Assembly: GCF_008298035.1 (NCBI RefSeq) | Contig: NZ_CP042910.1 | Span: 6,820,001 to 6,884,000 of the forward strand | DNA length: 64,000 bases | Direction of reading: 5' to 3' | From: Gimesia maris | GTDB lineage: Bacteria; Planctomycetota; Planctomycetia; Planctomycetales; Planctomycetaceae | Shown: piece after piece, positions 1 to 64,000 of the stretch | How positions within the stretch are numbered: position 1 is the stretch's first letter | Layout of the letters: each line of letters opens with the position of its first letter | Notes under the pieces: model-generated | What the model was told of the DNA's origin: nothing | Databases searched by the model: none | What the model saw: only the letters and a program-made list of their open reading frames with translations | Position numbers and translations under genes: made by a program

Positions 1-3000
1 CCATTTCCATCTTTGACTCGCTGGCTATTGAAGGAGATGAGACGTTCCTGGTCAACCTGACCCAGATTCAGTCGAATGGATATAACGTCATTTTCGCCGA
101 TGACCAGGCCACCGTCACTATTGAAGATGAAACGCCAGAAATTTCGATCGATGACATCACCGTTAATGAAAACGCCGGAAACGCAACTTTGACTGTCACC
201 CTCGATCAGGCTGTGGCGAACACTTTTACTGTTGACTTTGCGACTTCTGATCAGACTGCCAAACAGACCACTGATTATCTCAGTACTGCAGGCACTCTGA
301 CCTTTAATCTGGGGCAGCTCACACAAACGATAAACGTACCGCTCGTGGACGACGGTCCTCTTGAATTTGATGAAACCTTCCTGGTCAGCCTGTTCAATAT
401 TCAATCAAGCGGAATCAATGTGATTTTCGCAGATGCACAGGCTGAGGTTACCATCGTCGATGACGAGAAACCGACGATTTCCATCGACAATGTCACAATT
501 CAGGAAACAGACAGCGGCACTAACAACGCTGTCTTCACAATTACCCGATCCGGGAAAAATCCGGGGGGACTGGATTTTAGTGAGCAAATTGATTTCACCA
601 CTCAAGACGGCACTGCCATCGCCGGACGGGATTACATTGCGACTCAGGGATCGATCAACTTTGCAGCAGATGCCACAGCGCTGATCCAGACAGCCACCGT
701 CGAAGTCCAGATTTACGGAGATACTTATACCGAGCTTGCTGAAACTTTCCTGGTCCTGCTGTCAAATACAGCCAGTCAGTCAACACTCCTTGAGGAAGCT
801 GGAACAGGCACCATCAACAACGACGATTCATCTCAACTTCTCATTAACGACGTCACCGTGGATAAAGCCGCCGGCAGAGCACTGCTGACAGTGACTCTCA
901 CCAATCCGGTTGAGGAGGCCGGACTGGTTTCAATTGATTTTGAAACCGTGGCAGGCACCGCACTTCCCGGCATCGATTATGAACCGACATCAAATATCAT
1001 TACTTTCGGACCGGGAGAACAATCGAAAACAATCAGCATTGTCACCTACAACAATACCCCCGACTGGCAGGAACCCGATAAATCGTTTGCCGTAAATCTG
1101 TTTAATTTAAAAAACAGTGGCCTGTATGTGACTCCCATCAACAGCTACGCGACGGTCGTTTTAGAAAACAATAATTCCGTATCGGAATACGAATTTAATT
1201 CGAAACTATATGCAACCGAAAACCCACAAGTCGATTCTCATTTCGGTGATCAGCTCTCTGTTGATAACAATACTCTGATCTCCTCTTCGCCTGAGGGGGT
1301 GACCGTCTATGTGCGTAACCAGCAGGGAACCCCCGCTTATTTATTCGACGATACCTGGGATATCCAGGCCTTGATTCAGGCCCCCGAGGGAGCGTCTGAC
1401 TCAAACTTTGGTGCTTCTATTGCCATCAGTGGTGATACGATCGTCATCGGCGCAAACGAAGCGCATGCAGAAGGCAGTACAGATCTGACAGGCGCAGTTT
1501 TTATCTATACCAGAAATGGTTCCGACTGGAACCTTCAACAGAAAATCACCGCTTCTCAATTTGGTAATGGTAATTTCGGCTCAATCGTCGCCATCGAAGG
1601 TGACCTTCTGGTCGCGAGTAGTGCAGAGCAGATCGGGAGAGTCTATATCTTTTCGCGCGAGAACGGCGTCTGGTCGGAAGAGGCAGAAGTATCCGGCAAT
1701 ATTAGTCTGGATACAGTAAATTATGTTTCCAGTCTGGCCATCGATAATTCTACGATTGTCATCGGCTCTAATACGGAGAGTGGATACAATCATATCAGCA
1801 CGGTAGCCATCGTAGAGAAAGTCAACAACGTCTGGAGTGTGACACAGAAACTGGAGAATTCCGATTTAGGTTATGGTTCCAGTGTTGATATCGAAGACAA
1901 TATAATAGTGGTCGGAGCTCCCGATTATGCTACTCTCTCAGGGGGCTATACCAGTCGGGGTAGAGTTCTGATTTACAGACTGGAAAATGGTGAATGGACT
2001 GGTCCCTCATATCTCTCTGATTCCTATATTGCCAACAACACCCGTTTTGGCAAACAGGTATTACTTCAGGACGGTCTGCTACTGGTCAGTGGCAATGATT
2101 TCCGCGGTGATGCCGACAATAATTCAAAAATCCATATCTTTCAGTTTCAGGGTTCAGACGTTCAAAGACAGGGAGAGATTCTCACTACAGACGAAGACAA
2201 GGATATCATATTTGCACACTCGATCGGGATTTCCGATGGCACTATTCTGATCGGTGCCCCTGACGATACAGACCCCAGAAATACAGGCGCCATCCACATC
2301 TACGGACCGGCCCATCCCCCCATCGTCTCCATTGATAGTGCCAGACTGGCTGTGAAAGAAGATGGCTCGAAGGAACTCATCCTGGAAGTCACACGTAGTG
2401 GTTCCAGTCCTGGTGATTTGAGTGCTGAAGGTTCCGTCGAATTCAGTACGTTTAATCTGGGAATTTCCAGCAGTACATTTCAGTCCATCACCGGCACGTT
2501 CGAGTTCACCGGGGATCCGAACGCGGTTTCACAAACCCAGATCTTCCATTTTTCTGTCAACAACACTGTCAACCTGGATCTGGAAAATCCACTTGTCCTG
2601 GGGATGTATAATTTATCGGGAGATGTCTTCCTCCCCGAGGCAGTCAGTACTCCCATAGATGTTTTTGAAAATCCGGTACTGATCTCGATAGATGATAAGG
2701 TCGTATCAGAATCAGATGAGACAGTGACTCTGACGGTCTCCCTCAACCAGCCTCTCGATACCGAGATCAGTATTGACTTTGCTACGCAATCCCAGACTGC
2801 GGATCGAAATGATTACCAGGAGAGTTCAGGCACCCTGACCTTCGCCGCCGGAGAACAGACCAAGACCATTACCATCGATATCAGGGAAACGAACTGGGTT
2901 GAACTGGCAGAAACGTTTCTGGTCAAATTATCCAATATCCAGTCTGACCGCGCTGATATCTTCCTGATCGATTCTCAAGCTCAAGTGACCATCATCGATG

Positions 3001-6000
3001 AGGACACTGCCACTGTTTCTATCAATGATATTACCGTTCACGAAGATGACGGCAAAGCCACACTGACAGTCTCCCTGGACCATCGGGTGGATTCTGGAAT
3101 TACAATCAATTTTGCAACGGTTGATCAAAGTGCCGTCGATTCAGAGGATTATCGCTCCTATTCATGGGTACTCGAATTTAGTCAGTACGATTATACCCAG
3201 ACCATTGATATCACTTTAACCAACGACGAATTGTTTGAACTGACCGAAACATTTGAAGTCATTCTGAGTCAACTCAACTCTTATGGGCGGAGTGTGACGA
3301 TTGCTGACAATACGGGAATTGTCGAAATCCTGGATGACGATCAGTCGCAATTTGCTGAATTCGATTCGAAAATCTTCTCCTCGGAGATTGCAACGGATGG
3401 CTATTTCGGCCGGGCGATGGCAGTAGATGGTGATACCCTGGTTGTCGGTTCTTATTTTTTCTCTAGCCATCCGACCCTTGAACCAGCCGTTTATGTCTAT
3501 ACTCGTAATGACCAGGGAACAACTGGAATCGAATCAGATGACACCTGGGAATTCCAGGCGAAACTGACTCCATCAGGTGGCGGAACCTGGGTTTTCGGCG
3601 GTGCGGTAGCCATCAGTGGGGGTATCATCGTCGTTGGTGACACACACGACATTACAAACGGTGAAGACAGTGGTGCGGTTTATGTCTTTCGCCGCTCAGG
3701 TCAAACCTGGTCCCTGGATCAGAAACTGGTCGCCTCCGATGGTGGCAGCCATGACTATTTTGGTGATGAGGTGGCCATTGAGAACAACACGATCGTTGTC
3801 GGTGCCTATAGCGCCGATCTGCGCAATAGTAATGGAGACGTAATCCTGGAGAATTCCGGAGCAGTCTATGTCTTCAACCAGGAAATCGACGACTGGGTCG
3901 AAAATGCCAAACTGGTGGCTGATGATCCTCAAGCAGGGAAATCTTTTGGAATTAGTCTGGCGTTGGATGGAAACACCATTCTGGTCGGTGCTCCCCGGGA
4001 TGGATTAGCAGGTCCCCAGATCCCTGATTCCGGAAATGGCGCCGTCTATGTTTTCGAACGCACCACTTCAATCTCGAAAGTCTGGAATCAGACTCAGAAA
4101 TTAACTCCCAGTCGGGATTATGAGGGGCAGCATTTTGGTGAATCAGTCAGCATAGAAGGTGACACACTTGTCGTCGGAGCTGGTTCCTATCAGAAATGGG
4201 ATCCGGATACGCGAATTTACTATCGCACGGGTGCAGCTTATGTCTTTACCAGGAACTTTTACGGGGACTGGAGTGAACAGCAGATTCTGGAGTCGGAAAC
4301 TTATCAGGAAGTCTATTTCGGGGATAAGGTGGAAATCGAAAACGGAATGATCGTCGTTCAATCATTCAATGCCTTGCCCTATCCCGACTCAAGCAGGACC
4401 CTGCATGTCTATTCTGAGCAGAATCACAACTGGACCTTGCAAGAGAAATTTTCCGGATCAGACCCGGTCGACAACGGAGCCTTTGGTTATAATTTTGGAA
4501 TAAGCGGAAATACCATTCTCATCAGTGACGTCAGTAACGATGAACAAGCATCAAATGCAGGAGTCATTTATGTAAGATCTCTTTATAATCTGCCTCTCGT
4601 AACAATTGAGGATGTCACCATCACGGAAGGCGATAATGGCTCTCAACTGGTCACAGTTCAGGTAACGCGGAAGGGGAATAAGAAAGGCGACTTGAGCATC
4701 CCTGCCTTGATGGAATTCACCACTCTCAACGGTACGGCTACAACACTTGATGGTGACTATTTTGAAAAATCAGGGACGCTTGCCTTCGAGGGTGACGCCG
4801 ACGCCCTGTCACAAACCCGGACAATTTCAATTTATATCCAGGGTGATATCCGGTTGGAGGATGATGAAGAATTTTATGTTGAATTGTCGAATGCAATTGG
4901 TATGGCCCGCCTCATCCAGACTACAGCGACTGTGACCATCACGAACGACGATCGTATCACGATCTCTGCCAGCGACTTGACAGTGAATGAATCCGAACAG
5001 TCGGCTGAAATCACTGTCCGATTAAGTCATCCTGTCTCCGAGGAAGTCAGAGTGAGTTACAGGACAACAGGACAGTCCGCGACCACAGGTACTGACTTTC
5101 AGTCGACCTCTGGTACTCTGATTTTCAATCCCGGAGAACAGACGAAAATGATCACGGTTCCGCTGATCAACTCTGAAGAGGTGGAAGGAGACGAAAAGTT
5201 TGTAGTCAGCCTGTTCAGTCTGGTTTCCGGATCTACAGATATCACAATACCGGATCCAGTATACTGGGTCACCATCATCGACGATGATCAGGCAAAGGTA
5301 TCCATAAGTGACCTGACCATTGACGAGGAAGCCGGTTTTGCCACGCTGACAGTCTCGCTCGACCAGACCGTTGAATCGAATGTCTCCCTCGATTACTCCA
5401 CCGTAGATGGAACTGCACTCAGCGGTGAAGACTATGAAAGTACCACCGGCACCGTGACTTTCAATCCCGGTGAGCAGTCAAAGACGATCACCATCCCCAT
5501 CATCAATACGAACCTCATCGAAGCCGATGAAACCTTCCTGGTCAACCTGAGTAACCTCCAGGCAAACGGCCTCGATGTCATCCTTGCGGATACTCAGGCT
5601 GAAGTTACCATCACGGACTCCGATCAACCATCGTTTTCCATCGACGACATCACAGTCAATGAAGATGCTGGAACTGCAACTCTTACAGTAACCCTGGATC
5701 AGCCCCTCACCTCTGTGATCACGGTCGATTTCGCCACTGCGGATCAGGACGCGAACAGCATTTCCGATTACCAGCAACAGTCCGGAACCCTGACGTTCAA
5801 TCCCGGTGAGACGACTAAAACCATTGAGATTATCATTCTTAACTCTGACTCCACCGAAGCAGACGAAACATTTCTGGTGAACCTGCTCAATCCGCAATCC
5901 AGTATTTTCCAGCCTACGCTGACCGACAATCAGGCGGTTGTGACGATTCACGATGATGATCAGAGTACTCTTTCGATTGATGACATCGCTGTCGATGAAA

Positions 6001-9000
6001 ATACCGGAACCGCTTTGATCACTGTTTCTCTCGATCAAAAGGTCGAGGGAGTCCTTACCGTTGATTTTGCGACGGCAGATCAGGTCGCGGTCAGTGGTAC
6101 TGACTATCTGGCTACCTCAGGAACGCTGACATTTAACCCCAATAATCTGACTCAGACGATCTCTGTCCCTCTGGTGAATTCAGAACTGGTGGAACTTGAC
6201 GAAGTATTCCTGATCAACATATTCAACCTGCAGACGCAGGGACTGGCAGTCAGTATTGCTGATCCCCAGGGAGAGGTCACAATCCGCGATGATGACCGGG
6301 CAACAGTTACCATCGATGAACTGACCGTCAATGAAGAGACCGGCTCCGCCACACTCACGGTCTCACTTGATCATCCGGTCGATACCAGCATCTCTCTCGA
6401 TTACAGTACGGCTGACGGTACAGCAATCAGCGGCAGCGATTATCAGTCCACGACCGGCACGCTGACTTTCAACCCGAATCAGCAGACTCAAACCATTACC
6501 ATTCCATTGATCAATACGGACCTCGTGGAAGACGAGGAATACTTCCTGGTGAACCTGAGTAACCTTCAGCCAAACGGACGCGATGTCGTTCTGGGAGTGA
6601 CTCAGACAAATGTCACTATCACCGACACCGATCAGCCAGCGTTTTCCATAAACGATATCACAGTTAATGAAGGCACTGGAACCGCGAATGTTACGGTCAC
6701 CCTCGATCAGCCACTGACGTCCATCGTTACGGTCGATTTCTCAACATCAGACCAGACAGCCACCAGTGGCAGTGACTACCAGGCTGCCTCCGGCACCCTG
6801 GTCTTTAACCCGGGAGATACTTCCATAATCATCCAGATCCCGCTCATCGACACTGACAGCACAGAAGTAGATGAAACGTTCCTGGTCAACTTAAGCAATC
6901 CACAATCCAGCGTTTACCAGCCGACTCTGGCCGTCCCTCAGGCAGTTGTCACCATTCAGGATAATGATCCTGGCAGTATCTCCATCAATGACATTACCGT
7001 GGATGAAGGTGCAGGAACTGCGCTCGTCACCGTATCACTTGATCGGGAAGCAAACACTGCTATTTCCGTCAACTATGCCACCGCTGATGGTTCGGCTGTC
7101 AGCGGTTCCGATTATCAGTCTACATCCGGCACCCTGACCTTTAACCCGGGAGATACAAGCCTTACCATCTCAATCCCATTGATTGACTCTGATCTGATTG
7201 AAACCGCTGAATCATTCTATGTGAACTTGTCGAATCTGCAGGCTCCCGGTCTGGATGTCAGCCTCGCCGATGACCGAGGGCAGGTCACCATAAAAGATGA
7301 CGACCGGGCAATACTCTCAATCCAGAACCTCACCGTCGATGAAGATATCGGTACTACCCTCCTGACAGTTTCTCTTGATCAGCCGCTGCTGACCAGCATC
7401 GCGATCGATTTTGAAACACTCAACGGCACCGCTCTGGCCAATTCAGATTTTACTTCAACATCTGGTACACTGATCTTTAACACAGGGATCACAACACAAA
7501 CCATCAGCTTGACAATCCTGGATGACGACCTGCAGGAACCAGCAGAGTCATTTTTCGTCAAGCTCTCCAGCCTGGAGCAGAACGGCTCCCCCGTCGATCT
7601 TGTCAACGATCTGGCGGAAATCACGATCCTGGATAACGATCTGGCAAAACTCTCTATAAATGATATCGAGGTCAATGAAGATCTCGGGACTGCCACTCTG
7701 ACTGTTTCTCTTGACCGGACGCTGACGACTGCTTTTTCAGTAGACTTCCTTACGATCGACGGCACCGCTGAAGTTAACTCTGACTATCTCACCAACAGCG
7801 GCACTCTGACTTTCAATCCGGGAGACGTGACGAAAACCATCGACGTTTCCATTGTGGATTCAGACAACGTCGAGCTCACCGAAACACTGCAGGTGCAACT
7901 CACCAACCTGCAGGCAGCAGACTATCTGGTCAGCCTGTCCGATCCTGTTGGAGAAATCAGCATTCTGGATGATGATCAGGCTACGCTCTCAATCGACGAT
8001 ATCACTGTCGATGAAAATTCAGGCACTGCTCAACTGACCGTCTCACTGAGTCAGCCAGTAGAATCAACGGTGCTGGTTGAGTATGCCACAGCTGACCAGA
8101 CCGCCGTTGCACTCTCTGACTATCTGCAGACCAGCGGCACTCTCACTTTCTATTCAGGTGAAACGACAAAATTTATTACCGTCAATCTGGTTGACAATGA
8201 TCAGTTGGAAACAGACGAAAACCTGTTAGTGAACCTGAGCCAGCTCCAGTCCAGTGCCGATGTCATCATTCTTGACAATCAGGGGCTGATCACGATCCAC
8301 GACGAAGATCAGGCTACGATTTCTCTGCAGGATGTGATCGTCAGTGAAACCGCCGGAAAAGCGATCCTTACAGTCTTGCTCGACAAATCGGTTGACTCAA
8401 ATGTCACCTTGAATTTCACCACCATCGATCAGAGTGCCACATCCCCCGAGGATTATGTCAGTCAATCCGGCATTCTCACGTTCGCTTCGGGAACAAAACA
8501 CCAGACGATCGAAATTGATCTGGTTGACAGTGCCCAGGTAGAACTCCTGGAAACATTTGATGTGCAACTCAGCAATATCCAGTCTGATGGTTTGAATTTC
8601 GTCTTCGCTGACGACCGGGCTACCATCACCATTAAAGATGACGATCTCGGCGATTATGAATGGAAGTCCAAACTGTATGCCGAGGGAACCGTTCATCCCG
8701 CTGATGTCTTCGGCTATAATAACGCCGTCGATGGTGACACGCTGATTTCCGGTTCACCGGGTTGGGATCATATTCATAATGGCCCGGAAGGCCCCTTCCT
8801 CAGCTATGGCGGCGCCTTCATCTATGTCAGGAATGACCAGGGCACTCCTGACTATTCCGGTGATGATACCTGGGACTATCAGTCAACGTTATTTGCTTCT
8901 GATGCCGACACATATTCAGACAATTATGGCTGGTCGGTGGATATCAGTGGAGATACCGCCGTTGTGGGGGCTCCCCAGGGCGACGGAACTATAGATAATA

Positions 9001-12000
9001 TAGGATCTGCATACGTCTACACACGCTCGAACGGCGTCTGGACCTTCCAGCAGGAACTGAATGCTTCCGATGCCAAGTTTAACAGTTTTTTTGGCAGCAT
9101 TGTCACTATCGAAGGCGACACGATCGTTGTCGGGGCAAGAGTCGAAAACAACAACACTGGCTCCGCGTATGTCTTTACGCGAGTTGATGGAGTCTGGACC
9201 GAGACAGCGAAACTGGTGGCTGATGATGCTGAAGAAGAGATGAATTTCGCCAATACAATAGATATTGAGAATTCTACCATTGTCGTTGGAGCGATGTATG
9301 AATCTGAAACGTATCCAAGGAGTGGAGCCGTTTATATTTTTACCGAGCAGGATGGCGTCTGGACACAATCTCAGAAGCTGAAAGATTCTACCCCTGGCAC
9401 GTATGGGAGATTTGGTAATTCAGTCAGCCTGGAAGGTGATCTGCTCCTAATTGGTGCACCATCCTATCTGAATTATTCTCATAGTGCAGGAAAAGCCGTT
9501 CTTTACCAGCGCAACCCCGAAAATGGGTTATGGTCGCCTTTACAGAATCTGGTTGCATCAGACGCTGCATTTAATTCCCACTTCGGAAATTATGTGGAAA
9601 TCCATAATGAGCAGATTTTCGTTTCCGCAAGCTCTGATCCGACAGGAGTCGATGTGAACGGAGCGGTCTACCGTTTTGAGCAGGTAAATCAGGCCTGGGT
9701 TGAACAGCAGAAATTCAGTTCCCCGGATGCTGATCCCAGTGATTTTTATGGAGCGAGCTTTGTTGCCGCAAACGACATGCTACTGATCAGCGCTCGCTAT
9801 GATGACGATGTCGCCTTCAATACCGGTTCGCTCTATCTCTACGGACTTCCACAAAATCCGGCCATCACAATCGACGACGTCAGCATCACTGAAGCAGACG
9901 ATGGCTCCACCATGATCATCGCGAATGTCACACGCACCGCCACAAAACCTGGAGAACTGATTTTTGAGGCAACCGTCGATTTCAGCACCATCGATGGCAC
10001 CGCCACCATCGCAGACGGCGATTACGAAAACACGACAGGCACCATTACTTTTGAAAGTGATCCGAATGCCTCCAGTCAAACCCAGACCATTTCCATTCGC
10101 ATTTATGGCGATACTCTGCTGGAAACCGACGAAACGTTCGGCATCAAGTTACTGAATGTCACAGGCCATGCCCGCATCGCCGATTCGGAAGCGACTATCA
10201 CTATAGAAAATGATGACCAGGCGACGATCTCCATCAACGATGCGATCATCGACGAAGACGCCGGCAGCGTCTCAATCACGGTATCTCTCGACCATCCCAT
10301 CGATACGAGCATCAGTGTGGATTATGCCACGGCAGACCAGACGGCGAACTCTGCCAACGACTACACCACTACGACTGGCACATTGACTTTCAGCCCCGAA
10401 ATTCAGTCGCAAACCATTGTCATTGCCATCACCGACACAGATCTGGTGGAGTGGGACGAAACATTCCTCGTCAATCTCTCGGGACTCCAGACGAATGGAA
10501 GAAACGTGGTACTCGGAGACGCTCAGGCAGTCATCACCATTCATGATGATGACCAGGCGGCAATCTCCATCAACGATGCAACCATCGACGAAGACGCCGG
10601 CAGCGTCTCAATCACGGTATCTCTCGACCACCCCATCGATACGAGCATCAGTGTGGATTATGCCACGGCAGACCAGACCGCGAACTCTGCCAACGACTAC
10701 ACCACTACGACTGGCACATTGACTTTCAGCCCCGGGGATCAGTTACAAACCATTGTCATTCCCATTACCGACACTGATCTGGTGGAGTGGGACGAAACAT
10801 TCCTCGTCAATCTCTCGGGACTCCAGTCAAATGGAAGAAACGTGGAACTCGGAGATGCTCAGGCAGTCATCACCATTCACGATGATGACCAGGCGGCAAT
10901 CTCCATCAATGATATCTCTGTCTCTGAAGATGTGGGTACCGCGTTGGTAACCGTCACACTCGACATGCCCGTTACACAAACAATCAGTGTCAATTACGCA
11001 TTAAACGATCTGACAGCCCTCAGTTCTTCCGATTACACCGATACTTCAGGCACATTAACCTTTCTGCCTGGGGACCAGACAAAAACCATCAGCATTTCCA
11101 TTACCGACACTGATATTTTTGAAAATGATGAAATCTTCCAGGTACAACTCTCTCAGCTCCAGGCAAATGGATTAAATGTCGTGCTGGAAGATGATCTGGG
11201 GGAAGTTACCATCGTGGATGAGGCAAGCGGGTCGGCTGAGATTCAACTTCGCGTCGTAGATACTCCTACGATTACCGAACTCTCCGGCGAATCTGATACT
11301 TTACCCACACATCTGAACAATGTCAGTGAATGGGATACCTACTGGGTAGAATTCTGGATTGATACCAGCATACCTGTAAACCAGGGCGTCTTCTCGGCAG
11401 GGTTGGATTTCCATTACGATACAGCTTTCACTTCCGCTACAGAAATTGAATACGGAGCTGGTTTTGACACGAACCAGTCAGGGACCGTCGATGATCAGGC
11501 GGGAACCGTCTCGGATCTTTATGCGGAAACGAGTACAGATCATCTGGGTGAATCCCGTTTCCTGCTCTTTGCCCGACTGAAGTTTGAACCGCTGGCAACA
11601 GATCAGGTTGTCGTCGATATGGACGGCAAAAGTATCGGCCCCTATCACCTGGGGTTTGATATCACCTCCCAGCAGGTCTCCCTGAGTGGAGATGTTCCCG
11701 TCTATACATCAGTGTCAAACTTCTCTCAGACGCATATCTGGGCCAACCCGTTTGACTTCAATGATGATGACAAAATCAACTACCGGGATCTGATTCTTTT
11801 AGCAGGCGATTATAGTGATATCCCCAGTGAGTCTGATTCACAAAACAGCTGGATCTCTGATCTGAATCAGGACAACAAGGTGAATTATCGGGATTTAATT
11901 CTACTCGTCGGTAACTACGGAAAAAATAAAGCCGACAATCGCACTATCACCTACCCTGCCAACTATCCCGAGGTCTGGAATCAACATTTACTCGTCAATA

Positions 12001-12527
12001 CCCTGACAGAAGCAAAGCCGGATCCTGAAACAGTCACCCAGTCAGCTGCTGAAAATACGCTGACCTCGATTGTGAAACAAATTCAGCCAGAACTTGATCC
12101 TGTTCAACAGAATTCACTGGCACAGGTCAGTATTCAGGTCGTCGATTTGCAGGGAGATGCGCTCGGGCATGTTATTTCCAATACGATTTATATTGACGCG
12201 AATGCTGCAGGATATGGCTGGTTTATCGACACGACTCCTTTCGATCACTCCGAATTTGTTTATACCAGTGATTTAACACTCATTGCACTGGAAGACGGCC
12301 CGGCTGCGAACCAGGTTGATCTCTGGACCGTAATCATGCACGAGCTCGGTCACATTCTCGGAGTAGACCACGCAGCTGAAGGCGTGATGCAGAATACTCT
12401 GGATCCCGGCATTCGTAAACTGCCCGGGTTCCTGGAAACTCTGAATGAATCTTCTCAGCAGCCCGAAAATGAGATCGATGATTTCTTCTCGGATATGACG
12501 GAAGACATTGACCTGATTGTTCTGTAA
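1..12527 (+). CDS. Giant Calx-beta / FG-GAP surface protein with dockerin-like repeats and C-terminal metzincin motif (5' truncated)
   Basis: The reading frame is open from base 3, inside a Calx-beta repeat, so the gene starts upstream; about 4,174 residues are visible. I count about 22 complete Calx-beta repeats (units near 110 residues with an ISIDDITVNE-like start and ETFLVNLSNLQ-like middle). Three blocks of FG-GAP-like beta-propeller repeats interrupt them at about 1184-2300, 3354-4590 and 8656-9850. After the last Calx-beta repeat come a cohesin-like beta domain (about 11230-11740), two dockerin-type calcium loops (DFNDDDKINYRD and DLNQDNKVNYRD, about 11755-11930) and, at 12339-12371, HELGHILGVDH, the metzincin zinc motif HExxHxxGxxH, followed by a Met-turn-like GVMQ. 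Such proteins are typically exported, calcium-stabilised adhesins or matrix proteins. Whether the metzincin domain is active or processes the protein itself is not known. The signal peptide is outside the window. Confidence 0.93.
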   Translation, partial: ISIFDSLAIEGDETFLVNLTQIQSNGYNVIFADDQATVTIEDETPEISIDDITVNENAGNATLTVTLDQAVANTFTVDFATSDQTAKQTTDYLSTAGTLTFNLGQLTQTINVPLVDDGPLEFDETFLVSLFNIQSSGINVIFADAQAEVTIVDDEKPTISIDNVTIQETDSGTNNAVFTITRSGKNPGGLDFSEQIDFTTQDGTAIAGRDYIATQGSINFAADATALIQTATVEVQIYGDTYTELAETFLVLLSNTASQSTLLEEAGTGTINNDDSSQLLINDVTVDKAAGRALLTVTLTNPVEEAGLVSIDFETVAGTALPGIDYEPTSNIITFGPGEQSKTISIVTYNNTPDWQEPDKSFAVNLFNLKNSGLYVTPINSYATVVLENNNSVSEYEFNSKLYATENPQVDSHFGDQLSVDNNTLISSSPEGVTVYVRNQQGTPAYLFDDTWDIQALIQAPEGASDSNFGASIAISGDTIVIGANEAHAEGSTDLTGAVFIYTRNGSDWNLQQKITASQFGNGNFGSIVAIEGDLLVASSAEQIGRVYIFSRENGVWSEEAEVSGNISLDTVNYVSSLAIDNSTIVIGSNTESGYNHISTVAIVEKVNNVWSVTQKLENSDLGYGSSVDIEDNIIVVGAPDYATLSGGYTSRGRVLIYRLENGEWTGPSYLSDSYIANNTRFGKQVLLQDGLLLVSGNDFRGDADNNSKIHIFQFQGSDVQRQGEILTTDEDKDIIFAHSIGISDGTILIGAPDDTDPRNTGAIHIYGPAHPPIVSIDSARLAVKEDGSKELILEVTRSGSSPGDLSAEGSVEFSTFNLGISSSTFQSITGTFEFTGDPNAVSQTQIFHFSVNNTVNLDLENPLVLGMYNLSGDVFLPEAVSTPIDVFENPVLISIDDKVVSESDETVTLTVSLNQPLDTEISIDFATQSQTADRNDYQESSGTLTFAAGEQTKTITIDIRETNWVELAETFLVKLSNIQSDRADIFLIDSQAQVTIIDEDTATVSINDITVHEDDGKATLTVSLDHRVDSGITINFATVDQSAVDSEDYRSYSWVLEFSQYDYTQTIDITLTNDELFELTETFEVILSQLNSYGRSVTIADNTGIVEILDDDQSQFAEFDSKIFSSEIATDGYFGRAMAVDGDTLVVGSYFFSSHPTLEPAVYVYTRNDQGTTGIESDDTWEFQAKLTPSGGGTWVFGGAVAISGGIIVVGDTHDITNGEDSGAVYVFRRSGQTWSLDQKLVASDGGSHDYFGDEVAIENNTIVVGAYSADLRNSNGDVILENSGAVYVFNQEIDDWVENAKLVADDPQAGKSFGISLALDGNTILVGAPRDGLAGPQIPDSGNGAVYVFERTTSISKVWNQTQKLTPSRDYEGQHFGESVSIEGDTLVVGAGSYQKWDPDTRIYYRTGAAYVFTRNFYGDWSEQQILESETYQEVYFGDKVEIENGMIVVQSFNALPYPDSSRTLHVYSEQNHNWTLQEKFSGSDPVDNGAFGYNFGISGNTILISDVSNDEQASNAGVIYVRSLYNLPLVTIEDVTITEGDNGSQLVTVQVTRKGNKKGDLSIPALMEFTTLNGTATTLDGDYFEKSGTLAFEGDADALSQTRTISIYIQGDIRLEDDEEFYVELSNAIGMARLIQTTATVTITNDDRITISASDLTVNESEQSAEITVRLSHPVSEEVRVSYRTTGQSATTGTDFQSTSGTLIFNPGEQTKMITVPLINSEEVEGDEKFVVSLFSLVSGSTDITIPDPVYWVTIIDDDQAKVSISDLTIDEEAGFATLTVSLDQTVESNVSLDYSTVDGTALSGEDYESTTGTVTFNPGEQSKTITIPIINTNLIEADETFLVNLSNLQANGLDVILADTQAEVTITDSDQPSFSIDDITVNEDAGTATLTVTLDQPLTSVITVDFATADQDANSISDYQQQSGTLTFNPGETTKTIEIIILNSDSTEADETFLVNLLNPQSSIFQPTLTDNQAVVTIHDDDQSTLSIDDIAVDENTGTALITVSLDQKVEGVLTVDFATADQVAVSGTDYLATSGTLTFNPNNLTQTISVPLVNSELVELDEVFLINIFNLQTQGLAVSIADPQGEVTIRDDDRATVTIDELTVNEETGSATLTVSLDHPVDTSISLDYSTADGTAISGSDYQSTTGTLTFNPNQQTQTITIPLINTDLVEDEEYFLVNLSNLQPNGRDVVLGVTQTNVTITDTDQPAFSINDITVNEGTGTANVTVTLDQPLTSIVTVDFSTSDQTATSGSDYQAASGTLVFNPGDTSIIIQIPLIDTDSTEVDETFLVNLSNPQSSVYQPTLAVPQAVVTIQDNDPGSISINDITVDEGAGTALVTVSLDREANTAISVNYATADGSAVSGSDYQSTSGTLTFNPGDTSLTISIPLIDSDLIETAESFYVNLSNLQAPGLDVSLADDRGQVTIKDDDRAILSIQNLTVDEDIGTTLLTVSLDQPLLTSIAIDFETLNGTALANSDFTSTSGTLIFNTGITTQTISLTILDDDLQEPAESFFVKLSSLEQNGSPVDLVNDLAEITILDNDLAKLSINDIEVNEDLGTATLTVSLDRTLTTAFSVDFLTIDGTAEVNSDYLTNSGTLTFNPGDVTKTIDVSIVDSDNVELTETLQVQLTNLQAADYLVSLSDPVGEISILDDDQATLSIDDITVDENSGTAQLTVSLSQPVESTVLVEYATADQTAVALSDYLQTSGTLTFYSGETTKFITVNLVDNDQLETDENLLVNLSQLQSSADVIILDNQGLITIHDEDQATISLQDVIVSETAGKAILTVLLDKSVDSNVTLNFTTIDQSATSPEDYVSQSGILTFASGTKHQTIEIDLVDSAQVELLETFDVQLSNIQSDGLNFVFADDRATITIKDDDLGDYEWKSKLYAEGTVHPADVFGYNNAVDGDTLISGSPGWDHIHNGPEGPFLSYGGAFIYVRNDQGTPDYSGDDTWDYQSTLFASDADTYSDNYGWSVDISGDTAVVGAPQGDGTIDNIGSAYVYTRSNGVWTFQQELNASDAKFNSFFGSIVTIEGDTIVVGARVENNNTGSAYVFTRVDGVWTETAKLVADDAEEEMNFANTIDIENSTIVVGAMYESETYPRSGAVYIFTEQDGVWTQSQKLKDSTPGTYGRFGNSVSLEGDLLLIGAPSYLNYSHSAGKAVLYQRNPENGLWSPLQNLVASDAAFNSHFGNYVEIHNEQIFVSASSDPTGVDVNGAVYRFEQVNQAWVEQQKFSSPDADPSDFYGASFVAANDMLLISARYDDDVAFNTGSLYLYGLPQNPAITIDDVSITEADDGSTMIIANVTRTATKPGELIFEATVDFSTIDGTATIADGDYENTTGTITFESDPNASSQTQTISIRIYGDTLLETDETFGIKLLNVTGHARIADSEATITIENDDQATISINDAIIDEDAGSVSITVSLDHPIDTSISVDYATADQTANSANDYTTTTGTLTFSPEIQSQTIVIAITDTDLVEWDETFLVNLSGLQTNGRNVVLGDAQAVITIHDDDQAAISINDATIDEDAGSVSITVSLDHPIDTSISVDYATADQTANSANDYTTTTGTLTFSPGDQLQTIVIPITDTDLVEWDETFLVNLSGLQSNGRNVELGDAQAVITIHDDDQAAISINDISVSEDVGTALVTVTLDMPVTQTISVNYALNDLTALSSSDYTDTSGTLTFLPGDQTKTISISITDTDIFENDEIFQVQLSQLQANGLNVVLEDDLGEVTIVDEASGSAEIQLRVVDTPTITELSGESDTLPTHLNNVSEWDTYWVEFWIDTSIPVNQGVFSAGLDFHYDTAFTSATEIEYGAGFDTNQSGTVDDQAGTVSDLYAETSTDHLGESRFLLFARLKFEPLATDQVVVDMDGKSIGPYHLGFDITSQQVSLSGDVPVYTSVSNFSQTHIWANPFDFNDDDKINYRDLILLAGDYSDIPSESDSQNSWISDLNQDNKVNYRDLILLVGNYGKNKADNRTITYPANYPEVWNQHLLVNTLTEAKPDPETVTQSAAENTLTSIVKQIQPELDPVQQNSLAQVSIQVVDLQGDALGHVISNTIYIDANAAGYGWFIDTTPFDHSEFVYTSDLTLIALEDGPAANQVDLWTVIMHELGHILGVDHAAEGVMQNTLDPGIRKLPGFLETLNESSQQPENEIDDFFSDMTEDIDLIVL
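10213..10884 (+). repeat. Nearly identical tandem pair of Calx-beta units (336-nt period)
   Basis: Two consecutive 112-residue Calx-beta units are almost identical at the DNA level, with only scattered substitutions (for example GCGATC versus GCAACC near the start of each unit, and a short divergent stretch around 10395-10410 versus 10731-10746). The other units in this gene share only the protein consensus. The pair therefore looks like a recent in-frame duplication or gene-conversion tract. Confidence 0.85.
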
Positions 12528-12744
12528 AGCACCGTCATCGAAGTCTGTCGAGCACATCCTCTCCCTTATATATCGTAAATCCCGACTCGGGCGGTGTTAA
12601 TTTCAGCGCTCATCTCGATGAGTCTTTTCTGTTAACCATCAGTATGCAGTATGAATTTGCATGTGATTGATCTGGCACAACTGTTGTATAAAAAGGGTTA
12701 CCAATTGAATACACCTGAATTTTTACAGCAGGAGAACAGCCATC

Positions 12745-12945
12745 GTGCCCAGACTGACCGCCAGAAAGAATTTCGACGGTCTCTCTGTTCGAGAACTGAG
12801 GAGCGTCCGGAAGTCATTGAATTCTGCCTCATACACTTCGGGAAAGCGTGTTCAACTCGACCGGATTCCCAATGTGGTACTGTTCGTGGTAAGCCGGGGA
12901 TATCCAGAAAGTCTTGCCAGAGCTTTCACATCAGAAGTCGAATGA
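12745..12945 (+). CDS. Possible small hypothetical protein (66 aa)
   Basis: A GTG-initiated frame with an AGGAG ribosome-binding sequence ten bases upstream (12730-12734). The product is basic and has no motif I recognise. A second overlapping frame (12651-12965) looks less protein-like. Support is limited to the ribosome-binding site and the open frame; it could easily be a chance frame or a decayed gene. Confidence 0.25.
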   Translation: MPRLTARKNFDGLSVRELRSVRKSLNSASYTSGKRVQLDRIPNVVLFVVSRGYPESLARAFTSEVE

Positions 12946-13076
12946 TTTCGTCTGATGGATCGTAACAGGGCTGGAGATGTTTCACGCCGGTAATTTACCG
13001 GTTGGCCTGTCGTCTTTGATCGACTCGACCAGAACCATGACGGCCTGATCTCCCCTGGTGACGCGGAGAAAGACAA

Positions 13077-13120
13077 CTGAAACCGGAATGGAGTCCCTGT
13101 GATGGCCATTCCGGTTTCAG
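13077..13120. terminator. Perfect 15-bp inverted repeat between convergent genes
   Basis: CTGAAACCGGAATGG at 13077-13091 pairs perfectly with CCATTCCGGTTTCAG at 13106-13120 around a 14-base loop. It lies 28 bases past the stop of the leftward oxidoreductase gene. On the minus strand it is followed by a loosely T-rich stretch rather than a clean T tract, so terminator function for the leftward gene is likely but not textbook. Confidence 0.6.
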
Positions 13121-13148
13121 TGGATTTTGTCTTCCGTTATTTTGCAAA

Positions 13149-14519
13149 TCACATGTTGATTTCGTAACCCTTGCGGTTTTCACGCGAGAGGAACGAGTTT
13201 GCCTGTGCGTCGTCGATGATTTCCCGTTTTTTGGGATCCCATTTGAGGTCACGCCCCAGACGCATGGAGATATTAGAGAGGTGGCAGATTTCCAGCATGC
13301 GGTTATGCGACCAGACATCGGAGATCGGCTGCTTGCGTGAATTCATGGCTTCAATGAAGTTGGCAGTGTGGTTCGCGCTGACCTTTCCGCCATAAACTTT
13401 TTCGATCGCGTCTTCCGGCAGCGGATTGTCTTTCAACGCTTCGACAGGTGCCCCGACGATCTTGCCACGGTTGACGAAGAACCGGCCTTCTGTACCTTCG
13501 AAGAGAATACCATTATCACCTTCACTGGTGATAATCATTTCCACATCGTTGGGCATATCAACCTTGATTTTGAATTCCGTGGCAGCATTGTACTGATCGT
13601 TCACCGTCGGGAAACCATCCTTGTATTCGACAGGCAGTTTATACTCAACCGGCGATACTTTGCTGGGACCGGTATCGCTCGCGCCCAGTGCCCAGCAGGC
13701 GATGTCGACATGATGTGCGCCCCAGTCGGTCAACTTCCCGCCAGAATATTCATGCCAGTTTCGGAAGGAGTAGTGACAGTTACTGTAAAGCGGAACGCCT
13801 CCGCCATATCCTTCGCGCATTTCGGGGAGTGCACGGTAATCAACCTTGGGAGCCGGTCCCAGCCAGAACTCGTAATCCAGTTCTTCAGGAACAGAAGCCA
13901 CAGGAATGACAGGAGAGCCTTCCATTCCATTGATGCCACAGGTTACTTTTTTCACCGTACCGATACGACCATCCCTGATTAACGCGATCGCCTGCAGGAA
14001 CCGCTGTCCTGATTCCGAACGCTGCATGGTACCTACCTGGAAGACGCGGCCTGTTTCTTTAACGACTTTTTCAATCAATTTGCCTTCATCAATCGTGAGT
14101 GTCAAAGGTTTTTCACAGTAGACGTCTTTCCCGGCGTACATCGCTTCCACTGCGATTTTGGTATGCCAGTGATCGGGTGTCGCGATCATGACTGCGTCGA
14201 TGTCTTTGCGATCCAGAACTTTGCGATAGTCTTTGTAAGCGTCTGGTTTCTTACCCTGTTTCTTTTCTGTTTTTTCGACATTCGCGCCAAGTACGTTGGC
14301 GTCCACGTCTGCGAGTGCTGCAAAATCGGCAAATTTGAATGACTTCGAGGTAATCGCCCACCCCTGGTTCCGCAGCCCGATCGTGGCAAAAACAGGACGG
14401 TCATTAGGCGACTCATATCCGAATGCTCGATGGGCCGAAGGGCTGAAAACAGCGGCAGCCCCTGTGAAGGCAACTCCCTGAATAAAATTGCGACGTGTAA
14501 TTTTTTTAGATGCTGACAT
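13149..14519 (-). CDS. Gfo/Idh/MocA-family oxidoreductase, Tat-exported
   Basis: A 456-residue NAD(P)-dependent sugar or inositol dehydrogenase-type protein. The N-terminus has a twin-arginine signal (ITRRNFIQG, Arg9-Arg10, then an Ala-rich hydrophobic stretch), so it is probably exported folded with its cofactor. A Rossmann-like region follows from about residue 42, with the family hallmark EKP at 136-138 (in YCEKPLT) and the ATPDHWH stretch before it. WGAHHVDIACWALG fits the substrate-side His motif region. Length is typical for the planctomycete exported subgroup. A GAGG ribosome-binding site sits ten bases before the ATG. It has no partner gene on its strand nearby, and the substrate cannot be told from sequence. 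Confidence 0.9.
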   Translation of the reverse strand: MSASKKITRRNFIQGVAFTGAAAVFSPSAHRAFGYESPNDRPVFATIGLRNQGWAITSKSFKFADFAALADVDANVLGANVEKTEKKQGKKPDAYKDYRKVLDRKDIDAVMIATPDHWHTKIAVEAMYAGKDVYCEKPLTLTIDEGKLIEKVVKETGRVFQVGTMQRSESGQRFLQAIALIRDGRIGTVKKVTCGINGMEGSPVIPVASVPEELDYEFWLGPAPKVDYRALPEMREGYGGGVPLYSNCHYSFRNWHEYSGGKLTDWGAHHVDIACWALGASDTGPSKVSPVEYKLPVEYKDGFPTVNDQYNAATEFKIKVDMPNDVEMIITSEGDNGILFEGTEGRFFVNRGKIVGAPVEALKDNPLPEDAIEKVYGGKVSANHTANFIEAMNSRKQPISDVWSHNRMLEICHLSNISMRLGRDLKWDPKKREIIDDAQANSFLSRENRKGYEINM

Positions 14520-14949
14520 CGAGCGATTTCCTCTTCGAGATATTTATCAGAAGTCCTGTATAAGAAAGTACGTTGACACCACTGGGGGCGTTGGAAACGC
14601 CACGAAACTGGTGCGCATTGTGATCACCGATTCTATAGGAATAAACCTGTTGAGTATACCGTAAACAGGTCAGCCTCAGTACATGTGTCACCTGCAAGTT
14701 ATTGCAGGTACCCGGTCTGGAACCTGGTAATAATCCGACTTTTGATGTTTTTTACCCTAAATTTCAATTTGATAAGTTGTCTTGTTCAGCCCTCAGACAT
14801 AGACTACATGTGAATTATTCCCGTAAAGACTATTAGTCAGGCTTACGGTCTGATGAAATCCCTCCCCGCGCCGCTCACCAGAATGCAGTTAAACGCGACT
14901 AACCATGACATCCGGCAGGGTATTCCTGCTTACTGGAGGCATTGTTACA
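14520..14949. promoter_or_regulatory. Divergent intergenic region with clustered inverted repeats
   Basis: About 430 bases separate the leftward oxidoreductase from the rightward RND efflux operon. ACCTGCA (14690-14696) and TGCAGGT (14703-14709) form a perfect 7-bp inverted repeat around six bases. ACCTGT/ACAGGT lies just upstream (around 14645-14670) and an imperfect TACCcGGT/ACCtGGTA pair just downstream (around 14708-14729). The cluster could be a repressor site for the efflux operon; no regulator gene is adjacent, so this is only a suggestion. Confidence 0.35.
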
Positions 14950-16362
14950 TTGAAACGCCCGTCGAAACGTCAGCAGAAACTACTGACAGTCCTCTCGCTC
15001 AGTTTATTTCTTGGCCTGGTCGGTTGTAACCAGCAGAATTCCGCGGCTCCCGCGCCAAACTTACCGGTTGTCACTGTGGCAAAACCAGTCACCAAGCAGA
15101 TTGTGGAATGGGACGCATATACCGGAAGACTCGAAGCAATTGATTTCGTCGAGATCCGGGCGCGTGTCAGTGGATATTTGAAAACGACACATTTTGATGA
15201 AGGTCAGATCGTCAATAAAGGGGACCTGCTGTTCATTATCGATCCGCGTCCGTATCAGGCAGAACTCAATGGAGCGCGAGCCTCGCTGGGTCAGGCTAAT
15301 TCTCAATTGATACAGGCGAAGGCGCAGCTGGAAGAAGCGAAAGCACAATATCAGCAATCAGAAGCACAACTGGTCTTGTCGACCGCACAGCTGAATCGGG
15401 CGCGTTCGCTGAAGTCGAAAAATGTAACGACGCAGGATGAGCTTGACCAGCAGGAAGCAGCCTATCTGCAGGCGAAAGCGGACCACGAAGCGAGCCAGGC
15501 CGGAATCAGTTCTGCGAAAGCGACCATCGAGACCGCGCATGCAGTGATTGAAGCGGCAAAAGCCAAAATCGAAACAGCGCAACTCAACCTGGATTACACG
15601 CGGATTTATGCCCCGGTTGCCGGTCGCATCAGTCGAAAAAATGTTTCTGAAGGAAACCTGATCAATGGAGGCACTGCCAATTCCAGCCTGCTGACTACGA
15701 TTACTTCAGTGAAACCCATCTATTGTAATTTTGATGCCAACGAACAGGACGTATTGAAATACATTAGATCAGCACAAGCCGGAAAACGAGCCAGTTCTCG
15801 CGAAGCAAAAAATCCAGTGTTCCTGGGTCTGATTGATGAAACGGGCTTTCCTCACCAGGGACATATGGACTTCGTTGACAACCGGTTTGACCCCGATACT
15901 GCCAGCATGCGGGCGCGGTGTGTTTTTCCGAATAAAGACCAGGTACTGATTCCGGGGATGTTTGCGCGCATTCGTATTCCCGGCAGTGACTCTTACGATG
16001 CGGTGCTGATTCCAGATTCCGCCGTCGGCACCGACCAATCATCGCAATACGTCTATCATGTCGTTGATGACGTTGTACAGCGTCGCGTCGTGAAACTCGG
16101 TCCGATAGTAGATGGGCTGCGCGTGGTACGCGAGGGATTATCGGGAAACGAATCGCTCATCATCGAAGGACTACTGCAGGCACGACCGGAGATGAAGGTC
16201 ACCTCGCAGCCCGGAACGATCGAAGTTGTGGAAGACGGGTTACCTGACAGTTATGAACCGCTGCCTCCTGAGCAATGGATCTCGCCTGACCCCGATCCGC
16301 TTCCCCGGCGGGGTACGCAAAAGGTGACTACGGTTGTGGAGCCACAAGGGGACTCTCAATGA
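14950..16362 (+). CDS. RND efflux periplasmic adaptor (membrane fusion) lipoprotein
   Basis: HlyD/AcrA-type adaptor that links an inner-membrane RND pump to an outer-membrane channel. I start it at TTG 14950, because GGAGG (14935-14939) lies ten bases upstream and this gives a compact lipoprotein signal ending LGLVGC; the in-frame ATG at 14905 has no ribosome-binding site. After the signal come a biotinyl-lipoyl-like half (VEIRARVSGYL..FDEGQIVNKGDLLFIIDPRPYQAEL), a long Ala/Gln/Glu-rich coiled-coil hairpin, the second lipoyl half (LDYTRIYAPVAGRISRKNVSEGNL) and beta-barrel domains. Its stop overlaps the start of the pump gene by four bases (ATGA), so the two are translationally coupled. No TolC-type channel gene is present in the window. 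Substrates are unknown. Confidence 0.93.
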   Translation: MKRPSKRQQKLLTVLSLSLFLGLVGCNQQNSAAPAPNLPVVTVAKPVTKQIVEWDAYTGRLEAIDFVEIRARVSGYLKTTHFDEGQIVNKGDLLFIIDPRPYQAELNGARASLGQANSQLIQAKAQLEEAKAQYQQSEAQLVLSTAQLNRARSLKSKNVTTQDELDQQEAAYLQAKADHEASQAGISSAKATIETAHAVIEAAKAKIETAQLNLDYTRIYAPVAGRISRKNVSEGNLINGGTANSSLLTTITSVKPIYCNFDANEQDVLKYIRSAQAGKRASSREAKNPVFLGLIDETGFPHQGHMDFVDNRFDPDTASMRARCVFPNKDQVLIPGMFARIRIPGSDSYDAVLIPDSAVGTDQSSQYVYHVVDDVVQRRVVKLGPIVDGLRVVREGLSGNESLIIEGLLQARPEMKVTSQPGTIEVVEDGLPDSYEPLPPEQWISPDPDPLPRRGTQKVTTVVEPQGDSQ

Positions 16363-19300
16363 AGTTTCCCCATTTCTTCATCGAACGTCCGATCTTTGCT
16401 TCAGTACTATCGTTCATGGTTGTCCTGATCGGATCACTTGCCTATTTCGCATTGCCGGTATCTCAATATCCGAGTGTGGCGCCACCCACGATTGTCGTGC
16501 GTGCCAGTTATCCCGGAGCGACACCCCAGGTGATTGCGGATACGGTGGCCACTCCCATCGAACAGGAAATGAATGGTGTCGACAACATGCTTTACATGGA
16601 GTCGTCATCCAGCAACGACGGGACCATGCAGTTAACTGTGACTTTCAAACTGGGCACAAATCTGGACGATGCTCAGGTGATGGTCCAGAACCGCGTTGCG
16701 GTAGCCGAAGCGCGGCTGCCCGAAGCCGTGCGACAGATCGGTATCACGACTCGCAAACAGATTCCCGACATGCTGATGGTGGTGCATCTGAATTCCCCTG
16801 ATAACAGCCGGGATCAGCTTTATATCAGTAACTTTGCCTTTCTGCGGATTCGCGATTCGCTGATGCGACTGGACGGCGTCGGCGACATTCGTGTGGCTGG
16901 CGGCAATGAATATTCCATGCGAATTTGGCTGGATATCGAAAAGATGACCCATGTCGGTCTCACGGTAGGCGATGTCGTGCAGCAGGTTCGTCAGCAAAAC
17001 GCACAGGTGGCAGCCGGCGTCATCGGGCAACCTCCCATCGATGAGAGCGGCGCGTTTCAATTAAATGTAACCACGCAGGGACGCTTGCAGGAAGAGGATG
17101 AATTCGGGCAGATTGTCGTCAAGCGCGGCGACGATGGTCGTGTCACACGTTTGAGTGATGTGGCCCGCATCGAACTCGGTGCACAGGACTACTCACGAAT
17201 CAGCTACCTGGACGGCAAGCCTGCCGTTGCCATCCTCATTTATCAGCGACCAGGAACGAACGCCGTTGATGCAGCTGATGAAGTCAAGCAGACGATGGCC
17301 AACCTGAATAAAGACTTTCCCGAAGGTGTAGGTTATGAAATCGCCTATAACCCGACCGATTATGTGGAAGAATCGATCGCAGAGGTTTTCGAAACGCTCT
17401 ATATCACGACCATTCTGGTGGTACTGACCGTATTCCTGTTTCTGCATGGCTGGCGTCCTACAATTATTCCGGTGATTGCGATTCCCATTTCGCTTATCGG
17501 CACATTCGCTGCCATGCAGTTGTTTGGTGTGACCCTGAATACGCTGTCACTGTTTGGTCTTGTACTCGCAATTGGTATTGTTGTAGATGACGCCATCGTG
17601 GTAGTCGAAAATGTGGAGCGGCTGATTGCTGACGGCCTGAATCCGCGCGAAGCGACCCATAAAGCGATGGATGAAGTCAGTTCTGCTCTGGTGGCGACGA
17701 CCCTGGTATTGATCGCGGTTTTTGTTCCCACCATGTTTGTCCCCAGCCTCAGTGGTAAGTTCTATCAGCAGTTCGCCCTCACGATTGCCATTTCCACAGG
17801 GTTTTCCACCTTTGTCTCACTGACGCTCAGCCCCGCACTTTGTGCGCTGCTGCTCAAACCTAAAAATGCCGAACGAAACAGAATGGGCCGACTCGTCGAT
17901 CTGTTATTTGGTTGGTTTTTCCGGGCGTTCAACCGCTTTTTTGACTTCACTGGTAACGTTTATGCCGGCATCGTTTCGCGCATCATTCGAATTTCCGGTG
18001 TTTCTCTGCTCATTTACGGCGGGTTGCTCGTTGCTACCTGGTACAGCTTTGGGTTAGTTCCTTCAGGATTTATTCCAGCACAGGATCAAGGTTATATCAT
18101 TGTCAGTATCCGGTTACCTGATGGAGCGTCTCTTGCGCGTACGGATGCCATTACGCAGCGCGTTGCAAAAATCGGCAGTAAAATCGATGGTGTTGCTCAC
18201 TCAGTCGGAATTGCCGGGCTGTCCGGTTCCACCTTCACGATCAGTTCCAATGCCGCGGTTTCCTTTCTTCCACTGGAAGATGCCAAAGAGCGAGCAGCGC
18301 GGGGACGGGGCATCAATGAGATCATTGCCGATCTGCGCCGTGAAGTCGCAGTAGTCAATGAAGCACAGGTTTTTATTATTGCTCCTCCCCCGGTACGAGG
18401 AATTGGACGAGGTGGCGGATTCAAAATGTATGTGCAGGACCAGGGGGGAGCCGGTATCGCTGCCTTGAACCAGGTTACCGAACGCATGGTGGCGGAAGCC
18501 AATCAGCAGCCGGGGCTCGTGCAGATTTTCTCAAACTTCCGGGTAAGTGTTCCCCAGATTTATGCTGAAGTGGATCGTACGAAAGCCCAGATGCTGGATA
18601 TTCCAATCAGCAATGTGTTTGATGCTCTGGAAGTTTATCTCGGTTCAGTCTATGTGAATGATTTTAACTTTCTCGGACGAACCTACCGTGTGACAGCGCA
18701 GGCAGAACCGGAGTTCCGTGACGAACAGGACGACATCCTGCGTTTGCGAACGCGCAGCGCCCGCGGTACGAGTATTCCCCTCGGGGCGGTGGTGGAATTA
18801 AAACGAACGTCTGGACCGGATCGGATTGTTCGCTTCAATCTGTTTCCTGCCGCGGACCTGAATGGTCAAACGGCCCCCGGCTACAGTACGGGGCAATCAC
18901 TGGCAACAATGGAACAACTGGCCGATGAGAACCTGCCACCGGGCTTTGGATATGCCTGGACCGAGATCGCGTACCAGGAACGGCAAGCAGGAAATACGAT
19001 TGTCTTTCTTTTCCCCCTGGCTGTTCTGTTCGTGTTCCTGACCCTGGCTGCCCAGTACGAAAGCTGGGTGCTGCCTCTGGCGATTATTTTAATCGTTCCC
19101 CTCTGTCTGCTGTTTGCCATTGTTGGCATCTGGTTTCGCGGCATGGATAACAACATTCTGACGCAGATCGGTTTTATCGTACTGGTGGGTCTGGCCTGTA
19201 AGAATGCGATTCTGATTGTCGAATTCGCGAAGGCGGAAGAAGATGCGGGCAAGGATCGGTTCCAGGCCGCAGTCGATGCCTGCCGATTGCGATTACGGCC

Positions 19301-19565
19301 GATTCTGATGACGGCGTTCTCATTCATCCTGGGTGTGATCCCCCTGTTGATCGCGACTGGCGCCGGATTTGAAATGCGGCGGGTCCTCGGAACGGCCGTC
19401 TTCAGTGGCATGCTGGGCGTGACATTGTTCGGTCTGTTTCTCACTCCGGTCTTCTACGTGGTACTGCGACGCTTTGCACGAAAACCGAAAGCGAGCGCAA
19501 ACAAAGAATCAACGGTCACGTCCGAACCTGCAAAACTGACCACAACGGGAACAGGCAATTCATAA
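16359..19565 (+). CDS. RND multidrug efflux transporter, HAE1/AcrB type
   Basis: 1,068 residues, close to the usual AcrB family length. It begins with the characteristic FFIERPIFASVLS first membrane helix and a large periplasmic loop (porter domain; SQYPSVAPPTIVV, YPGATPQVI). The second membrane bundle contains the proton-relay pair Asp410-Asp411 in GIVVDDAIVVVENVERL, followed by the second periplasmic loop and a second six-helix bundle (NNILTQIGFIVLVGLACKNAILIVEFAK). It uses the proton-motive force to export hydrophobic compounds together with the adaptor encoded immediately upstream. The start overlaps the adaptor stop by four bases. The gene looks complete and normal for the family; the substrate range is not predictable from sequence. 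Confidence 0.95.
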   Translation: MKFPHFFIERPIFASVLSFMVVLIGSLAYFALPVSQYPSVAPPTIVVRASYPGATPQVIADTVATPIEQEMNGVDNMLYMESSSSNDGTMQLTVTFKLGTNLDDAQVMVQNRVAVAEARLPEAVRQIGITTRKQIPDMLMVVHLNSPDNSRDQLYISNFAFLRIRDSLMRLDGVGDIRVAGGNEYSMRIWLDIEKMTHVGLTVGDVVQQVRQQNAQVAAGVIGQPPIDESGAFQLNVTTQGRLQEEDEFGQIVVKRGDDGRVTRLSDVARIELGAQDYSRISYLDGKPAVAILIYQRPGTNAVDAADEVKQTMANLNKDFPEGVGYEIAYNPTDYVEESIAEVFETLYITTILVVLTVFLFLHGWRPTIIPVIAIPISLIGTFAAMQLFGVTLNTLSLFGLVLAIGIVVDDAIVVVENVERLIADGLNPREATHKAMDEVSSALVATTLVLIAVFVPTMFVPSLSGKFYQQFALTIAISTGFSTFVSLTLSPALCALLLKPKNAERNRMGRLVDLLFGWFFRAFNRFFDFTGNVYAGIVSRIIRISGVSLLIYGGLLVATWYSFGLVPSGFIPAQDQGYIIVSIRLPDGASLARTDAITQRVAKIGSKIDGVAHSVGIAGLSGSTFTISSNAAVSFLPLEDAKERAARGRGINEIIADLRREVAVVNEAQVFIIAPPPVRGIGRGGGFKMYVQDQGGAGIAALNQVTERMVAEANQQPGLVQIFSNFRVSVPQIYAEVDRTKAQMLDIPISNVFDALEVYLGSVYVNDFNFLGRTYRVTAQAEPEFRDEQDDILRLRTRSARGTSIPLGAVVELKRTSGPDRIVRFNLFPAADLNGQTAPGYSTGQSLATMEQLADENLPPGFGYAWTEIAYQERQAGNTIVFLFPLAVLFVFLTLAAQYESWVLPLAIILIVPLCLLFAIVGIWFRGMDNNILTQIGFIVLVGLACKNAILIVEFAKAEEDAGKDRFQAAVDACRLRLRPILMTAFSFILGVIPLLIATGAGFEMRRVLGTAVFSGMLGVTLFGLFLTPVFYVVLRRFARKPKASANKESTVTSEPAKLTTTGTGNS

Positions 19566-19608
19566 TCGTGAGGCTTTACTGTCAGCAGCCTGGATTCAGA
19601 AAACCGTC

Positions 19609-21675
19609 TTATTTCGCTGGCAGTAACTGGATCGCATCCAATATGACAAACCCGCTGGTCTTGTCATTAGAAATTGTAATTTTGGTTTCTACATCGTCCT
19701 GAAGTTCGACAATCCCCAGCGGCCGAAATTGTTTACCCTGGGGCAGTGTTCTGGTTTGATCGACACTGAGCCTTGCTTTCTTTGCACCGGAAAAAACCGT
19801 CAGCGGAACATTGTTCGCGCGGCTCTCATGGGCAGAGTATGCCATCAGGAGCTGATAGCGACCACTTTGTGGAACCTTAAAACGGAAGACTGCGGTTGCT
19901 TTTCCATCCCCGCTCTTTTCGTCGTGAAGATAGCCGCTACCAATGTGTGGTTTGAAATTGGTCGAGTGGCTCCAATGACCGGAGAGTTCAGCACTGGTAT
20001 TATCCAGCACAATCCCGGGAAGAGACTGGGGATCAATCGAATGCGACACTTCATTCGCGTTAGTGTCGGGAGGTAACTCGAGCACCTGCCCCTGTGCCAG
20101 AAGACGAGCGCGAAGCTGTTTGTAAGGCAGGTCTTGAACAGAGCTTTCATTTCGGGCGGATAACGCAGCTGCAATACCCGCACTTTGTCCCAAAATCATC
20201 CAGGTCGGTTCCACGCGGAGGGAGGAAATACCGACATGCGTGCAGGAGAGTGCCACGGGAACAAGTAAATTGGAACATTCCTTCGGCTGTGGCAGAATGG
20301 AACGATATGGTACGTGATACGCATAGCCCTGTTTGGGACTGCTTTTCCTGACGGGAAAGATCGTTCCTTCATTAATGACGCCACCGTCTGTTAAGGCAAT
20401 CCGTTGACAGTCATGTGAGTCAATCGGAAAGGAAGAGACTGCGATGGGATCTTTTTTTTCCGGTTGTTCCAAAATGTCTTTCTGACTGAGCACGTACATG
20501 CCTCGCATGCGTCGCCCCTCACGCACATACAATGCAGGAGAAAAGTGTCCGTACTCGGGAAACTCATCTTTGCAGAGTCCCAGCCTGGCGTAGGCATTCC
20601 GTACCTTTTCAGGCACTGCGGGGTCAGTTGTCAGAAAGTGATAAAACTCCAGCGTGTACTGCTTATGTTGTTCCCAGATGGCTGCCCGCCCTGCTTCGTC
20701 GGCTTCACTCCAGCCATTCCCGCCGCCCACCAGGCCAAGGGAGAATTGACCGCCGATCGAATTGTTGCCATCAAACTTCCCTCCGGGCAGTGGATACAGG
20801 TCCCAACCCAGGCGGCCTCCGGATTTCGCAAAACGCCGCATTACTTCAAAACGGGCAGGATCATAGCTCTCAGGTTTCGGAAATGGCACACGGTTTTTCG
20901 GATCATCCGTCAGACAGAGACGAAAGCTGTAAACCATGACATTGCTATCTCCCTCATCTTCCGGGCCGGCATCAGTCGTGGTGATCAGGGGAAGAATTTG
21001 CCCTTCGCTGTCGAAACCATTTATATTCATTCTGCTTTTCGGATAACGTTTCCCCGCCAGGGATTCACCATATTCCGCTTTTCCTTCCCTGCCGATCGTC
21101 CAACTGACTCCTGCCGCTGCCATCAGGTCACCTTCATACGTTGCGTCAATAAATGTTTTAGCAGCAAAAGCACCATTGTCTGTGACCAGACTGGAAATCC
21201 GAGTCCCTTCCTTTCTGACGGACTGGAGGACTTGTTTCGGCAGAACTTTGACGTGCGCTTCATCCAGCATCTGTTTCGTCACGCGCAAAGCGACATGTGG
21301 TTCGTAAGTCCATTTAGACTGATCTTTGACTCGCACCTGATAAGGTAATTTGATTCCCCGTGCAGAATAATCTTTTTCAATACGTGTATGCCATTCATCG
21401 AACAGGCCCATAACCGTACTGCGCACCGTCTGGTTTGAATCACTGAAGCTCAGCCCGCCTGTGTTCAAGCCGCCTATATGATCGGTCGGTTCAAGCAGAA
21501 TGACTGTCGCCCCTTCACGTGATGCTGCGATCGCTGCACAGACCCCGCCTGGGGTGGCTCCATACACGACGATATCCGCGCGTGTGCCCCCTTCCTCAAC
21601 CTGTTCACGGGCGGAAACTCCAGTCGGCAAAATCAGACTCAACAGGAACAAGGCGCTAAACAGTTGATTCTTCAT
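19609..21675 (-). CDS. Secreted FAD-dependent oxidoreductase with golvesin-like C-terminal domain
   Basis: A 688-residue protein with an N-terminal signal peptide (hydrophobic residues 5-20, ending GVSA). The FAD-binding dinucleotide fold follows directly (DIVVYGATPGGVCAA..GATVILLEP), as in the FAD_oxidored (PF12831-like) family. More family blocks are GGLNTGGLSFSD, TFIDATYEGDLMAAAGVSW and a C-terminal flavin-side helix (GQSAGIAAALS). The last about 130 residues (from IVLDNTSAELSGHWS to GFVILDAIQLLPAK) form a separate beta-rich module resembling the golvesin/xanthan-lyase C-terminal domain, which usually accompanies extracellular polysaccharide enzymes. It probably acts in the periplasm or outside on a carbohydrate-type substrate, but this is inference. 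It is transcribed alone, convergent with the RND operon. Confidence 0.87.
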   Translation of the reverse strand: MKNQLFSALFLLSLILPTGVSAREQVEEGGTRADIVVYGATPGGVCAAIAASREGATVILLEPTDHIGGLNTGGLSFSDSNQTVRSTVMGLFDEWHTRIEKDYSARGIKLPYQVRVKDQSKWTYEPHVALRVTKQMLDEAHVKVLPKQVLQSVRKEGTRISSLVTDNGAFAAKTFIDATYEGDLMAAAGVSWTIGREGKAEYGESLAGKRYPKSRMNINGFDSEGQILPLITTTDAGPEDEGDSNVMVYSFRLCLTDDPKNRVPFPKPESYDPARFEVMRRFAKSGGRLGWDLYPLPGGKFDGNNSIGGQFSLGLVGGGNGWSEADEAGRAAIWEQHKQYTLEFYHFLTTDPAVPEKVRNAYARLGLCKDEFPEYGHFSPALYVREGRRMRGMYVLSQKDILEQPEKKDPIAVSSFPIDSHDCQRIALTDGGVINEGTIFPVRKSSPKQGYAYHVPYRSILPQPKECSNLLVPVALSCTHVGISSLRVEPTWMILGQSAGIAAALSARNESSVQDLPYKQLRARLLAQGQVLELPPDTNANEVSHSIDPQSLPGIVLDNTSAELSGHWSHSTNFKPHIGSGYLHDEKSGDGKATAVFRFKVPQSGRYQLLMAYSAHESRANNVPLTVFSGAKKARLSVDQTRTLPQGKQFRPLGIVELQDDVETKITISNDKTSGFVILDAIQLLPAK

Positions 21676-22007
21676 TGATCATATTCTCTCATTTGAACTG
21701 GAGCAGAATTCCGGCAGTTGACGATTCCCATTCATTTTCCGCGTATTTATCGCCGGAAAGTATTGGATACATTACTTAATGAAATCCCGATTTCGAACCA
21801 TTCAATATACTGCTTTCCGGTTTTTATTCCCAGCCGCCCCAAATGCAATCCCCAGAATCAATCAGGAGCCGTCACGTAATATTGTCGCACCCGATCAGAT
21901 GCAGTCGGACTCAGCCTTCCATTGATGGAAGAAATTAACGACAATGATACATCTATTTAACCGTCTAATCGTATTACAGCTTCATCACCAGACTCGGAGG
22001 TAATATT
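21676..22007. promoter_or_regulatory. Divergent promoter region between oxidoreductase and transaldolase
   Basis: About 330 bases. A perfect 8-bp inverted repeat (CCGGAAAG 21753-21760, CTTTCCGG 21813-21820) brackets 52 bases that include the palindrome GAAATCCCGATTTC at 21781-21794. The arms are far apart, so this could be an operator arrangement or chance. GGAGG eight to twelve bases before the transaldolase ATG is its ribosome-binding site. No convincing -35/-10 pair was found. Confidence 0.35.
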
Positions 22008-23093
22008 ATGTCAGCCACTCAACAACTCCATAACCTGGGACAAAGTCTCTGGCTGGATAACATCACGCGTGACCTGCTTACCGGCGGGACTCTACAGCGT
22101 TATATTGATGAACTTTCGGTAACCGGACTGACTTCCAATCCAACCATTTTTCATCAAGCGATCAAAAACAGTCAATCTTACGACAGTTCAATTCAGGAAA
22201 AGTTTAAGAACGGCAAGGAAGGCGAGGAACTGTTTTTTGAGGTCGCCCTCGAAGACATCACGCAGGCCGCTGATCTGTTCCGACCTGTGTGGGACCGCAC
22301 TGATGGTGTGGATGGCTGGGTTTCCCTGGAAGTCTCCCCCCTGCTCGCTTATGACACCGAGAGCACCCTGGCAGCCGCGAAAGATCTGCATGCCCGCGCC
22401 GGTCGTCCCAATGTTCTGATTAAAATTCCCGGCACGAATGAGGGGCTGCCTGCGATTGAAGAAGCCACCTTCGCGGGGATCCCCGTGAACGTGACTCTGT
22501 TATTTTCCAGTGAGCATTATGTCGCTGCTGCAGAAGCTTATCTGCGTGGTGTCGAACGACGTATTGAAGCCGGTCTCAATCCTGCCGTCGGTTCGGTTGC
22601 TTCGCTGTTTATCAGTCGCTGGGACCGTGCCATCGTAGACGACGTACCGGAAACGCTCCACAACCGCCTGGGGATAGCCATCGGACAGAAAGCTTACAAA
22701 GCCTACCTGGACCTGATCAGCTCGCCACGGTGGCAGCGTGCATTGAACTTTGGTGCCCGGCCACAACGTCTGCTCTGGGCCAGTACCGGATCGAAAGATC
22801 CCAACGCGTCCGATGTACTGTATATCACTTCTCTCGCGTCGCCCTTTACCGTCAATACGATGCCGGAACAGACTCTGAAGGCTTTCGCCGATCATGGTGA
22901 TCTTGGCGACGCTTTGCCCGCAGATGGGGGTGACTGTGAAACCTTACTCAACGATTTCACACAGGCCGGCGTTGACAATCAGGCTTTAGCCGCCCGACTC
23001 CAGGAAGAAGGGGCAGAGTCTTTTGTCAAATCCTGGAATGAACTGATGGAAGTGATTACCACCAAAAGTGAATCCCTGGTGCAGGCTGACTGA
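22008..23093 (+). CDS. tal: Transaldolase
   Basis: A 361-residue cytoplasmic enzyme that transfers a dihydroxyacetone unit between sugar phosphates in the non-oxidative pentose phosphate pathway. The N-terminal LGQSLWLDNITRDLL and VTGLTSNPTIF blocks are family signatures. The Schiff-base lysine is Lys139 in PNVLIKIPGT, and VNVTLLFS follows as expected. The length matches the longer actinobacterial/cyanobacterial-type transaldolases rather than the about 220-residue or E. coli forms. A strong GGAGG ribosome-binding site lies seven bases upstream, and an intrinsic terminator follows, so it is a single-gene transcription unit. All key motifs are intact. Confidence 0.95.
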   Translation: MSATQQLHNLGQSLWLDNITRDLLTGGTLQRYIDELSVTGLTSNPTIFHQAIKNSQSYDSSIQEKFKNGKEGEELFFEVALEDITQAADLFRPVWDRTDGVDGWVSLEVSPLLAYDTESTLAAAKDLHARAGRPNVLIKIPGTNEGLPAIEEATFAGIPVNVTLLFSSEHYVAAAEAYLRGVERRIEAGLNPAVGSVASLFISRWDRAIVDDVPETLHNRLGIAIGQKAYKAYLDLISSPRWQRALNFGARPQRLLWASTGSKDPNASDVLYITSLASPFTVNTMPEQTLKAFADHGDLGDALPADGGDCETLLNDFTQAGVDNQALAARLQEEGAESFVKSWNELMEVITTKSESLVQAD

Positions 23094-23127
23094 TCATCGG
23101 GTTGAATCATGAATCAGCTTTAAACAG

Positions 23128-23170
23128 AAGTCAGGTCTCTCGCATGTGCAGAGACCTGACTTTTTTCTTT
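23128..23170 (+). terminator. Rho-independent terminator of the transaldolase gene
   Basis: A 13-bp perfect stem, AAGTCAGGTCTCT (23128-23140) with AGAGACCTGACTT (23150-23162), closes a nine-base loop and runs into a T-rich tract (TTTTTTCTTT). It is 35 bases after the transaldolase stop. Confidence 0.92.
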
Positions 23171-23341
23171 GCACACTATTTTGTATATCTTTCCGAATTT
23201 TGAATCAGGATTTCGATCTGATTTTACAGGTAAAAGACGGGTGTACTGTGGAATCAGCAGGCTGATTTCGATAACTTCGTCTGGACTGTCACAAATCTCA
23301 ATATTTAAATTTTTCTTACTCGCAGGAAGAAGACGCTCTTA

Positions 23342-23776
23342 ATGAAAATTGATGCTCAGATTCGCGTTATTATGTTACTGGTATGCGGCATGTTTTTGTT
23401 TGATGGTTGCAGCTCCGGACCCGACGATGTCCCGGAAACAGGCACTGTTACCGGAACAGTAACCCTGGATGGCGCTCCGCTTGAAGAAGCCCTGGTTCAA
23501 TTTCAGCCGGAAAGCGGGCGGATCTCATCAGGTACTACAGATGCTGAAGGAAAATATGAGTTGGATTACACGGGGACACTCAAAGGAGCCAAAATCGGAA
23601 CCCATAAGGTGAGCATCACCACGTTCAAGGCTCCTGAAGAAAATCTGGAAACAAAGGAAGCACAAAAACAGCTTCCCAAAGAGAAAGTCCCCGCCCAGTA
23701 CAATAAGGACACCACGCTGACAGCCGAAGTTAACGCCGGTGAAAATACAATCGATTTCGATTTACAGTCAAAATAA
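23342..23776 (+). CDS. Small lipoprotein with carboxypeptidase-regulatory-like (Ig-fold) domain
   Basis: 144 residues: a lipoprotein signal with lipobox LFDGC, a short linker, then one beta-sandwich domain of the type TGTVTGTVTLDGAPLEEALVQF with a TDAEGKYEL turn, as in carboxypeptidase D regulatory-like domains. Genes of this type are abundant in planctomycetes and often lie near DUF1559 pilin-like genes, as here (about 2.5 kb away). No catalytic residues are expected. The likely location is membrane-anchored and periplasmic; the function is unknown. The gene is preceded by an A/T-rich leader and a purine-rich ribosome-binding region (AGGAAGAAGA). Confidence 0.85.
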   Translation: MKIDAQIRVIMLLVCGMFLFDGCSSGPDDVPETGTVTGTVTLDGAPLEEALVQFQPESGRISSGTTDAEGKYELDYTGTLKGAKIGTHKVSITTFKAPEENLETKEAQKQLPKEKVPAQYNKDTTLTAEVNAGENTIDFDLQSK

Positions 23777-23817
23777 TCGCCCCGACTGAAACCGTTCGCT
23801 GCGCGCCGTAGTGCCAC

Positions 23818-25929
23818 TTAGTTCTGCACTCCACTGCGTCGCCTCGCGATTTCAGCCAGTAGTAATGCGTGCTTCTGGAATGGCTTGCGCCCGGTCTGTT
23901 CATAGAACCGGGCCAGTTGTTCCAGATTCCGGGCAGCAGCCTGAAACTCTTCTGCAGTCAGATTTGAATCTGGTGACATCACCAGAGGCTCCAGACCTTG
24001 TTCTGCCAGTTCAAACTCGGGGTGCTCTTCCAACAGTTGATTCAAATCTGCCAGTGCCTCGGAATGCTGTTCCAGCCGAATTTTATTTCGGGCTAGGTTG
24101 TATCGCGCAAAAGAATTCCGTGGATCGAGGCGGAGGGCTTTCTGCCAGAAACGGGCCGCTGTTTCAAAGAGTTCTACTGTATTGTCCTGCTGAGACGTTT
24201 CAGCGGCTTTCTCATACGCACTCCCCAGGTTATTACAGATTTCTGAGTCATCCGGATCCAGTTTGTGAGCCTGTTCCAGATGTGTTATCGCCGCCTGCCA
24301 CTCCCGGGTCTGCGTCAAGATACTGCCGAGGAAGCGTTGAATCTGCAGATTATCGGGATATTTCTCGGCAAAAGGCTGCAACAGATCGCGTGCTTCGTGA
24401 AAGCGTTCCAGTTGCATCAGGGCAGACGCCAGTTGAATCGCTTCACCAGTCTCATCCGATCCGACCTGTTTTTTCAGTCGGTTCACCTGTTGCAGAATCT
24501 GCTGACGTGACTGTAGAAACTGGTAATAGGCGGCTTCGTCTTCCGGATAACCAGCCTGCATTCTGCCCGAATGTGGCAGCATGCAGAATAGAGTGGTCAA
24601 GATCACAAACGGCACTGCAGCCAGCCTGGGCCAGCGATTCTCAGCCGGTCTGGTCCAGGCACTCCACAGCCAGTCAATGCCTGCAGCGGCAAACAGGATC
24701 CAGAGTGGCAACATGCCCGCGCGAAACCGTCCAAAATTATAAATGAGTAAAATCGAAATGAGGTGGGCCAACAGTAATCCAATAGGCAGGATCAACTGCT
24801 TGCGCCGGGGGAAAGAGACAATCAGGCCCAGACATCCCAGCCCGCTGAACAGCCCAAAAGTGGGTAGATACGCCAGGGGCGCTATAAATTCTCGAGTCGT
24901 CTGGAAATAGGCACTGTCTGGTACTTCATAGTCGTTCAACAGAATCTGCAATTTTATGAGCGTCAGCTTCAATGTTCGCAGAGGATTGGCGGCCGCGTAT
25001 TTTAGTCCCTGCCAGAACCAGTATCGCGAACACGCCGCTGGTGACAATGTGAGTTGTCCCGTTCGCTGGCGGGCTTCCAGGCGAAAGTCTGCATGCTCAA
25101 ACAACGGATGTGTGCGTATGAAAGGTGGCGGTGAATAATAGCCGTTCGCGTCCGGCCCCTGAGCCATGTAAAAGACCTCGCCGCCGCCTGTCGTCACCGC
25201 GACAAACTCTCCCGTTACCAGGGTATTTCGAATTGCAACGGGGACCAGCATGATTGCACAGGCACAGCTGAAGATGAGAACTGATTGATAACGTAACTTT
25301 TTCGCAGCCCGATCGGCGCCTGAACTCTGCCAGAGAAACAGCAACACCGGGAAGGTCAACAGGATATGGTTTTCACGAACCAGAACGGCCAGTCCAACTG
25401 ATAAGCCAGCCAGCCACAACCAGAGCAGATGCTGCTGTTCCCGGAAACGCAGGCACGCATAAAGTATCAACGCCGTAAAAAACGGGCTGAGAAACGTTTT
25501 CATCAACATGACGTCATAGAAGACCAGCGGCCCGAATCCGGCTGTCAGGATGCCTGCGATGAGAGCCACCCTTTGAGTAAACAGCCTCTGCGCGGACGCA
25601 TAGATCAGCAGGCAGGTCCCACTTCCAATAAAAGCCTGCAGAGTCAGGATCAATGTCTCCGGACTGTCAAACAGCCAGTACCAGAAGCCAAGGACATACG
25701 CATATAACGGGCCCTGTGAAAATGCTGCCGTTGCATCTGCCGTCCCCTGGGAGAGATCCAGTCCCCAGTCACGATAGAACTGGTGATCTGTACGATAATG
25801 CCCTGCCAGAGGAGAATCGAGATACGACACCAGGTAAAACAAACGCACGCAGAGCGCCAGGCAGTAAATGCCTGCTCCCTGCCACCAGCCTGTGCCTGGT
25901 TTCGAGTTGTCTTTGCTCTTCAATTCCAT
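23818..25929 (-). CDS. Membrane glycosyltransferase (GT39/PMT-like) with C-terminal TPR repeats
   Basis: 703 residues. The N-terminal about 440 residues form a polytopic membrane region with roughly ten hydrophobic helices, starting with a CVRLFYLVSY helix. The first loop carries the acidic pattern TDHQFYRDWGLDL and then QGPLYAYVLGFWYW, typical of the PMT/GT39 lipid-linked sugar transferases. VRENHILLTFP fits the conserved loop before a later helix. From about residue 480 the protein changes to TPR repeats (for example GSILTQTREWQAAITHLEQA, ICNNLGSAYEKAAE, SFARYNLARNKI). The combination suggests a membrane sugar transferase with a protein-binding tail for glycosylation of cell-surface or exported polymers. 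Donor and acceptor are unknown. It is transcribed alone, convergent with the small lipoprotein gene. Confidence 0.82.
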   Translation of the reverse strand: MELKSKDNSKPGTGWWQGAGIYCLALCVRLFYLVSYLDSPLAGHYRTDHQFYRDWGLDLSQGTADATAAFSQGPLYAYVLGFWYWLFDSPETLILTLQAFIGSGTCLLIYASAQRLFTQRVALIAGILTAGFGPLVFYDVMLMKTFLSPFFTALILYACLRFREQQHLLWLWLAGLSVGLAVLVRENHILLTFPVLLFLWQSSGADRAAKKLRYQSVLIFSCACAIMLVPVAIRNTLVTGEFVAVTTGGGEVFYMAQGPDANGYYSPPPFIRTHPLFEHADFRLEARQRTGQLTLSPAACSRYWFWQGLKYAAANPLRTLKLTLIKLQILLNDYEVPDSAYFQTTREFIAPLAYLPTFGLFSGLGCLGLIVSFPRRKQLILPIGLLLAHLISILLIYNFGRFRAGMLPLWILFAAAGIDWLWSAWTRPAENRWPRLAAVPFVILTTLFCMLPHSGRMQAGYPEDEAAYYQFLQSRQQILQQVNRLKKQVGSDETGEAIQLASALMQLERFHEARDLLQPFAEKYPDNLQIQRFLGSILTQTREWQAAITHLEQAHKLDPDDSEICNNLGSAYEKAAETSQQDNTVELFETAARFWQKALRLDPRNSFARYNLARNKIRLEQHSEALADLNQLLEEHPEFELAEQGLEPLVMSPDSNLTAEEFQAAARNLEQLARFYEQTGRKPFQKHALLLAEIARRRSGVQN

Positions 25930-26234
25930 ATAACTTTGACTGATCGGTTGCGGTTCTCGACTCTGTCTCGATTAACTGTAGAGTCTCCAAGGCCATTGGG
26001 AACTGGTATCATAATTTGAGACACTAAGATTCGATGTGATTCGTATGGAGTATCATCTGCTGAATACGAAAAAGCCCGACTTCTCAAGTAGAAGAAGTCG
26101 GGCCATTTTAGATATACCTGATCAGGTTAACCAGTCACCTGATTAGACTGTATCCAGTTTTAATGTAGCGTCTCCAGGGTCATTTGGACCTGTTTTAACA
26201 GATTGAGAGACGCTAGAGTCGAATGTGATACACT
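25930..26234. repeat. Duplicated about 70-bp element around a terminator
   Basis: Two related sequences, about 25978-26043 and 26165-26230, match at roughly 70 percent of positions. Each carries its own inverted repeat: TAGAGTCTC (25979-25987) with GAGACACTA (26018-26026), 8 of 9 pairs; and TAGCGTCTC (26166-26174) with GAGACGCTA (26207-26215), perfect. The second is followed by a further perfect pair, CTAGAGT (26213-26219) and ACTCTAG (26232-26238), which covers the stop codon of the DUF1559 gene. The DUF1559 terminator lies between the two copies. No gene is visible in this 305-base gap. Confidence 0.6.
26069..26103 (-). terminator. Rho-independent terminator of the DUF1559 gene
   Basis: Read on the minus strand, GCCCGACTTCT and AGAAGTCGGGC (plus-strand 26093-26103 and 26074-26084) form a perfect 11-bp stem with an eight-base loop, followed by TTTTT. 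It lies about 130 bases after the DUF1559 stop codon. Confidence 0.88.
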
Positions 26235-27095
26235 CTAGAATTCACCGAGCACATTTCCATCATTGATGGAAGCGAGATGGTCGTAAGTCGTCTTGTCGAT
26301 ATTTTCACTCAGAAAAACGACGCGGCCATCACCCAGCAGGAAATGAGCCCCGCCGACATGCGAACTGCTGAATCCATAATTTAATTCCGTTGTTCCGTTA
26401 ATCTGTGTTGATCTCAGAGTCGTAGACTCAGAGAGGAACTGAGGTGCACCATGGATTTTATATCCGGAGCTGGCGCCTGTTGCGCCAATCCAGATACCAC
26501 CAATATTGGAACCCTGTGTTGTCCGTTCGCCCCCCAGCATGGTGTTACTCACACCGTCGGTCAGATCGCGGATGCGGACATCGCTGTTTCGACCAAAGGC
26601 AATCTGGGGAGTGGAAGCAGGATACTTTGAACCAACTGTCAGATAGTTGGATTTACCATATCCGGAAAGATCCGAGTTGGTTCCCCCCATTGGATCAGAA
26701 GGACAGATGTAAGCTGGCAGAACTGTTTTGGCTTCTACGGTACCAATTGTAGAATATGTGGAGTCGTACCATTTGTTATCAAACCCTCCCTTGGTCTGAA
26801 TCTGGTTATACAGATTCGCCTGATCGATATAAGGAAGAATGAAGGTACCCCAGCCAATAAAATTATTGTAAATATCAGTCCCTGCACGGCAGTAACCGGG
26901 AGGAAAAATCCGCTGGGTATCGTGGTAATTGTGAAGCGCTAAACCGATCTGTTTGAAGTTGTTTTTGCAACTGCTTCTGCGAGCAGCTTCACGCGCCTGT
27001 TGCACAGCAGGCAATAATAAAGCAATTAAAATGGCAATAATGGCGATCACAACGAGAAGTTCAATTAATGTGAACGCCCTTCTTCGTAGAGTCAT
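26235..27095 (-). CDS. DUF1559 (pilin-like, type II pseudopilin N-terminus) protein
   Basis: About 286 residues. The N-terminus [30 protein letters not shown] is a prepilin leader plus hydrophobic alpha helix, with Glu5 of the mature form (FTLIE) present; the residue before the cleavage site is Ala instead of the usual Gly. The [22 protein letters not shown] block and the C-terminal [14 protein letters not shown] (H-x9-DG type) are DUF1559/SBP_bac_10 hallmarks. Planctomycetes carry many paralogues, probably forming pseudopili or surface fibres. I start it at the ATG at 27095, which gives the usual short leader and has GGAG upstream; starts at 27113 (ATG) or 27116 (TTG) are possible. Two inverted repeats upstream and a strong terminator downstream frame it as a single-gene unit. 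Confidence 0.93.
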
Positions 27096-27142
27096 TTTCA
27101 ACTGAGTCTCCATCAATATTAAGATCTTTAAAACAAAATTGA

Positions 27143-27220
27143 GGTGTCAGCTACAATGCAGACACCAGATAGATCAAGCTGTATAAACTCGGTTTTTTAC
27201 ATAGATGTTATGTAAAAACC
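27143..27220 (-). promoter_or_regulatory. Two inverted repeats upstream of the DUF1559 gene
   Basis: GGTTTTTTACATA (27191-27203) and TATGTAAAAACC (27209-27220) pair over 12 bp with one unpaired T around a five-base loop. Closer to the gene, GGTGTC (27143-27148) and GACACC (27161-27166) form a second perfect pair. They lie about 50-125 bases upstream of the chosen start and could be an operator or leader hairpins. Confidence 0.45.
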
Positions 27221-27622
27221 AATTGAATGAAGTTTTGTAGATTTTTAGATAATTAAGAGAGGTTAATTCATATATCTTCAGACACCCTGACATGTCCATT
27301 CAAATGACATTGATTTATCTTAACTATTTAAAATGTCCTGTTTACACCAGTACAAATAGATATATAATTTCGCTAAACTCATATTTACACTGACTTTACA
27401 TACACCAGCCAGTCAAAATAGACCTGCTGAATTCCCATCTCATAATACGTTCTTAACGTGGAAACAGCTGGCGCTAAAATGAGATTGAGAGGGGCGCAAG
27501 GCTTCCGATGCTTCTTCCAAATGCGTCTTAATGAAGCGATTTTCTCGTTAAGATCCTGTCAGATTGAAACAGGCTAAAGAAGACACATCAGGTATCAGAC
27601 GGGAAAGCCCGAGCGTAGTCGT
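27221..27622. other. A/T-rich intergenic region without a visible gene
   Basis: About 400 bases between the DUF1559 leader and the end of the leftward kinase gene. It is clearly A/T-richer than the coding DNA around it. I see no reading frame, RNA gene or strong terminator here; the part next to the DUF1559 leader probably contains that gene's promoter. Confidence 0.5.
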
Positions 27623-30079
27623 TCAATCCCGATATCGTGCCGCCTGTTCCTGACGCTGGGCCTGGAGTGCGTCTGCAGAGACCACTTCCGAATACCGCCA
27701 GACCATCTCAACCATCTGCGCATGATCGATGGGTTTGGATAAGTAATCGTCACAGCCTCCCTGCAGGCAGCGTTCGCGGTCCCCCTTCATGGCATCGGCG
27801 GTGAGTGCGATAATCGGCGTTACCAGGTCGGCAGCCCGCAATTCTGCAATCGCCTTTAAACCATCCACATGAGGCATCTGCATATCCATGAGGATCACAT
27901 CAAATGGATCACCCGCATCACGGGCAATTAAAGCCATGTCGATTCCCTGTTGACCGTCTTCCGCTGTGATGACCGTGGCGCCTGCTTTCTCCAGAAAATG
28001 CTGGCTGATATGCCGGACTTCGCGACGGTCGTCAACGACCAGGACGCGACAGTTGAGACGATGAACTTTCGAAACCCCTTCTGCGCCCTCTGTTTTTCTT
28101 TCGAGGATACCAGATTCAATCAGCGGAATCCCTTTAATGGAGCCAGCGGGGAGCCGGATGCGGAAGATAGACCCCTGCCCGACTTCACTCTTGACCTTGA
28201 GCTGCCCTTTGAGCATCTGCACCAGTCGTTTACTGATTGCCAACCCGAGTCCGCTGCCTCCATAGGCCCGTGTGACCGACGAATCTCCCTGCGAGAACGG
28301 TTTAAACAGTCGCTGGATCTGATCGGCACTCATGCCGATACCTGTATCCTGCACAGCGAATTCGATGATCGGTTTATCGGAATCAGGAAGCAGCCTGATC
28401 ACCAGACGAACTTCGCCCTGATCGGTAAACTTGATGGCATTTCCAATCAGATTAATCAGGATCTGTCGCAGTCGGGTGGCATCCGTAACGATCTTTTCAG
28501 GAACCTGTCCGGTAAATTTGACATTTAGCATCAGGTTCTTCTCGTCGGCCCGTACCTGCATCAGTGTCTGCACGTCCGCAACCAGCTCGCGCAGCGATGC
28601 TTCATTCAGATCGACTTCAAGTTTCCCTGCCTCAATACGTGATAGATCAAGAATGTCGTTAATCAATTCCAGCAGGTGTTCTCCATTTCGTTTCATGATC
28701 ATGACGCAGTTCCGGTTATCAGGATCCTTCAGATGCCCAAGCAAAACGTCAGCGTAACCTAAAACAGCAGCCATCGGAGTACGAATTTCATGGCTCATAT
28801 TCGCCAGAAATTCACTCTTGGCAAGGTTCGCCTGTGATGCCTGCTGCTCACTGTCCCGCAACGCTTCTTCCATCTCTTTACGGGCCGTAATGTCCTGCAC
28901 GATTGAACTCACCCCCCAGACTTCACCATTCCGATGCGTCATCGGGTGATAATTCACCAGCCAGCAGCGTTCTTTGTCGCTGGCGGGCGTTTTACCGCGT
29001 ACTTCCTGATTTTTCACCGCCTTGCCTGTCTGAAATACCTGATCGTAGAGTGGTTTGATCCGGTCTGCGATTCCGGGAACCAGTTCAAAACAGACTCGCC
29101 CGAGATGCGCTTCACGGGAAATGCCATTGATGCGGGCCAGTGTATCATTGATCCGCAGGTAACGGTATTCGCGATCGACCAGCCCCATGCCCACAGGTGC
29201 CGTATCGTAAATCAGTTCCAGTTCCCGTTTCTGGCGGCTGGACTCTGCCTCGGCGGCGCTCAGGCTTTCTTCTGCCATCCGCTGCTCATGAATGTCACTT
29301 ACCGTACCAACCCATTCCAGGATCTGCCCTTCCTGATCAAATACCGGAACTGCTTCTGTAATAACGGGGCGATACGATTCGCTCTCTGCATGCCAGATGT
29401 GGCCATGCACACGATAACTGGACTGCTTACCCGCCGGCTTACTCCAGAGCGCAGCCAGTTCGGCTCGATCTTCCGGCAGCAGCGCTCTCAGCCACCCGTC
29501 TCCCTGGTGATCATCCCAGGTCTGGCCGGTGAAACGCTGCCAGGATATTTGCGGTACAATGAAATTCCCCCGCGGATCAGTGGTCCAGATAATACTGCTG
29601 GTACTATTTAAGAAAGCTTCATAGCGGGACTGCATCCAGCGCAGGTCTCTTTCGATTTCCTTCCGCTGCTCAACTTCTTCCAGCAGTTTTGTATTGGCCG
29701 CTGCGAATGAGGGGAACTGCAACAGGTGCGGAATGTATTTAATTAATGCAATTACAGTTGCCCAGGATACGACAGCGGTCGCCAGCTTTAACAATCCCGA
29801 TATGCGATAAATCGGATACCAGAAAATGATCGCTTCAACCAGATGCACGGTGCCACATAACAGGATGAAAGCAGCAAATAAACCGAACAGTCTTGTATAG
29901 GGAATATCACGCCGTTTAAACGTGAAATAAATCAGTACAATGGGGATTGCAGTATATGCAGACCAGGTACCGATATCGGATAGAATATGCAGCCAGCCTT
30001 CGCCACTCGTCCAGTTGCCACAATTCCAGCGGGCAGGGTAGTCCGATGTATCAAAGAGTTTCGAAAAGAACTCAACCAT
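27623..30079 (-). CDS. Hybrid sensor histidine kinase with ethylene-receptor-type membrane domain
   Basis: 818 residues: three membrane helices (about 30-120), two PAS domains (about 145-270 and 285-402), a HisKA domain with phospho-acceptor His430 (MSHEIRTPM), a HATPase domain (Asn547 N-box, DTGIGM, GGSGLGLAIS) and a receiver domain with phospho-acceptor Asp732 (ILMDMQMP). The membrane domain aligns without gaps to plant ETR1 through the copper/ethylene site: Asp35, Tyr42, Ile45, Pro46, Ile72, Cys75 and His79 correspond to ETR1 Asp25, Tyr32, Ile35, Pro36, Ile62, Cys65 and His69, and TAVVS in helix 3 also matches. It therefore probably binds Cu(I) and possibly ethylene or a related small molecule. 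PAS domains replace the GAF domain of ETR1. The gene is alone; no separate response regulator is adjacent. Confidence 0.93.
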   Translation of the reverse strand: MVEFFSKLFDTSDYPARWNCGNWTSGEGWLHILSDIGTWSAYTAIPIVLIYFTFKRRDIPYTRLFGLFAAFILLCGTVHLVEAIIFWYPIYRISGLLKLATAVVSWATVIALIKYIPHLLQFPSFAAANTKLLEEVEQRKEIERDLRWMQSRYEAFLNSTSSIIWTTDPRGNFIVPQISWQRFTGQTWDDHQGDGWLRALLPEDRAELAALWSKPAGKQSSYRVHGHIWHAESESYRPVITEAVPVFDQEGQILEWVGTVSDIHEQRMAEESLSAAEAESSRQKRELELIYDTAPVGMGLVDREYRYLRINDTLARINGISREAHLGRVCFELVPGIADRIKPLYDQVFQTGKAVKNQEVRGKTPASDKERCWLVNYHPMTHRNGEVWGVSSIVQDITARKEMEEALRDSEQQASQANLAKSEFLANMSHEIRTPMAAVLGYADVLLGHLKDPDNRNCVMIMKRNGEHLLELINDILDLSRIEAGKLEVDLNEASLRELVADVQTLMQVRADEKNLMLNVKFTGQVPEKIVTDATRLRQILINLIGNAIKFTDQGEVRLVIRLLPDSDKPIIEFAVQDTGIGMSADQIQRLFKPFSQGDSSVTRAYGGSGLGLAISKRLVQMLKGQLKVKSEVGQGSIFRIRLPAGSIKGIPLIESGILERKTEGAEGVSKVHRLNCRVLVVDDRREVRHISQHFLEKAGATVITAEDGQQGIDMALIARDAGDPFDVILMDMQMPHVDGLKAIAELRAADLVTPIIALTADAMKGDRERCLQGGCDDYLSKPIDHAQMVEMVWRYSEVVSADALQAQRQEQAARYRD

Positions 30080-30599
30080 CCACTCAGCCTTCTCCCCTGT
30101 TACCCAGGAACCCTTTTAAACTGACGATTTTAAATTCAGACCAATGCCGGAAAGTTGTATGACACCAGATGATTCTTCAGCCTGAACTATTTTCAGATAC
30201 ATGGCGTCACTTACGCAACGCTCATGGACAGGGAAGACACGCCAAAAGACTCTGTCGATTCAAGTTTGCCCGAACTTTACCATAAACAGACTGCCATCAA
30301 CTTGAGCCATCTTTATCTTAAGATCAGTGTATACAGTGATTTTGAAATTCTCAATACAGATAATATTCCGACACCAGTAAAATAATTCATTCAACTATTG
30401 TTCTAAATGACCCGGAATCGATTGACCGAAACTATTTTCCAGATTGACTTTCTACCTGCGTGCTCTCATGCTCTTCAAGTGCTTCTGCACCGACTGCTCT
30501 ACCTTCCCGATCCCTGATGGCTTCATCCAGGATTTCCCAGGGAGAGACTGCAGAACAGCACTCAAACCAGAGTCTGCATGAAGGCACGCCTCGATTCAA
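30080..30599. other. Non-coding region upstream of the kinase gene, with possible decayed coding sequence
   Basis: About 520 bases. The part next to the kinase start presumably holds its promoter; I see no clear boxes. Around 30432-30560 the minus strand reads a protein-like tail (PWEILDEAIRDREGR to ESQSGK, stop at 30432), but its upstream continuation is only antisense to the CHAT remnant, so it is at best a gene fragment. Confidence 0.35.
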
Positions 30600-31087
30600 G
30601 TGCGACAATATGCCGCAGCCGACACCAAGCAGACGGAACCGGTCGATCGCCACCTGCTGTTGCGCAGCGGCCTGATGCAGGCGAGTTACAATAACCACCC
30701 CACAGCGCTGAGAAAACAGAACGCTGATGGCATCTTGACGGGTCTGGAAATCATCCGCACCGATCTGCGTGCGACACGAGTGGTGGTGCTCTCCGCCTGT
30801 GAAACCGGCGTTGGTGAATTTCGTTCGAGAGAAGAAGTCGTCGGCCTCCGCCAGACATTCCAGCTGGCAGGCGCAGAATTGGTGGTCGTTTCCCTCTTCC
30901 CTCTGGAGCATCCCTGACCAGCAAACCGTGCTGCTAATAGAACAGTACTTCACCAATTTAGCAGCAGGCATGAAAAAATCGACCGCCCTCAGACCGCCCC
31001 AGCTCACCCGCATCAAAGCACGTCACGAACGCAACGCCTCCCTTCCCCCTCTTCTGGGCTGCATTTACACTGACGGGGAAGGATTGA
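30600..31087 (+). pseudogene. Frameshifted remnant of a CHAT-domain (caspase-like) protein
   Basis: The region encodes the C-terminal part of a CHAT protease-like domain in three successive frames. Frame 3 gives LLLRSGLM, NADGILTGLEI and VVVLSACETGVGE (the CHAT Cys motif SACETG). At 30890-30903 a 7-base tandem duplication (TTCCCTC twice) shifts the frame; removing one copy restores VVVSLWSIPDQQT. The second segment reads IEQYFTNLAAGMKKSTALR, and near 31040-31052 a further shift leads to FWAAFTLTGKD and a stop at 31085-31087, the usual CHAT ending. The N-terminal part, including the expected catalytic His region and any TPRs, is missing. CHAT proteins are cysteine peptidases often linked to TPRs and sometimes to defence. 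Confidence 0.82.
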
Positions 31088-31131
31088 AATTGGAAATCTG
31101 CGAGTGTGAATTTGAATTATAAATGCACTTA

Positions 31132-34100
31132 TTATCCCACCGCTTGACGTGCCATTTGTCGATAAAGTTTGGCTGGTACAGCATGTTGAAGTCGCCAGAT
31201 GATACTCATAGGTCGGTCTCCAGTATGGGATACATATTTGCAAGGACCAAGGTAATAATAAGGGGAGGCAAGGCCTGATGTTTGTTTTTTGGTTTCCCTT
31301 ACAAACAAAAGTGGTGTGTATCCACAACTTTGATGTTTAATGTACCTTTGGCCTGTAGGAGATTCTGATGAAGTATTGCTCTGCGATTGCCAGTGAAATA
31401 GTTCATGCGAAATTAAATAGTCTTCGTACATCGTTGTCGGGGAATACTCTTCTTCCGTTTTTTGTAAAGTGACAAAGAAGGCATCAATCTTTTTATTTTT
31501 CAGATGCAGTACTCCCTCACGATGATCTGGCCGATGTTCGAGAGACCAGTGTCCCAGACCAACTAATATTTCATCACGCGTGTATTGCGCATGAATCGTT
31601 AAGGGTCCTGAGACTTCAGGAAGACGTCCAGCGTGAAGTGAAGGAGCTTTCTGAAAACAGAAGTCAAGAACTGAGACTAAATCCTGTTTGGCAGCCTGAT
31701 TATCAAATAATCGATTCTTTGACTCTTGGATGGTCCAACCTAAACCAGTTTTTCCCCAGAGTGTGACGTAGAGCATTTCTAATGCTTGTTTCTCTTCATT
31801 AGAAGACGGCATCAGTGCATTTTCAATGTGTTTGGTCCAGTATTTAATTTGCGTTGCACAATCTATATGTATTAATCGACGTAATCCTTTCGCGAGTTGT
31901 ATTTCGTCAGAATCTGTAAATGGTTCAATGAGATCTGCTTCTGCGAGCAAACGAGACCAGAGTCCCCGTTTTAATAAATCATCTAAGTTAGTTTGTAGAT
32001 AATCCAATGCTTCTTGAAGGAATGGACTACGTCCAAGGATTCGTCCTAATTCTTTAAGGCGTATGATGATGGTTAATTTATTGAGTCTTAATGAATCACG
32101 GATATTGTCTAATACACGCTGTTGTGCAACACGTTCCAATTGAACCACGCAACCGCTCGGTAAATGAGGGAAACCATTTTCGATTTCGCGATCCAGACGT
32201 CGTTCGGGTTTTGTACTGAGTGCACGAAATCTCGATGCAAATTGAAATTCCCGCCGTTGAGCACCAATGAAATCCAGTATTGTTAAACATTCTTTCTCGT
32301 CATGAAGACGCATACCTCGCCCAAATTGTTGAAGAAAGATGGTGAGACTTTCTGTGGGACGAAGAAAAAGAATTGTATCGACTTCTGGAATATCAACTCC
32401 TTCGTTATACAAATCGACAACAAAGATAAAGTTGATTTCTCGCGAACGAAGCTGAGTCTGCACTTGGTTTCTTAGTTCATCAGAAGAATCGGAGGTCAAT
32501 GCAACTGCAGGAACACCATGCTCCTGAAAGAAACGTGCCATGAACTCAGCATGAGCTTTACTCACGCAAAAACTCAGCCCTCGAGATTCCAATGGATTGA
32601 GCAGGATTTCATTAGTCTTTTCCAATATCAATTGGGCACGGCGATCGTTGCCAGTATAGATTCGATCTAAGTCATCAATTGCATACCCACCTCGTTGCCA
32701 ATTCAGATCATCAAGGTTTTCACTATCTGAGATACCAAAGTATTGAAACGGACAAAGTAATTTACGATTGATGGCATCAGGTAGTCTAATTTCTGCGCTA
32801 GTTCGACCACCGAACCATTGTAGGATATCGAGTTGATCCGCTCGCTCTGGTGTTGCTGTTAGCCCAAGCAAAATATTAGGACGAACGTGATCTAGTAGAC
32901 TTTGGTAGCTTTGAGCTGCGGCATGATGAAATTCATCGACAACTATGTATTCATATTCATCAGCGGGACGTTTCCAGAGTTCTCGCGAGTTATAGCTTTG
33001 TATCGAACAGAATAGATGTTGCTGCTGAGAAGGATCACGCCCTCCCACTAAGAGATCTCCAAAATTCTGATCTCGTAGTACGCCACGAAATGATGCGAGT
33101 GCTTGTTTCAAGATCTCTTCTCGATGCACTATGAAGAGGAAAGGAGGTTGGCGGCCATTTTCTTTGCAGACTCGTGCATAATCGAAAGCAGCTAACATGG
33201 TCTTACCCGTACCGGTTGCGGCGACAACTAGATGTGTCCTTTTGTTCTGGACTTCACGCTCTGCAACCAGGATATCCAATATTTCTTCTTGAAAAGGATA
33301 TGGGCGAAGATGAAATACAGGCAGCATGGCTGGATCAGATGCACTCAGCCGTTCATTTTTAATTGCAGATCTCAGCCGTTCAGGGTCTTCACCACTGAAT
33401 TGCTGGAATTCATCATCCTGCCAATATGTCTCAAAGGTTCCCGTGATCTTGCTCCAAAGATACGAGAGCTCATATTGGCTAACCTTTGTTGTCCATTCGA
33501 GTCCTTCAGAAAGGGCGGCATTGGAAAGGTTTGCTGAACCGACGTAGGCGCTGCCGAAATCAGTATCGCGATGAAAGAGATAGGCCTTGGCATGCAAACG
33601 GGTTCGTTTCGTATCATAACTGACGCGAATCTCTGTATTGGGAAGTCCACTTAATGCTTCAATTGCCTTTGGATCGGTAGCTCCCATATAGCTTGTAGTG
33701 ATAACCCGAATGCGGGGACGATCTGAGTGGGGGCTTGAAGCCAATTCTTTCAAGTCATCTAGAATTACACGAAGCCCACTCCATTTCACAAAGGAACAAA
33801 GAATATCAACAGAATCTGCAGTTGATATCTCTTTTTTTAATTGGCTTCCCAAACTGGGGTCGAGCCGTGTCCCCGTTAGAAGTGCAGAGCGAGATAATGG
33901 GGTATCAGGACGATTTTCAGGAGTTTCAGGATCGGTATGATGAATTGCCAGTAGTCGTTCGAGCGGTGTTGCAATACGTAATCGATTTTCCCAATCTTGT
34001 CCTAGCTCCTCTGTAAGCAATTTCAGAATTCGATCGACTAAACGTTTTTGTTTCTCCGCTGCTTCTTTACCTCGAAATCCAGCAATCCCATTTGCTAAAA

Positions 34101-34257
34101 CATGTTCTAGGTATTGAGCAATTACAGTATGTGCATCTTCGGTATCAACTTTACCTATGGTGGCGTAGAGACGCGGGTCGGCGATTGCCTGTAACTGTTC
34201 TTTTAATTCTTCAGTTAGAAGCTGTTCATAGAGTCCCGGCTGGAAGTTGTCAGTCAT
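31132..34257 (-). CDS. DEAD/DEAH-box helicase with PLD-like nuclease domain and DUF3427
   Basis: 1,041 residues from ATG 34257, chosen over TTG 34275 because AGGA lies six bases upstream. The N-terminal part carries a PLD-like phosphodiesterase motif (LHAKAYLF at about 221-228, then SAYVGSANLS). A superfamily 2 helicase core follows, with Walker A in AATGTGKT (about 347-354), DEFHH (441-445), LGLTATPER and motif VI QQFGRGMR. The C-terminal region from FPHLPSGCVVQLERVA is DUF3427. Known homologues with this order (PLD, helicase, DUF3427) are scattered among bacteria, often in variable regions; a DNA-processing or defence role is plausible but unproven. The coding sequence is visibly richer in A/T than its neighbours, which suggests acquisition. 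It ends 45 bases from the CHAT remnant. Confidence 0.9.
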   Translation of the reverse strand: MTDNFQPGLYEQLLTEELKEQLQAIADPRLYATIGKVDTEDAHTVIAQYLEHVLANGIAGFRGKEAAEKQKRLVDRILKLLTEELGQDWENRLRIATPLERLLAIHHTDPETPENRPDTPLSRSALLTGTRLDPSLGSQLKKEISTADSVDILCSFVKWSGLRVILDDLKELASSPHSDRPRIRVITTSYMGATDPKAIEALSGLPNTEIRVSYDTKRTRLHAKAYLFHRDTDFGSAYVGSANLSNAALSEGLEWTTKVSQYELSYLWSKITGTFETYWQDDEFQQFSGEDPERLRSAIKNERLSASDPAMLPVFHLRPYPFQEEILDILVAEREVQNKRTHLVVAATGTGKTMLAAFDYARVCKENGRQPPFLFIVHREEILKQALASFRGVLRDQNFGDLLVGGRDPSQQQHLFCSIQSYNSRELWKRPADEYEYIVVDEFHHAAAQSYQSLLDHVRPNILLGLTATPERADQLDILQWFGGRTSAEIRLPDAINRKLLCPFQYFGISDSENLDDLNWQRGGYAIDDLDRIYTGNDRRAQLILEKTNEILLNPLESRGLSFCVSKAHAEFMARFFQEHGVPAVALTSDSSDELRNQVQTQLRSREINFIFVVDLYNEGVDIPEVDTILFLRPTESLTIFLQQFGRGMRLHDEKECLTILDFIGAQRREFQFASRFRALSTKPERRLDREIENGFPHLPSGCVVQLERVAQQRVLDNIRDSLRLNKLTIIIRLKELGRILGRSPFLQEALDYLQTNLDDLLKRGLWSRLLAEADLIEPFTDSDEIQLAKGLRRLIHIDCATQIKYWTKHIENALMPSSNEEKQALEMLYVTLWGKTGLGWTIQESKNRLFDNQAAKQDLVSVLDFCFQKAPSLHAGRLPEVSGPLTIHAQYTRDEILVGLGHWSLEHRPDHREGVLHLKNKKIDAFFVTLQKTEEEYSPTTMYEDYLISHELFHWQSQSNTSSESPTGQRYIKHQSCGYTPLLFVRETKKQTSGLASPYYYLGPCKYVSHTGDRPMSIIWRLQHAVPAKLYRQMARQAVG

Positions 34258-34469
34258 TTTGATTCCTGATATCAATTCATCGTGGTGCCTGCCTCAATGG
34301 TTTCTTTATCACTGTAATCAGAACTCAAATGAAAGACTACTGGCTGGAACAAGCTGATCAATCCAAAAATCAAATAATTTGGCTTAGTGATTTGCCATTG
34401 TTTTTGAGTTATTTTCTGAGATAAGATGAGAACGAAATTAGTATTCTCGAAATAAAAGAAAGCCCACAC

Positions 34470-35738
34470 ATGCCCCCACCCCTCAATCGTCGTGATTTCC
34501 TCCACTCATCCCTCTGTTCTCTCGCCGCTGTCTCTGCTGCGGGAACGGCGTCGGTGCGGGCGGCGGAATCGCAGTCGTTGATTGGTTCGATCTCTAAAGA
34601 AACGCTCTTTCGTAACCGGGATGGCTCCGGGGTCACATGGTTTCATCCGCGGGGGTGTATGGTTCCGGGGGCGAACGGCGGTGCGACGTTTTTGATGAAC
34701 CTGCAGGAGATCGGGGGGTCCGACTACTTCGGGCCAGTTCACTGGTGTGAATCGAATGATCGCGGGAAGACGTGGACAAAGCCGGCGCCGATTCCTGCGC
34801 TGGACCGTGATCCGGTTAAAGGGCATCCGGGGCTGCAGGCGGGCGTGTGTGATGTCACGCCGCAATATCATCCGCAGACCGGGACCATCCTCGCACTGGG
34901 GCATGTCGTTTTTTATCGCGGTCCCCGGTTTGCCAAAGGGGATCAGCTGGCCCGCTACCCCGTGTATGCGGTTCGAGACAAAGCAGGACAATGGTCCGAG
35001 CGGAAGATTCTCAAATGGGATGATCCCCGCGGCTCGGAAATCTATACCAACAACTGTGGACAACGTTTCGTGCTGCCGAACGGCGATATTATGATGTCAT
35101 TCACCTTCGGTGCGAACAAACAGCCGCGAATGGTAGCGGGCGTCCGCTGTGCGTTTGACGGGTCCGATCTGACAATTCGCGAAGTTGGACCGCCCCTGGA
35201 GAACAAAGTCGGACGCGGTTTGCTCGAACCGTCGATCACCCGGTTTGGGGACCGGTTCTTCATGACCATTCGCGCCGAAGACGATCACGGTTATGTCGCG
35301 GTCAGCCCGGACGGCTTGAACTACAAACGGCAGACGGCCTGGGCCTTTGACGATGGCACGCCCATCGGCATGTCCACCACGCAGCAGCACTGGCTCACCC
35401 ATTCCGACGGACTGTTTCTGGTTTACACACGCAAAGATGATACAAATAAAAATGTGATCCGCTGGCGCTCGCCGCTCTGGGTGGCCCAGGTTGATCCGGA
35501 GAGGCTCTGCCTGATTCGCGAGACCGAGCAGGTCGTACTTCCCCTGGTCGGGGATGGCGTAAATGATCCCAACCAGGTCGCACTGATGGGCAACTTCGCT
35601 GTCACCAACGTCAGCCCGCAAGAATCGTGTATCACCGTCGGCGAATGGATGCCGCGCCACAAAGCCAAAGGCGATGTCCTCCTCAGCCGGATTAAGTGGA
35701 ACCAGCTCAACCGGAATGTGCCAGACTTTGCAAGTTGA
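34470..35738 (+). CDS. Sialidase/BNR-repeat family protein, Tat-exported
   Basis: 422 residues with a twin-arginine signal ([12 protein letters not shown] followed by an Ala-rich stretch). The mature part resembles the six-bladed exo-sialidase/BNR-type propeller: an N-terminal Arg-containing stretch ([10 protein letters not shown]), an Asp-box-like [11 protein letters not shown], and blade repeats such as [24 protein letters not shown] and [13 protein letters not shown]. Planctomycetes have many such exported proteins next to sulfatases; they may act on glycans, but true sialidase activity cannot be claimed because I could not confirm the full Arg triad and Tyr/Glu pair. The gene is divergent from the helicase and convergent with the M56 gene, only 13 bases away. 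Confidence 0.82.
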
Positions 35739-35751
35739 AAACAACGGCTGT

Positions 35752-38700
35752 TTATTCTACCGCTTCCCCGGCGTCCAGCAGTTCCACATGCCAGATGAGT
35801 CGTTGCTGTTTCTGATTGGTTTTGCGATTAAACAGATCCAGCGGCCCCTTCCCCGTACGGGCCATCGGAACTCCTTTGACTGACGGGACTCCGGCAATGG
35901 GCACGCGGGGGACCGTCAGTTTCTCTTTGATCGTATCATCAATTTGAATCTCTGCATCAGACTGACTTTGTTCCTGCTGGTTGTCAGCAAAATGCAGGTG
36001 CAGATTGTGCTGACCTGCCGACAGTTCCCGGGTGAAATAGTCTGTCTCGACTGGCTGTCCTCCGGAAGCATCGACCGAGAACAGATGCACGCGGGCAGTC
36101 TTTCCCTGCGGAACCACACAACTCCAGGCATGCCAGTTTTTGTAGTCGCGTCGACCACCGGCCACGACCAGATCTCCTGGTTCGACCTTGAGGGGCACAA
36201 ACTGATGCGATTCTGCGGGAATCACCTTAAAGAGTGGGGTGCCGTCCACACTCTCGCGGACCGGGGCAATGAACTGCTTGCGGACGCCGTCCCAGTATAT
36301 TTTGCGTGGTGCCTGGGTTCCATTGGGTAAAACGCCACAGACAAGATGATCCGGTCTACTGCCATTAAATCCTAAATCCAGATAACCAAATTCTGCCAGT
36401 GGCTGTGAAGGGCCTGGCTTGCCGCTCCAACTGGTCGCGTTCGCATAGCCATAAAAGGTGAGCGCCGGCTTGTCTTCTTGTCCGATCTGATACCAGTGCT
36501 GGATATATTCAAAGGGACCATGCGTTTCAAAAGCAGAGGTGGTAATGAAATAATCATCGGTCCCCCCCAGGTTATTGAGCATGACATTGCAGTAGGAACC
36601 TCGGGAAGAAGCCCAGCCCCCCAGCATTCGAATCAGTGTGCCTTCCGCATCGAAGACAAACGCGGCTCGAGGCGGAAACCGGAGTTTGGGTTTGAGCTCC
36701 CAGGTAGCGTCTTTGGGGCGGACTGCACATAACACGATGACGCGTTCACCCTGCGGTGTGGCAATCGTAGCGATCGGAGATCGTTCAGACTTTTTTGAAC
36801 TGATTTTCCCAATCAGGTTCCAGTCGCTCGTAAATTGAAGCGGAGTGGCAGCGTCGAACTGATTCATTTTCAGCAGTCCATTAAGAACGACCATCGAGGG
36901 TTGTGTCTGCAGTTTTTTGAGAAGTAATTTCGGCAAATGACTCAATAGTGCTTCCGGCTTTTCATAGGTGACAGCAACATCAAAGAACTGGTTTTTCTCT
37001 CTGGGTTCTTCTTTGGAAATGGTCAGCACGACCACCCGCCCGTCTGCCTTGCGGGGAATGATCAGTCTTTTGCGTTGTACGTAAGCGTCGCGTAACGTAC
37101 CTTCTATTTTCACACGCCCCTGAACGGTAATTCGCAGTCGGGAGACCGCCTCCCCGTTGACTTCCAATGGAAGTTGCAGTCGAACGATGCCGTCATCCCC
37201 CGTTTTCTCTGAGGCCATTGGCCCAAACCGCTGGGACGCCCAGAGCTGCCAGTCATCAGGCGCGTTTTCAAAGGCGATTTCGTTCACGGTGACGGTGATC
37301 CCGGGAACCGGTTCGGCGTTTTGATTCACGACAAGAATTTCTCGTGACGAGACCGGCACATATTTTTCCATCGTAATGGTCCGTCGCAGCGTTTTACCGC
37401 CTGACAGATCAATTAAGGCGTATCGCCTCGGCCCATCTTCAAAGGAGTTGGGGTAAATCGGCATTTGATACCCGTCCGCAGAAACCTTGTAGGATTCACT
37501 GTCTTCAGCGGGCAGGTTCCGTACCCGGGCAATGCCCTGTGCATCCGTTTTCACACTCAGAAAAGTATCGTTCCCCCATTGATAGCGCTGTTTGACTTCC
37601 TCATTGTTATGACGAATAATCTGGTTCGACATCTCTAAGGAAACTATCGCCGGAATGAACAGCTCCCCACCAAAAAATAACCCGTTGGGATTGAATTTGA
37701 CCACAGCTCCTTCGATTGGTTGTCCAAGGGGATCGACCACTTTGACGTCCAGTGATGTCGTTGGCGTGCAGGGTAGTTCCACCTCGGTTTTATAAAGACC
37801 CTGTGTGAGCGGAAACAGGTGCGGCCAGAACGCGTCGTGCCGCTGGATGGCATTGTCGAGAATCGATTCCTCTCCGGCGTTGTGCCGCTTCAGATAGTTT
37901 TTCAATGACTGGACCGTTGGTCGGGTCGACTGATAACCGTCCACGAGTGCAAACAGTTGGGCCTGACCGCCGGTCGGCAGGGAGTCGAATTCGAACGTAC
38001 CGTCTTCTTTGACTGTCGCTGTCTGTTCCCAGGTCCAGCCTCCGCCGATCTTGTGATCCTGACCTTCATTGATATAGAGTTCCACGCAGCCATTTTTGAT
38101 TGGCCGCGGCACCGAGTCGTCCAGTCGACCTTCCAGGCGGATACCCGGTTCGAGGATCGCTACGATCGTGCCATCCTCTTCTACGCGCTGGGGGTTGGTC
38201 ACATCGATCAGGTGGCTGAACAGGACCGGCCCCTCTTCGTTTCTGGCCACAACCCGCATCCAGCGACGATCCAGCTTCACAACCGGCGAAGTAAAATAAC
38301 CCAGACGCTGATCATCCTGTTTGAACTCGCGGCCCAGAATGTGCGAGTCTTCCAGCAGGGGATACGCATCGGGCAGTCGGTTTCCTTTCACATCGAGCGC
38401 CTTGACGCGAATGATTCGCCCCGGCTGCAGGACCAGTTTGGGACTGCCGCTGAGTGAATATTGTTTTCCCGCGTTCGCATAGCCCTCCGCTTCAGCAGAG
38501 ATCTGTGCGCGAGCGGCACCGTCAGGTACCTGGATGGTCACCTCCCCTTTCTGATTGGTGATCGGAGGATTGATGACAATTTTGAGTTGCATGTCACCTT
38601 CGTTATCCTCCCACCAGCCAACACGGACTTTGGCACCTTCAACGGGTTGCCCCTTGTCGTCGACAACAGTCACGATCTTCGGTGTTGTCTGTTTCAGATT

Positions 38701-40020
38701 AATATCAGCTTTGCCCGGTTTTCTGACCATCGGATCTGCGGCCGGTTTCTTTGCATTCACTTTTTCCTGTTTGTCTTTGGGCTCCGGCTTGGAGGCATCC
38801 AGGGGCAAGTCCGGTTTCTGGGCGATGACCTGGTGACTGAAACGAACAGAGGCAATGCCGACAAACAGCAGAACCGTCAAGAGCAGACAGACATAGCAGC
38901 GGGAGCGTTTCAGTGTATTAAAATCGCGTGGCGTCTCCAGCCATTTTAATCTGCGAAGCAGGAAACTGCGATCGGCCATTGCCAGTGCCGACGCGCGGGT
39001 TTCTGCTCCCTGACGATGCAGCGCCCAGCCAGCCAGCAACTGCCGATAGCTTTCAATGTCGTCAATCGAATCTGCGGCCAGTGCATCGGACATGTGCTCA
39101 CACGCCAGCCGATGCCGTGCAGTCAACCGCCAGACCAGTGGATGAAACCACCAGATTGCAGACACGAGACGTGAGAGCAGGTCCCAGAATAAGTCGAAGC
39201 TGGCCACGTGCGATAATTCATGCATCAGAATCGCGCGGCGTTCGGACTGAGATAATTCATTGACCCAGGAAACAGGGAGCAAGATAGAAGGTTTAATCAG
39301 TCCGACGGTACAGGGGCCTTCTATCTGCGGCGAAACGCGAACCGGTGGTCCATGATTGAAATTGAACTGCGCCGCCAGTGCTTCACATTCACTCTGCAGT
39401 GAAGCGGGCGCTGTTTCTGCATAACATAACAGTTTCCTCACCCGTTGAATCTGCCAGCCGATGCGCAGAAGTAAAAGCAAACTGACGGCGCCCCAACAGA
39501 CCAGCCACCAGGAGATTTCTGATGGAACCGGCGAAGCTGTCTGCCGGACTGTAATAGAATGCGTTCTGATTTCAGATTCAACAGGAGTGACTGCCGCCGC
39601 TGGTAGATCTGACTCAGCTTGCGTGTCTGAAGGGATATCGGCAACCGATGGTTCTGATGCCATCTTCGCGTCGGATTGTTTCGGCTCCGGCGAAACCGTC
39701 GGAAAGTTCAGGGGGGCAGGTTGCAGGGAAACAACAGGCTCCGGCTCTACGCTTTCTGAAATGACAGGTGTCTCATTTTCTCTGAAAGTCTCTGTTGAAT
39801 CTGCGGTTTCTGACTCAACCGGGGGTAAAACCGCCAGACTGGTGACAGGCAGACAGAGACAGGCCAGAGGCATGAGCAGAGCTGCGAAAATCAGGCAGCG
39901 TGAGAGCAGTATCGACCAGCGCGGATTGCGATTGCGGATCAGTCTTAGTATCACCCAACCCAGTGCCAGTAGCAGACTCAGTCGGACCAGTGTGTGTATG
40001 ATGAAAGTGACGTCATCCAT
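35752..40020 (-). CDS. M56 (BlaR1-like) membrane metallopeptidase with long Ig-like C-terminal region
   Basis: 1,422 residues. The N-terminal membrane part (helices near 5-28, 40-58 and 170-188) leads to the zinc site HELSH (267-271) with third ligand Glu308 in CEHMSD, then a further helix at about 375-392. This is the BlaR1/MecR1 protease core, which cleaves a BlaI-type repressor after a signal. The remaining about 1,000 residues lie outside and contain several carboxypeptidase-regulatory/Cna-B-like beta domains (VVDDKGQPVEGAKV, VVDPLGQPIEGAVV, VVNQNAEPVPGITV) and an unrecognised tail, instead of a penicillin-binding sensor. The BlaI-like gene is directly upstream (51 bases) on the same strand, so both form an operon. 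The signal sensed is unknown. Confidence 0.9.
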   Translation of the reverse strand: MDDVTFIIHTLVRLSLLLALGWVILRLIRNRNPRWSILLSRCLIFAALLMPLACLCLPVTSLAVLPPVESETADSTETFRENETPVISESVEPEPVVSLQPAPLNFPTVSPEPKQSDAKMASEPSVADIPSDTQAESDLPAAAVTPVESEIRTHSITVRQTASPVPSEISWWLVCWGAVSLLLLLRIGWQIQRVRKLLCYAETAPASLQSECEALAAQFNFNHGPPVRVSPQIEGPCTVGLIKPSILLPVSWVNELSQSERRAILMHELSHVASFDLFWDLLSRLVSAIWWFHPLVWRLTARHRLACEHMSDALAADSIDDIESYRQLLAGWALHRQGAETRASALAMADRSFLLRRLKWLETPRDFNTLKRSRCYVCLLLTVLLFVGIASVRFSHQVIAQKPDLPLDASKPEPKDKQEKVNAKKPAADPMVRKPGKADINLKQTTPKIVTVVDDKGQPVEGAKVRVGWWEDNEGDMQLKIVINPPITNQKGEVTIQVPDGAARAQISAEAEGYANAGKQYSLSGSPKLVLQPGRIIRVKALDVKGNRLPDAYPLLEDSHILGREFKQDDQRLGYFTSPVVKLDRRWMRVVARNEEGPVLFSHLIDVTNPQRVEEDGTIVAILEPGIRLEGRLDDSVPRPIKNGCVELYINEGQDHKIGGGWTWEQTATVKEDGTFEFDSLPTGGQAQLFALVDGYQSTRPTVQSLKNYLKRHNAGEESILDNAIQRHDAFWPHLFPLTQGLYKTEVELPCTPTTSLDVKVVDPLGQPIEGAVVKFNPNGLFFGGELFIPAIVSLEMSNQIIRHNNEEVKQRYQWGNDTFLSVKTDAQGIARVRNLPAEDSESYKVSADGYQMPIYPNSFEDGPRRYALIDLSGGKTLRRTITMEKYVPVSSREILVVNQNAEPVPGITVTVNEIAFENAPDDWQLWASQRFGPMASEKTGDDGIVRLQLPLEVNGEAVSRLRITVQGRVKIEGTLRDAYVQRKRLIIPRKADGRVVVLTISKEEPREKNQFFDVAVTYEKPEALLSHLPKLLLKKLQTQPSMVVLNGLLKMNQFDAATPLQFTSDWNLIGKISSKKSERSPIATIATPQGERVIVLCAVRPKDATWELKPKLRFPPRAAFVFDAEGTLIRMLGGWASSRGSYCNVMLNNLGGTDDYFITTSAFETHGPFEYIQHWYQIGQEDKPALTFYGYANATSWSGKPGPSQPLAEFGYLDLGFNGSRPDHLVCGVLPNGTQAPRKIYWDGVRKQFIAPVRESVDGTPLFKVIPAESHQFVPLKVEPGDLVVAGGRRDYKNWHAWSCVVPQGKTARVHLFSVDASGGQPVETDYFTRELSAGQHNLHLHFADNQQEQSQSDAEIQIDDTIKEKLTVPRVPIAGVPSVKGVPMARTGKGPLDLFNRKTNQKQQRLIWHVELLDAGEAVE

Positions 40021-40071
40021 TTTCAGGTCCTCTACCAGTTTAAATTTCGAAAAGGAGAAAAGTGTCGTCCA

Positions 40072-40428
40072 TCACGATTCGCCGCGGGCAATCTTCTTGA
40101 GCTGTTTGAGTTCTTCAGGACTCAAACGTTCCTTCTCTGCCAGCTCCATCAGCAGTTGACCCGTGGAACCCCCGGTAAAGACTTCTGCCAGCCTCCTGAC
40201 AGTTTGTCGCAGTTGTGTTTCGCGTTTGACTTTTGGCGAATAGAGATAAGCCCTTCCATTACGTTTCCGCGTCAGCAGTCCACGCTCGACCATGCCGACC
40301 AGTACGCTGCGCAGGGTACCGTTATCGATGTCCCAGCCAAACGATTCCTGGAGTTCAGCCGGCTTTTGAGGCGACTTGTTCCATAACAGACGCAACACTT
40401 CGAGTTCATTCTGATTGGGTTGATCCAT
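40072..40428 (-). CDS. BlaI/MecI/CopY-family transcriptional repressor
   Basis: 118 residues from ATG 40428; GAGG lies seven bases upstream, and an ATG frame extension to 40482 would run through the operator. The winged-helix region (NELEVLRLLWNKSPQKPAELQE, TLRSVLVGMVERGLLTRKRNGRAYLYSP) is typical, with a C-terminal dimerisation helix set (LLMELAEKERLSPEELKQLKKI). Repressors of this family bind inverted repeats as dimers and are inactivated by their partner M56 protease. The M56 gene follows after 51 bases. Two TGTGA-N5-TCACA palindromes just upstream are the likely autoregulatory operators. Confidence 0.9.
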   Translation of the reverse strand: MDQPNQNELEVLRLLWNKSPQKPAELQESFGWDIDNGTLRSVLVGMVERGLLTRKRNGRAYLYSPKVKRETQLRQTVRRLAEVFTGGSTGQLLMELAEKERLSPEELKQLKKIARGES

Positions 40429-40468
40429 AAGAAAGCCTCTTTCCAAAAGGAGAAACACCATTCCTATC

Positions 40469-40524
40469 TGTGATCTTTTCACACTTCGAGAGAAACATCA
40501 AGACAAATATGTGAACTTTTCACA
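40469..40524 (-). promoter_or_regulatory. Paired palindromes, probable operators of the first BlaI/M56 operon
   Basis: TGTGATCTTTTCACA (40469-40483) and TGTGAACTTTTCACA (40510-40524) share 14 of 15 bases, each with TGTGA/TCACA half-sites five bases apart. Their centres are 41 bases apart, close to four helical turns. They lie 41-97 bases upstream of the repressor start, where BlaI-family operators are expected. The sequence differs from the classical TACA/TGTA-type BlaI site. Confidence 0.72.
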
Positions 40525-40551
40525 GTTTTACTTGATCCGACCACAGGCGGA

Positions 40552-41394
40552 TTAATCAGAGTGATGTGGTTTCAACTGCAGCAGCAGACTGGGATCGTCG
40601 GTATAAATGCGTTCGATGCCCTGCTGGAGCAGTTTCTGCATCAATGCGGGATCGTTGACGGTCCAGGCGCCTGGTTCGAGGCCGGCGGCTTTGATCTTTT
40701 GAACTTTCTCGGGGGTGATGCCTTTATAGTTCAGAACGAGTGCTTCGAAACCGCGCTGTTTGGCGATTTTGATGTCGGCGTCGAGATCGGTGTCGGCACC
40801 GCGATCCCAGAAGACGGGGATCGTGGGTGCCAGCTGTTTGACCTGCGACATGTAATTCAGGTTCCCGTCATTGAAGCCGACCCAGGGTTCCATATTGAGT
40901 CGTTTCACCAGCGCAACGGATTCTTTCACACAGTCTGCCTTGGGTTGAATCGAGACGCGGGTCTTGTGCTGCTGTTTTATCATTTTGAGCACCTCTTCCA
41001 GCAAGGGCATCTCTTGAGGCGGGCATTCTTCTTTTGACAGCTGATGCCGTTTACGAAAGTCCGTTGCGACGTCGACTGTTTTGAGTTCCTCAAAAGTCGA
41101 GTTGGCGACATCCAGATTTTTATCCCCGACACGCTGTGTGGTTTTGTCGTGTGTGACGACCAGTTGACCATCCTTGGTCAGGAAGATATCGAGTTCGATC
41201 CAGTCTGCACCGACGGCAACTCCACTGCGAAAGGCGGGCATTGTGTTCTCGGGATGCGCTCCCGAATTCCCCCGGTGTGCGGTGACGCCGTTCTGTAAGA
41301 AACGGGTTTCTGACCCTGCATCGGCCACAGTAGTCCGTGCAGTCGGACCGAGTAGACTGCAGAATGCAAACAGGATAAAAGTAAGTTTCGTCAT
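40552..41394 (-). CDS. Glycerophosphodiester phosphodiesterase, exported
   Basis: 280 residues from ATG 41394 (GGGAG nine bases upstream), which gives a clean signal peptide (LTFILFAFCSLLGPTA); an upstream ATG at 41427 is less likely. The GDPD TIM-barrel signature is complete: TAHRGNSGAHPENT at the start (catalytic His), then WIELDIFLTKDGQLVVTHD with the metal-binding Glu/Asp and second catalytic His. The C-terminal AWTVNDPALMQKLLQQGIERIYTDDP is the usual end. It hydrolyses deacylated phospholipids to glycerol-3-phosphate and an alcohol in the periplasm, supplying carbon and phosphate. It stands alone; its stop is just upstream of the palindromes of the leftward BlaI operon. Confidence 0.93.
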   Translation of the reverse strand: MTKLTFILFAFCSLLGPTARTTVADAGSETRFLQNGVTAHRGNSGAHPENTMPAFRSGVAVGADWIELDIFLTKDGQLVVTHDKTTQRVGDKNLDVANSTFEELKTVDVATDFRKRHQLSKEECPPQEMPLLEEVLKMIKQQHKTRVSIQPKADCVKESVALVKRLNMEPWVGFNDGNLNYMSQVKQLAPTIPVFWDRGADTDLDADIKIAKQRGFEALVLNYKGITPEKVQKIKAAGLEPGAWTVNDPALMQKLLQQGIERIYTDDPSLLLQLKPHHSD

Positions 41395-41667
41395 CGGGTC
41401 AGACTCCCAGGGGAAGACGTAATTCATGCGGAGGGTGCAACTTCGCTGATTGAGACATTCACTTTAGCATGCTGGCGATGGGGGAGAAACGATCCTAAAG
41501 CGGATTTTCCGATCTGATTCACTTTATTCGAATGTCATGAAGAATCTGTTGAAAGCCAGCTGATTCTGACAATCTTGTTGACTATCAAATTTCAGAGAAT
41601 TACGATTGACCTCAGTTGGTGGGGAGGGGAGACCCTCGATTTCAAGTTTTTTAAGGGAACCAGTTTG

Positions 41668-42825
41668 ATGATCAGATCAAGACTCATGAAAGGCACAGTC
41701 AGTATTCTGGCGCTGATGCTGCTGCTGACAGGCGATCCGCTGTTGCAGGCGGGCGTGACCAAAGAGGCAGCGAGCAAGTATCTCAAAGATGTGCAAAAAG
41801 GAAATCCCGATTTCAAGTCGGTTGGTAAAATCACATTTGGACCCGGCGGATTGCTGGTGGTGGCGGACCCTGCGAAAGCGACAATTACAGTTATTGATAC
41901 TCACGATGTCGGACCGTTGAAGAAACTGGAACAGAAAGTTTCCAAAGTGGATGTGGCAGTCGCATCCAGCCTGGGCGTCGAACCCTCACAGATTGACATC
42001 GCCGACATGGCCGTCAATTCACTAAGCGGTAACGTGTATCTCGCCGTCAATCGCAAGACCGACGGACAGCCTGCGATCCTGATGATCAACGCGCAGGGCA
42101 AAGTCAAAAACTTTGACCTGTCGGAAGTCGACTATATTCAGGTTGCGCTGCCCGGCGGAAAAGATTCCAAAATCCGCAACATCACCGGCGTCGCATTGGC
42201 CAGTGACCGTCTGCTGGCGGCTGCACAGTCGAACGAAGAATTCGCTAACAAAATTTATTCGATCCCCCTGCCCTTAACACATGGCACTTCCGCCGATATC
42301 TACAGCGCGGAAACCTATCATGTCGCACACAAAAGATGGGAAACCAAAGCGCCAATCCAGTCGTTCGTACCTTACTCGAACAAAGGGAAGAACTACATCG
42401 TCGGTGCTTTCGCCTGTACGCCCATTGCCAAGTTTCCCCTGGATGAACTGCAGTCCGGCAGCAAAGTCAAAGGAACCAGCGTGGTGGAACTGGGTTCGGG
42501 TAACCGACCACTCGACATGCTGACTTATGAAAGTGACGGCAAGGAATGGCTGTTGACCAATACATTCCGCTTCCACTGGAAGAAGAGCATGTACGGCCCG
42601 AGTAAATGGTGGGGCGTGCGTGTGAATATGGATTACCTGGACGCGGAAGACATCAACGAAGAAGCGGCCCGCCGCGATGTTAAACAGAAGACCGGCCCTG
42701 ACGGCATTGAAATTGTCGATCAGTTGTCCGGTGCCGTTCACATCGACAAGCTGCAGAAAAAAGAAATCGTCGTGCTGCGTGATAATGACGGGCACTTCGA
42801 TCTGGAAATTACCGAATTGCCATAA
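41668..42825 (+). CDS. Exported hypothetical protein, probable beta-propeller
   Basis: 385 residues from ATG 41668, preceded by AAGGGA nine bases upstream; an in-frame ATG at 41575 would add an unlikely leader. The signal peptide is KGTVSILALMLLLTGDPLLQAG. The mature part shows repeated blade-like strands (GKITFGPGGLLVVADPAKATITVIDT, NSLSGNVYLAVNR, ITGVALASDRLLAAAQ, RPLDMLTYESDGKEWLLTNTF), consistent with a YVTN/NHL-like propeller. No catalytic motif is visible. I do not recognise the family; a periplasmic binding or scaffolding role would be a guess. A strong terminator follows immediately, so it is its own transcription unit. Confidence 0.75.
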   Translation: MIRSRLMKGTVSILALMLLLTGDPLLQAGVTKEAASKYLKDVQKGNPDFKSVGKITFGPGGLLVVADPAKATITVIDTHDVGPLKKLEQKVSKVDVAVASSLGVEPSQIDIADMAVNSLSGNVYLAVNRKTDGQPAILMINAQGKVKNFDLSEVDYIQVALPGGKDSKIRNITGVALASDRLLAAAQSNEEFANKIYSIPLPLTHGTSADIYSAETYHVAHKRWETKAPIQSFVPYSNKGKNYIVGAFACTPIAKFPLDELQSGSKVKGTSVVELGSGNRPLDMLTYESDGKEWLLTNTFRFHWKKSMYGPSKWWGVRVNMDYLDAEDINEEAARRDVKQKTGPDGIEIVDQLSGAVHIDKLQKKEIVVLRDNDGHFDLEITELP

Positions 42826-42845
42826 CGAGTGACCTCCTCTGGTTC

Positions 42846-42896
42846 ACAGACTCTTTTCTGTTCAGGTTTGGGAATGGAAAAGAGTCTGTTTTTTTC
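42846..42896 (+). terminator. Rho-independent terminator
   Basis: ACAGACTCTTTT (42846-42857) pairs perfectly with AAAAGAGTCTGT (42878-42889), followed by a run of T to 42895. It lies 20 bases after the stop of the preceding gene and inside the region that an early start of the next gene would cover, which argues for the later start used there. Confidence 0.93.
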
Positions 42897-42951
42897 GAGT
42901 CAACTGTCGATTGCATGTAGCACCGTTCAAGTTTTGAGGAATGCCTCTCTG

Positions 42952-44151
42952 ATGTTAAAATCATCATCTGCAGCAGGCTGGTCATTCAGCCGGCACATTA
43001 TGCAGTTTACAGTCTGTGTTCTTTTAATGGATCTACCGGTTTGCGCCGCTGGTATGCCACAGGAGGAGCCATTTCATCTCGCGTTTGAAGCAGATGCGAA
43101 AGATCCTCGATTGTGCCGCGTAGTGGTGACCGCAGAGAGTGTCCGATTCTGGACATCTCTTGTCGACGCGGACGAAACGCAGTTTCAGCGGGTACTCTCA
43201 CTGAAGCGGGAGTCGCAAAGCGATCAGAAACTGCCTGTCATGCTGGGAAATTATCAACTGAAAGACGTTCGCCTGGAATTCAAGCCGGCGTTTCCGCTGG
43301 TAAGAGGCAACCGTTACCAGGCGACCTTTGATCCCGCGGCATTAAAGCTGGCGACAGAAAAACCGGATCGACGTCTGCAGGCTACGCATGTGGTTCCGCT
43401 GCCCGACAGCAAGCCGCCGCGTGTACTGTCGATCTATCCTTCGGGTAATCAACTGCCCGCCAATCATCTGAAATTTTATATTCAATTCTCCGAGCCGATG
43501 CAGCAGGGAGATATTTTCGAACACTTTTCGCTGTTCAACAAAACTCAAGGGCAACTCGTGCCCCGTCCGTTTCGCCACACGGAACTCTGGTCACGCGATG
43601 GCAAACAGCTCACGCTCTGGTTTCATCCGGGCCGACAGAAAACGGGGGTGAACCTGAATGTCGAACTCGGGGCCGTTCTGAATGCGGGGCAGGAATATGA
43701 ACTGCGAATCAGTCCGCAATGGGCCGCGTTGTCGGGACACGCATCAGGCAGCGAAGTCAGAAAAACATTCCAGGCGGTTGCCATGGATGAACGTCAGCCG
43801 GAAATTAACGACTGGAAATTGAAGTCCCCTGCCGAGGGAACCCGCGCGCCACTGATCTGTCAGTTGGGAGAGTCTCTGGATTTTGCGCTACTACACAGCC
43901 AGCTGAGCGTACAAACTGCAAATGGCGATCAGATCGCAGGGAAGATCGAGTTGGCCAAAGCAGAATCGGTCTGGAAATTCACGCCGGACACAGCCTGGCA
44001 GCCGGGCGCGTATCAACTGGTGGTAGGAACCGTTTTAGAAGATCTGGCGGGCAACAGTCTGCAGCAGCCGTTCGCTGTGGACCTTTCGAAACAGCCGGAA
44101 GTCTCGAATCCCGTCGGCGATTCTGTTACACTTCCTTTCGAAATCAAATAG
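42952..44151 (+). CDS. Exported protein with Ig-like (SbsA/Big_5-type) domains
   Basis: 399 residues from ATG 42952, chosen because the in-frame ATG at 42829 lies before the upstream gene's terminator. A hydrophobic segment (HIMQFTVCVLLMDLPVCAAG) serves as signal peptide. Two regions resemble bacterial Big_5/SbsA Ig-like domains: PPRVLSIYPSGNQLPANHLKFYIQFSEPM and the C-terminal WQPGAYQLVVGTVLEDLAGNSL, the usual place of such domains in surface proteins. A first beta-rich region precedes them. No enzyme motif is visible. It ends 30 bases before the sulfatase gene on the same strand and may be co-transcribed with it; a role in the periplasm or at the cell surface is inferred. Confidence 0.75.
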   Translation: MLKSSSAAGWSFSRHIMQFTVCVLLMDLPVCAAGMPQEEPFHLAFEADAKDPRLCRVVVTAESVRFWTSLVDADETQFQRVLSLKRESQSDQKLPVMLGNYQLKDVRLEFKPAFPLVRGNRYQATFDPAALKLATEKPDRRLQATHVVPLPDSKPPRVLSIYPSGNQLPANHLKFYIQFSEPMQQGDIFEHFSLFNKTQGQLVPRPFRHTELWSRDGKQLTLWFHPGRQKTGVNLNVELGAVLNAGQEYELRISPQWAALSGHASGSEVRKTFQAVAMDERQPEINDWKLKSPAEGTRAPLICQLGESLDFALLHSQLSVQTANGDQIAGKIELAKAESVWKFTPDTAWQPGAYQLVVGTVLEDLAGNSLQQPFAVDLSKQPEVSNPVGDSVTLPFEIK

Positions 44152-44181
44152 TCGACTGATGCTCCCACCTGAGGTTTACAG

Positions 44182-45612
44182 ATGTTGCGCGCCCTGTCTG
44201 TTTTGTTGCTGATCTGTTTGTGTCAACCGGTTTCTGCTGCAGAGAAATCGCCTAACATTGTCTTCATACTGGCGGATGACCTGGGCTGGAAAGATCTCGG
44301 CTGCTATGGAGGCACACTCGCGGAGACGCCTCACCTGGATCAACTGGCATCGGAAGGGATGAAATTTACCAACGCCTATTCCCCGGCTCCGATTTGTTCT
44401 GCTTCGCGGGCGGCGATTTTGACCGGAAAAACTCCCGCGCGATTGCATTTTGAATTTGTGACAAAACCTGCCGGCGTGAAACCTCCCGTACGTCAATTGA
44501 TGCCACCCGCATACACGCAAAATCTGTCTCTGGATGAAGTCACGATCGCGGAGATACTGCAGCAGGCAGATTACCAGACCGGTTTCTTCGGGAAATGGCA
44601 TGTCTGTGAGCATTTCAAACATTACCTGGGCTGGAATCCGACTCATGGACCAAAGCAGCAGGGATTTCAGTCAGCGAAAGAAACGTTTGGCAGTCATCCG
44701 TATGCAAAGAAATTTAACTGGCAGCCCGGCGATTTCAAAGAGGGCGAGTTCCCGCCTGACGCGGTGACAGGGCATGCGATTGATTTTATCAAACAGAAAC
44801 GGGAGCAGCCTTTTTTCCTGTACCTGTCTTACTTCCATGTGCATACACCGGTCCGGGCACCGACTGACTGGCTGGTGAAAAAGTATCAGAAGCGGGCTGC
44901 GGCTGACACGGGTGACGAGATCCTCCGCACCCATTATGGTGCGTTCATCGAAACGCTGGATGCTTATGTGGGGCAGGTCCTGACAGCCTTGGATCAACAG
45001 GGTTTACGCGAATCGACGCTGGTTGTATTCACGTCCGATAACGGTGGGCATCCCGAGTACGCCGACAATGCGCCTCTGCGAGGCAGTAAATGGAACCTGT
45101 ATGAAGCGGGCATCCGCGTGCCTCTGCTGGTGCGCTGGCCGCAGCACGTTCAAGCAGGAAGCGGCTGCACAAAACCGGTGAGTGGAATCGATCTGTTTCC
45201 TACGTTTTGTGATGTGGCACGGGTGGATTGCTCTGCGTTGACACTGGATGGTGAGAGCCTGCTTCCCCTGTTCCACGGGGCAACTGCTGCCTGGCCTGAA
45301 CGGGCTTTAACGTGGCACTTCCCTTATTACCATCCGGAAAAAGGTTATACCAAAGCGAAAGAGACAATCGAAATAAACGACTTCATCGTCAGCAAAACGA
45401 AACCGGTGTCTGCCATTCGCCGGGGGGACTGGAAACTACTGCAATTTTATGAAACCGAACAGAGTGAGTTGTACGACTTGAGCAAGGATCCTTCCGAGCA
45501 ACGCAACCTCAGTAGTACTCACCCGAAGCAAGCAGCAGAACTGCAGTCCGAATTGAAACAGAAGCTGCAGGCACAACGGGCGCGTTATCCTGTCGCTGCC
45601 AAAGCTGAGTGA
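44182..45612 (+). CDS. Exported sulfatase (arylsulfatase family)
   Basis: 476 residues with a signal peptide (LRALSVLLLICLCQPVSA). The metal-binding start NIVFILADDLGWKDLGCYGG (Asp32, Asp33) and the formylglycine motif CSASR with Cys72 (in ICSASRAAILTGKTP) are intact, so it should be a cysteine-type sulfatase that needs maturation by a formylglycine-generating enzyme. GKWHVCEH and VVFTSDNGGHPEY contribute further active-site residues. It removes sulfate esters, most likely from sulfated polysaccharides, which planctomycetes degrade widely. A GAGG ribosome-binding site lies seven bases upstream. It is convergent with the DUF1501 gene, 15 bases apart. The exact substrate is unknown. Confidence 0.93.
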   Translation: MLRALSVLLLICLCQPVSAAEKSPNIVFILADDLGWKDLGCYGGTLAETPHLDQLASEGMKFTNAYSPAPICSASRAAILTGKTPARLHFEFVTKPAGVKPPVRQLMPPAYTQNLSLDEVTIAEILQQADYQTGFFGKWHVCEHFKHYLGWNPTHGPKQQGFQSAKETFGSHPYAKKFNWQPGDFKEGEFPPDAVTGHAIDFIKQKREQPFFLYLSYFHVHTPVRAPTDWLVKKYQKRAAADTGDEILRTHYGAFIETLDAYVGQVLTALDQQGLRESTLVVFTSDNGGHPEYADNAPLRGSKWNLYEAGIRVPLLVRWPQHVQAGSGCTKPVSGIDLFPTFCDVARVDCSALTLDGESLLPLFHGATAAWPERALTWHFPYYHPEKGYTKAKETIEINDFIVSKTKPVSAIRRGDWKLLQFYETEQSELYDLSKDPSEQRNLSSTHPKQAAELQSELKQKLQAQRARYPVAAKAE

Positions 45613-45627
45613 AGTCGAACGAGCGAA

Positions 45628-47037
45628 TTAACCAAGCTCAGCAATCGGAGCGGAAGGACCTTCAACCAGTGGTGTGGGACGTCCGCCCGGTTTAATCCAG
45701 TGACCGTAGGGATCGATGCCCAGTTTCTTGAAGACCGTAGCACCCAGGTCTCCGGGGCCCAGTCGACGTTCAGCGATTTCACCACCGCGACGATCGGTGG
45801 CACCAATGACCTGACCGCCGGGCACTCCTGCACCCGCTGCCAGCATCGACATGACAGGAGTCCAGTGTCCGCGGCCATCGGTTTTGGTAATGACGGGACC
45901 TCGACCGAATTCACCCAGTACCAGTACCAGCGTCGTATCGAGCAGACCTCGTTCATCAAGATCACTGATCAGCGTGGCGATACCATGATCGAGAACCGGC
46001 AGCATTGGCTTGAGGCCTTTGTTGATGCCGCCCCATTTGACTTCGTCGCCGTGATGGTCCCAGTGTCCCCAGGCGTCGCTCATCGTAATGAAAGTCACTC
46101 CCGCTTCGACGAGTCGGCGGGCCAGCAGTGATTTCTGTCCAAAGGAATGATTACCGTACTTTTCGCGAACCTGGGCTGATTCCCGATTCACATCAAAGGC
46201 TTTGGCAACATTGCCTGAGAGCACCATGTCGTACGCTTCCTGCACATAACGATCCTGCAGGGAAAGTTCGGGCGAGAGCTCTGTATGTTTTCGCAGTCGA
46301 TCAAACTGCTGACGTAATTCTTCACGGTCCGTCAGGCGGGCGGTCTGCACACCGGCAGGCATTCCGAATTTTCCAGCAGACTTGACGCCGTCCAGAGGTT
46401 CATAACGATGCCCGAGATGACCGGCACCATAGATGTCGGCGGCCATACTGTCGGCTAATGCGACGAAGCCGGGCATGCCCGGTACATTGGGACCACGGAA
46501 TTTCGCGGCGACCGAACCCATGGATGGATAACCGCCGCCGTCCCGATTGTCGTTCGTACGACGTGACTTGGGATTGCAGGCCTGAAAAGTCGTCGGTGTG
46601 TGGTTACTGGATGACGCGTCCATGGAACGGATAATGGCGAACTTGTCCATCATCGCAGCCTGCTCTGGCATATGCTCACAGATTTCAATGCCGCTGACGG
46701 AAGTCTGAATCGGATTGAAGGGACCACGGATTTCCTTTGGTGCCTGCGGTTTGAGATCCCACATATCCAGCTGACTGGGTCCACCAGACAACCAGATCAT
46801 AATCACAGACTTGGCCTGAACCGGATGCGTGAGCTGAGCCTGTGGTGCGGCCAGCGCCTGTCGCTTGAGTAGTTCGGGCATCGAAAGTCCGGCCAGTCCC
46901 GCCATTCCCATCTGCAGAAACCAGCGACGGCTGCCGACGTGCACCAGATCAGAACCGGGGGCAAACGCGGAAAATCCGCTGCCAGACTCATGATGTTGTC
47001 CGTGGGAAATACTGGAGCGGTTGAGTGATTGGGACAT
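45628..47037 (-). CDS. DUF1501 family protein (sulfatase-fold), exported
   Basis: 469 residues from ATG 47037, with GGGAG seven bases upstream; an in-frame ATG at 47058 is less likely. The N-terminus contains SRRWFLQMGMAGLAGLS, a twin-arginine-like export signal. DUF1501 blocks follow: SVIMIWLSGGPSQLDMWDLKP, FNPIQTSVSGIEICEHMP, IIRSMDASSSNHTPTTF and VLVLGEFGRGP. The family belongs to the alkaline phosphatase/sulfatase superfamily, is found in large numbers in planctomycetes and is usually paired with a DUF1553/DUF1549 cytochrome-like protein; no such partner is in this window. The enzymatic activity of the family is not established. Confidence 0.93.
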   Translation of the reverse strand: MSQSLNRSSISHGQHHESGSGFSAFAPGSDLVHVGSRRWFLQMGMAGLAGLSMPELLKRQALAAPQAQLTHPVQAKSVIMIWLSGGPSQLDMWDLKPQAPKEIRGPFNPIQTSVSGIEICEHMPEQAAMMDKFAIIRSMDASSSNHTPTTFQACNPKSRRTNDNRDGGGYPSMGSVAAKFRGPNVPGMPGFVALADSMAADIYGAGHLGHRYEPLDGVKSAGKFGMPAGVQTARLTDREELRQQFDRLRKHTELSPELSLQDRYVQEAYDMVLSGNVAKAFDVNRESAQVREKYGNHSFGQKSLLARRLVEAGVTFITMSDAWGHWDHHGDEVKWGGINKGLKPMLPVLDHGIATLISDLDERGLLDTTLVLVLGEFGRGPVITKTDGRGHWTPVMSMLAAGAGVPGGQVIGATDRRGGEIAERRLGPGDLGATVFKKLGIDPYGHWIKPGGRPTPLVEGPSAPIAELG

Positions 47038-47328
47038 CCGAATTCTCCCGTAGTTCAATCGAGTGGTCGATTATTAATTAAGGTTAGATAAAAAACGGTT
47101 TTTGAAATAAAAAACAAACCCTCTTCTATCCTATCTTTTGTGGTGAGCAGCTCAGGCAGGACTTTTAAGTATTATCAGCATACACGAATATGATCGGAAA
47201 TAACAACGCGAAGTTCCTGAGAATTATTAAGAATCTTCATTGATATGTTCATTCAGACAGTACCCCGGCGGTATAATTCCTGCAATACCTGCCAACCGAA
47301 CCAGTCAGAATGGCATTTCCACGTTAAC

Positions 47329-48285
47329 TTAAGTCAGTTTCAGTAGTTTGATGGCATTTTCACGATTAATTTTCGCGCGGACCTCAGCCGGTAGTTCGAG
47401 TTTTTCGAACAGTTCAAACTGAGGCACATTCTGACCAGGTGCAAGATAATCGGTGCCGAACAGAATTCGATCCTGACGACGGATTAAAAACTCCGTGCCG
47501 AACTCCAGATCACGGGAAATGGAATTCGCACCGGAACCTGCTGAGAGATCGCCATAAATATTGGGATAACGACTCATCAGATCATCGATGGCACCACCCG
47601 GTTTCACTTTGTCTTTAGGATAGCCGCCCAGTTCTTTGGGAGTGAGACCACCGGAGATCGAAGCCCACCAACCGGGACCATGGCCGATGAAATTCAATTC
47701 GGGAAATGTTTTGAGGGCATTTTCCAGACGCTTCAGTCCGGGAACATCTTTACCGCGAATGGTATCGATATGAAACAGGAGTGGAATGCCAACTTCCTGG
47801 CAGGCTTCGTAGACGCGCATCATCAGTGGATCATCAAAATTGAGCCCCACCTTATGTTCGCCGAAGCCCTTCGCCCCCTGATCGACCCAGCCTTGAATCA
47901 TGCCGACCAGCGCTTTCACACTGCCGGCATGTGTTGTACGCGGGTCGACAGAGCAGAACGGAACCAGACGATCGGGATGATCTTTGGCAGCTGCCAGCAC
48001 CGACTCGGTCGTCTGCAGATACTTGGTCGATTCCGGCGACGTCAACGGCAACACACAGGACTTCTCGATCTGGTTCTCGTCCATCCACTCGATCAGACCT
48101 TCCGACGTCAGATTCTTTTTCGGATCGGTATAGGTGCCAATATGAGTATGGACATCAATGAAACCGGTACCGGCTTTGATGCTGGGTTCGGCTGCCCTGG
48201 CTGCCCGGGTGGGCCATTGCCCGGCTACGGTGCCGAGGCCAGCCAGTAGAAGTGATTTGGAAAATTCGCGGCGGGAGAGATTCAT
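47329..48285 (-). CDS. Amidohydrolase-family protein, Tat-exported
   Basis: About 318 residues. The start is ambiguous: ATG 48285 begins directly with the twin-arginine signal (NLSRREFSKSLLLAGLG), while ATG 48333, preceded by AGGG, adds 16 residues. The metal-dependent hydrolase signature is GFIDVHTHIGTY (His-x-His). Later blocks are LLFHIDTIRG, LNFIGHGPGWW and RILFGTDYLAPG (active-site Asp), as in the amidohydrolase_2 (COG2159) family of decarboxylases and lactone-type hydrolases. The substrate is unknown. It lies between the DUF1501 and sulfatase genes on the same strand, but gaps of 290 and 36 bases leave co-transcription with the sulfatase more likely. Confidence 0.87.
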   Translation of the reverse strand: MNLSRREFSKSLLLAGLGTVAGQWPTRAARAAEPSIKAGTGFIDVHTHIGTYTDPKKNLTSEGLIEWMDENQIEKSCVLPLTSPESTKYLQTTESVLAAAKDHPDRLVPFCSVDPRTTHAGSVKALVGMIQGWVDQGAKGFGEHKVGLNFDDPLMMRVYEACQEVGIPLLFHIDTIRGKDVPGLKRLENALKTFPELNFIGHGPGWWASISGGLTPKELGGYPKDKVKPGGAIDDLMSRYPNIYGDLSAGSGANSISRDLEFGTEFLIRRQDRILFGTDYLAPGQNVPQFELFEKLELPAEVRAKINRENAIKLLKLT

Positions 48286-48369
48286 ATTTTGTACCAGGTA
48301 ATTAATGGAAGGATTGGGTCGTGCTGATTCCATTCAAAACGACCCTATCAGAAAATACAAGTCTGGAAT

Positions 48370-49839
48370 TCATTTTTGTTTGGGAACGCGACGACGGTTC
48401 TCGAATGTAATCTGCTTGACGCCTTTCGGTGCGGCATTCGCCTGTTCAATCCGTTCATGGAGAATCTCCGCCAGTTCGTCGCGTAATTTTTGAGTCTTCG
48501 CCTGGTTTGCCAGGTTATGCATTTCCGCAGGATCGGAACTGTGATCGTAGAGTTCTACGCCTTCACTGCCATTTGTTCCCCATTCGGTATAACGGAAGGT
48601 GGGAGTGCGCAGACTGTATCCGTTCAAATATTGTGTGAGTGCGGTTTTGCGTGGTGTTGCTGTCGCATCTTTTAAGGCAGGCACCTGGCTGATACCGGAA
48701 ACGGACGCCGGTGCTTTCAGTCCACACAGTTCAGCCAGCGTCGGATAAAAGTCGACCATTTCTGCTGGAGCAGCAGCGGCCTGCCCCTTCGCGGTGACAC
48801 CGGGTCCCGCGATGATCATGGGGACGTGAGTTGCGTTTTCAAACAGTGTGGTTTTCTGCCAGTGTCCATGTTCGCCCATGTGATAACCGTGATCGGAGGT
48901 GAATACGACGATGGTGTTTTCATCAAGGCCTGTCTCTTTAAGAGCAGACAGGATGTGTCCCAGTTGGGCGTCGGCGAAGGTAATCGATGCGTAATAGGCC
49001 TGAATCGCCTGGCGGGCCAGCTTGTCGGGCAGATCAATCTGATCCTTTTTGCGGGTGACCGATTTCCGTGCCGACGCCGGAATGGTCTTCAGGTATCCGT
49101 CCGGGATCTGTGGCACTTTGATCTGCTCAACGGGGTATTTTTCGAAATAGCTTTTCGGAGCGACATAAGGTGTATGCGGTCGATACAGACCAACAGCGAG
49201 AAAGAAAGGTTCTTTGGACTCCGCAAATTTTTTCAACTGCTGAATGGCGATGTCAGCGGCGATGCCATCGGTCTGCTCAGCATCGGTTCCCTCGGCAGCC
49301 AGCCAGCTGAGCGTACCCCCATAGCTTCCCGGTACCAGGCTGAAGATCTGGTCTTCGTCATCCACATCGCGACCGCGGGGATTAAAGGTCTGATTCCAGG
49401 AATAAGGGTCATCGTGTCCACTGGTCCCAATGTGTTTGGGAACATTGTAGTGGTAGATTTTTCCCACACGGGTCGCGAAGTAACCGTGATCTCGAAACAT
49501 CTGCGACATCGTTTTTACGTTGGGCACATGTTCCCGAATATAAATTCCATTGCGATGCACGAGAGTCTGATCGGGATACATACCGGTCATGAACGAGGCC
49601 CGACTGGGACCACATAACGGGAACTGACAGTAGGCGTGTTCAAAGCGAACGCCCTGTTTTGCCAGTTGATCGATATTCGGAGACTGGACCTGTGGATGTC
49701 CATAACAGCCCAGATCACAGTTCAGGTCATCACAAATCAGAAACAGAACGTTGGGCTTTGTATCTGCGGAGAAAACAGACTGTGTTGTGATTAGAAAACA
49801 GAAGATGCAGGTAATGATTCGACCGAGGCTGTAGATCAT
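48370..49839 (-). CDS. Exported sulfatase (iduronate-2-sulfatase-like)
   Basis: 489 residues from ATG 49839 (GGAG seven bases upstream). The open frame runs to 50085, but that would overlap the MntR gene and place the signal peptide (LGRIITCIFCFLITTQSVFS) internally. NVLFLICDDLNCDLGCYG carries the metal-binding pair Asp37-Asp38, and the formylglycine motif CGPSR has Cys76 (LCGPSRASFMTG). VGLYRPHTPYVAPK and VVFTSDHGYHMGEHGHWQK are typical of iduronate-2-sulfatase-type enzymes. It probably cleaves sulfate esters of uronic-acid-containing polysaccharides. The amidohydrolase gene follows on the same strand after about 85 bases, depending on its start. Confidence 0.93.
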   Translation of the reverse strand: MIYSLGRIITCIFCFLITTQSVFSADTKPNVLFLICDDLNCDLGCYGHPQVQSPNIDQLAKQGVRFEHAYCQFPLCGPSRASFMTGMYPDQTLVHRNGIYIREHVPNVKTMSQMFRDHGYFATRVGKIYHYNVPKHIGTSGHDDPYSWNQTFNPRGRDVDDEDQIFSLVPGSYGGTLSWLAAEGTDAEQTDGIAADIAIQQLKKFAESKEPFFLAVGLYRPHTPYVAPKSYFEKYPVEQIKVPQIPDGYLKTIPASARKSVTRKKDQIDLPDKLARQAIQAYYASITFADAQLGHILSALKETGLDENTIVVFTSDHGYHMGEHGHWQKTTLFENATHVPMIIAGPGVTAKGQAAAAPAEMVDFYPTLAELCGLKAPASVSGISQVPALKDATATPRKTALTQYLNGYSLRTPTFRYTEWGTNGSEGVELYDHSSDPAEMHNLANQAKTQKLRDELAEILHERIEQANAAPKGVKQITFENRRRVPKQK

Positions 49840-49969
49840 GAACGCGCTCCGTTGTAATTGACCGGTTTGATACAGATTGTGACTATCCATGCTAGCAGAC
49901 CCGGTACTTGAATTCAGCAATGAATTCTGGATCGAAGCAAGAAAAAACGCGATCTTATTGCGGGACTGA

Positions 49970-50389
49970 TCAGCCCTGCACTTTCGAGACGAACGATTCC
50001 ATAATCGCCAGTGTTTCCGGGCTGACATGGTGTTCGATGCCTTCGGAATCGGTGGCGGCAGTCTCTTCACTGACGCCGAGCGCAATCAGAAAACTGAGGA
50101 CAATTTCATGACGACGGCGGGAATCTTTCGCGAGACGCGCGCCTTGCGTGGTCAATTCCACGGGACTGTAAGGCTCGGTGGTGACATAACCGTCCCGCTG
50201 CAGTCGGGCCACGGTACGATTGACAGTCACATGGCTCACGGCGAAGTGTTCCGCCAGATCTTTCACCCGGCAAACGCCCTGCTCTTCGATCACGACTGCG
50301 ATTGCTTCTACATAGTCTTCTGCAATTTCCGTTGCATGATCCACACGCGTGCGCTCGTGTTGATTCTTTGGTTTCTGCTTCTTAGCCAT
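49970..50389 (-). CDS. mntR: MntR-like manganese-dependent transcriptional repressor (DtxR family)
   Basis: 139 residues. An N-terminal winged helix (EDYVEAIAVVIEEQGVCRVKDLAEHFAVSHVTVNRTVARLQRDGYV) is followed by the metal-binding dimerisation domain (SRRRHEIVLSFLIALGV, DSEGIEHHVSPET). Asp/Glu of the first helix, His in RRRHE, and Glu-His-His in GIEHH correspond to MntR metal ligands; there is no SH3-like third domain, as in MntR and unlike DtxR. It should repress manganese uptake genes when Mn(II) is plentiful. No mntH or mntABC gene is in the window, so its targets lie elsewhere. A purine-rich AGGCGAGACAGG precedes the ATG. Confidence 0.9.
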   Translation of the reverse strand: MAKKQKPKNQHERTRVDHATEIAEDYVEAIAVVIEEQGVCRVKDLAEHFAVSHVTVNRTVARLQRDGYVTTEPYSPVELTTQGARLAKDSRRRHEIVLSFLIALGVSEETAATDSEGIEHHVSPETLAIMESFVSKVQG

Positions 50390-50558
50390 CCTGTCTCGCC
50401 TTGAGTGTCGTTTGTGATTTCCGGCGTTCCATGTTACCGGGATGTGGCTGAGTTTGACAGCCTTAAGGAAACGGAATTGGAATCGAAGTACAAGTGAATT
50501 CGAGTCTTAACACAATAAGCAGCTTCAATTGACTACAGGAAACAAAACCAGAATGAAC

Positions 50559-50586
50559 TGACTGAAATCGCGATTAATTTCAGTCA
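50559..50586. promoter_or_regulatory. Perfect 10-bp inverted repeat between mntR and the repeat lipoprotein
   Basis: TGACTGAAAT (50559-50568) and ATTTCAGTCA (50577-50586) pair perfectly around eight bases. It lies about 170 bases upstream of mntR and 75 bases upstream of the rightward gene and is not followed by a T tract on either strand, so an operator is more likely than a terminator. Confidence 0.5.
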
Positions 50587-50661
50587 ACTAATCTTGTTTA
50601 CAGCACCTGTTCAACTTAACCTACTGATTCATACCAACGTCTTTTATAAATCAGGTTTATA

Positions 50662-52869
50662 ATGATTCATCGATTCGACTTTTCTGGTTCTGCCGTTATT
50701 CGCTCCAGGTTACTGCAAAATATTGAAGCAGGCAGCAGACGCCCGCAGTCTGTGATTTTTTCTCGTTTTTTGCTGGGTCTGTGTATCTGCCTGGCAAGTT
50801 CGTGCGGCAGTTCGACTCCCACGGAAACAGAAAAATCAACTCCGCTGCATGAGGCGATTTCATCGACAACTCCAAAGCCTGAAAACAAGAGTTCTGCCCC
50901 CAGCAGGACACTGAAGCCTCAGTCTCCAAAAACTACCTCTTCCGCTAACGACAATCCCCCAACGAGCAGGCCGGACAAAGATTCGACCGAGCTGGTATTT
51001 AAAATTGTTTCATTACACAAGAACGTGCAACAGTTTCTGGAAAAGTCCGAGAAGAATATCGATCTGGCGGCCAGAACAGCACAACGCTCCCTGGACTCGA
51101 CTCTGCAAAAAAACTTTGCTTTCTATGAGCCTGGTTCGTTACGCGTCGATTTGAGACAAAACAGAATCTCCCTCAGAGTGAACACAGCGAACGTCAGTGA
51201 TCTGGTACGTAAGTTGAACGAAGTTGGTTATCAGATGATAACCGTTGCCCCGCTAGAGCGGACACTTCGCGAAGAGCTGGCGGCAGAATCTGGAGCGGAC
51301 TCACTGGTAAAGCAGGAACTTCACTATTCGGCCCAGATCAAAAGTCCTGAATACCAGTCCCAGCTCGACCAGAATTTTCAGATCGGCTCGGAAGCGTTAC
51401 GACTGATTTTGAATGAACGTTTTAAAAACGAAGTGCCTGAATATGTGCCAGACTCCCTGGTACTGGATCTTGAATATGAGAAGCTGACGTTTGAAGTGAT
51501 CACCTACCCCAGCGCTAATCTGGGCGTTCAGATCAATAACCTGTATCAGCTTCCAGTCAGCATTGGCGCGAAACCATACCGAACCATCGAACAACGCACA
51601 GAACAGCAGCTTCATCCCAGCCAGGTCACCTACAAGATTGTCGGCATCGCTGATTTTTATGAACGCGCGATGCAGGATCAGTTCGGTTACAATTTCTGGC
51701 GACGTTCTCTGATCCACGATCTGGAAGATCGCCTGGAAACCGGTCTTACGGGGTATGTGCCGTTCAGCCTGGATGTCAATCTGGTGAAGAAGACCATTAC
51801 GTTTCAACTCGATCATTACCCCGATCACCGTGTAAAAGAATTCATCAATGACGAGTCGGGGAGTCGAGTTTCAAACACGAAGATTAAAGTCTCAGCAGAG
51901 CCTGCTCTGGTGGAAACCCCGGGTCCTGTAATCCGCACGCCTAACAGACCCATGAAGCGGGTTGTCCTGAAGGTTCTGCTGGCAGAGAAAAGACTCAGAA
52001 ATGTATTCGATCCTCCCCGGCCATTACGGCCCACTGACATTCAAGGCATTCACCGACATCTTGATGACGAACTGATTAATAATCTGGATGGGTATATCGG
52101 AAAGTCCGTCCAGTTTGATATTCCGAACAAGGAGTTATCCTTTCAGATTGATCGTGTTCCCCCTGATGACCTGATCAAAATGGTAAATGGAATTCGCTCC
52201 TTGGATCTGGATGTCGATCAGGAACTGGTTTCAGTAGAGGATGTAGTCTATGACCCGGAAGCCTCTGAAAAAACCATGTATTTCAGCTTCATCAATCAAG
52301 GTCAGAAACTACACCAGTTTGATAAGACCTTTACGCAGCATATGGCGGACGGAAACCTGGGTGCAATCGGAGGCTACATTCCCGGCTCTCTGCAGATGGA
52401 TTTTGACGAGGGGACGTTTAACATTCGTGTGCGAGTCGTTGAGGATGATGCCAGAGATATCGAGACAGCAACAACTGCCTTAGCGAGGATCAAACTTGAA
52501 TGCACTCACCTGAATACAACCCTGCCTGAATCGAGTGGAAATGGAAATCCACAGCAGCCGGGGATGACTGCAAAACAGTCAGCAGAGCCGGCACTGGTAA
52601 AGGAAAACGTCAGAGTGACAGTAAAATATGGTCTGTATGGCGGCAGAGCCACGGGGAAACCTGAGAAAAGTGCCCGGGATGCGCTCGACGGATTTACCTG
52701 GATCGATCTTAAAACACTGCAGTTTGATGCCGCGAAGAAGGAATTCTCATTCGAGACCACAGGCCCCTTCAACCGCGGGGCTCTTGAGCGTTCGCTGAAA
52801 CGTCAGAAATTCTATCAATGCCTGATTTCGCATGAGGCATTGATAAAAAAAGACACATCGAAAGAGTGA
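50662..52869 (+). CDS. Lipoprotein of six tandem alpha/beta repeats, family unknown
   Basis: 735 residues. A long N-terminal region leads to a lipoprotein-type signal (RFLLGLCICLASSC, Cys48), then a Ser/Thr/Pro-rich linker to about residue 105. From there I count six repeats of 75-110 residues (about 108-198, 215-308, 318-413, 425-520, 528-610 and 640-725). Each has a first strand, a helix, a YVP-S-LxVDL-type strand (FYEPGSLRVDL, YVPDSLVLDL, YVPFSLDVNL, YIGKSVQFDI, YIPGSLQMDF, WIDLKTLQFD), an antiparallel strand and a second helix. This strand-helix pattern resembles a ferredoxin-like fold such as HMA domains, but without the CxxC. I do not recognise a named family. It is probably anchored in the membrane and periplasmic, perhaps as a binding scaffold. 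Confidence 0.85.
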   Translation: MIHRFDFSGSAVIRSRLLQNIEAGSRRPQSVIFSRFLLGLCICLASSCGSSTPTETEKSTPLHEAISSTTPKPENKSSAPSRTLKPQSPKTTSSANDNPPTSRPDKDSTELVFKIVSLHKNVQQFLEKSEKNIDLAARTAQRSLDSTLQKNFAFYEPGSLRVDLRQNRISLRVNTANVSDLVRKLNEVGYQMITVAPLERTLREELAAESGADSLVKQELHYSAQIKSPEYQSQLDQNFQIGSEALRLILNERFKNEVPEYVPDSLVLDLEYEKLTFEVITYPSANLGVQINNLYQLPVSIGAKPYRTIEQRTEQQLHPSQVTYKIVGIADFYERAMQDQFGYNFWRRSLIHDLEDRLETGLTGYVPFSLDVNLVKKTITFQLDHYPDHRVKEFINDESGSRVSNTKIKVSAEPALVETPGPVIRTPNRPMKRVVLKVLLAEKRLRNVFDPPRPLRPTDIQGIHRHLDDELINNLDGYIGKSVQFDIPNKELSFQIDRVPPDDLIKMVNGIRSLDLDVDQELVSVEDVVYDPEASEKTMYFSFINQGQKLHQFDKTFTQHMADGNLGAIGGYIPGSLQMDFDEGTFNIRVRVVEDDARDIETATTALARIKLECTHLNTTLPESSGNGNPQQPGMTAKQSAEPALVKENVRVTVKYGLYGGRATGKPEKSARDALDGFTWIDLKTLQFDAAKKEFSFETTGPFNRGALERSLKRQKFYQCLISHEALIKKDTSKE

Positions 52870-53156
52870 CATTTCTCCGACTCTATTTTCAGAGTAGAGA
52901 TGCATGAATAACCGTCACATTTCCTTCGATCGTTTCATATATCTTCTGATTCGCTGACTCCCTGCTGGTTTTCTTCCAAACTGACTCCACTGCCGGCTAA
53001 ACTGAATGCCCGGTTCTCTCCTCAGTTTAAGTGCCAGAAATTTACATACATGTTTTCAGTTGCCTGTTTTCAGACATGACTGAGCAGGCGAAGACGACCA
53101 GTCAGTCTTTCCCTTTGAGATCGAAAGCCTGTCCCCAACCCCCCGGAACTCAACCG

Positions 53157-54053
53157 ATGACAGAACCCACGTCAGACGATAAGCGACATTTTCAAGAGAA
53201 CGACCAGGGTATCTATCAGCCCGTCATCGCGGTCCAGCATCGCAATGATGAATATGATGAGAAGGGCTTTGACACCTTACGCGAAATGCAGACAAAACAT
53301 TTCTGGTATTCGGGCCGCCATCGTTTTATCGAGTACACGCTGAAAAAAATGATGAAATCAGCGGCAGGTCAGCACAACGATTCCTTGTCGATGATTGATC
53401 TGGGAGGAGGCTGTGGAGGCTGGGTCCACTATCTGACAGACAATGCAGACTATTCCCACTGTGAACTGGCTTTAGGAGATTCTTCAATCCATGCGCTTGA
53501 GTATGCCGCCCATTATGTCGGACCGGCGGTAAAACGATACCAGATTGATCTGCTCCAACTCCCCTGGAAAGATCGCTGGGATGTTGTCTTTTTACTCGAT
53601 GTTCTGGAACACATTCCCGACGACATATCAGCTTTACAGCAGGCATACAATGCCTTGCGTCCTGGGGGACTGCTCTTCGTCGCGACACCGGCATTGAAGT
53701 TTTTCTGGACTTACAATGATGAACTGGCGCATCACGTGCGGCGGTACTCAAAAAAAGAGTTTGCTGTCCTTGCCGGGCAGGTAGGATTTGACTTGCGTCT
53801 GACCCGCTATTTTATGTTTCTGCTGAGTCCCCTGCTTTATCTGAGCCGTATCAAATCACCTGATTACAAAAACATGAATGCGGTTGAGATCAGAAAACTG
53901 CTCGTTCAAACACATCGTGTCCCCGCCCCCCCTGTCAATGCAGCGCTCAAGACGATTTTTCACCTGGAAACTCCCGCCGGTGTCTGGATTCCCTTTCCCT
54001 GGGGCACTTCCATTCTCGGAGTCTTTCAGAAACCGATTGAAGAACAGCAGTGA
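53157..54053 (+). CDS. Class I SAM-dependent methyltransferase
   Basis: 298 residues from ATG 53157 (weak GGAA upstream); in-frame starts at 53031 (GTG) and 53076 (ATG) have no better ribosome-binding site, so the N-terminus is uncertain. The methyltransferase core shows motif I SMIDLGGGCGGWVHYL, then LALGDSS, YQIDLLQLPWKDRWDVVFLLDVLEHI (motif IV region) and ALRPGGLLFVATPA. The segment HFWYSGRHRFIEYTL before motif I is often seen in methyltransferases encoded near polysaccharide or lipid glycosylation genes. The substrate is unknown. It is followed by a convergent terminator and lies downstream of the repeat lipoprotein after about 290 bases. Confidence 0.88.
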   Translation: MTEPTSDDKRHFQENDQGIYQPVIAVQHRNDEYDEKGFDTLREMQTKHFWYSGRHRFIEYTLKKMMKSAAGQHNDSLSMIDLGGGCGGWVHYLTDNADYSHCELALGDSSIHALEYAAHYVGPAVKRYQIDLLQLPWKDRWDVVFLLDVLEHIPDDISALQQAYNALRPGGLLFVATPALKFFWTYNDELAHHVRRYSKKEFAVLAGQVGFDLRLTRYFMFLLSPLLYLSRIKSPDYKNMNAVEIRKLLVQTHRVPAPPVNAALKTIFHLETPAGVWIPFPWGTSILGVFQKPIEEQQ

Positions 54054-54067
54054 AACCCTTTTTGTAT

Positions 54068-54111
54068 AAAAAAATCCCGAACCGGTTCTTTCATCAGTAC
54101 CGGTCCGGGAT
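54068..54111 (-). terminator. Terminator of the leftward ABC transporter cluster, between convergent genes
   Basis: ATCCCGAACCGGT (54074-54086) pairs with ACCGGTCCGGGAT (54099-54111) with one mismatch around a 12-base loop. On the minus strand it runs into TTTTTTT (54068-54074), a classical intrinsic terminator. The plus-strand side is followed only by CCTGTTTT, so it may act weakly in that direction for the methyltransferase gene. Confidence 0.85.
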
Positions 54112-54135
54112 CCTGTTTTCAAACTCAGAACCGGC

Positions 54136-54828
54136 TTATGCGGTTTTGAGTAACTGACTCTGCTGAGTGTTGCTGATCATCCCTTCTGAGAGTGTCAGCG
54201 TTTTTCTGGCACAGCTGGCGGCGGACAGATCGTGGGTCACCATGATGATCGTACGCCCCTCTTCGTTGAACTGCGTCAGAAACTCCATCACCTGATCCTT
54301 GGTATCCGGATCGAGGTTCCCTGTCGGTTCGTCGGCCAGAATGATCGACGGATCATTGGCCAGCATGCGTGCCAGTGCGACGCGCTGCTGCTGACCGACA
54401 CTCAATTCCGCCGGCTTGTGATGCAGGCGATCCTGCAGGCCGACTTTCGTGAGCAACGCTTCCGCTTTCTCCTGCTGCTCGCCGCGATGTTTCTTCGCCA
54501 GCAACATCGGAATCTGCACATTTTCGATCGCCGTCAGATAAGGAATCAGATTGAACGTCTGAAAGACGAAGCCGATCTTATTCTGCCTGACTTCCGCCCG
54601 CAGATTGACGGGCAGATCATAGATCGACTCCCCATCCAGCAGAATCCGACCTTCCGAAGGGGCCGACATCGCTCCCAGCATGGAGAGCAGTGTCGTTTTC
54701 CCACTCCCACTGGGCCCAATAATGGCGATAAAATCACCGCGGGCAATTTCCAGGCTGGTGGAATCAAGGGCCACCACCTCGTCCTGCTTCTTGCGATACA
54801 CTTTGCGAACTGCTTCTAACGTTAACAT
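54136..54828 (-). CDS. ABC transporter ATP-binding protein, MacB/LolD type
   Basis: 230 residues. Walker A is GPSGSGKTTLL, the signature motif LSVGQQQRVALARML, Walker B IILADEPTGNLD and the switch His is in MVTHD. NLIPYLTAIENVQIPML is the typical loop of the MacB/LolD/FtsE subfamily, whose members power mechanotransmission-type transporters rather than channels. The start lies three bases after the permease stop, with the ribosome-binding site GGAGG inside the end of the permease gene, so both are translated together. It is the last gene of the leftward cluster. Substrate is discussed under the permease. Confidence 0.95.
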   Translation of the reverse strand: MLTLEAVRKVYRKKQDEVVALDSTSLEIARGDFIAIIGPSGSGKTTLLSMLGAMSAPSEGRILLDGESIYDLPVNLRAEVRQNKIGFVFQTFNLIPYLTAIENVQIPMLLAKKHRGEQQEKAEALLTKVGLQDRLHHKPAELSVGQQQRVALARMLANDPSIILADEPTGNLDPDTKDQVMEFLTQFNEEGRTIIMVTHDLSAASCARKTLTLSEGMISNTQQSQLLKTA

Positions 54829-54831
54829 GGA

Positions 54832-56049
54832 TCAGACCTCCTTGAAGCACATACAGGGATCGAGTTTGGCCGCCTGTCGTGCGGGGATATAGCTGGCAGC
54901 AATCGTCACCAGCACGGCAATCGCCGCAGAAATGAATGCCAGGGCCGGAACGGGCAGAACCGAGACATCGGCAAAAGCGGGCCCCAGGAACATCGCCAGC
55001 ACACTGCCTGCGATATAACCGGTGATACCACCTGCAAGCCCCAGCAAAGCTGCTTTGGCCAGAAAAAGCTGTGTGACAAAGCGGGGTGTTGCCCCCAATG
55101 CCATCAGCGTGCCGATTTCGCGACGGCGTTCCATCACGTTGGCAAAGCTGGCACTGGCCATGCTCGCACCTCCCACGGCAATCAGAATCGCCAGGAACAG
55201 GTACGACAGATTCGTCATCATGCGATTGATGGAAATCTGGGTCTCCACGACGTTCGCAATTGTGACGACTTTCGTACCCGGCAGCAGCGACTGCAGGTCC
55301 CCGACCAGGCCGTTAGCGACATCTTCACAGCAGCCCATGACTTCAATAATGTTAACCACTTCGCCCGACTTCGAGAGACGCTGCACCGTATGCAGGTGTG
55401 CGAAAACGCGACCGTCGTCAACGGTTCCCGTTGACGGCAGTGTGGTCAACACCGTAAACTTCTCACCCAGCAGTTCCAGAGAATCGCCGGCGGCCAGTCC
55501 GTTATTCGCGGCATAGTCTGAGCCGAGAATGACTTCATTCTCATTCAGGTTCTGTAACGCCCGTCGATCTGCCAAAGCTTCAGGTGCATCCTGATTTTCA
55601 TCGATCACATTGATTTTGGCTTTGCAGCCTTCGTGTTTTTTGAAAATCATGCCTCCCTGCCAGGCGGCCATTTTCTGAATTTCTTCCTGGGGCAGGATGC
55701 CTGTGAGAATGACATTTTTACCGTCAATCTCGGTCGGCACACACAGCTTGGGAGAAATGGCTTCCACGCCTGTCAGCCCCGCGAGTGCCAGTTCCGCGAC
55801 ATGCTCTTCAGGAATGGTTTCCGCGTGCATATCAGCAGAATAGTAATCCTGCAGCGTGACTCCCTTGGGTAGAATGAGCACATTGGCTCCCAGCTTATCA
55901 AGTTTTCCAGCGACTTCTTTCTCAGAGAAAATCGTCACATTGCGGATCGCCACTAATGCAGTGACACTCAACATGATTGCCAGCAGACTGGCAATCAATG
56001 CGGTCGGACGTTCCCGCAGTTCTTTCCAGATAATTGATCTCATGGTCAT
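54832..56049 (-). CDS. ABC transporter permease, MacB/FtsX family
   Basis: 405 residues with the four-helix MacB/FtsX plan: helix 1 at about 18-36, a large periplasmic domain (about 37-275), and three C-terminal helices (about 280-300, 330-358, 370-388) with ANVMERRREIGTLMALGATP between the second and third blocks, the FtsX signature. The periplasmic domain has Cys103, Cys142 and a Cys240-Cys241 pair (VMGCCED), and the cytoplasmic end reads DPCMCFKEV in place of the usual DPxxALR. The cysteines and the neighbouring Cys/His-rich and thioredoxin-fold genes suggest a thiol or metal-related function at the inner membrane. A GGAG ribosome-binding site precedes the ATG. The transported substrate is unknown. 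Confidence 0.92.
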   Translation of the reverse strand: MTMRSIIWKELRERPTALIASLLAIMLSVTALVAIRNVTIFSEKEVAGKLDKLGANVLILPKGVTLQDYYSADMHAETIPEEHVAELALAGLTGVEAISPKLCVPTEIDGKNVILTGILPQEEIQKMAAWQGGMIFKKHEGCKAKINVIDENQDAPEALADRRALQNLNENEVILGSDYAANNGLAAGDSLELLGEKFTVLTTLPSTGTVDDGRVFAHLHTVQRLSKSGEVVNIIEVMGCCEDVANGLVGDLQSLLPGTKVVTIANVVETQISINRMMTNLSYLFLAILIAVGGASMASASFANVMERRREIGTLMALGATPRFVTQLFLAKAALLGLAGGITGYIAGSVLAMFLGPAFADVSVLPVPALAFISAAIAVLVTIAASYIPARQAAKLDPCMCFKEV

Positions 56050-56078
56050 GAGACAGTCTCCTTTATCAATGTGACGAA

Positions 56079-56870
56079 TTATTTACAGTGTTTACAGCCT
56101 TCAACGCCACAGCTTTTACCTGCCTTTTTCAGTTCGGCAATCAACTGCTGGCTCGTCACATTTCCGTTGTACATGCCAACCATCACACCGGGAGGCGCCA
56201 TGAACACAACTTTGGTATTCTGTCCGTCCTGAGGGACTTCGAGTTCTTTCAGGAAGTCGGCTTCCGCGGCTTCTGTCTGTGAGACGTTGACCACTTCCAC
56301 AACATTCTGATAGCAGGGAACGGCTTTAAAGTCCTGCACGCCTTGGGGCATTGCTGAGCTCGAACCCGCGTTGACACACAGCAGTACCATTTTGCGGCTC
56401 TGCAGTGTCTTCATGCAGCGGCACTTGGCCGGCGAGACGAACGACTGCTGAATGTAGTCAGCGTTGATCTGTTTCACGAACGAACCGGTGATCGCGCCAT
56501 TGGGAGCCACTGCCAGCGTCAGCGGCATTGGTGCGCGTGACACGCCGTACTCTTCGACGATTTTTGCTTCCGCGGGATCACTGGTGTTGACGGCGACAAA
56601 TGTGGTGGTGTCATTTTTGCCTGACAGATTCTGCTGCAATGTGCTCCACATGGCCTTGGTGGCATCGTCCTGGTTTTTCCAGAACATGATGAACGTATAT
56701 TTGTTCTCCTTCGCAGCTGCGGCCCGGGAGGTTTCGACTTTGCTGAGCGACGCAATCTTTTGTACTTCCTGGGCTGAACTTACTGACGTCAGCGCCAGCA
56801 CGAAAGCACAGACCACACACAACTGCAGGCGATTATTTTTGAACGAACTGAAATTCGAACGTGTGAACAT
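56079..56870 (-). CDS. Exported double thioredoxin-fold protein without CxxC, with Cys-rich tail
   Basis: 263 residues with a signal peptide (LQLCVVCAFVLALTSVSSA). The first thioredoxin-like module (about 38-145) has the usual strand (YTFIMFWKNQDDATKAMW) but KNQDDA where the CxxC would be, and RAPMPLTLAVAPNG as the cis-Pro region. A second, more divergent module follows (about 155-250; MVLLCVNAG, VVFMAPPGVMVGMYNG). Cysteines are at 150, 152 (KCRCMK), 165, 186 and in the tail CGVEGCKHCK (254, 259, 262). The tail looks like a metal-binding cluster. It lies 29 bases upstream of the permease gene in the same leftward cluster. Redox activity of the classical type is unlikely; binding or delivery of metal or thiol groups is a plausible inference. 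Confidence 0.85.
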   Translation of the reverse strand: MFTRSNFSSFKNNRLQLCVVCAFVLALTSVSSAQEVQKIASLSKVETSRAAAAKENKYTFIMFWKNQDDATKAMWSTLQQNLSGKNDTTTFVAVNTSDPAEAKIVEEYGVSRAPMPLTLAVAPNGAITGSFVKQINADYIQQSFVSPAKCRCMKTLQSRKMVLLCVNAGSSSAMPQGVQDFKAVPCYQNVVEVVNVSQTEAAEADFLKELEVPQDGQNTKVVFMAPPGVMVGMYNGNVTSQQLIAELKKAGKSCGVEGCKHCK

Positions 56871-57061
56871 GTTAAGATTCCTCTGTTTTGTATTAATGAT
56901 TTGTATTTATTTCAAATGGAAGTTCCGGAGCCGCTTCCTCATAAGGAATCGGACTGACGCGGAACATAACTGATCGTAAACTCTGTCTCACGCATTCTTC
57001 ATACCAATGGCGGGACAGCACGCTGAAATCAGGCGGTGGACCAGCGGGCCCGGAAGAACAT

Positions 57062-57454
57062 CTATAGACGCAAAGGTGCGGTAATCATTGCTTGTGAAAT
57101 ATCGATGGCGGTTGTATTTAAAACGGCCAGGCGGCCCGATAAATGATTCTCGACGATCAGCATGCCGGGGGTGGTTGTCATGCTGCGGAGATTCACGGCG
57201 GGTGTGGTTTGCGCAAATACGATTTCAGAAATATGGCAGGCACAGGGACAATCGTGCTGCTCGTGATGTTCCCGGGACTCATGGAGATCGTGCCGATGAC
57301 AGGTTTGAGAACAGCACGCAGGTCGAACGGCAACACAGACTTCCTGTTCCGGTTCGGCATGCCCCCATTCGCTGATCGCAGACACCCCGTGTCCCCAGCA
57401 GACGGGGCAGGGTTGCATTATCAGGACGATCAAAAACAGACGAAGCAGTTTCAT
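57062..57454 (-). CDS. Small exported Cys/His-rich protein
   Basis: 130 residues: signal peptide (KLLRLFLIVLIMQPCPVCWG), then between residues 40 and 74 seven Cys and seven His, with clusters ACCSQTCHRHDLHESREHH and HDCPCACH. The rest (about 80-130) has no motif. The composition indicates metal binding. No strong ribosome-binding site is visible at the ATG, and it is separated from the thioredoxin-fold gene by 191 bases, so co-transcription is possible but not shown. Similar short His/Cys-rich proteins occur near heavy-metal efflux genes in planctomycetes. It is divergent from the second BlaI/M56 operon. Confidence 0.68.
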   Translation of the reverse strand: MKLLRLFLIVLIMQPCPVCWGHGVSAISEWGHAEPEQEVCVAVRPACCSQTCHRHDLHESREHHEQHDCPCACHISEIVFAQTTPAVNLRSMTTTPGMLIVENHLSGRLAVLNTTAIDISQAMITAPLRL

Positions 57455-57788
57455 CGGATAGTTTCACTCAAATCGTGACGACAGAGATTTTCTGTGTGTA
57501 TTTCGTTCTGTTCCGCGGAGTACGCACGGAAAACTGTGGTCAAAGTGACCACAAGTCGAATCTCTATGAATACCCTGTTTATCGTCAGCTGCACTTCGAC
57601 AGCTTTACAGCAACTCAAGATTTGAGGTGCTCCTATGTGACTCTGATCACCCACAAAACTTCCTGTTTTTAACAACTTACAAACAGGCACCAAACCCAGC
57701 CATCCCAGACACCCTAAGATGAAATTATCGACAACCGCTTCGGTGCCCAGGAAGCTGACTGGAAATGTGAGCCATCGACAGAAAAAAC
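57455..57788. promoter_or_regulatory. Divergent region between the Cys/His-rich protein and second BlaI operon
   Basis: This stretch contains the perfect inverted repeat TGTGGTCA-AAG-TGACCACA at 57535-57553, about 80 bases upstream of the Cys/His-rich gene. The spacing suits an operator for the leftward cluster. No further structure was recognised in the remaining sequence, up to the BlaI promoter. Confidence 0.5.
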
Positions 57789-57833
57789 TTGTATCAACTA
57801 CAAACTGTAGTTATATTGCCTACTAAATGTAGT
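57789..57833 (+). promoter_or_regulatory. Promoter and paired BlaI-type operators of the second BlaI/M56 operon
   Basis: TTGTAT (57789-57794) and TATATT (57812-57817) form a promoter with 17-base spacing. Overlapping it is AACTACAAACTGTAGTT (57796-57812), a palindrome with ACTACA/TGTAGT half-sites. CTACTAAATGTAG (57820-57832) lies 22 bases further on, centre to centre. Both match the TACA/TGTA-type operators known for BlaI and MecI. Binding would cover the promoter and block transcription. Confidence 0.85.
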
Positions 57834-57883
57834 CATGCGCTACTGCGGGCGCTAATCCACCTGAATCGATACGGAATAACTTT

Positions 57884-58303
57884 ATGTCAGCTCATGAATC
57901 TGCTCCCCTCACCCCTGCCCAACGAGATCTGATGGAAATCGTCTGGGCAGAAGGGGAAGTCACTGTGTCCGAGGTACGGGACCTGCTGGAGGCAAAACGG
58001 AATCTGGCGAGAAACACCGTCCTGACCATGATGGTGCGGCTCGAAGAACGGGGCTGGTTGCAGCATCGCACGCAGGGACGTACCTTTGTGTATTCGGCGG
58101 CGCGTCCCAAAACAGTCTCACTGGGGATGCGTGTCAGCCAGATGGTCGATCGACTCTTCGCCGGCTCCCCGGAAGATCTGGTCACCGCATTAATCGAATA
58201 CCGTGGCCTGACTGCAGCCGAAACCAGGCGCATCCGTTCCATGATTGAACAGGCAGAGGCAAAACAAAAACAGTCGGGACAGCGGAGGAAGAATCAATCA
58301 TGA
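57884..58303 (+). CDS. BlaI/MecI/CopY-family transcriptional repressor
   Basis: 139 residues. The winged helix is complete (LTPAQRDLMEIVWAEGEVTVSEVRDLLEAKRNLARNTVLTMMVRLEERGWLQHRTQGRTFVYSA), followed by a dimerisation region (MVDRLFAGSPEDLVTALIEYRGLTAAETRRI). It has the classical domain order of BlaI and two BlaI-type operators immediately upstream, so it is almost certainly autoregulated and inactivated by proteolysis. Its stop overlaps the M56 protease gene by four bases (ATGA), so the pair is co-translated. The ribosome-binding site before its ATG is weak (GGAATAA). A role in beta-lactam resistance cannot be assumed because no beta-lactamase gene is adjacent. Confidence 0.93.
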   Translation: MSAHESAPLTPAQRDLMEIVWAEGEVTVSEVRDLLEAKRNLARNTVLTMMVRLEERGWLQHRTQGRTFVYSAARPKTVSLGMRVSQMVDRLFAGSPEDLVTALIEYRGLTAAETRRIRSMIEQAEAKQKQSGQRRKNQS

Positions 58304-61300
58304 ATGTCTTACCCTGGATGCCCACTGACCAGCCCCTGCTCTGGATGTTCAATGTTCTGATTCAGACCAGCTGCATCGCCCTGTTCGCGATACTGGCGGG
58401 ACTTGTCCTGCGACGCTCACCAGCCGCCCGCTACAGCATGCTCTGTTCCGCACTCTTTCTGGTCTGTCTCAGTCCCATCTTTGCTGCTGTGCTGCAGGCA
58501 ACCAGTTTCAGTCTGTTGATCGTTCCCGTGAGAGTTCGTACGTCTGATCCAGTTGCATCGGCCTCTCAGGAGTCACAGACAGCAGTACCGGCCCCTGATC
58601 TCTCTATTTCTGAAACCACTTTGAACGTCGACTCCCTGTCAACGTCTCCCTCCGCATACAATACCGCTGAAAGTGACAGTCTGGTTCAGGATACCGGTCA
58701 ACACGCGACATCGCAAAAAGCTGGTGAACCAGATCAACCGACGTTTCAATCAGCGTCGACAACCACTTTCCTTCCGGGTGACAGTTTATTCCGTCCTGCC
58801 ATCTCCCTGCTTCTGTTGATCTGGGCCGGCGTATCGCTGGTACTGCTGATTCAGTTCGCGGTAAGCTGGTTCCGGTTGTCAAAGCTGTTACGAACCGCCA
58901 ACGAAAATACTCGTGAGGACCTGGCAGAGATCCTGAATCAATCCTGGACAGCACTGAACCCAGGCAAACGAACACGTCCGAGACTGTTGTTTTCCAATCA
59001 GGTCTCCGGTCCTGTGGCCGCGGGCATCCGTTCGCCGGGAATCATTTTACCCGAAACGCTGCCGGATCAGATCAATGCCGAGCAACTGCGAAACATTCTG
59101 ATTCACGAACTGGCACACATTGTGCGCGGCGATCAGATTGTGGTGCTGCTGCAGAATCTCATTCGGGCTCTGTTCTGGCTGCACCCGCTGGTTGGTCTGT
59201 TAAATCGCCAGGTGGCACAATCACGAGAGGAAGTCTGCGACAACTACGTGCTGACAGTGGCCGACGCTTCCTCATACAGTCTCACACTTTTGACGATGTC
59301 TCAACTTCTGAAGTCTCCGCGTGCGTATTCAGGTGCGGTCGGATTATTTACCTCAGGCTGGAAACTGGAACAGCGTGTCGCCGGACTGTTGGATGAACAC
59401 CGCAGCCGGGTGACACGACTGAGTCTGCCTGCATGGTCCTTGATAGTCGTCGTGTCAGCGGTCATCTCACTCACTGCCGCTGCCGGCACGGTCTCAATGG
59501 CGGCTGCTGAGTCTGTCGAATCCGATCAGCCGGCGAAGGCACCTCAGAAAACAGCTTCGAACGAACCGAAGACCTCTGATGAGTCCGTTAAAAAGACAGC
59601 CGTCACTGACAAAACAAAAACAGATAGCGCCCCTGCAGACCAGAAATTCCGCTACACAGGCAGGGTGGTCGATGCAAAGGGGCAACCGATTGAGGGAGCT
59701 ACGATCAATGTCATACATTCGAGTGCGCGGCAATTGAATGCAGGTGTGAACGTTTTCGTTCCGACTCATCAGTCACTGGCTCAAGTTCGCACGAACGCAG
59801 ACGGGCAGTTTCATGTAGAATTTAACGACGGATGGACCCGTTATCAGCGCGACCGCAAAATTCGAAAAAGTCCTCCCGGTTCCAACCCGGGTACCATTCT
59901 TCTAGCCACAGCGCCGGGACATGCGCCCGCCTGGATTTCCTCCCTGGAGGAAACAGAGGGCAAACCACTGCAATTCACACTTGAAGAACATACGCCCCCC
60001 ATCCGTGGTCAACTGGTGAACCAGACAGGGAGGGGTCTGGCGGGAGTGACGGTGTCGCTGGTCTCACTCTGGAACACGGAAAAGGGAGCCGTTGATCGCT
60101 GGCTGCAGGAGTTGCCCGAACTTCGCAAGCAGGGGCTGTTACCTGCTTATGAAAATCATATTCTGCAGGACAGCTACCAATCTACGGCGGGCCAGCTTCC
60201 TGCTGATTCTTACATTACCGCGAACACTCCAGGCATCCCCGCCACGTTCAAAACAGACAACGACGGGCGCTTCCAGATTTCAAACCTCGGAAAGGACCGC
60301 CTCGCCGTTCTGAAAATCGAAGGCCCCGGCATCGCCACACAGTTGATTGCCGTCGTGACCAGAGAAATGCAGCCGGTCCAGGCACGACCGCTAGAGTACA
60401 GCGACCTCATTGACGCCACTTACTATGGAGCCGATTTCCAAGTGGTGACGAAACCGGAACTGGTCATCAAAGGCATTGTACGCGACCGGGAGAGCAGTGC
60501 CCCGATTTCCGCCCGCATCACAGCAACCCGCGCAGTCTCCCGCGTGAAGAGACCAGGATACAACAGCACGCATATCCGCAATCTCGATCTTGATTGTGAC
60601 ACTGATGCAGCGGGGAAATTTCGTATCGCGCATCTGCCCCGTCACAGCGACCTGCAGCTAAATGTGATCCCTGAGGAAGATCAACCCTACTTCCGGACCT
60701 CTTTGCAAGTTACAGAACCTGAAGTGGACAAGCCTGTATCTCTCGACGTGAAACTGCAGCGGGCCATCCTGTTTCGCGGAACGATTACCGATCAACGCAC
60801 AGGCAAGCCGATTCCGGATGTCCGTTTTGACTACTTCCCCCTGCGTTCCAACGAGAATGCGACAAACTACCTGCGCTATCAGTCGCCCGGCAATGCCGTA
60901 CAACCGATGCGTCAGCGATTCAAGTCTGCGGAGGATGGATCGTTTACGCTGCTGGGCATTCCAGGAAAAGGGATCATCGCGGGACAGCTTCGTAATCCGG
61001 ATTACCGTACGGGAGCCGGGCTGGAAGAATTAAAGGACCTGATCAGCAAAAACACAAAGACATTAAAAACATACGATTATTGTTCCTACACCGATTATCA
61101 AATTCTGAAGCTGGTCACAGTCCCGCCGGGAGAGAAAGAATTCAACGTGGAGCTGCAGATTGACCGCGGTGCTTCAATCCAGTTTGAAGTGGTCGGCCCC
61201 GACGGTAAACCGCTCACGGGTTACACGATCAATGGCCGCCCCGATGTGAAGGCAAAAGGGAACGTTTCCACAAGGGACGGCTTTTATGAGAACCAGACCC

Positions 61301-61704
61301 ACACGATTTACTTCCAGCACCCTGGCTTAAGCCTGGGGCGTGCCGTCACCATTACCGGCGTTCCTGAAGCTGGTCTGGTACACAAAGTGCAACTGGAACC
61401 ACTGGGATCCGTGAAAGGGCAACTGGCTACAGAGAAAGATGTCCCTCTGACGGGATCCAAAATCGAACTTCTCCGCCGTGCCATTCCGGGAACAGATGCG
61501 GCTCCCACCCGGGATGTGTTAAGGCTCGAGAAAAGTTTCCGCTGTAAACAAGACGGATCATTCGAGTTTCACGATTTACCGGTCGGAGCAGAATACACGC
61601 TCTACTCAGTTCTGGGTCACTTCTATCTGCCGGAGCAAATCAAAGTGGAACCGGGGGAAACCATTGATCTGGGTGTGATTCAAGTTCCAGAAAAAAAGCA
61701 GTAG
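58300..61704 (+). CDS. M56 (BlaR1-like) membrane metallopeptidase with Ig-like C-terminal region
   Basis: 1,134 residues. Membrane helices near 15-37, 45-70 and 166-190 precede the zinc-peptidase site HELAH (269-273) with third ligand Glu311 (SREEVCDNY); a further helix lies at about 380-402. The rest (about 450-1134) is exported and built of repeated carboxypeptidase-regulatory-like domains (FRYTGRVVDAKGQPIEGATI, IRGQLVNQTGRGLAGVTV, IRGTITDQRTGKPIPDV-type strands). As in BlaR1, the protease should cleave the BlaI partner on receiving an external signal, but a penicillin-binding domain is missing. The GGAGG ribosome-binding site lies inside the end of the repressor gene. The signal sensed by the Ig-like region is unknown. 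Confidence 0.92.
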   Translation: MNVLPWMPTDQPLLWMFNVLIQTSCIALFAILAGLVLRRSPAARYSMLCSALFLVCLSPIFAAVLQATSFSLLIVPVRVRTSDPVASASQESQTAVPAPDLSISETTLNVDSLSTSPSAYNTAESDSLVQDTGQHATSQKAGEPDQPTFQSASTTTFLPGDSLFRPAISLLLLIWAGVSLVLLIQFAVSWFRLSKLLRTANENTREDLAEILNQSWTALNPGKRTRPRLLFSNQVSGPVAAGIRSPGIILPETLPDQINAEQLRNILIHELAHIVRGDQIVVLLQNLIRALFWLHPLVGLLNRQVAQSREEVCDNYVLTVADASSYSLTLLTMSQLLKSPRAYSGAVGLFTSGWKLEQRVAGLLDEHRSRVTRLSLPAWSLIVVVSAVISLTAAAGTVSMAAAESVESDQPAKAPQKTASNEPKTSDESVKKTAVTDKTKTDSAPADQKFRYTGRVVDAKGQPIEGATINVIHSSARQLNAGVNVFVPTHQSLAQVRTNADGQFHVEFNDGWTRYQRDRKIRKSPPGSNPGTILLATAPGHAPAWISSLEETEGKPLQFTLEEHTPPIRGQLVNQTGRGLAGVTVSLVSLWNTEKGAVDRWLQELPELRKQGLLPAYENHILQDSYQSTAGQLPADSYITANTPGIPATFKTDNDGRFQISNLGKDRLAVLKIEGPGIATQLIAVVTREMQPVQARPLEYSDLIDATYYGADFQVVTKPELVIKGIVRDRESSAPISARITATRAVSRVKRPGYNSTHIRNLDLDCDTDAAGKFRIAHLPRHSDLQLNVIPEEDQPYFRTSLQVTEPEVDKPVSLDVKLQRAILFRGTITDQRTGKPIPDVRFDYFPLRSNENATNYLRYQSPGNAVQPMRQRFKSAEDGSFTLLGIPGKGIIAGQLRNPDYRTGAGLEELKDLISKNTKTLKTYDYCSYTDYQILKLVTVPPGEKEFNVELQIDRGASIQFEVVGPDGKPLTGYTINGRPDVKAKGNVSTRDGFYENQTHTIYFQHPGLSLGRAVTITGVPEAGLVHKVQLEPLGSVKGQLATEKDVPLTGSKIELLRRAIPGTDAAPTRDVLRLEKSFRCKQDGSFEFHDLPVGAEYTLYSVLGHFYLPEQIKVEPGETIDLGVIQVPEKKQ

Positions 61705-61772
61705 AAAATATTCATCAGTCATCCGTCAGACTTGGCACTTCGCACGGATTTTATCTCTTTGCAAAAAACGGA

Positions 61773-62888
61773 TCACAGATATTTTTCTACAAACGCCCAG
61801 GCTGCTTTGTCGTTGAATTCGTGTCCCCCTTCGAAGATCACGTGTTCGAAGCGATCGCTCAAATTGAGCCGTTCGTAAAATTCTGCAGCGCGGGGCGCGA
61901 TCTGTTTGCCTGTTTCGCGATGGGAAGCATTATCACGTGAACCGGCCTGAATCTGATGTGCCCGCGGACAGATCAGTGCCACAAGATCGGCGTCGTTGAA
62001 CAGCGTCATGCGATTCATAAACCGGAAATCGGACGGAACCGAGAGTTCCTCTTTCGCATAGCGACCTTCCTGGACGCCGAAGTAACAACTGGAGACAGAG
62101 ACTTTAATCCGCGGGTCGATGGCGGGAGTCACTTGTGTGTAGTAGCCACCATAGGAAAGACCGACCATGCCGATCCGGCTGGCATCGACATCGGGGCGTT
62201 TGATGAGTTCATCAATGGCATAAGTGATCTTGGCAATTTCAACGGCGGTGATACTGGTGCCGATGAGTCGCATGCGGTCATCAATCTGTCGGCGAATGTC
62301 TTTGGGATAACCGTCCGCTTTAAACAGATGCTGTGGTGCGTAGACAAGAAAGCCCCGTTTGACCGCGCCGCGAACCATGTCTCGATAATTGGATCCGCCG
62401 TTGAACAAGGCGACTTCAGGTGAGCCGCCGCCCCCATGCATGGAGATGATTAACGGCGTTTTCCCTTTCGCCGATCTGGGGACAATGAAGATTCCTTCGG
62501 AATGCACGTGCGGCAGAATCGGAAACATTGCACGATAGTAAACGCCGATGCTGTCTTCACCGATCTTTTTATAGGTGGCAGGCTGATCGGGCCGTTTACC
62601 GGGGGGCGGATAACCAATGCTTTCACAAAACGCGGCCCGCAGCGGTTCAGCCGCTTTCTCAAAGGCAGCAGCAGACGAATAGTCGGGCTGGAACAGCTGT
62701 TCGAATCGCCGTCGGTCCGCGGCAATGGTTTTGATATATTCATCCAGCTCCCGCGCCTGCTCTGTCCGCAACGGATTCGAATCGGTGACTCTCTGATTGA
62801 AGTATTCTGGTTTCGCAGGTTCAGATTGTGCACACCCCAGTGCAGGAATCAAAATCCAGATCAACGCGAGTAACTGAGCCGCCTTCAT
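61773..62888 (-). CDS. Alpha/beta-hydrolase (acetylxylan-esterase/dienelactone-hydrolase-like) lipoprotein
   Basis: 371 residues from ATG 62888, with AAGGACAAAGGT upstream; the in-frame ATG at 62930 lacks a matching site. The signal ends in a lipobox (IPALGC). The alpha/beta-hydrolase core shows the oxyanion-hole turn ISMHGGGGSP, the nucleophile Ser245 in GLSYGGYYT, and a C-terminal HVIFEGGHEFNDKAAW block with the catalytic His. The order resembles planctomycete acetylxylan-esterase/prolyl-oligopeptidase-like exported hydrolases. It probably removes acyl groups from polysaccharides; the substrate is unproven. It stands alone, convergent with the second M56 gene. Confidence 0.87.
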   Translation of the reverse strand: MKAAQLLALIWILIPALGCAQSEPAKPEYFNQRVTDSNPLRTEQARELDEYIKTIAADRRRFEQLFQPDYSSAAAFEKAAEPLRAAFCESIGYPPPGKRPDQPATYKKIGEDSIGVYYRAMFPILPHVHSEGIFIVPRSAKGKTPLIISMHGGGGSPEVALFNGGSNYRDMVRGAVKRGFLVYAPQHLFKADGYPKDIRRQIDDRMRLIGTSITAVEIAKITYAIDELIKRPDVDASRIGMVGLSYGGYYTQVTPAIDPRIKVSVSSCYFGVQEGRYAKEELSVPSDFRFMNRMTLFNDADLVALICPRAHQIQAGSRDNASHRETGKQIAPRAAEFYERLNLSDRFEHVIFEGGHEFNDKAAWAFVEKYL

Positions 62889-63036
62889 ACCTTTGTCCTT
62901 TCGATGTTGTTCCCGGTTGCAAAAACTCAAGGCTTTATTCTAACCAGAGTCGCAACCAGTCGTCTATCTGTTGCACCTGGATCGAATTGGTGTGCCTGTA
63001 TAAGTATAGGTATTGAAAATATGATCATGGACTCGG

Positions 63037-63067
63037 GGTGCCATCTGCCGGCTTGTCCGGCAGTGCC
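63037..63067 (+). repeat. REP-like palindrome, left copy
   Basis: The 31 bases begin GGTGCCAT and contain the hairpin CTGCCGG-CTTGT-CCGGCAG (63045-63063), ending TGCC. It lies 16 bases downstream of the RAYT stop codon. The right copy is the same sequence in reverse orientation with few differences. Confidence 0.8.
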
Positions 63068-63082
63068 AAACTTATCCAAGGA

Positions 63083-63676
63083 TTATTCGACAGAAGCGGT
63101 TGCAAAGAAATCCCAGGGGAGACCATGTATTACCGGTAAATCCGGATCCACTGTATTGCCGTCACTTTCATACCACCGTGCACTCGACCATTTCCAGTCA
63201 CTCATATTTCGTACCAGTTTTCGTTGAACCGGATTTTGGTGAATATAATTAATTGCGGCCAAAACAGCCTGTCTACCAGTTAAGTTACGATCATAGCCGG
63301 GACCTTTTTGCCAGAAATGAAAAACATTTTTTCCTGAATTTGCTGTTGTTGTCAAATGATTGAGCAATGGACTGTTTAACTGAACCAGTTGTTCTTTAAT
63401 CCGGTAGGAAAAGGGGCGTTTGATCGCTGCCAGGAATCGATCGATTCGACATTCATTGCCGACAGGATAGACGAATAAATGTAAATGCTCGGGCATAATC
63501 ACAAAGGATATGAGACGAAACTTCTGACTTTTTAAAGCACGATCAATCGATTGACATAACAGTTTGTTCCAATCCTGATTTGTCAGTAATGGTTTTCTTT
63601 GGTAACACGAAAAAGTTAATTCGTGTAAATCACCCGGTTCGTGAAAATGCTTGATCTGCTTTCGAGGCTTTTTCAT
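63083..63676 (-). CDS. REP-associated tyrosine transposase (RAYT, Y1 family)
   Basis: 197 residues with the Y1 transposase motifs: the HUH motif His64-Leu-His66 in MPEHLHLFVYP, the basic segment AAIKRPFSYRI, and NYIHQNPVQRKLV with the probable catalytic Tyr144. The C-terminal DWKWSSARWY matches the family's end. RAYTs cut single-stranded REP palindromes, and two such palindromes flank this gene. The length is normal and the gene looks intact, so it may still be active on REP sequences elsewhere in the genome. Confidence 0.92.
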   Translation of the reverse strand: MKKPRKQIKHFHEPGDLHELTFSCYQRKPLLTNQDWNKLLCQSIDRALKSQKFRLISFVIMPEHLHLFVYPVGNECRIDRFLAAIKRPFSYRIKEQLVQLNSPLLNHLTTTANSGKNVFHFWQKGPGYDRNLTGRQAVLAAINYIHQNPVQRKLVRNMSDWKWSSARWYESDGNTVDPDLPVIHGLPWDFFATASVE

Positions 63677-63826
63677 ATCTCTGAGTCCTGAGAGATTGAG
63701 CTTGGATCACATTTAAACCAGTAATAATTATAAATTATCAGTTTTTTGTTTCAGTAGAATATTTCAACATCACCAAATCAATGGCAGAAAAAAGATTCAG
63801 ACTTACTCGTTGCATTAATATCAATT

Positions 63827-63857
63827 GCACTGTCGGGCAAGCCGACAGATGGCACCC
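63827..63857 (-). repeat. REP-like palindrome, right copy
   Basis: Inverted relative to the left copy. The hairpin is CTGTCGG-GCAAG-CCGACAG (63831-63849); compared with the left copy, C:G in the stem is replaced by T:A, so pairing is kept. It lies 150 bases upstream of the RAYT start. The remaining bases to the window end show no gene. Confidence 0.8.
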
Positions 63858-64000
63858 GGTATATCTTACCGTGACATCAATTATTAGATTTAACAAATAG
63901 GATACCATTAAATTTAAGCAGGTGATTGTTTACCTGTTCGGCAAAGAACTCTGATCGTTTCCTGTTAGCTGAAGACGCCCCTGAAATGGGCTCATGACGT

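Follow-up and report, generated by a model that had tools for sequence, protein, structure and literature searches.

Gimesia maris, a planctomycete, carries a gene that raises the question of whether ethylene-receptor-type sensing extends to a hybrid histidine kinase in this phylum and, if so, which ligand that kinase would detect. Bacterial ethylene receptors are already known as a kind, a hybrid with a receiver included. Those in print come from Synechocystis, Geitlerinema (one a hybrid with a receiver, PMC6682694) and Azospirillum (PMC11819568), as far as the available portions of these sources go. The available parts of reviews name cyanobacteria and proteobacteria, besides eukaryotes, as holders of such receptors, and the accessible text of PMC11819568 also mentions putative receptors in other bacterial phyla. 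In the literature searched, which stopped short of most subscription papers, we found no planctomycete members; earlier surveys may list some. We analyzed a stretch of 64,000 nucleotides around the gene (the window) and consider it probable (roughly 0.65) that its 818-aa product is a Cu(I)-dependent phosphorelay hybrid kinase that senses ethylene or a small olefin.

An ethylene-receptor-type domain in a hybrid kinase

The initial annotation had placed a bacterial hybrid kinase at 29720-29992, with its membrane domain joined to two PAS domains and a receiver. On the reverse strand this stretch corresponds to the codons for residues 30-120 of an 818-aa frame, and the Pfam architecture of that frame bore out the proposal (Table 1). 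The protein has a HisKA domain with its phospho-acceptor His, a HATPase_c domain and a receiver with its phospho-acceptor Asp, the two acceptors being assigned by motif. The membrane domain matched the ETR1_N profile at 118.3 bits against a curated cut-off of 27, covering profile positions 3-96 of 97, and a whole-genome profile search put ETR1_N at the same place. Because residues 28-121 score 118 bits against a cut-off of 27, the hit represents the entire domain and not just short motifs.

Table 1 Features of the kinase gene in the window (all on the reverse strand).
Feature	Position	Strand	Residues	Basis
Hybrid histidine kinase gene, 818 aa, ATG at 30079-30077	27623..30079	-		ORF and Pfam architecture
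Ethylene-binding-type membrane domain (Pfam ETR1_N)	29717..29998	-	28-121	PF25487, E=1.8e-34
PAS domain 1 (PAS_3)	29300..29545	-	179-260	Pfam
PAS domain 2 (PAS_4)	28874..29206	-	292-402	Pfam
HisKA, phospho-acceptor His430 in SHEIRTP (by motif)	28625..28822	-	420-485	Pfam
HATPase_c	28145..28483	-	533-645	Pfam
Receiver domain, phospho-acceptor Asp732 (by motif)	27701..28045	-	679-793	Pfam
Helix 1, with Asp35, Tyr42, Ile45, Pro46	29915..30007	-	25-55	AlphaFold2 model
Helix 2, with Ile72, Cys75, His79	29828..29896	-	62-84	AlphaFold2 model
Helix 3, with Lys98, TAVVS	29723..29809	-	91-119	AlphaFold2 model
Cys75-Gly-Thr-Val-His79, predicted Cu(I) ligands	29843..29857	-	75-79	Aligned to ETR1 Cys65/His69; Cys and His invariant in 54/54 domains

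We aligned the domain with Arabidopsis ETR1. Asp35, Tyr42, Ile45, Pro46, Ile72, Cys75 and His79 correspond to ETR1 Asp25, Tyr32, Ile35, Pro36, Ile62, Cys65 and His69, and all seven are identical. The gap-free match from the helix-1 Asp to the helix-2 His that had been reported earlier was reproduced, these residues being 44 apart in both proteins, as was the numbering offset of +10 through helix 2; a matching helix-3 lysine, also reported, proved to be Lys98, identical to ETR1 Lys91 at an offset of +7. We take Tyr32, Ile35, Pro36 and Ile62 to be binding residues of ETR1. Asp25, Cys65, His69 and Lys91 are named in the available text of PMC11819568.

An AlphaFold2 model of the domain, built from 46 of 54 planctomycete rows (see below) and numbered so that model residue n is protein residue n+1, consisted of three helices with a mean pLDDT of 93.7. 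The 19-residue hydropathy exceeded 1.6 for helices 2 and 3 only, so that three membrane helices are a prediction. The loop joining helices 1 and 2 contains Lys-Arg-Arg, which fits a predicted topology with the N-terminus outside and this loop inside, the topology of ETR1 as well. No solved structure of the domain was found by sequence at E up to 1, and Foldseek returned none at E up to 0.001, with 34 weak matches up to E 10.

Conservation of the copper-type site and its genomic surroundings

We searched 392 planctomycete genomes, sampled evenly over the phylum and including that of G. maris itself, with the profile. The domain was found in 42 of the 392 genomes, at 56 places, which may be an undercount because many genomes had just 12 first-look candidates scored. 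For the residue counts 54 of the 56 places were used, two pieces of one gene (genome G130, contig C92) being omitted; the 54 domains include that of the window and several near relatives and are thus not independent. The Tyr, Cys and His were invariant in all 54, while the Asp and the Lys91 equivalent were each present in 52. All seven ETR1 residues were identical in 44 domains. The ten exceptions all keep the Cys and His; five of them (L078, L076, L048, L050 and L047) change at one of the two Ile positions only, and another, L063, is a weak match with three changes. In L070 the first-helix residue is not meaningful, because the start of the domain sits in another frame.

The seven columns ranked 4, 5, 6, 15, 16, 17 and 19 in conservation among 126, and 100,000 random draws of seven columns gave no rank sum as low. 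Together with the ETR1_N match and the residue conservation in the 54 domains, this ruled out a chance or short-motif match. The columns of ETR1 Ser98, Ala95, Thr94, Phe58 and Phe61 were conserved equally with the seven, so the entire core is kept and not merely these residues. As read from the alignments, the conserved residues point to a kept copper-type site and not to which gas binds.

Such a site could also serve a Cu(I) sensor, in which the Cys and His would report periplasmic or membrane copper and ethylene would not be the natural signal. Retention of the copper ligands in every domain, even those short of one or more of the seven residues, and the confinement of changes to one Ile position in half of these exceptions are what such a sensor would lead one to expect. 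However, 44 of 54 domains retain the full set of seven residues, and the homologue AzoEtr1 is described as an ethylene receptor in the available text of PMC11819568. Nor did the 14 commonest neighbour clusters of 115 dereplicated loci include a copper-like one, on visual inspection of the opening 150 letters of one protein per cluster. We regard a dedicated Cu(I) sensor as unlikely.

Genes beside the relatives often encode two-component proteins. The commonest neighbour cluster, taken from its letters as two-component proteins, occurred at 50 of the 115 loci. A same-strand frame no more than 150 bases downstream was present at 27 loci, and on visual inspection 15 of these frames resemble receivers; these counts are rough, because single linkage may merge kinases with regulators and only 99 domain frames were recognised. 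The kinase gene in the window stands alone, with no response regulator, other two-component gene, copper gene or ethylene gene adjacent. The 90% relative L085 has the same flanks, which L036 and L040, relatives at 69%, lack, so this context is uninformative on the ligand. A copper ATPase scored above the curated cut-off in the same genome; since the family also passed this threshold in 13 of 14 controls of the genome comparison, it provides no special clue.

Several other features were observed in the window. The next gene upstream of the kinase (31135-34275, reverse strand) has PLD-like, ResIII helicase and DUF3427 domains and was called by PADLOC as a type IV methyl-directed restriction enzyme (1.8e-229). 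Between the two genes lies a piece of a CHAT domain (30603-30914, forward strand; profile positions 172-233 of 289) that looks like a gene remnant. A BlaR1-type M56 peptidase with a long tail matching a carboxypeptidase-regulatory-like domain (35755-40482, reverse strand) adjoins a penicillinase-repressor-type regulator, and an open frame of 4112 aa spans 189-12527 on the forward strand.

Two branches of the domain family

A scan of named genomes yielded at least 572 relatives among 588 stretches, of which the best 80 were kept. Based on record titles, many of them those of metagenome bins, these 80 comprised 43 Planctomycetota, 18 Bacteroidota, 9 Verrucomicrobiota, 2 Myxococcota, 1 Acidobacteriota and 7 without a phylum. 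They were retrieved with two peptide patterns, one built on the FI, C and H of helix 2 and the other on GW[LT]HI plus SD before and in helix 1. Given these demands, the 80 were left out of the residue counts. The patterns favour the window's own type, and the 80 cannot show that those phyla lack the HGxC type (see below). Among 72,556 plasmid records, a translated search found 18 with a match, including Azospirillum brasilense Sp7, while 50,697 phage records had no match at E up to 0.01. The protein on the Sp7 plasmid is AzoEtr1, as indicated by its start (MFGGVEAFF), which fits the cloning primer, its length of 525 aa (available text of PMC11819568) and its location.

We typed the domains by the motif ahead of helix 1, RWxCG or HGxC, and constructed trees on the domain alone. 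The quick tree held 142 rows, with L063 and L070 omitted and 9 of the 18 plasmid records included; the careful tree held 59, namely ETR1 and 14 HGxC rows, the window with one in three of the remaining RWxCG rows, and L067, L076 and L080, which carry neither motif. Both trees put ETR1 and five planctomycetes together with the cyanobacteria and with the alpha- and betaproteobacteria, AzoEtr1 included, on one side of a branch (99/93 in the careful tree), and the RWxCG rows, the window among them, formed one side of another branch (99/94); the alignment has just 126 columns, and the positions of the long rows ETR1 and L166 may be wrong. In the quick tree L066, L137 and L142, which also have neither motif, grouped with the RWxCG rows. 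The 54 planctomycete domains found by profile comprised 43 RWxCG (window included), 5 HGxC and 6 with neither. The window protein thus has no HGxC motif ahead of helix 1 and falls on the opposite side of the tree, though membership of the HGxC clade is not what defines an ethylene receptor. Judged by its domain sequence, it is placed in a separate, supported RWxCG branch that spans five phyla, a placement that we did not find in print.

We then compared the two branches by column. Besides the defining R17-W18, the residues I32, F86 and V109 separate the 121 RWxCG rows from the 14 HGxC rows. Positions with the same letter in at least 90% of both branches include C20, W23, D35, Y42, I45, F68, F71, I72, C75, G76, H79, T101 and S105, in a set some of whose rows came from patterns requiring I, C and H. 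Six of the seven binding residues and Cys20 thus reach 90% in both, while Pro46 and Lys98 fall below: Pro46 because 2 of the 14 HGxC rows (L071 and L075) carry Phe, and Lys98 with Lys in 122 and Arg in 17 of all 143 rows. The copper ligands, as predicted from the alignment, are alike in the two branches. L071, L075, L077 and L122 have Phe or Ser at the equivalent of ETR1 Pro36 and keep the Cys, His and Asp; L122 additionally has Val at the Ile62 equivalent. These four are natural test cases for the role of the Pro36 equivalent.

Specificity may have diverged between the branches, such that the copper site of the RWxCG branch binds another small ligand, for example CO, another alkene or a volatile sulfur compound. 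The 99/94 split from the AzoEtr1/ETR1 branch and the branch's own commonest residues at 32, 86 and 109, besides R17-W18, are compatible with this, but the branch-specific residues fall outside the seven binding residues, and we consider such a change of ligand improbable. We found no report of a binding assay on an RWxCG member; AzoEtr1 and ETR1 belong to the HGxC side, and the trees cover neither SynEtr1 nor the Geitlerinema receptors.

The protein is under purifying selection. Compared with the Gimesia relative L085, 736 of 818 residues were identical, with a dN/dS of 0.064 overall and 0.05-0.06 per domain; the membrane domain (97/106) was kept about like the rest (receiver 114/123). Against the more distant L040, where synonymous sites are saturated or nearly so, the membrane domain was best kept (86/106), compared with PAS1 (86/121), PAS2 (70/121), the kinase (169/234) and the receiver (91/123). 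The dN/dS and the domain identities to relatives ruled out a degraded gene in the window. Full-protein relatives of at least 69% identity were present in 9 of 17 genomes of the genus, its own included, and 7 of these were full-length; broken copies were in pieces in G399 and in pieces and without the membrane domain in G395. A relic domain that merely anchors the kinase while the PAS domains sense would suit this patchy presence, the PAS domains being ordinary sensor modules, and the unremarkable conservation against L085, but it is very improbable, since an anchor needs neither an invariant Cys and His (54/54) nor a near-constant Asp and Lys (52/54 each), and the membrane domain is the best kept against L040 and has a dN/dS of 0.06 against L085.

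A putative signalling path and its meaning

Among the systems compared, AzoEtr1 is the nearest shown binder, its domain being identical to that of the window at 52 of 126 positions (41%). In the available text of PMC11819568, 14C-ethylene bound to its residues 1-130 expressed in yeast, and disruption of the gene left A. brasilense with little or no ethylene binding. According to the same text AzoEtr1 has one PAS domain, no receiver and a separate, overlapping response-regulator gene, whereas the window kinase has two PAS domains and its own receiver; the two also differ in branch (HGxC and RWxCG, respectively). GeiEtr2 of Geitlerinema PCC 7105, likened here by its description in the accessible part of PMC6682694, resembles the window kinase in having an ethylene-binding domain, PAS, kinase and C-terminal receiver, but is cyanobacterial and has PAC and GAF. 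Arabidopsis ETR1 is identical at 39 of 110 positions over the aligned domain, including the seven residues and Lys91, and has two N-terminal cysteines where the window protein has one. It too has a kinase and a receiver, with GAF in place of PAS, and the plant signal passes through CTR1 and EIN2. A paralogue in the same genome (L032, G000:C1:2240988-2241275) likewise has an RWxCG-type domain, two PAS domains and a kinase, but is 1114 aa long with two receivers and its own Hpt.

Twenty relatives scanned with Pfam had varied outputs. Five, including this paralogue (L032, L034, L037, L047 and L050), are kinases with one or more receivers and Hpt. Three (L041, L068 and L074) are short forms of 211-315 aa in which no kinase was found, and some may be cut. 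L041 and L037, from two genomes of one genus, have identical membrane domains in the tree input; the L041 frame ends at 303 aa within the first PAS, while that of L037 reaches 1690 aa. In L066 (5633-7636, reverse strand) the ethylene-binding-type domain is followed by PAS, GGDEF and EAL, a possible link to cyclic di-GMP. L166, on a mobilizable Blastomonas plasmid from an algal phycosphere, is a kinase of the family with two response-regulator genes close by on the opposite strand.

On the preferred reading, that of an ethylene- or small-olefin-sensing kinase, Cys75 and His79 in helix 2 would hold Cu(I) in the three-helix N-terminal domain, and this copper would in turn bind a small olefin, most likely environmental ethylene. 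By way of Asp35 and Lys98, ligand binding would shift the helices, and the two PAS domains would relay the shift to the kinase core. Phosphorylation of His430 would then rise or fall; the attached receiver would take up the phosphate on Asp732, and a separate Hpt protein would carry it on to a response regulator. The genome has six Hpt matches, two of which fall in open frames, one 111 aa and the other 127 aa long (the latter at 26.5 bits against a cut-off of 24.6); these two could be relay partners.

Taking the branch as a whole, we consider it possible, if short of probable, that the RWxCG proteins make up a second large family of genuine receptors for ethylene or small olefins, found in Planctomycetota, Verrucomicrobiota, Bacteroidota, Myxococcota and Acidobacteriota and parallel to the cyanobacterial-proteobacterial-plant branch. 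If so, the available parts of reviews would greatly understate how widely bacteria sense olefin gases and would tie the origin of this sensing too closely to cyanobacteria. Ethylene binding by the domain would mean that a hormone gas of plants and algae could be sensed by non-photosynthetic bacteria in several phyla. Because Planctomycetota are often dominant on macroalgal surfaces (available text of PMC12628686), algal ethylene may be a natural signal. The RWxCG branch is the part of the finding that could matter: given the two-branch picture, whether a single RWxCG protein binds ethylene bears on whether many genes deserve the name of ethylene receptor.
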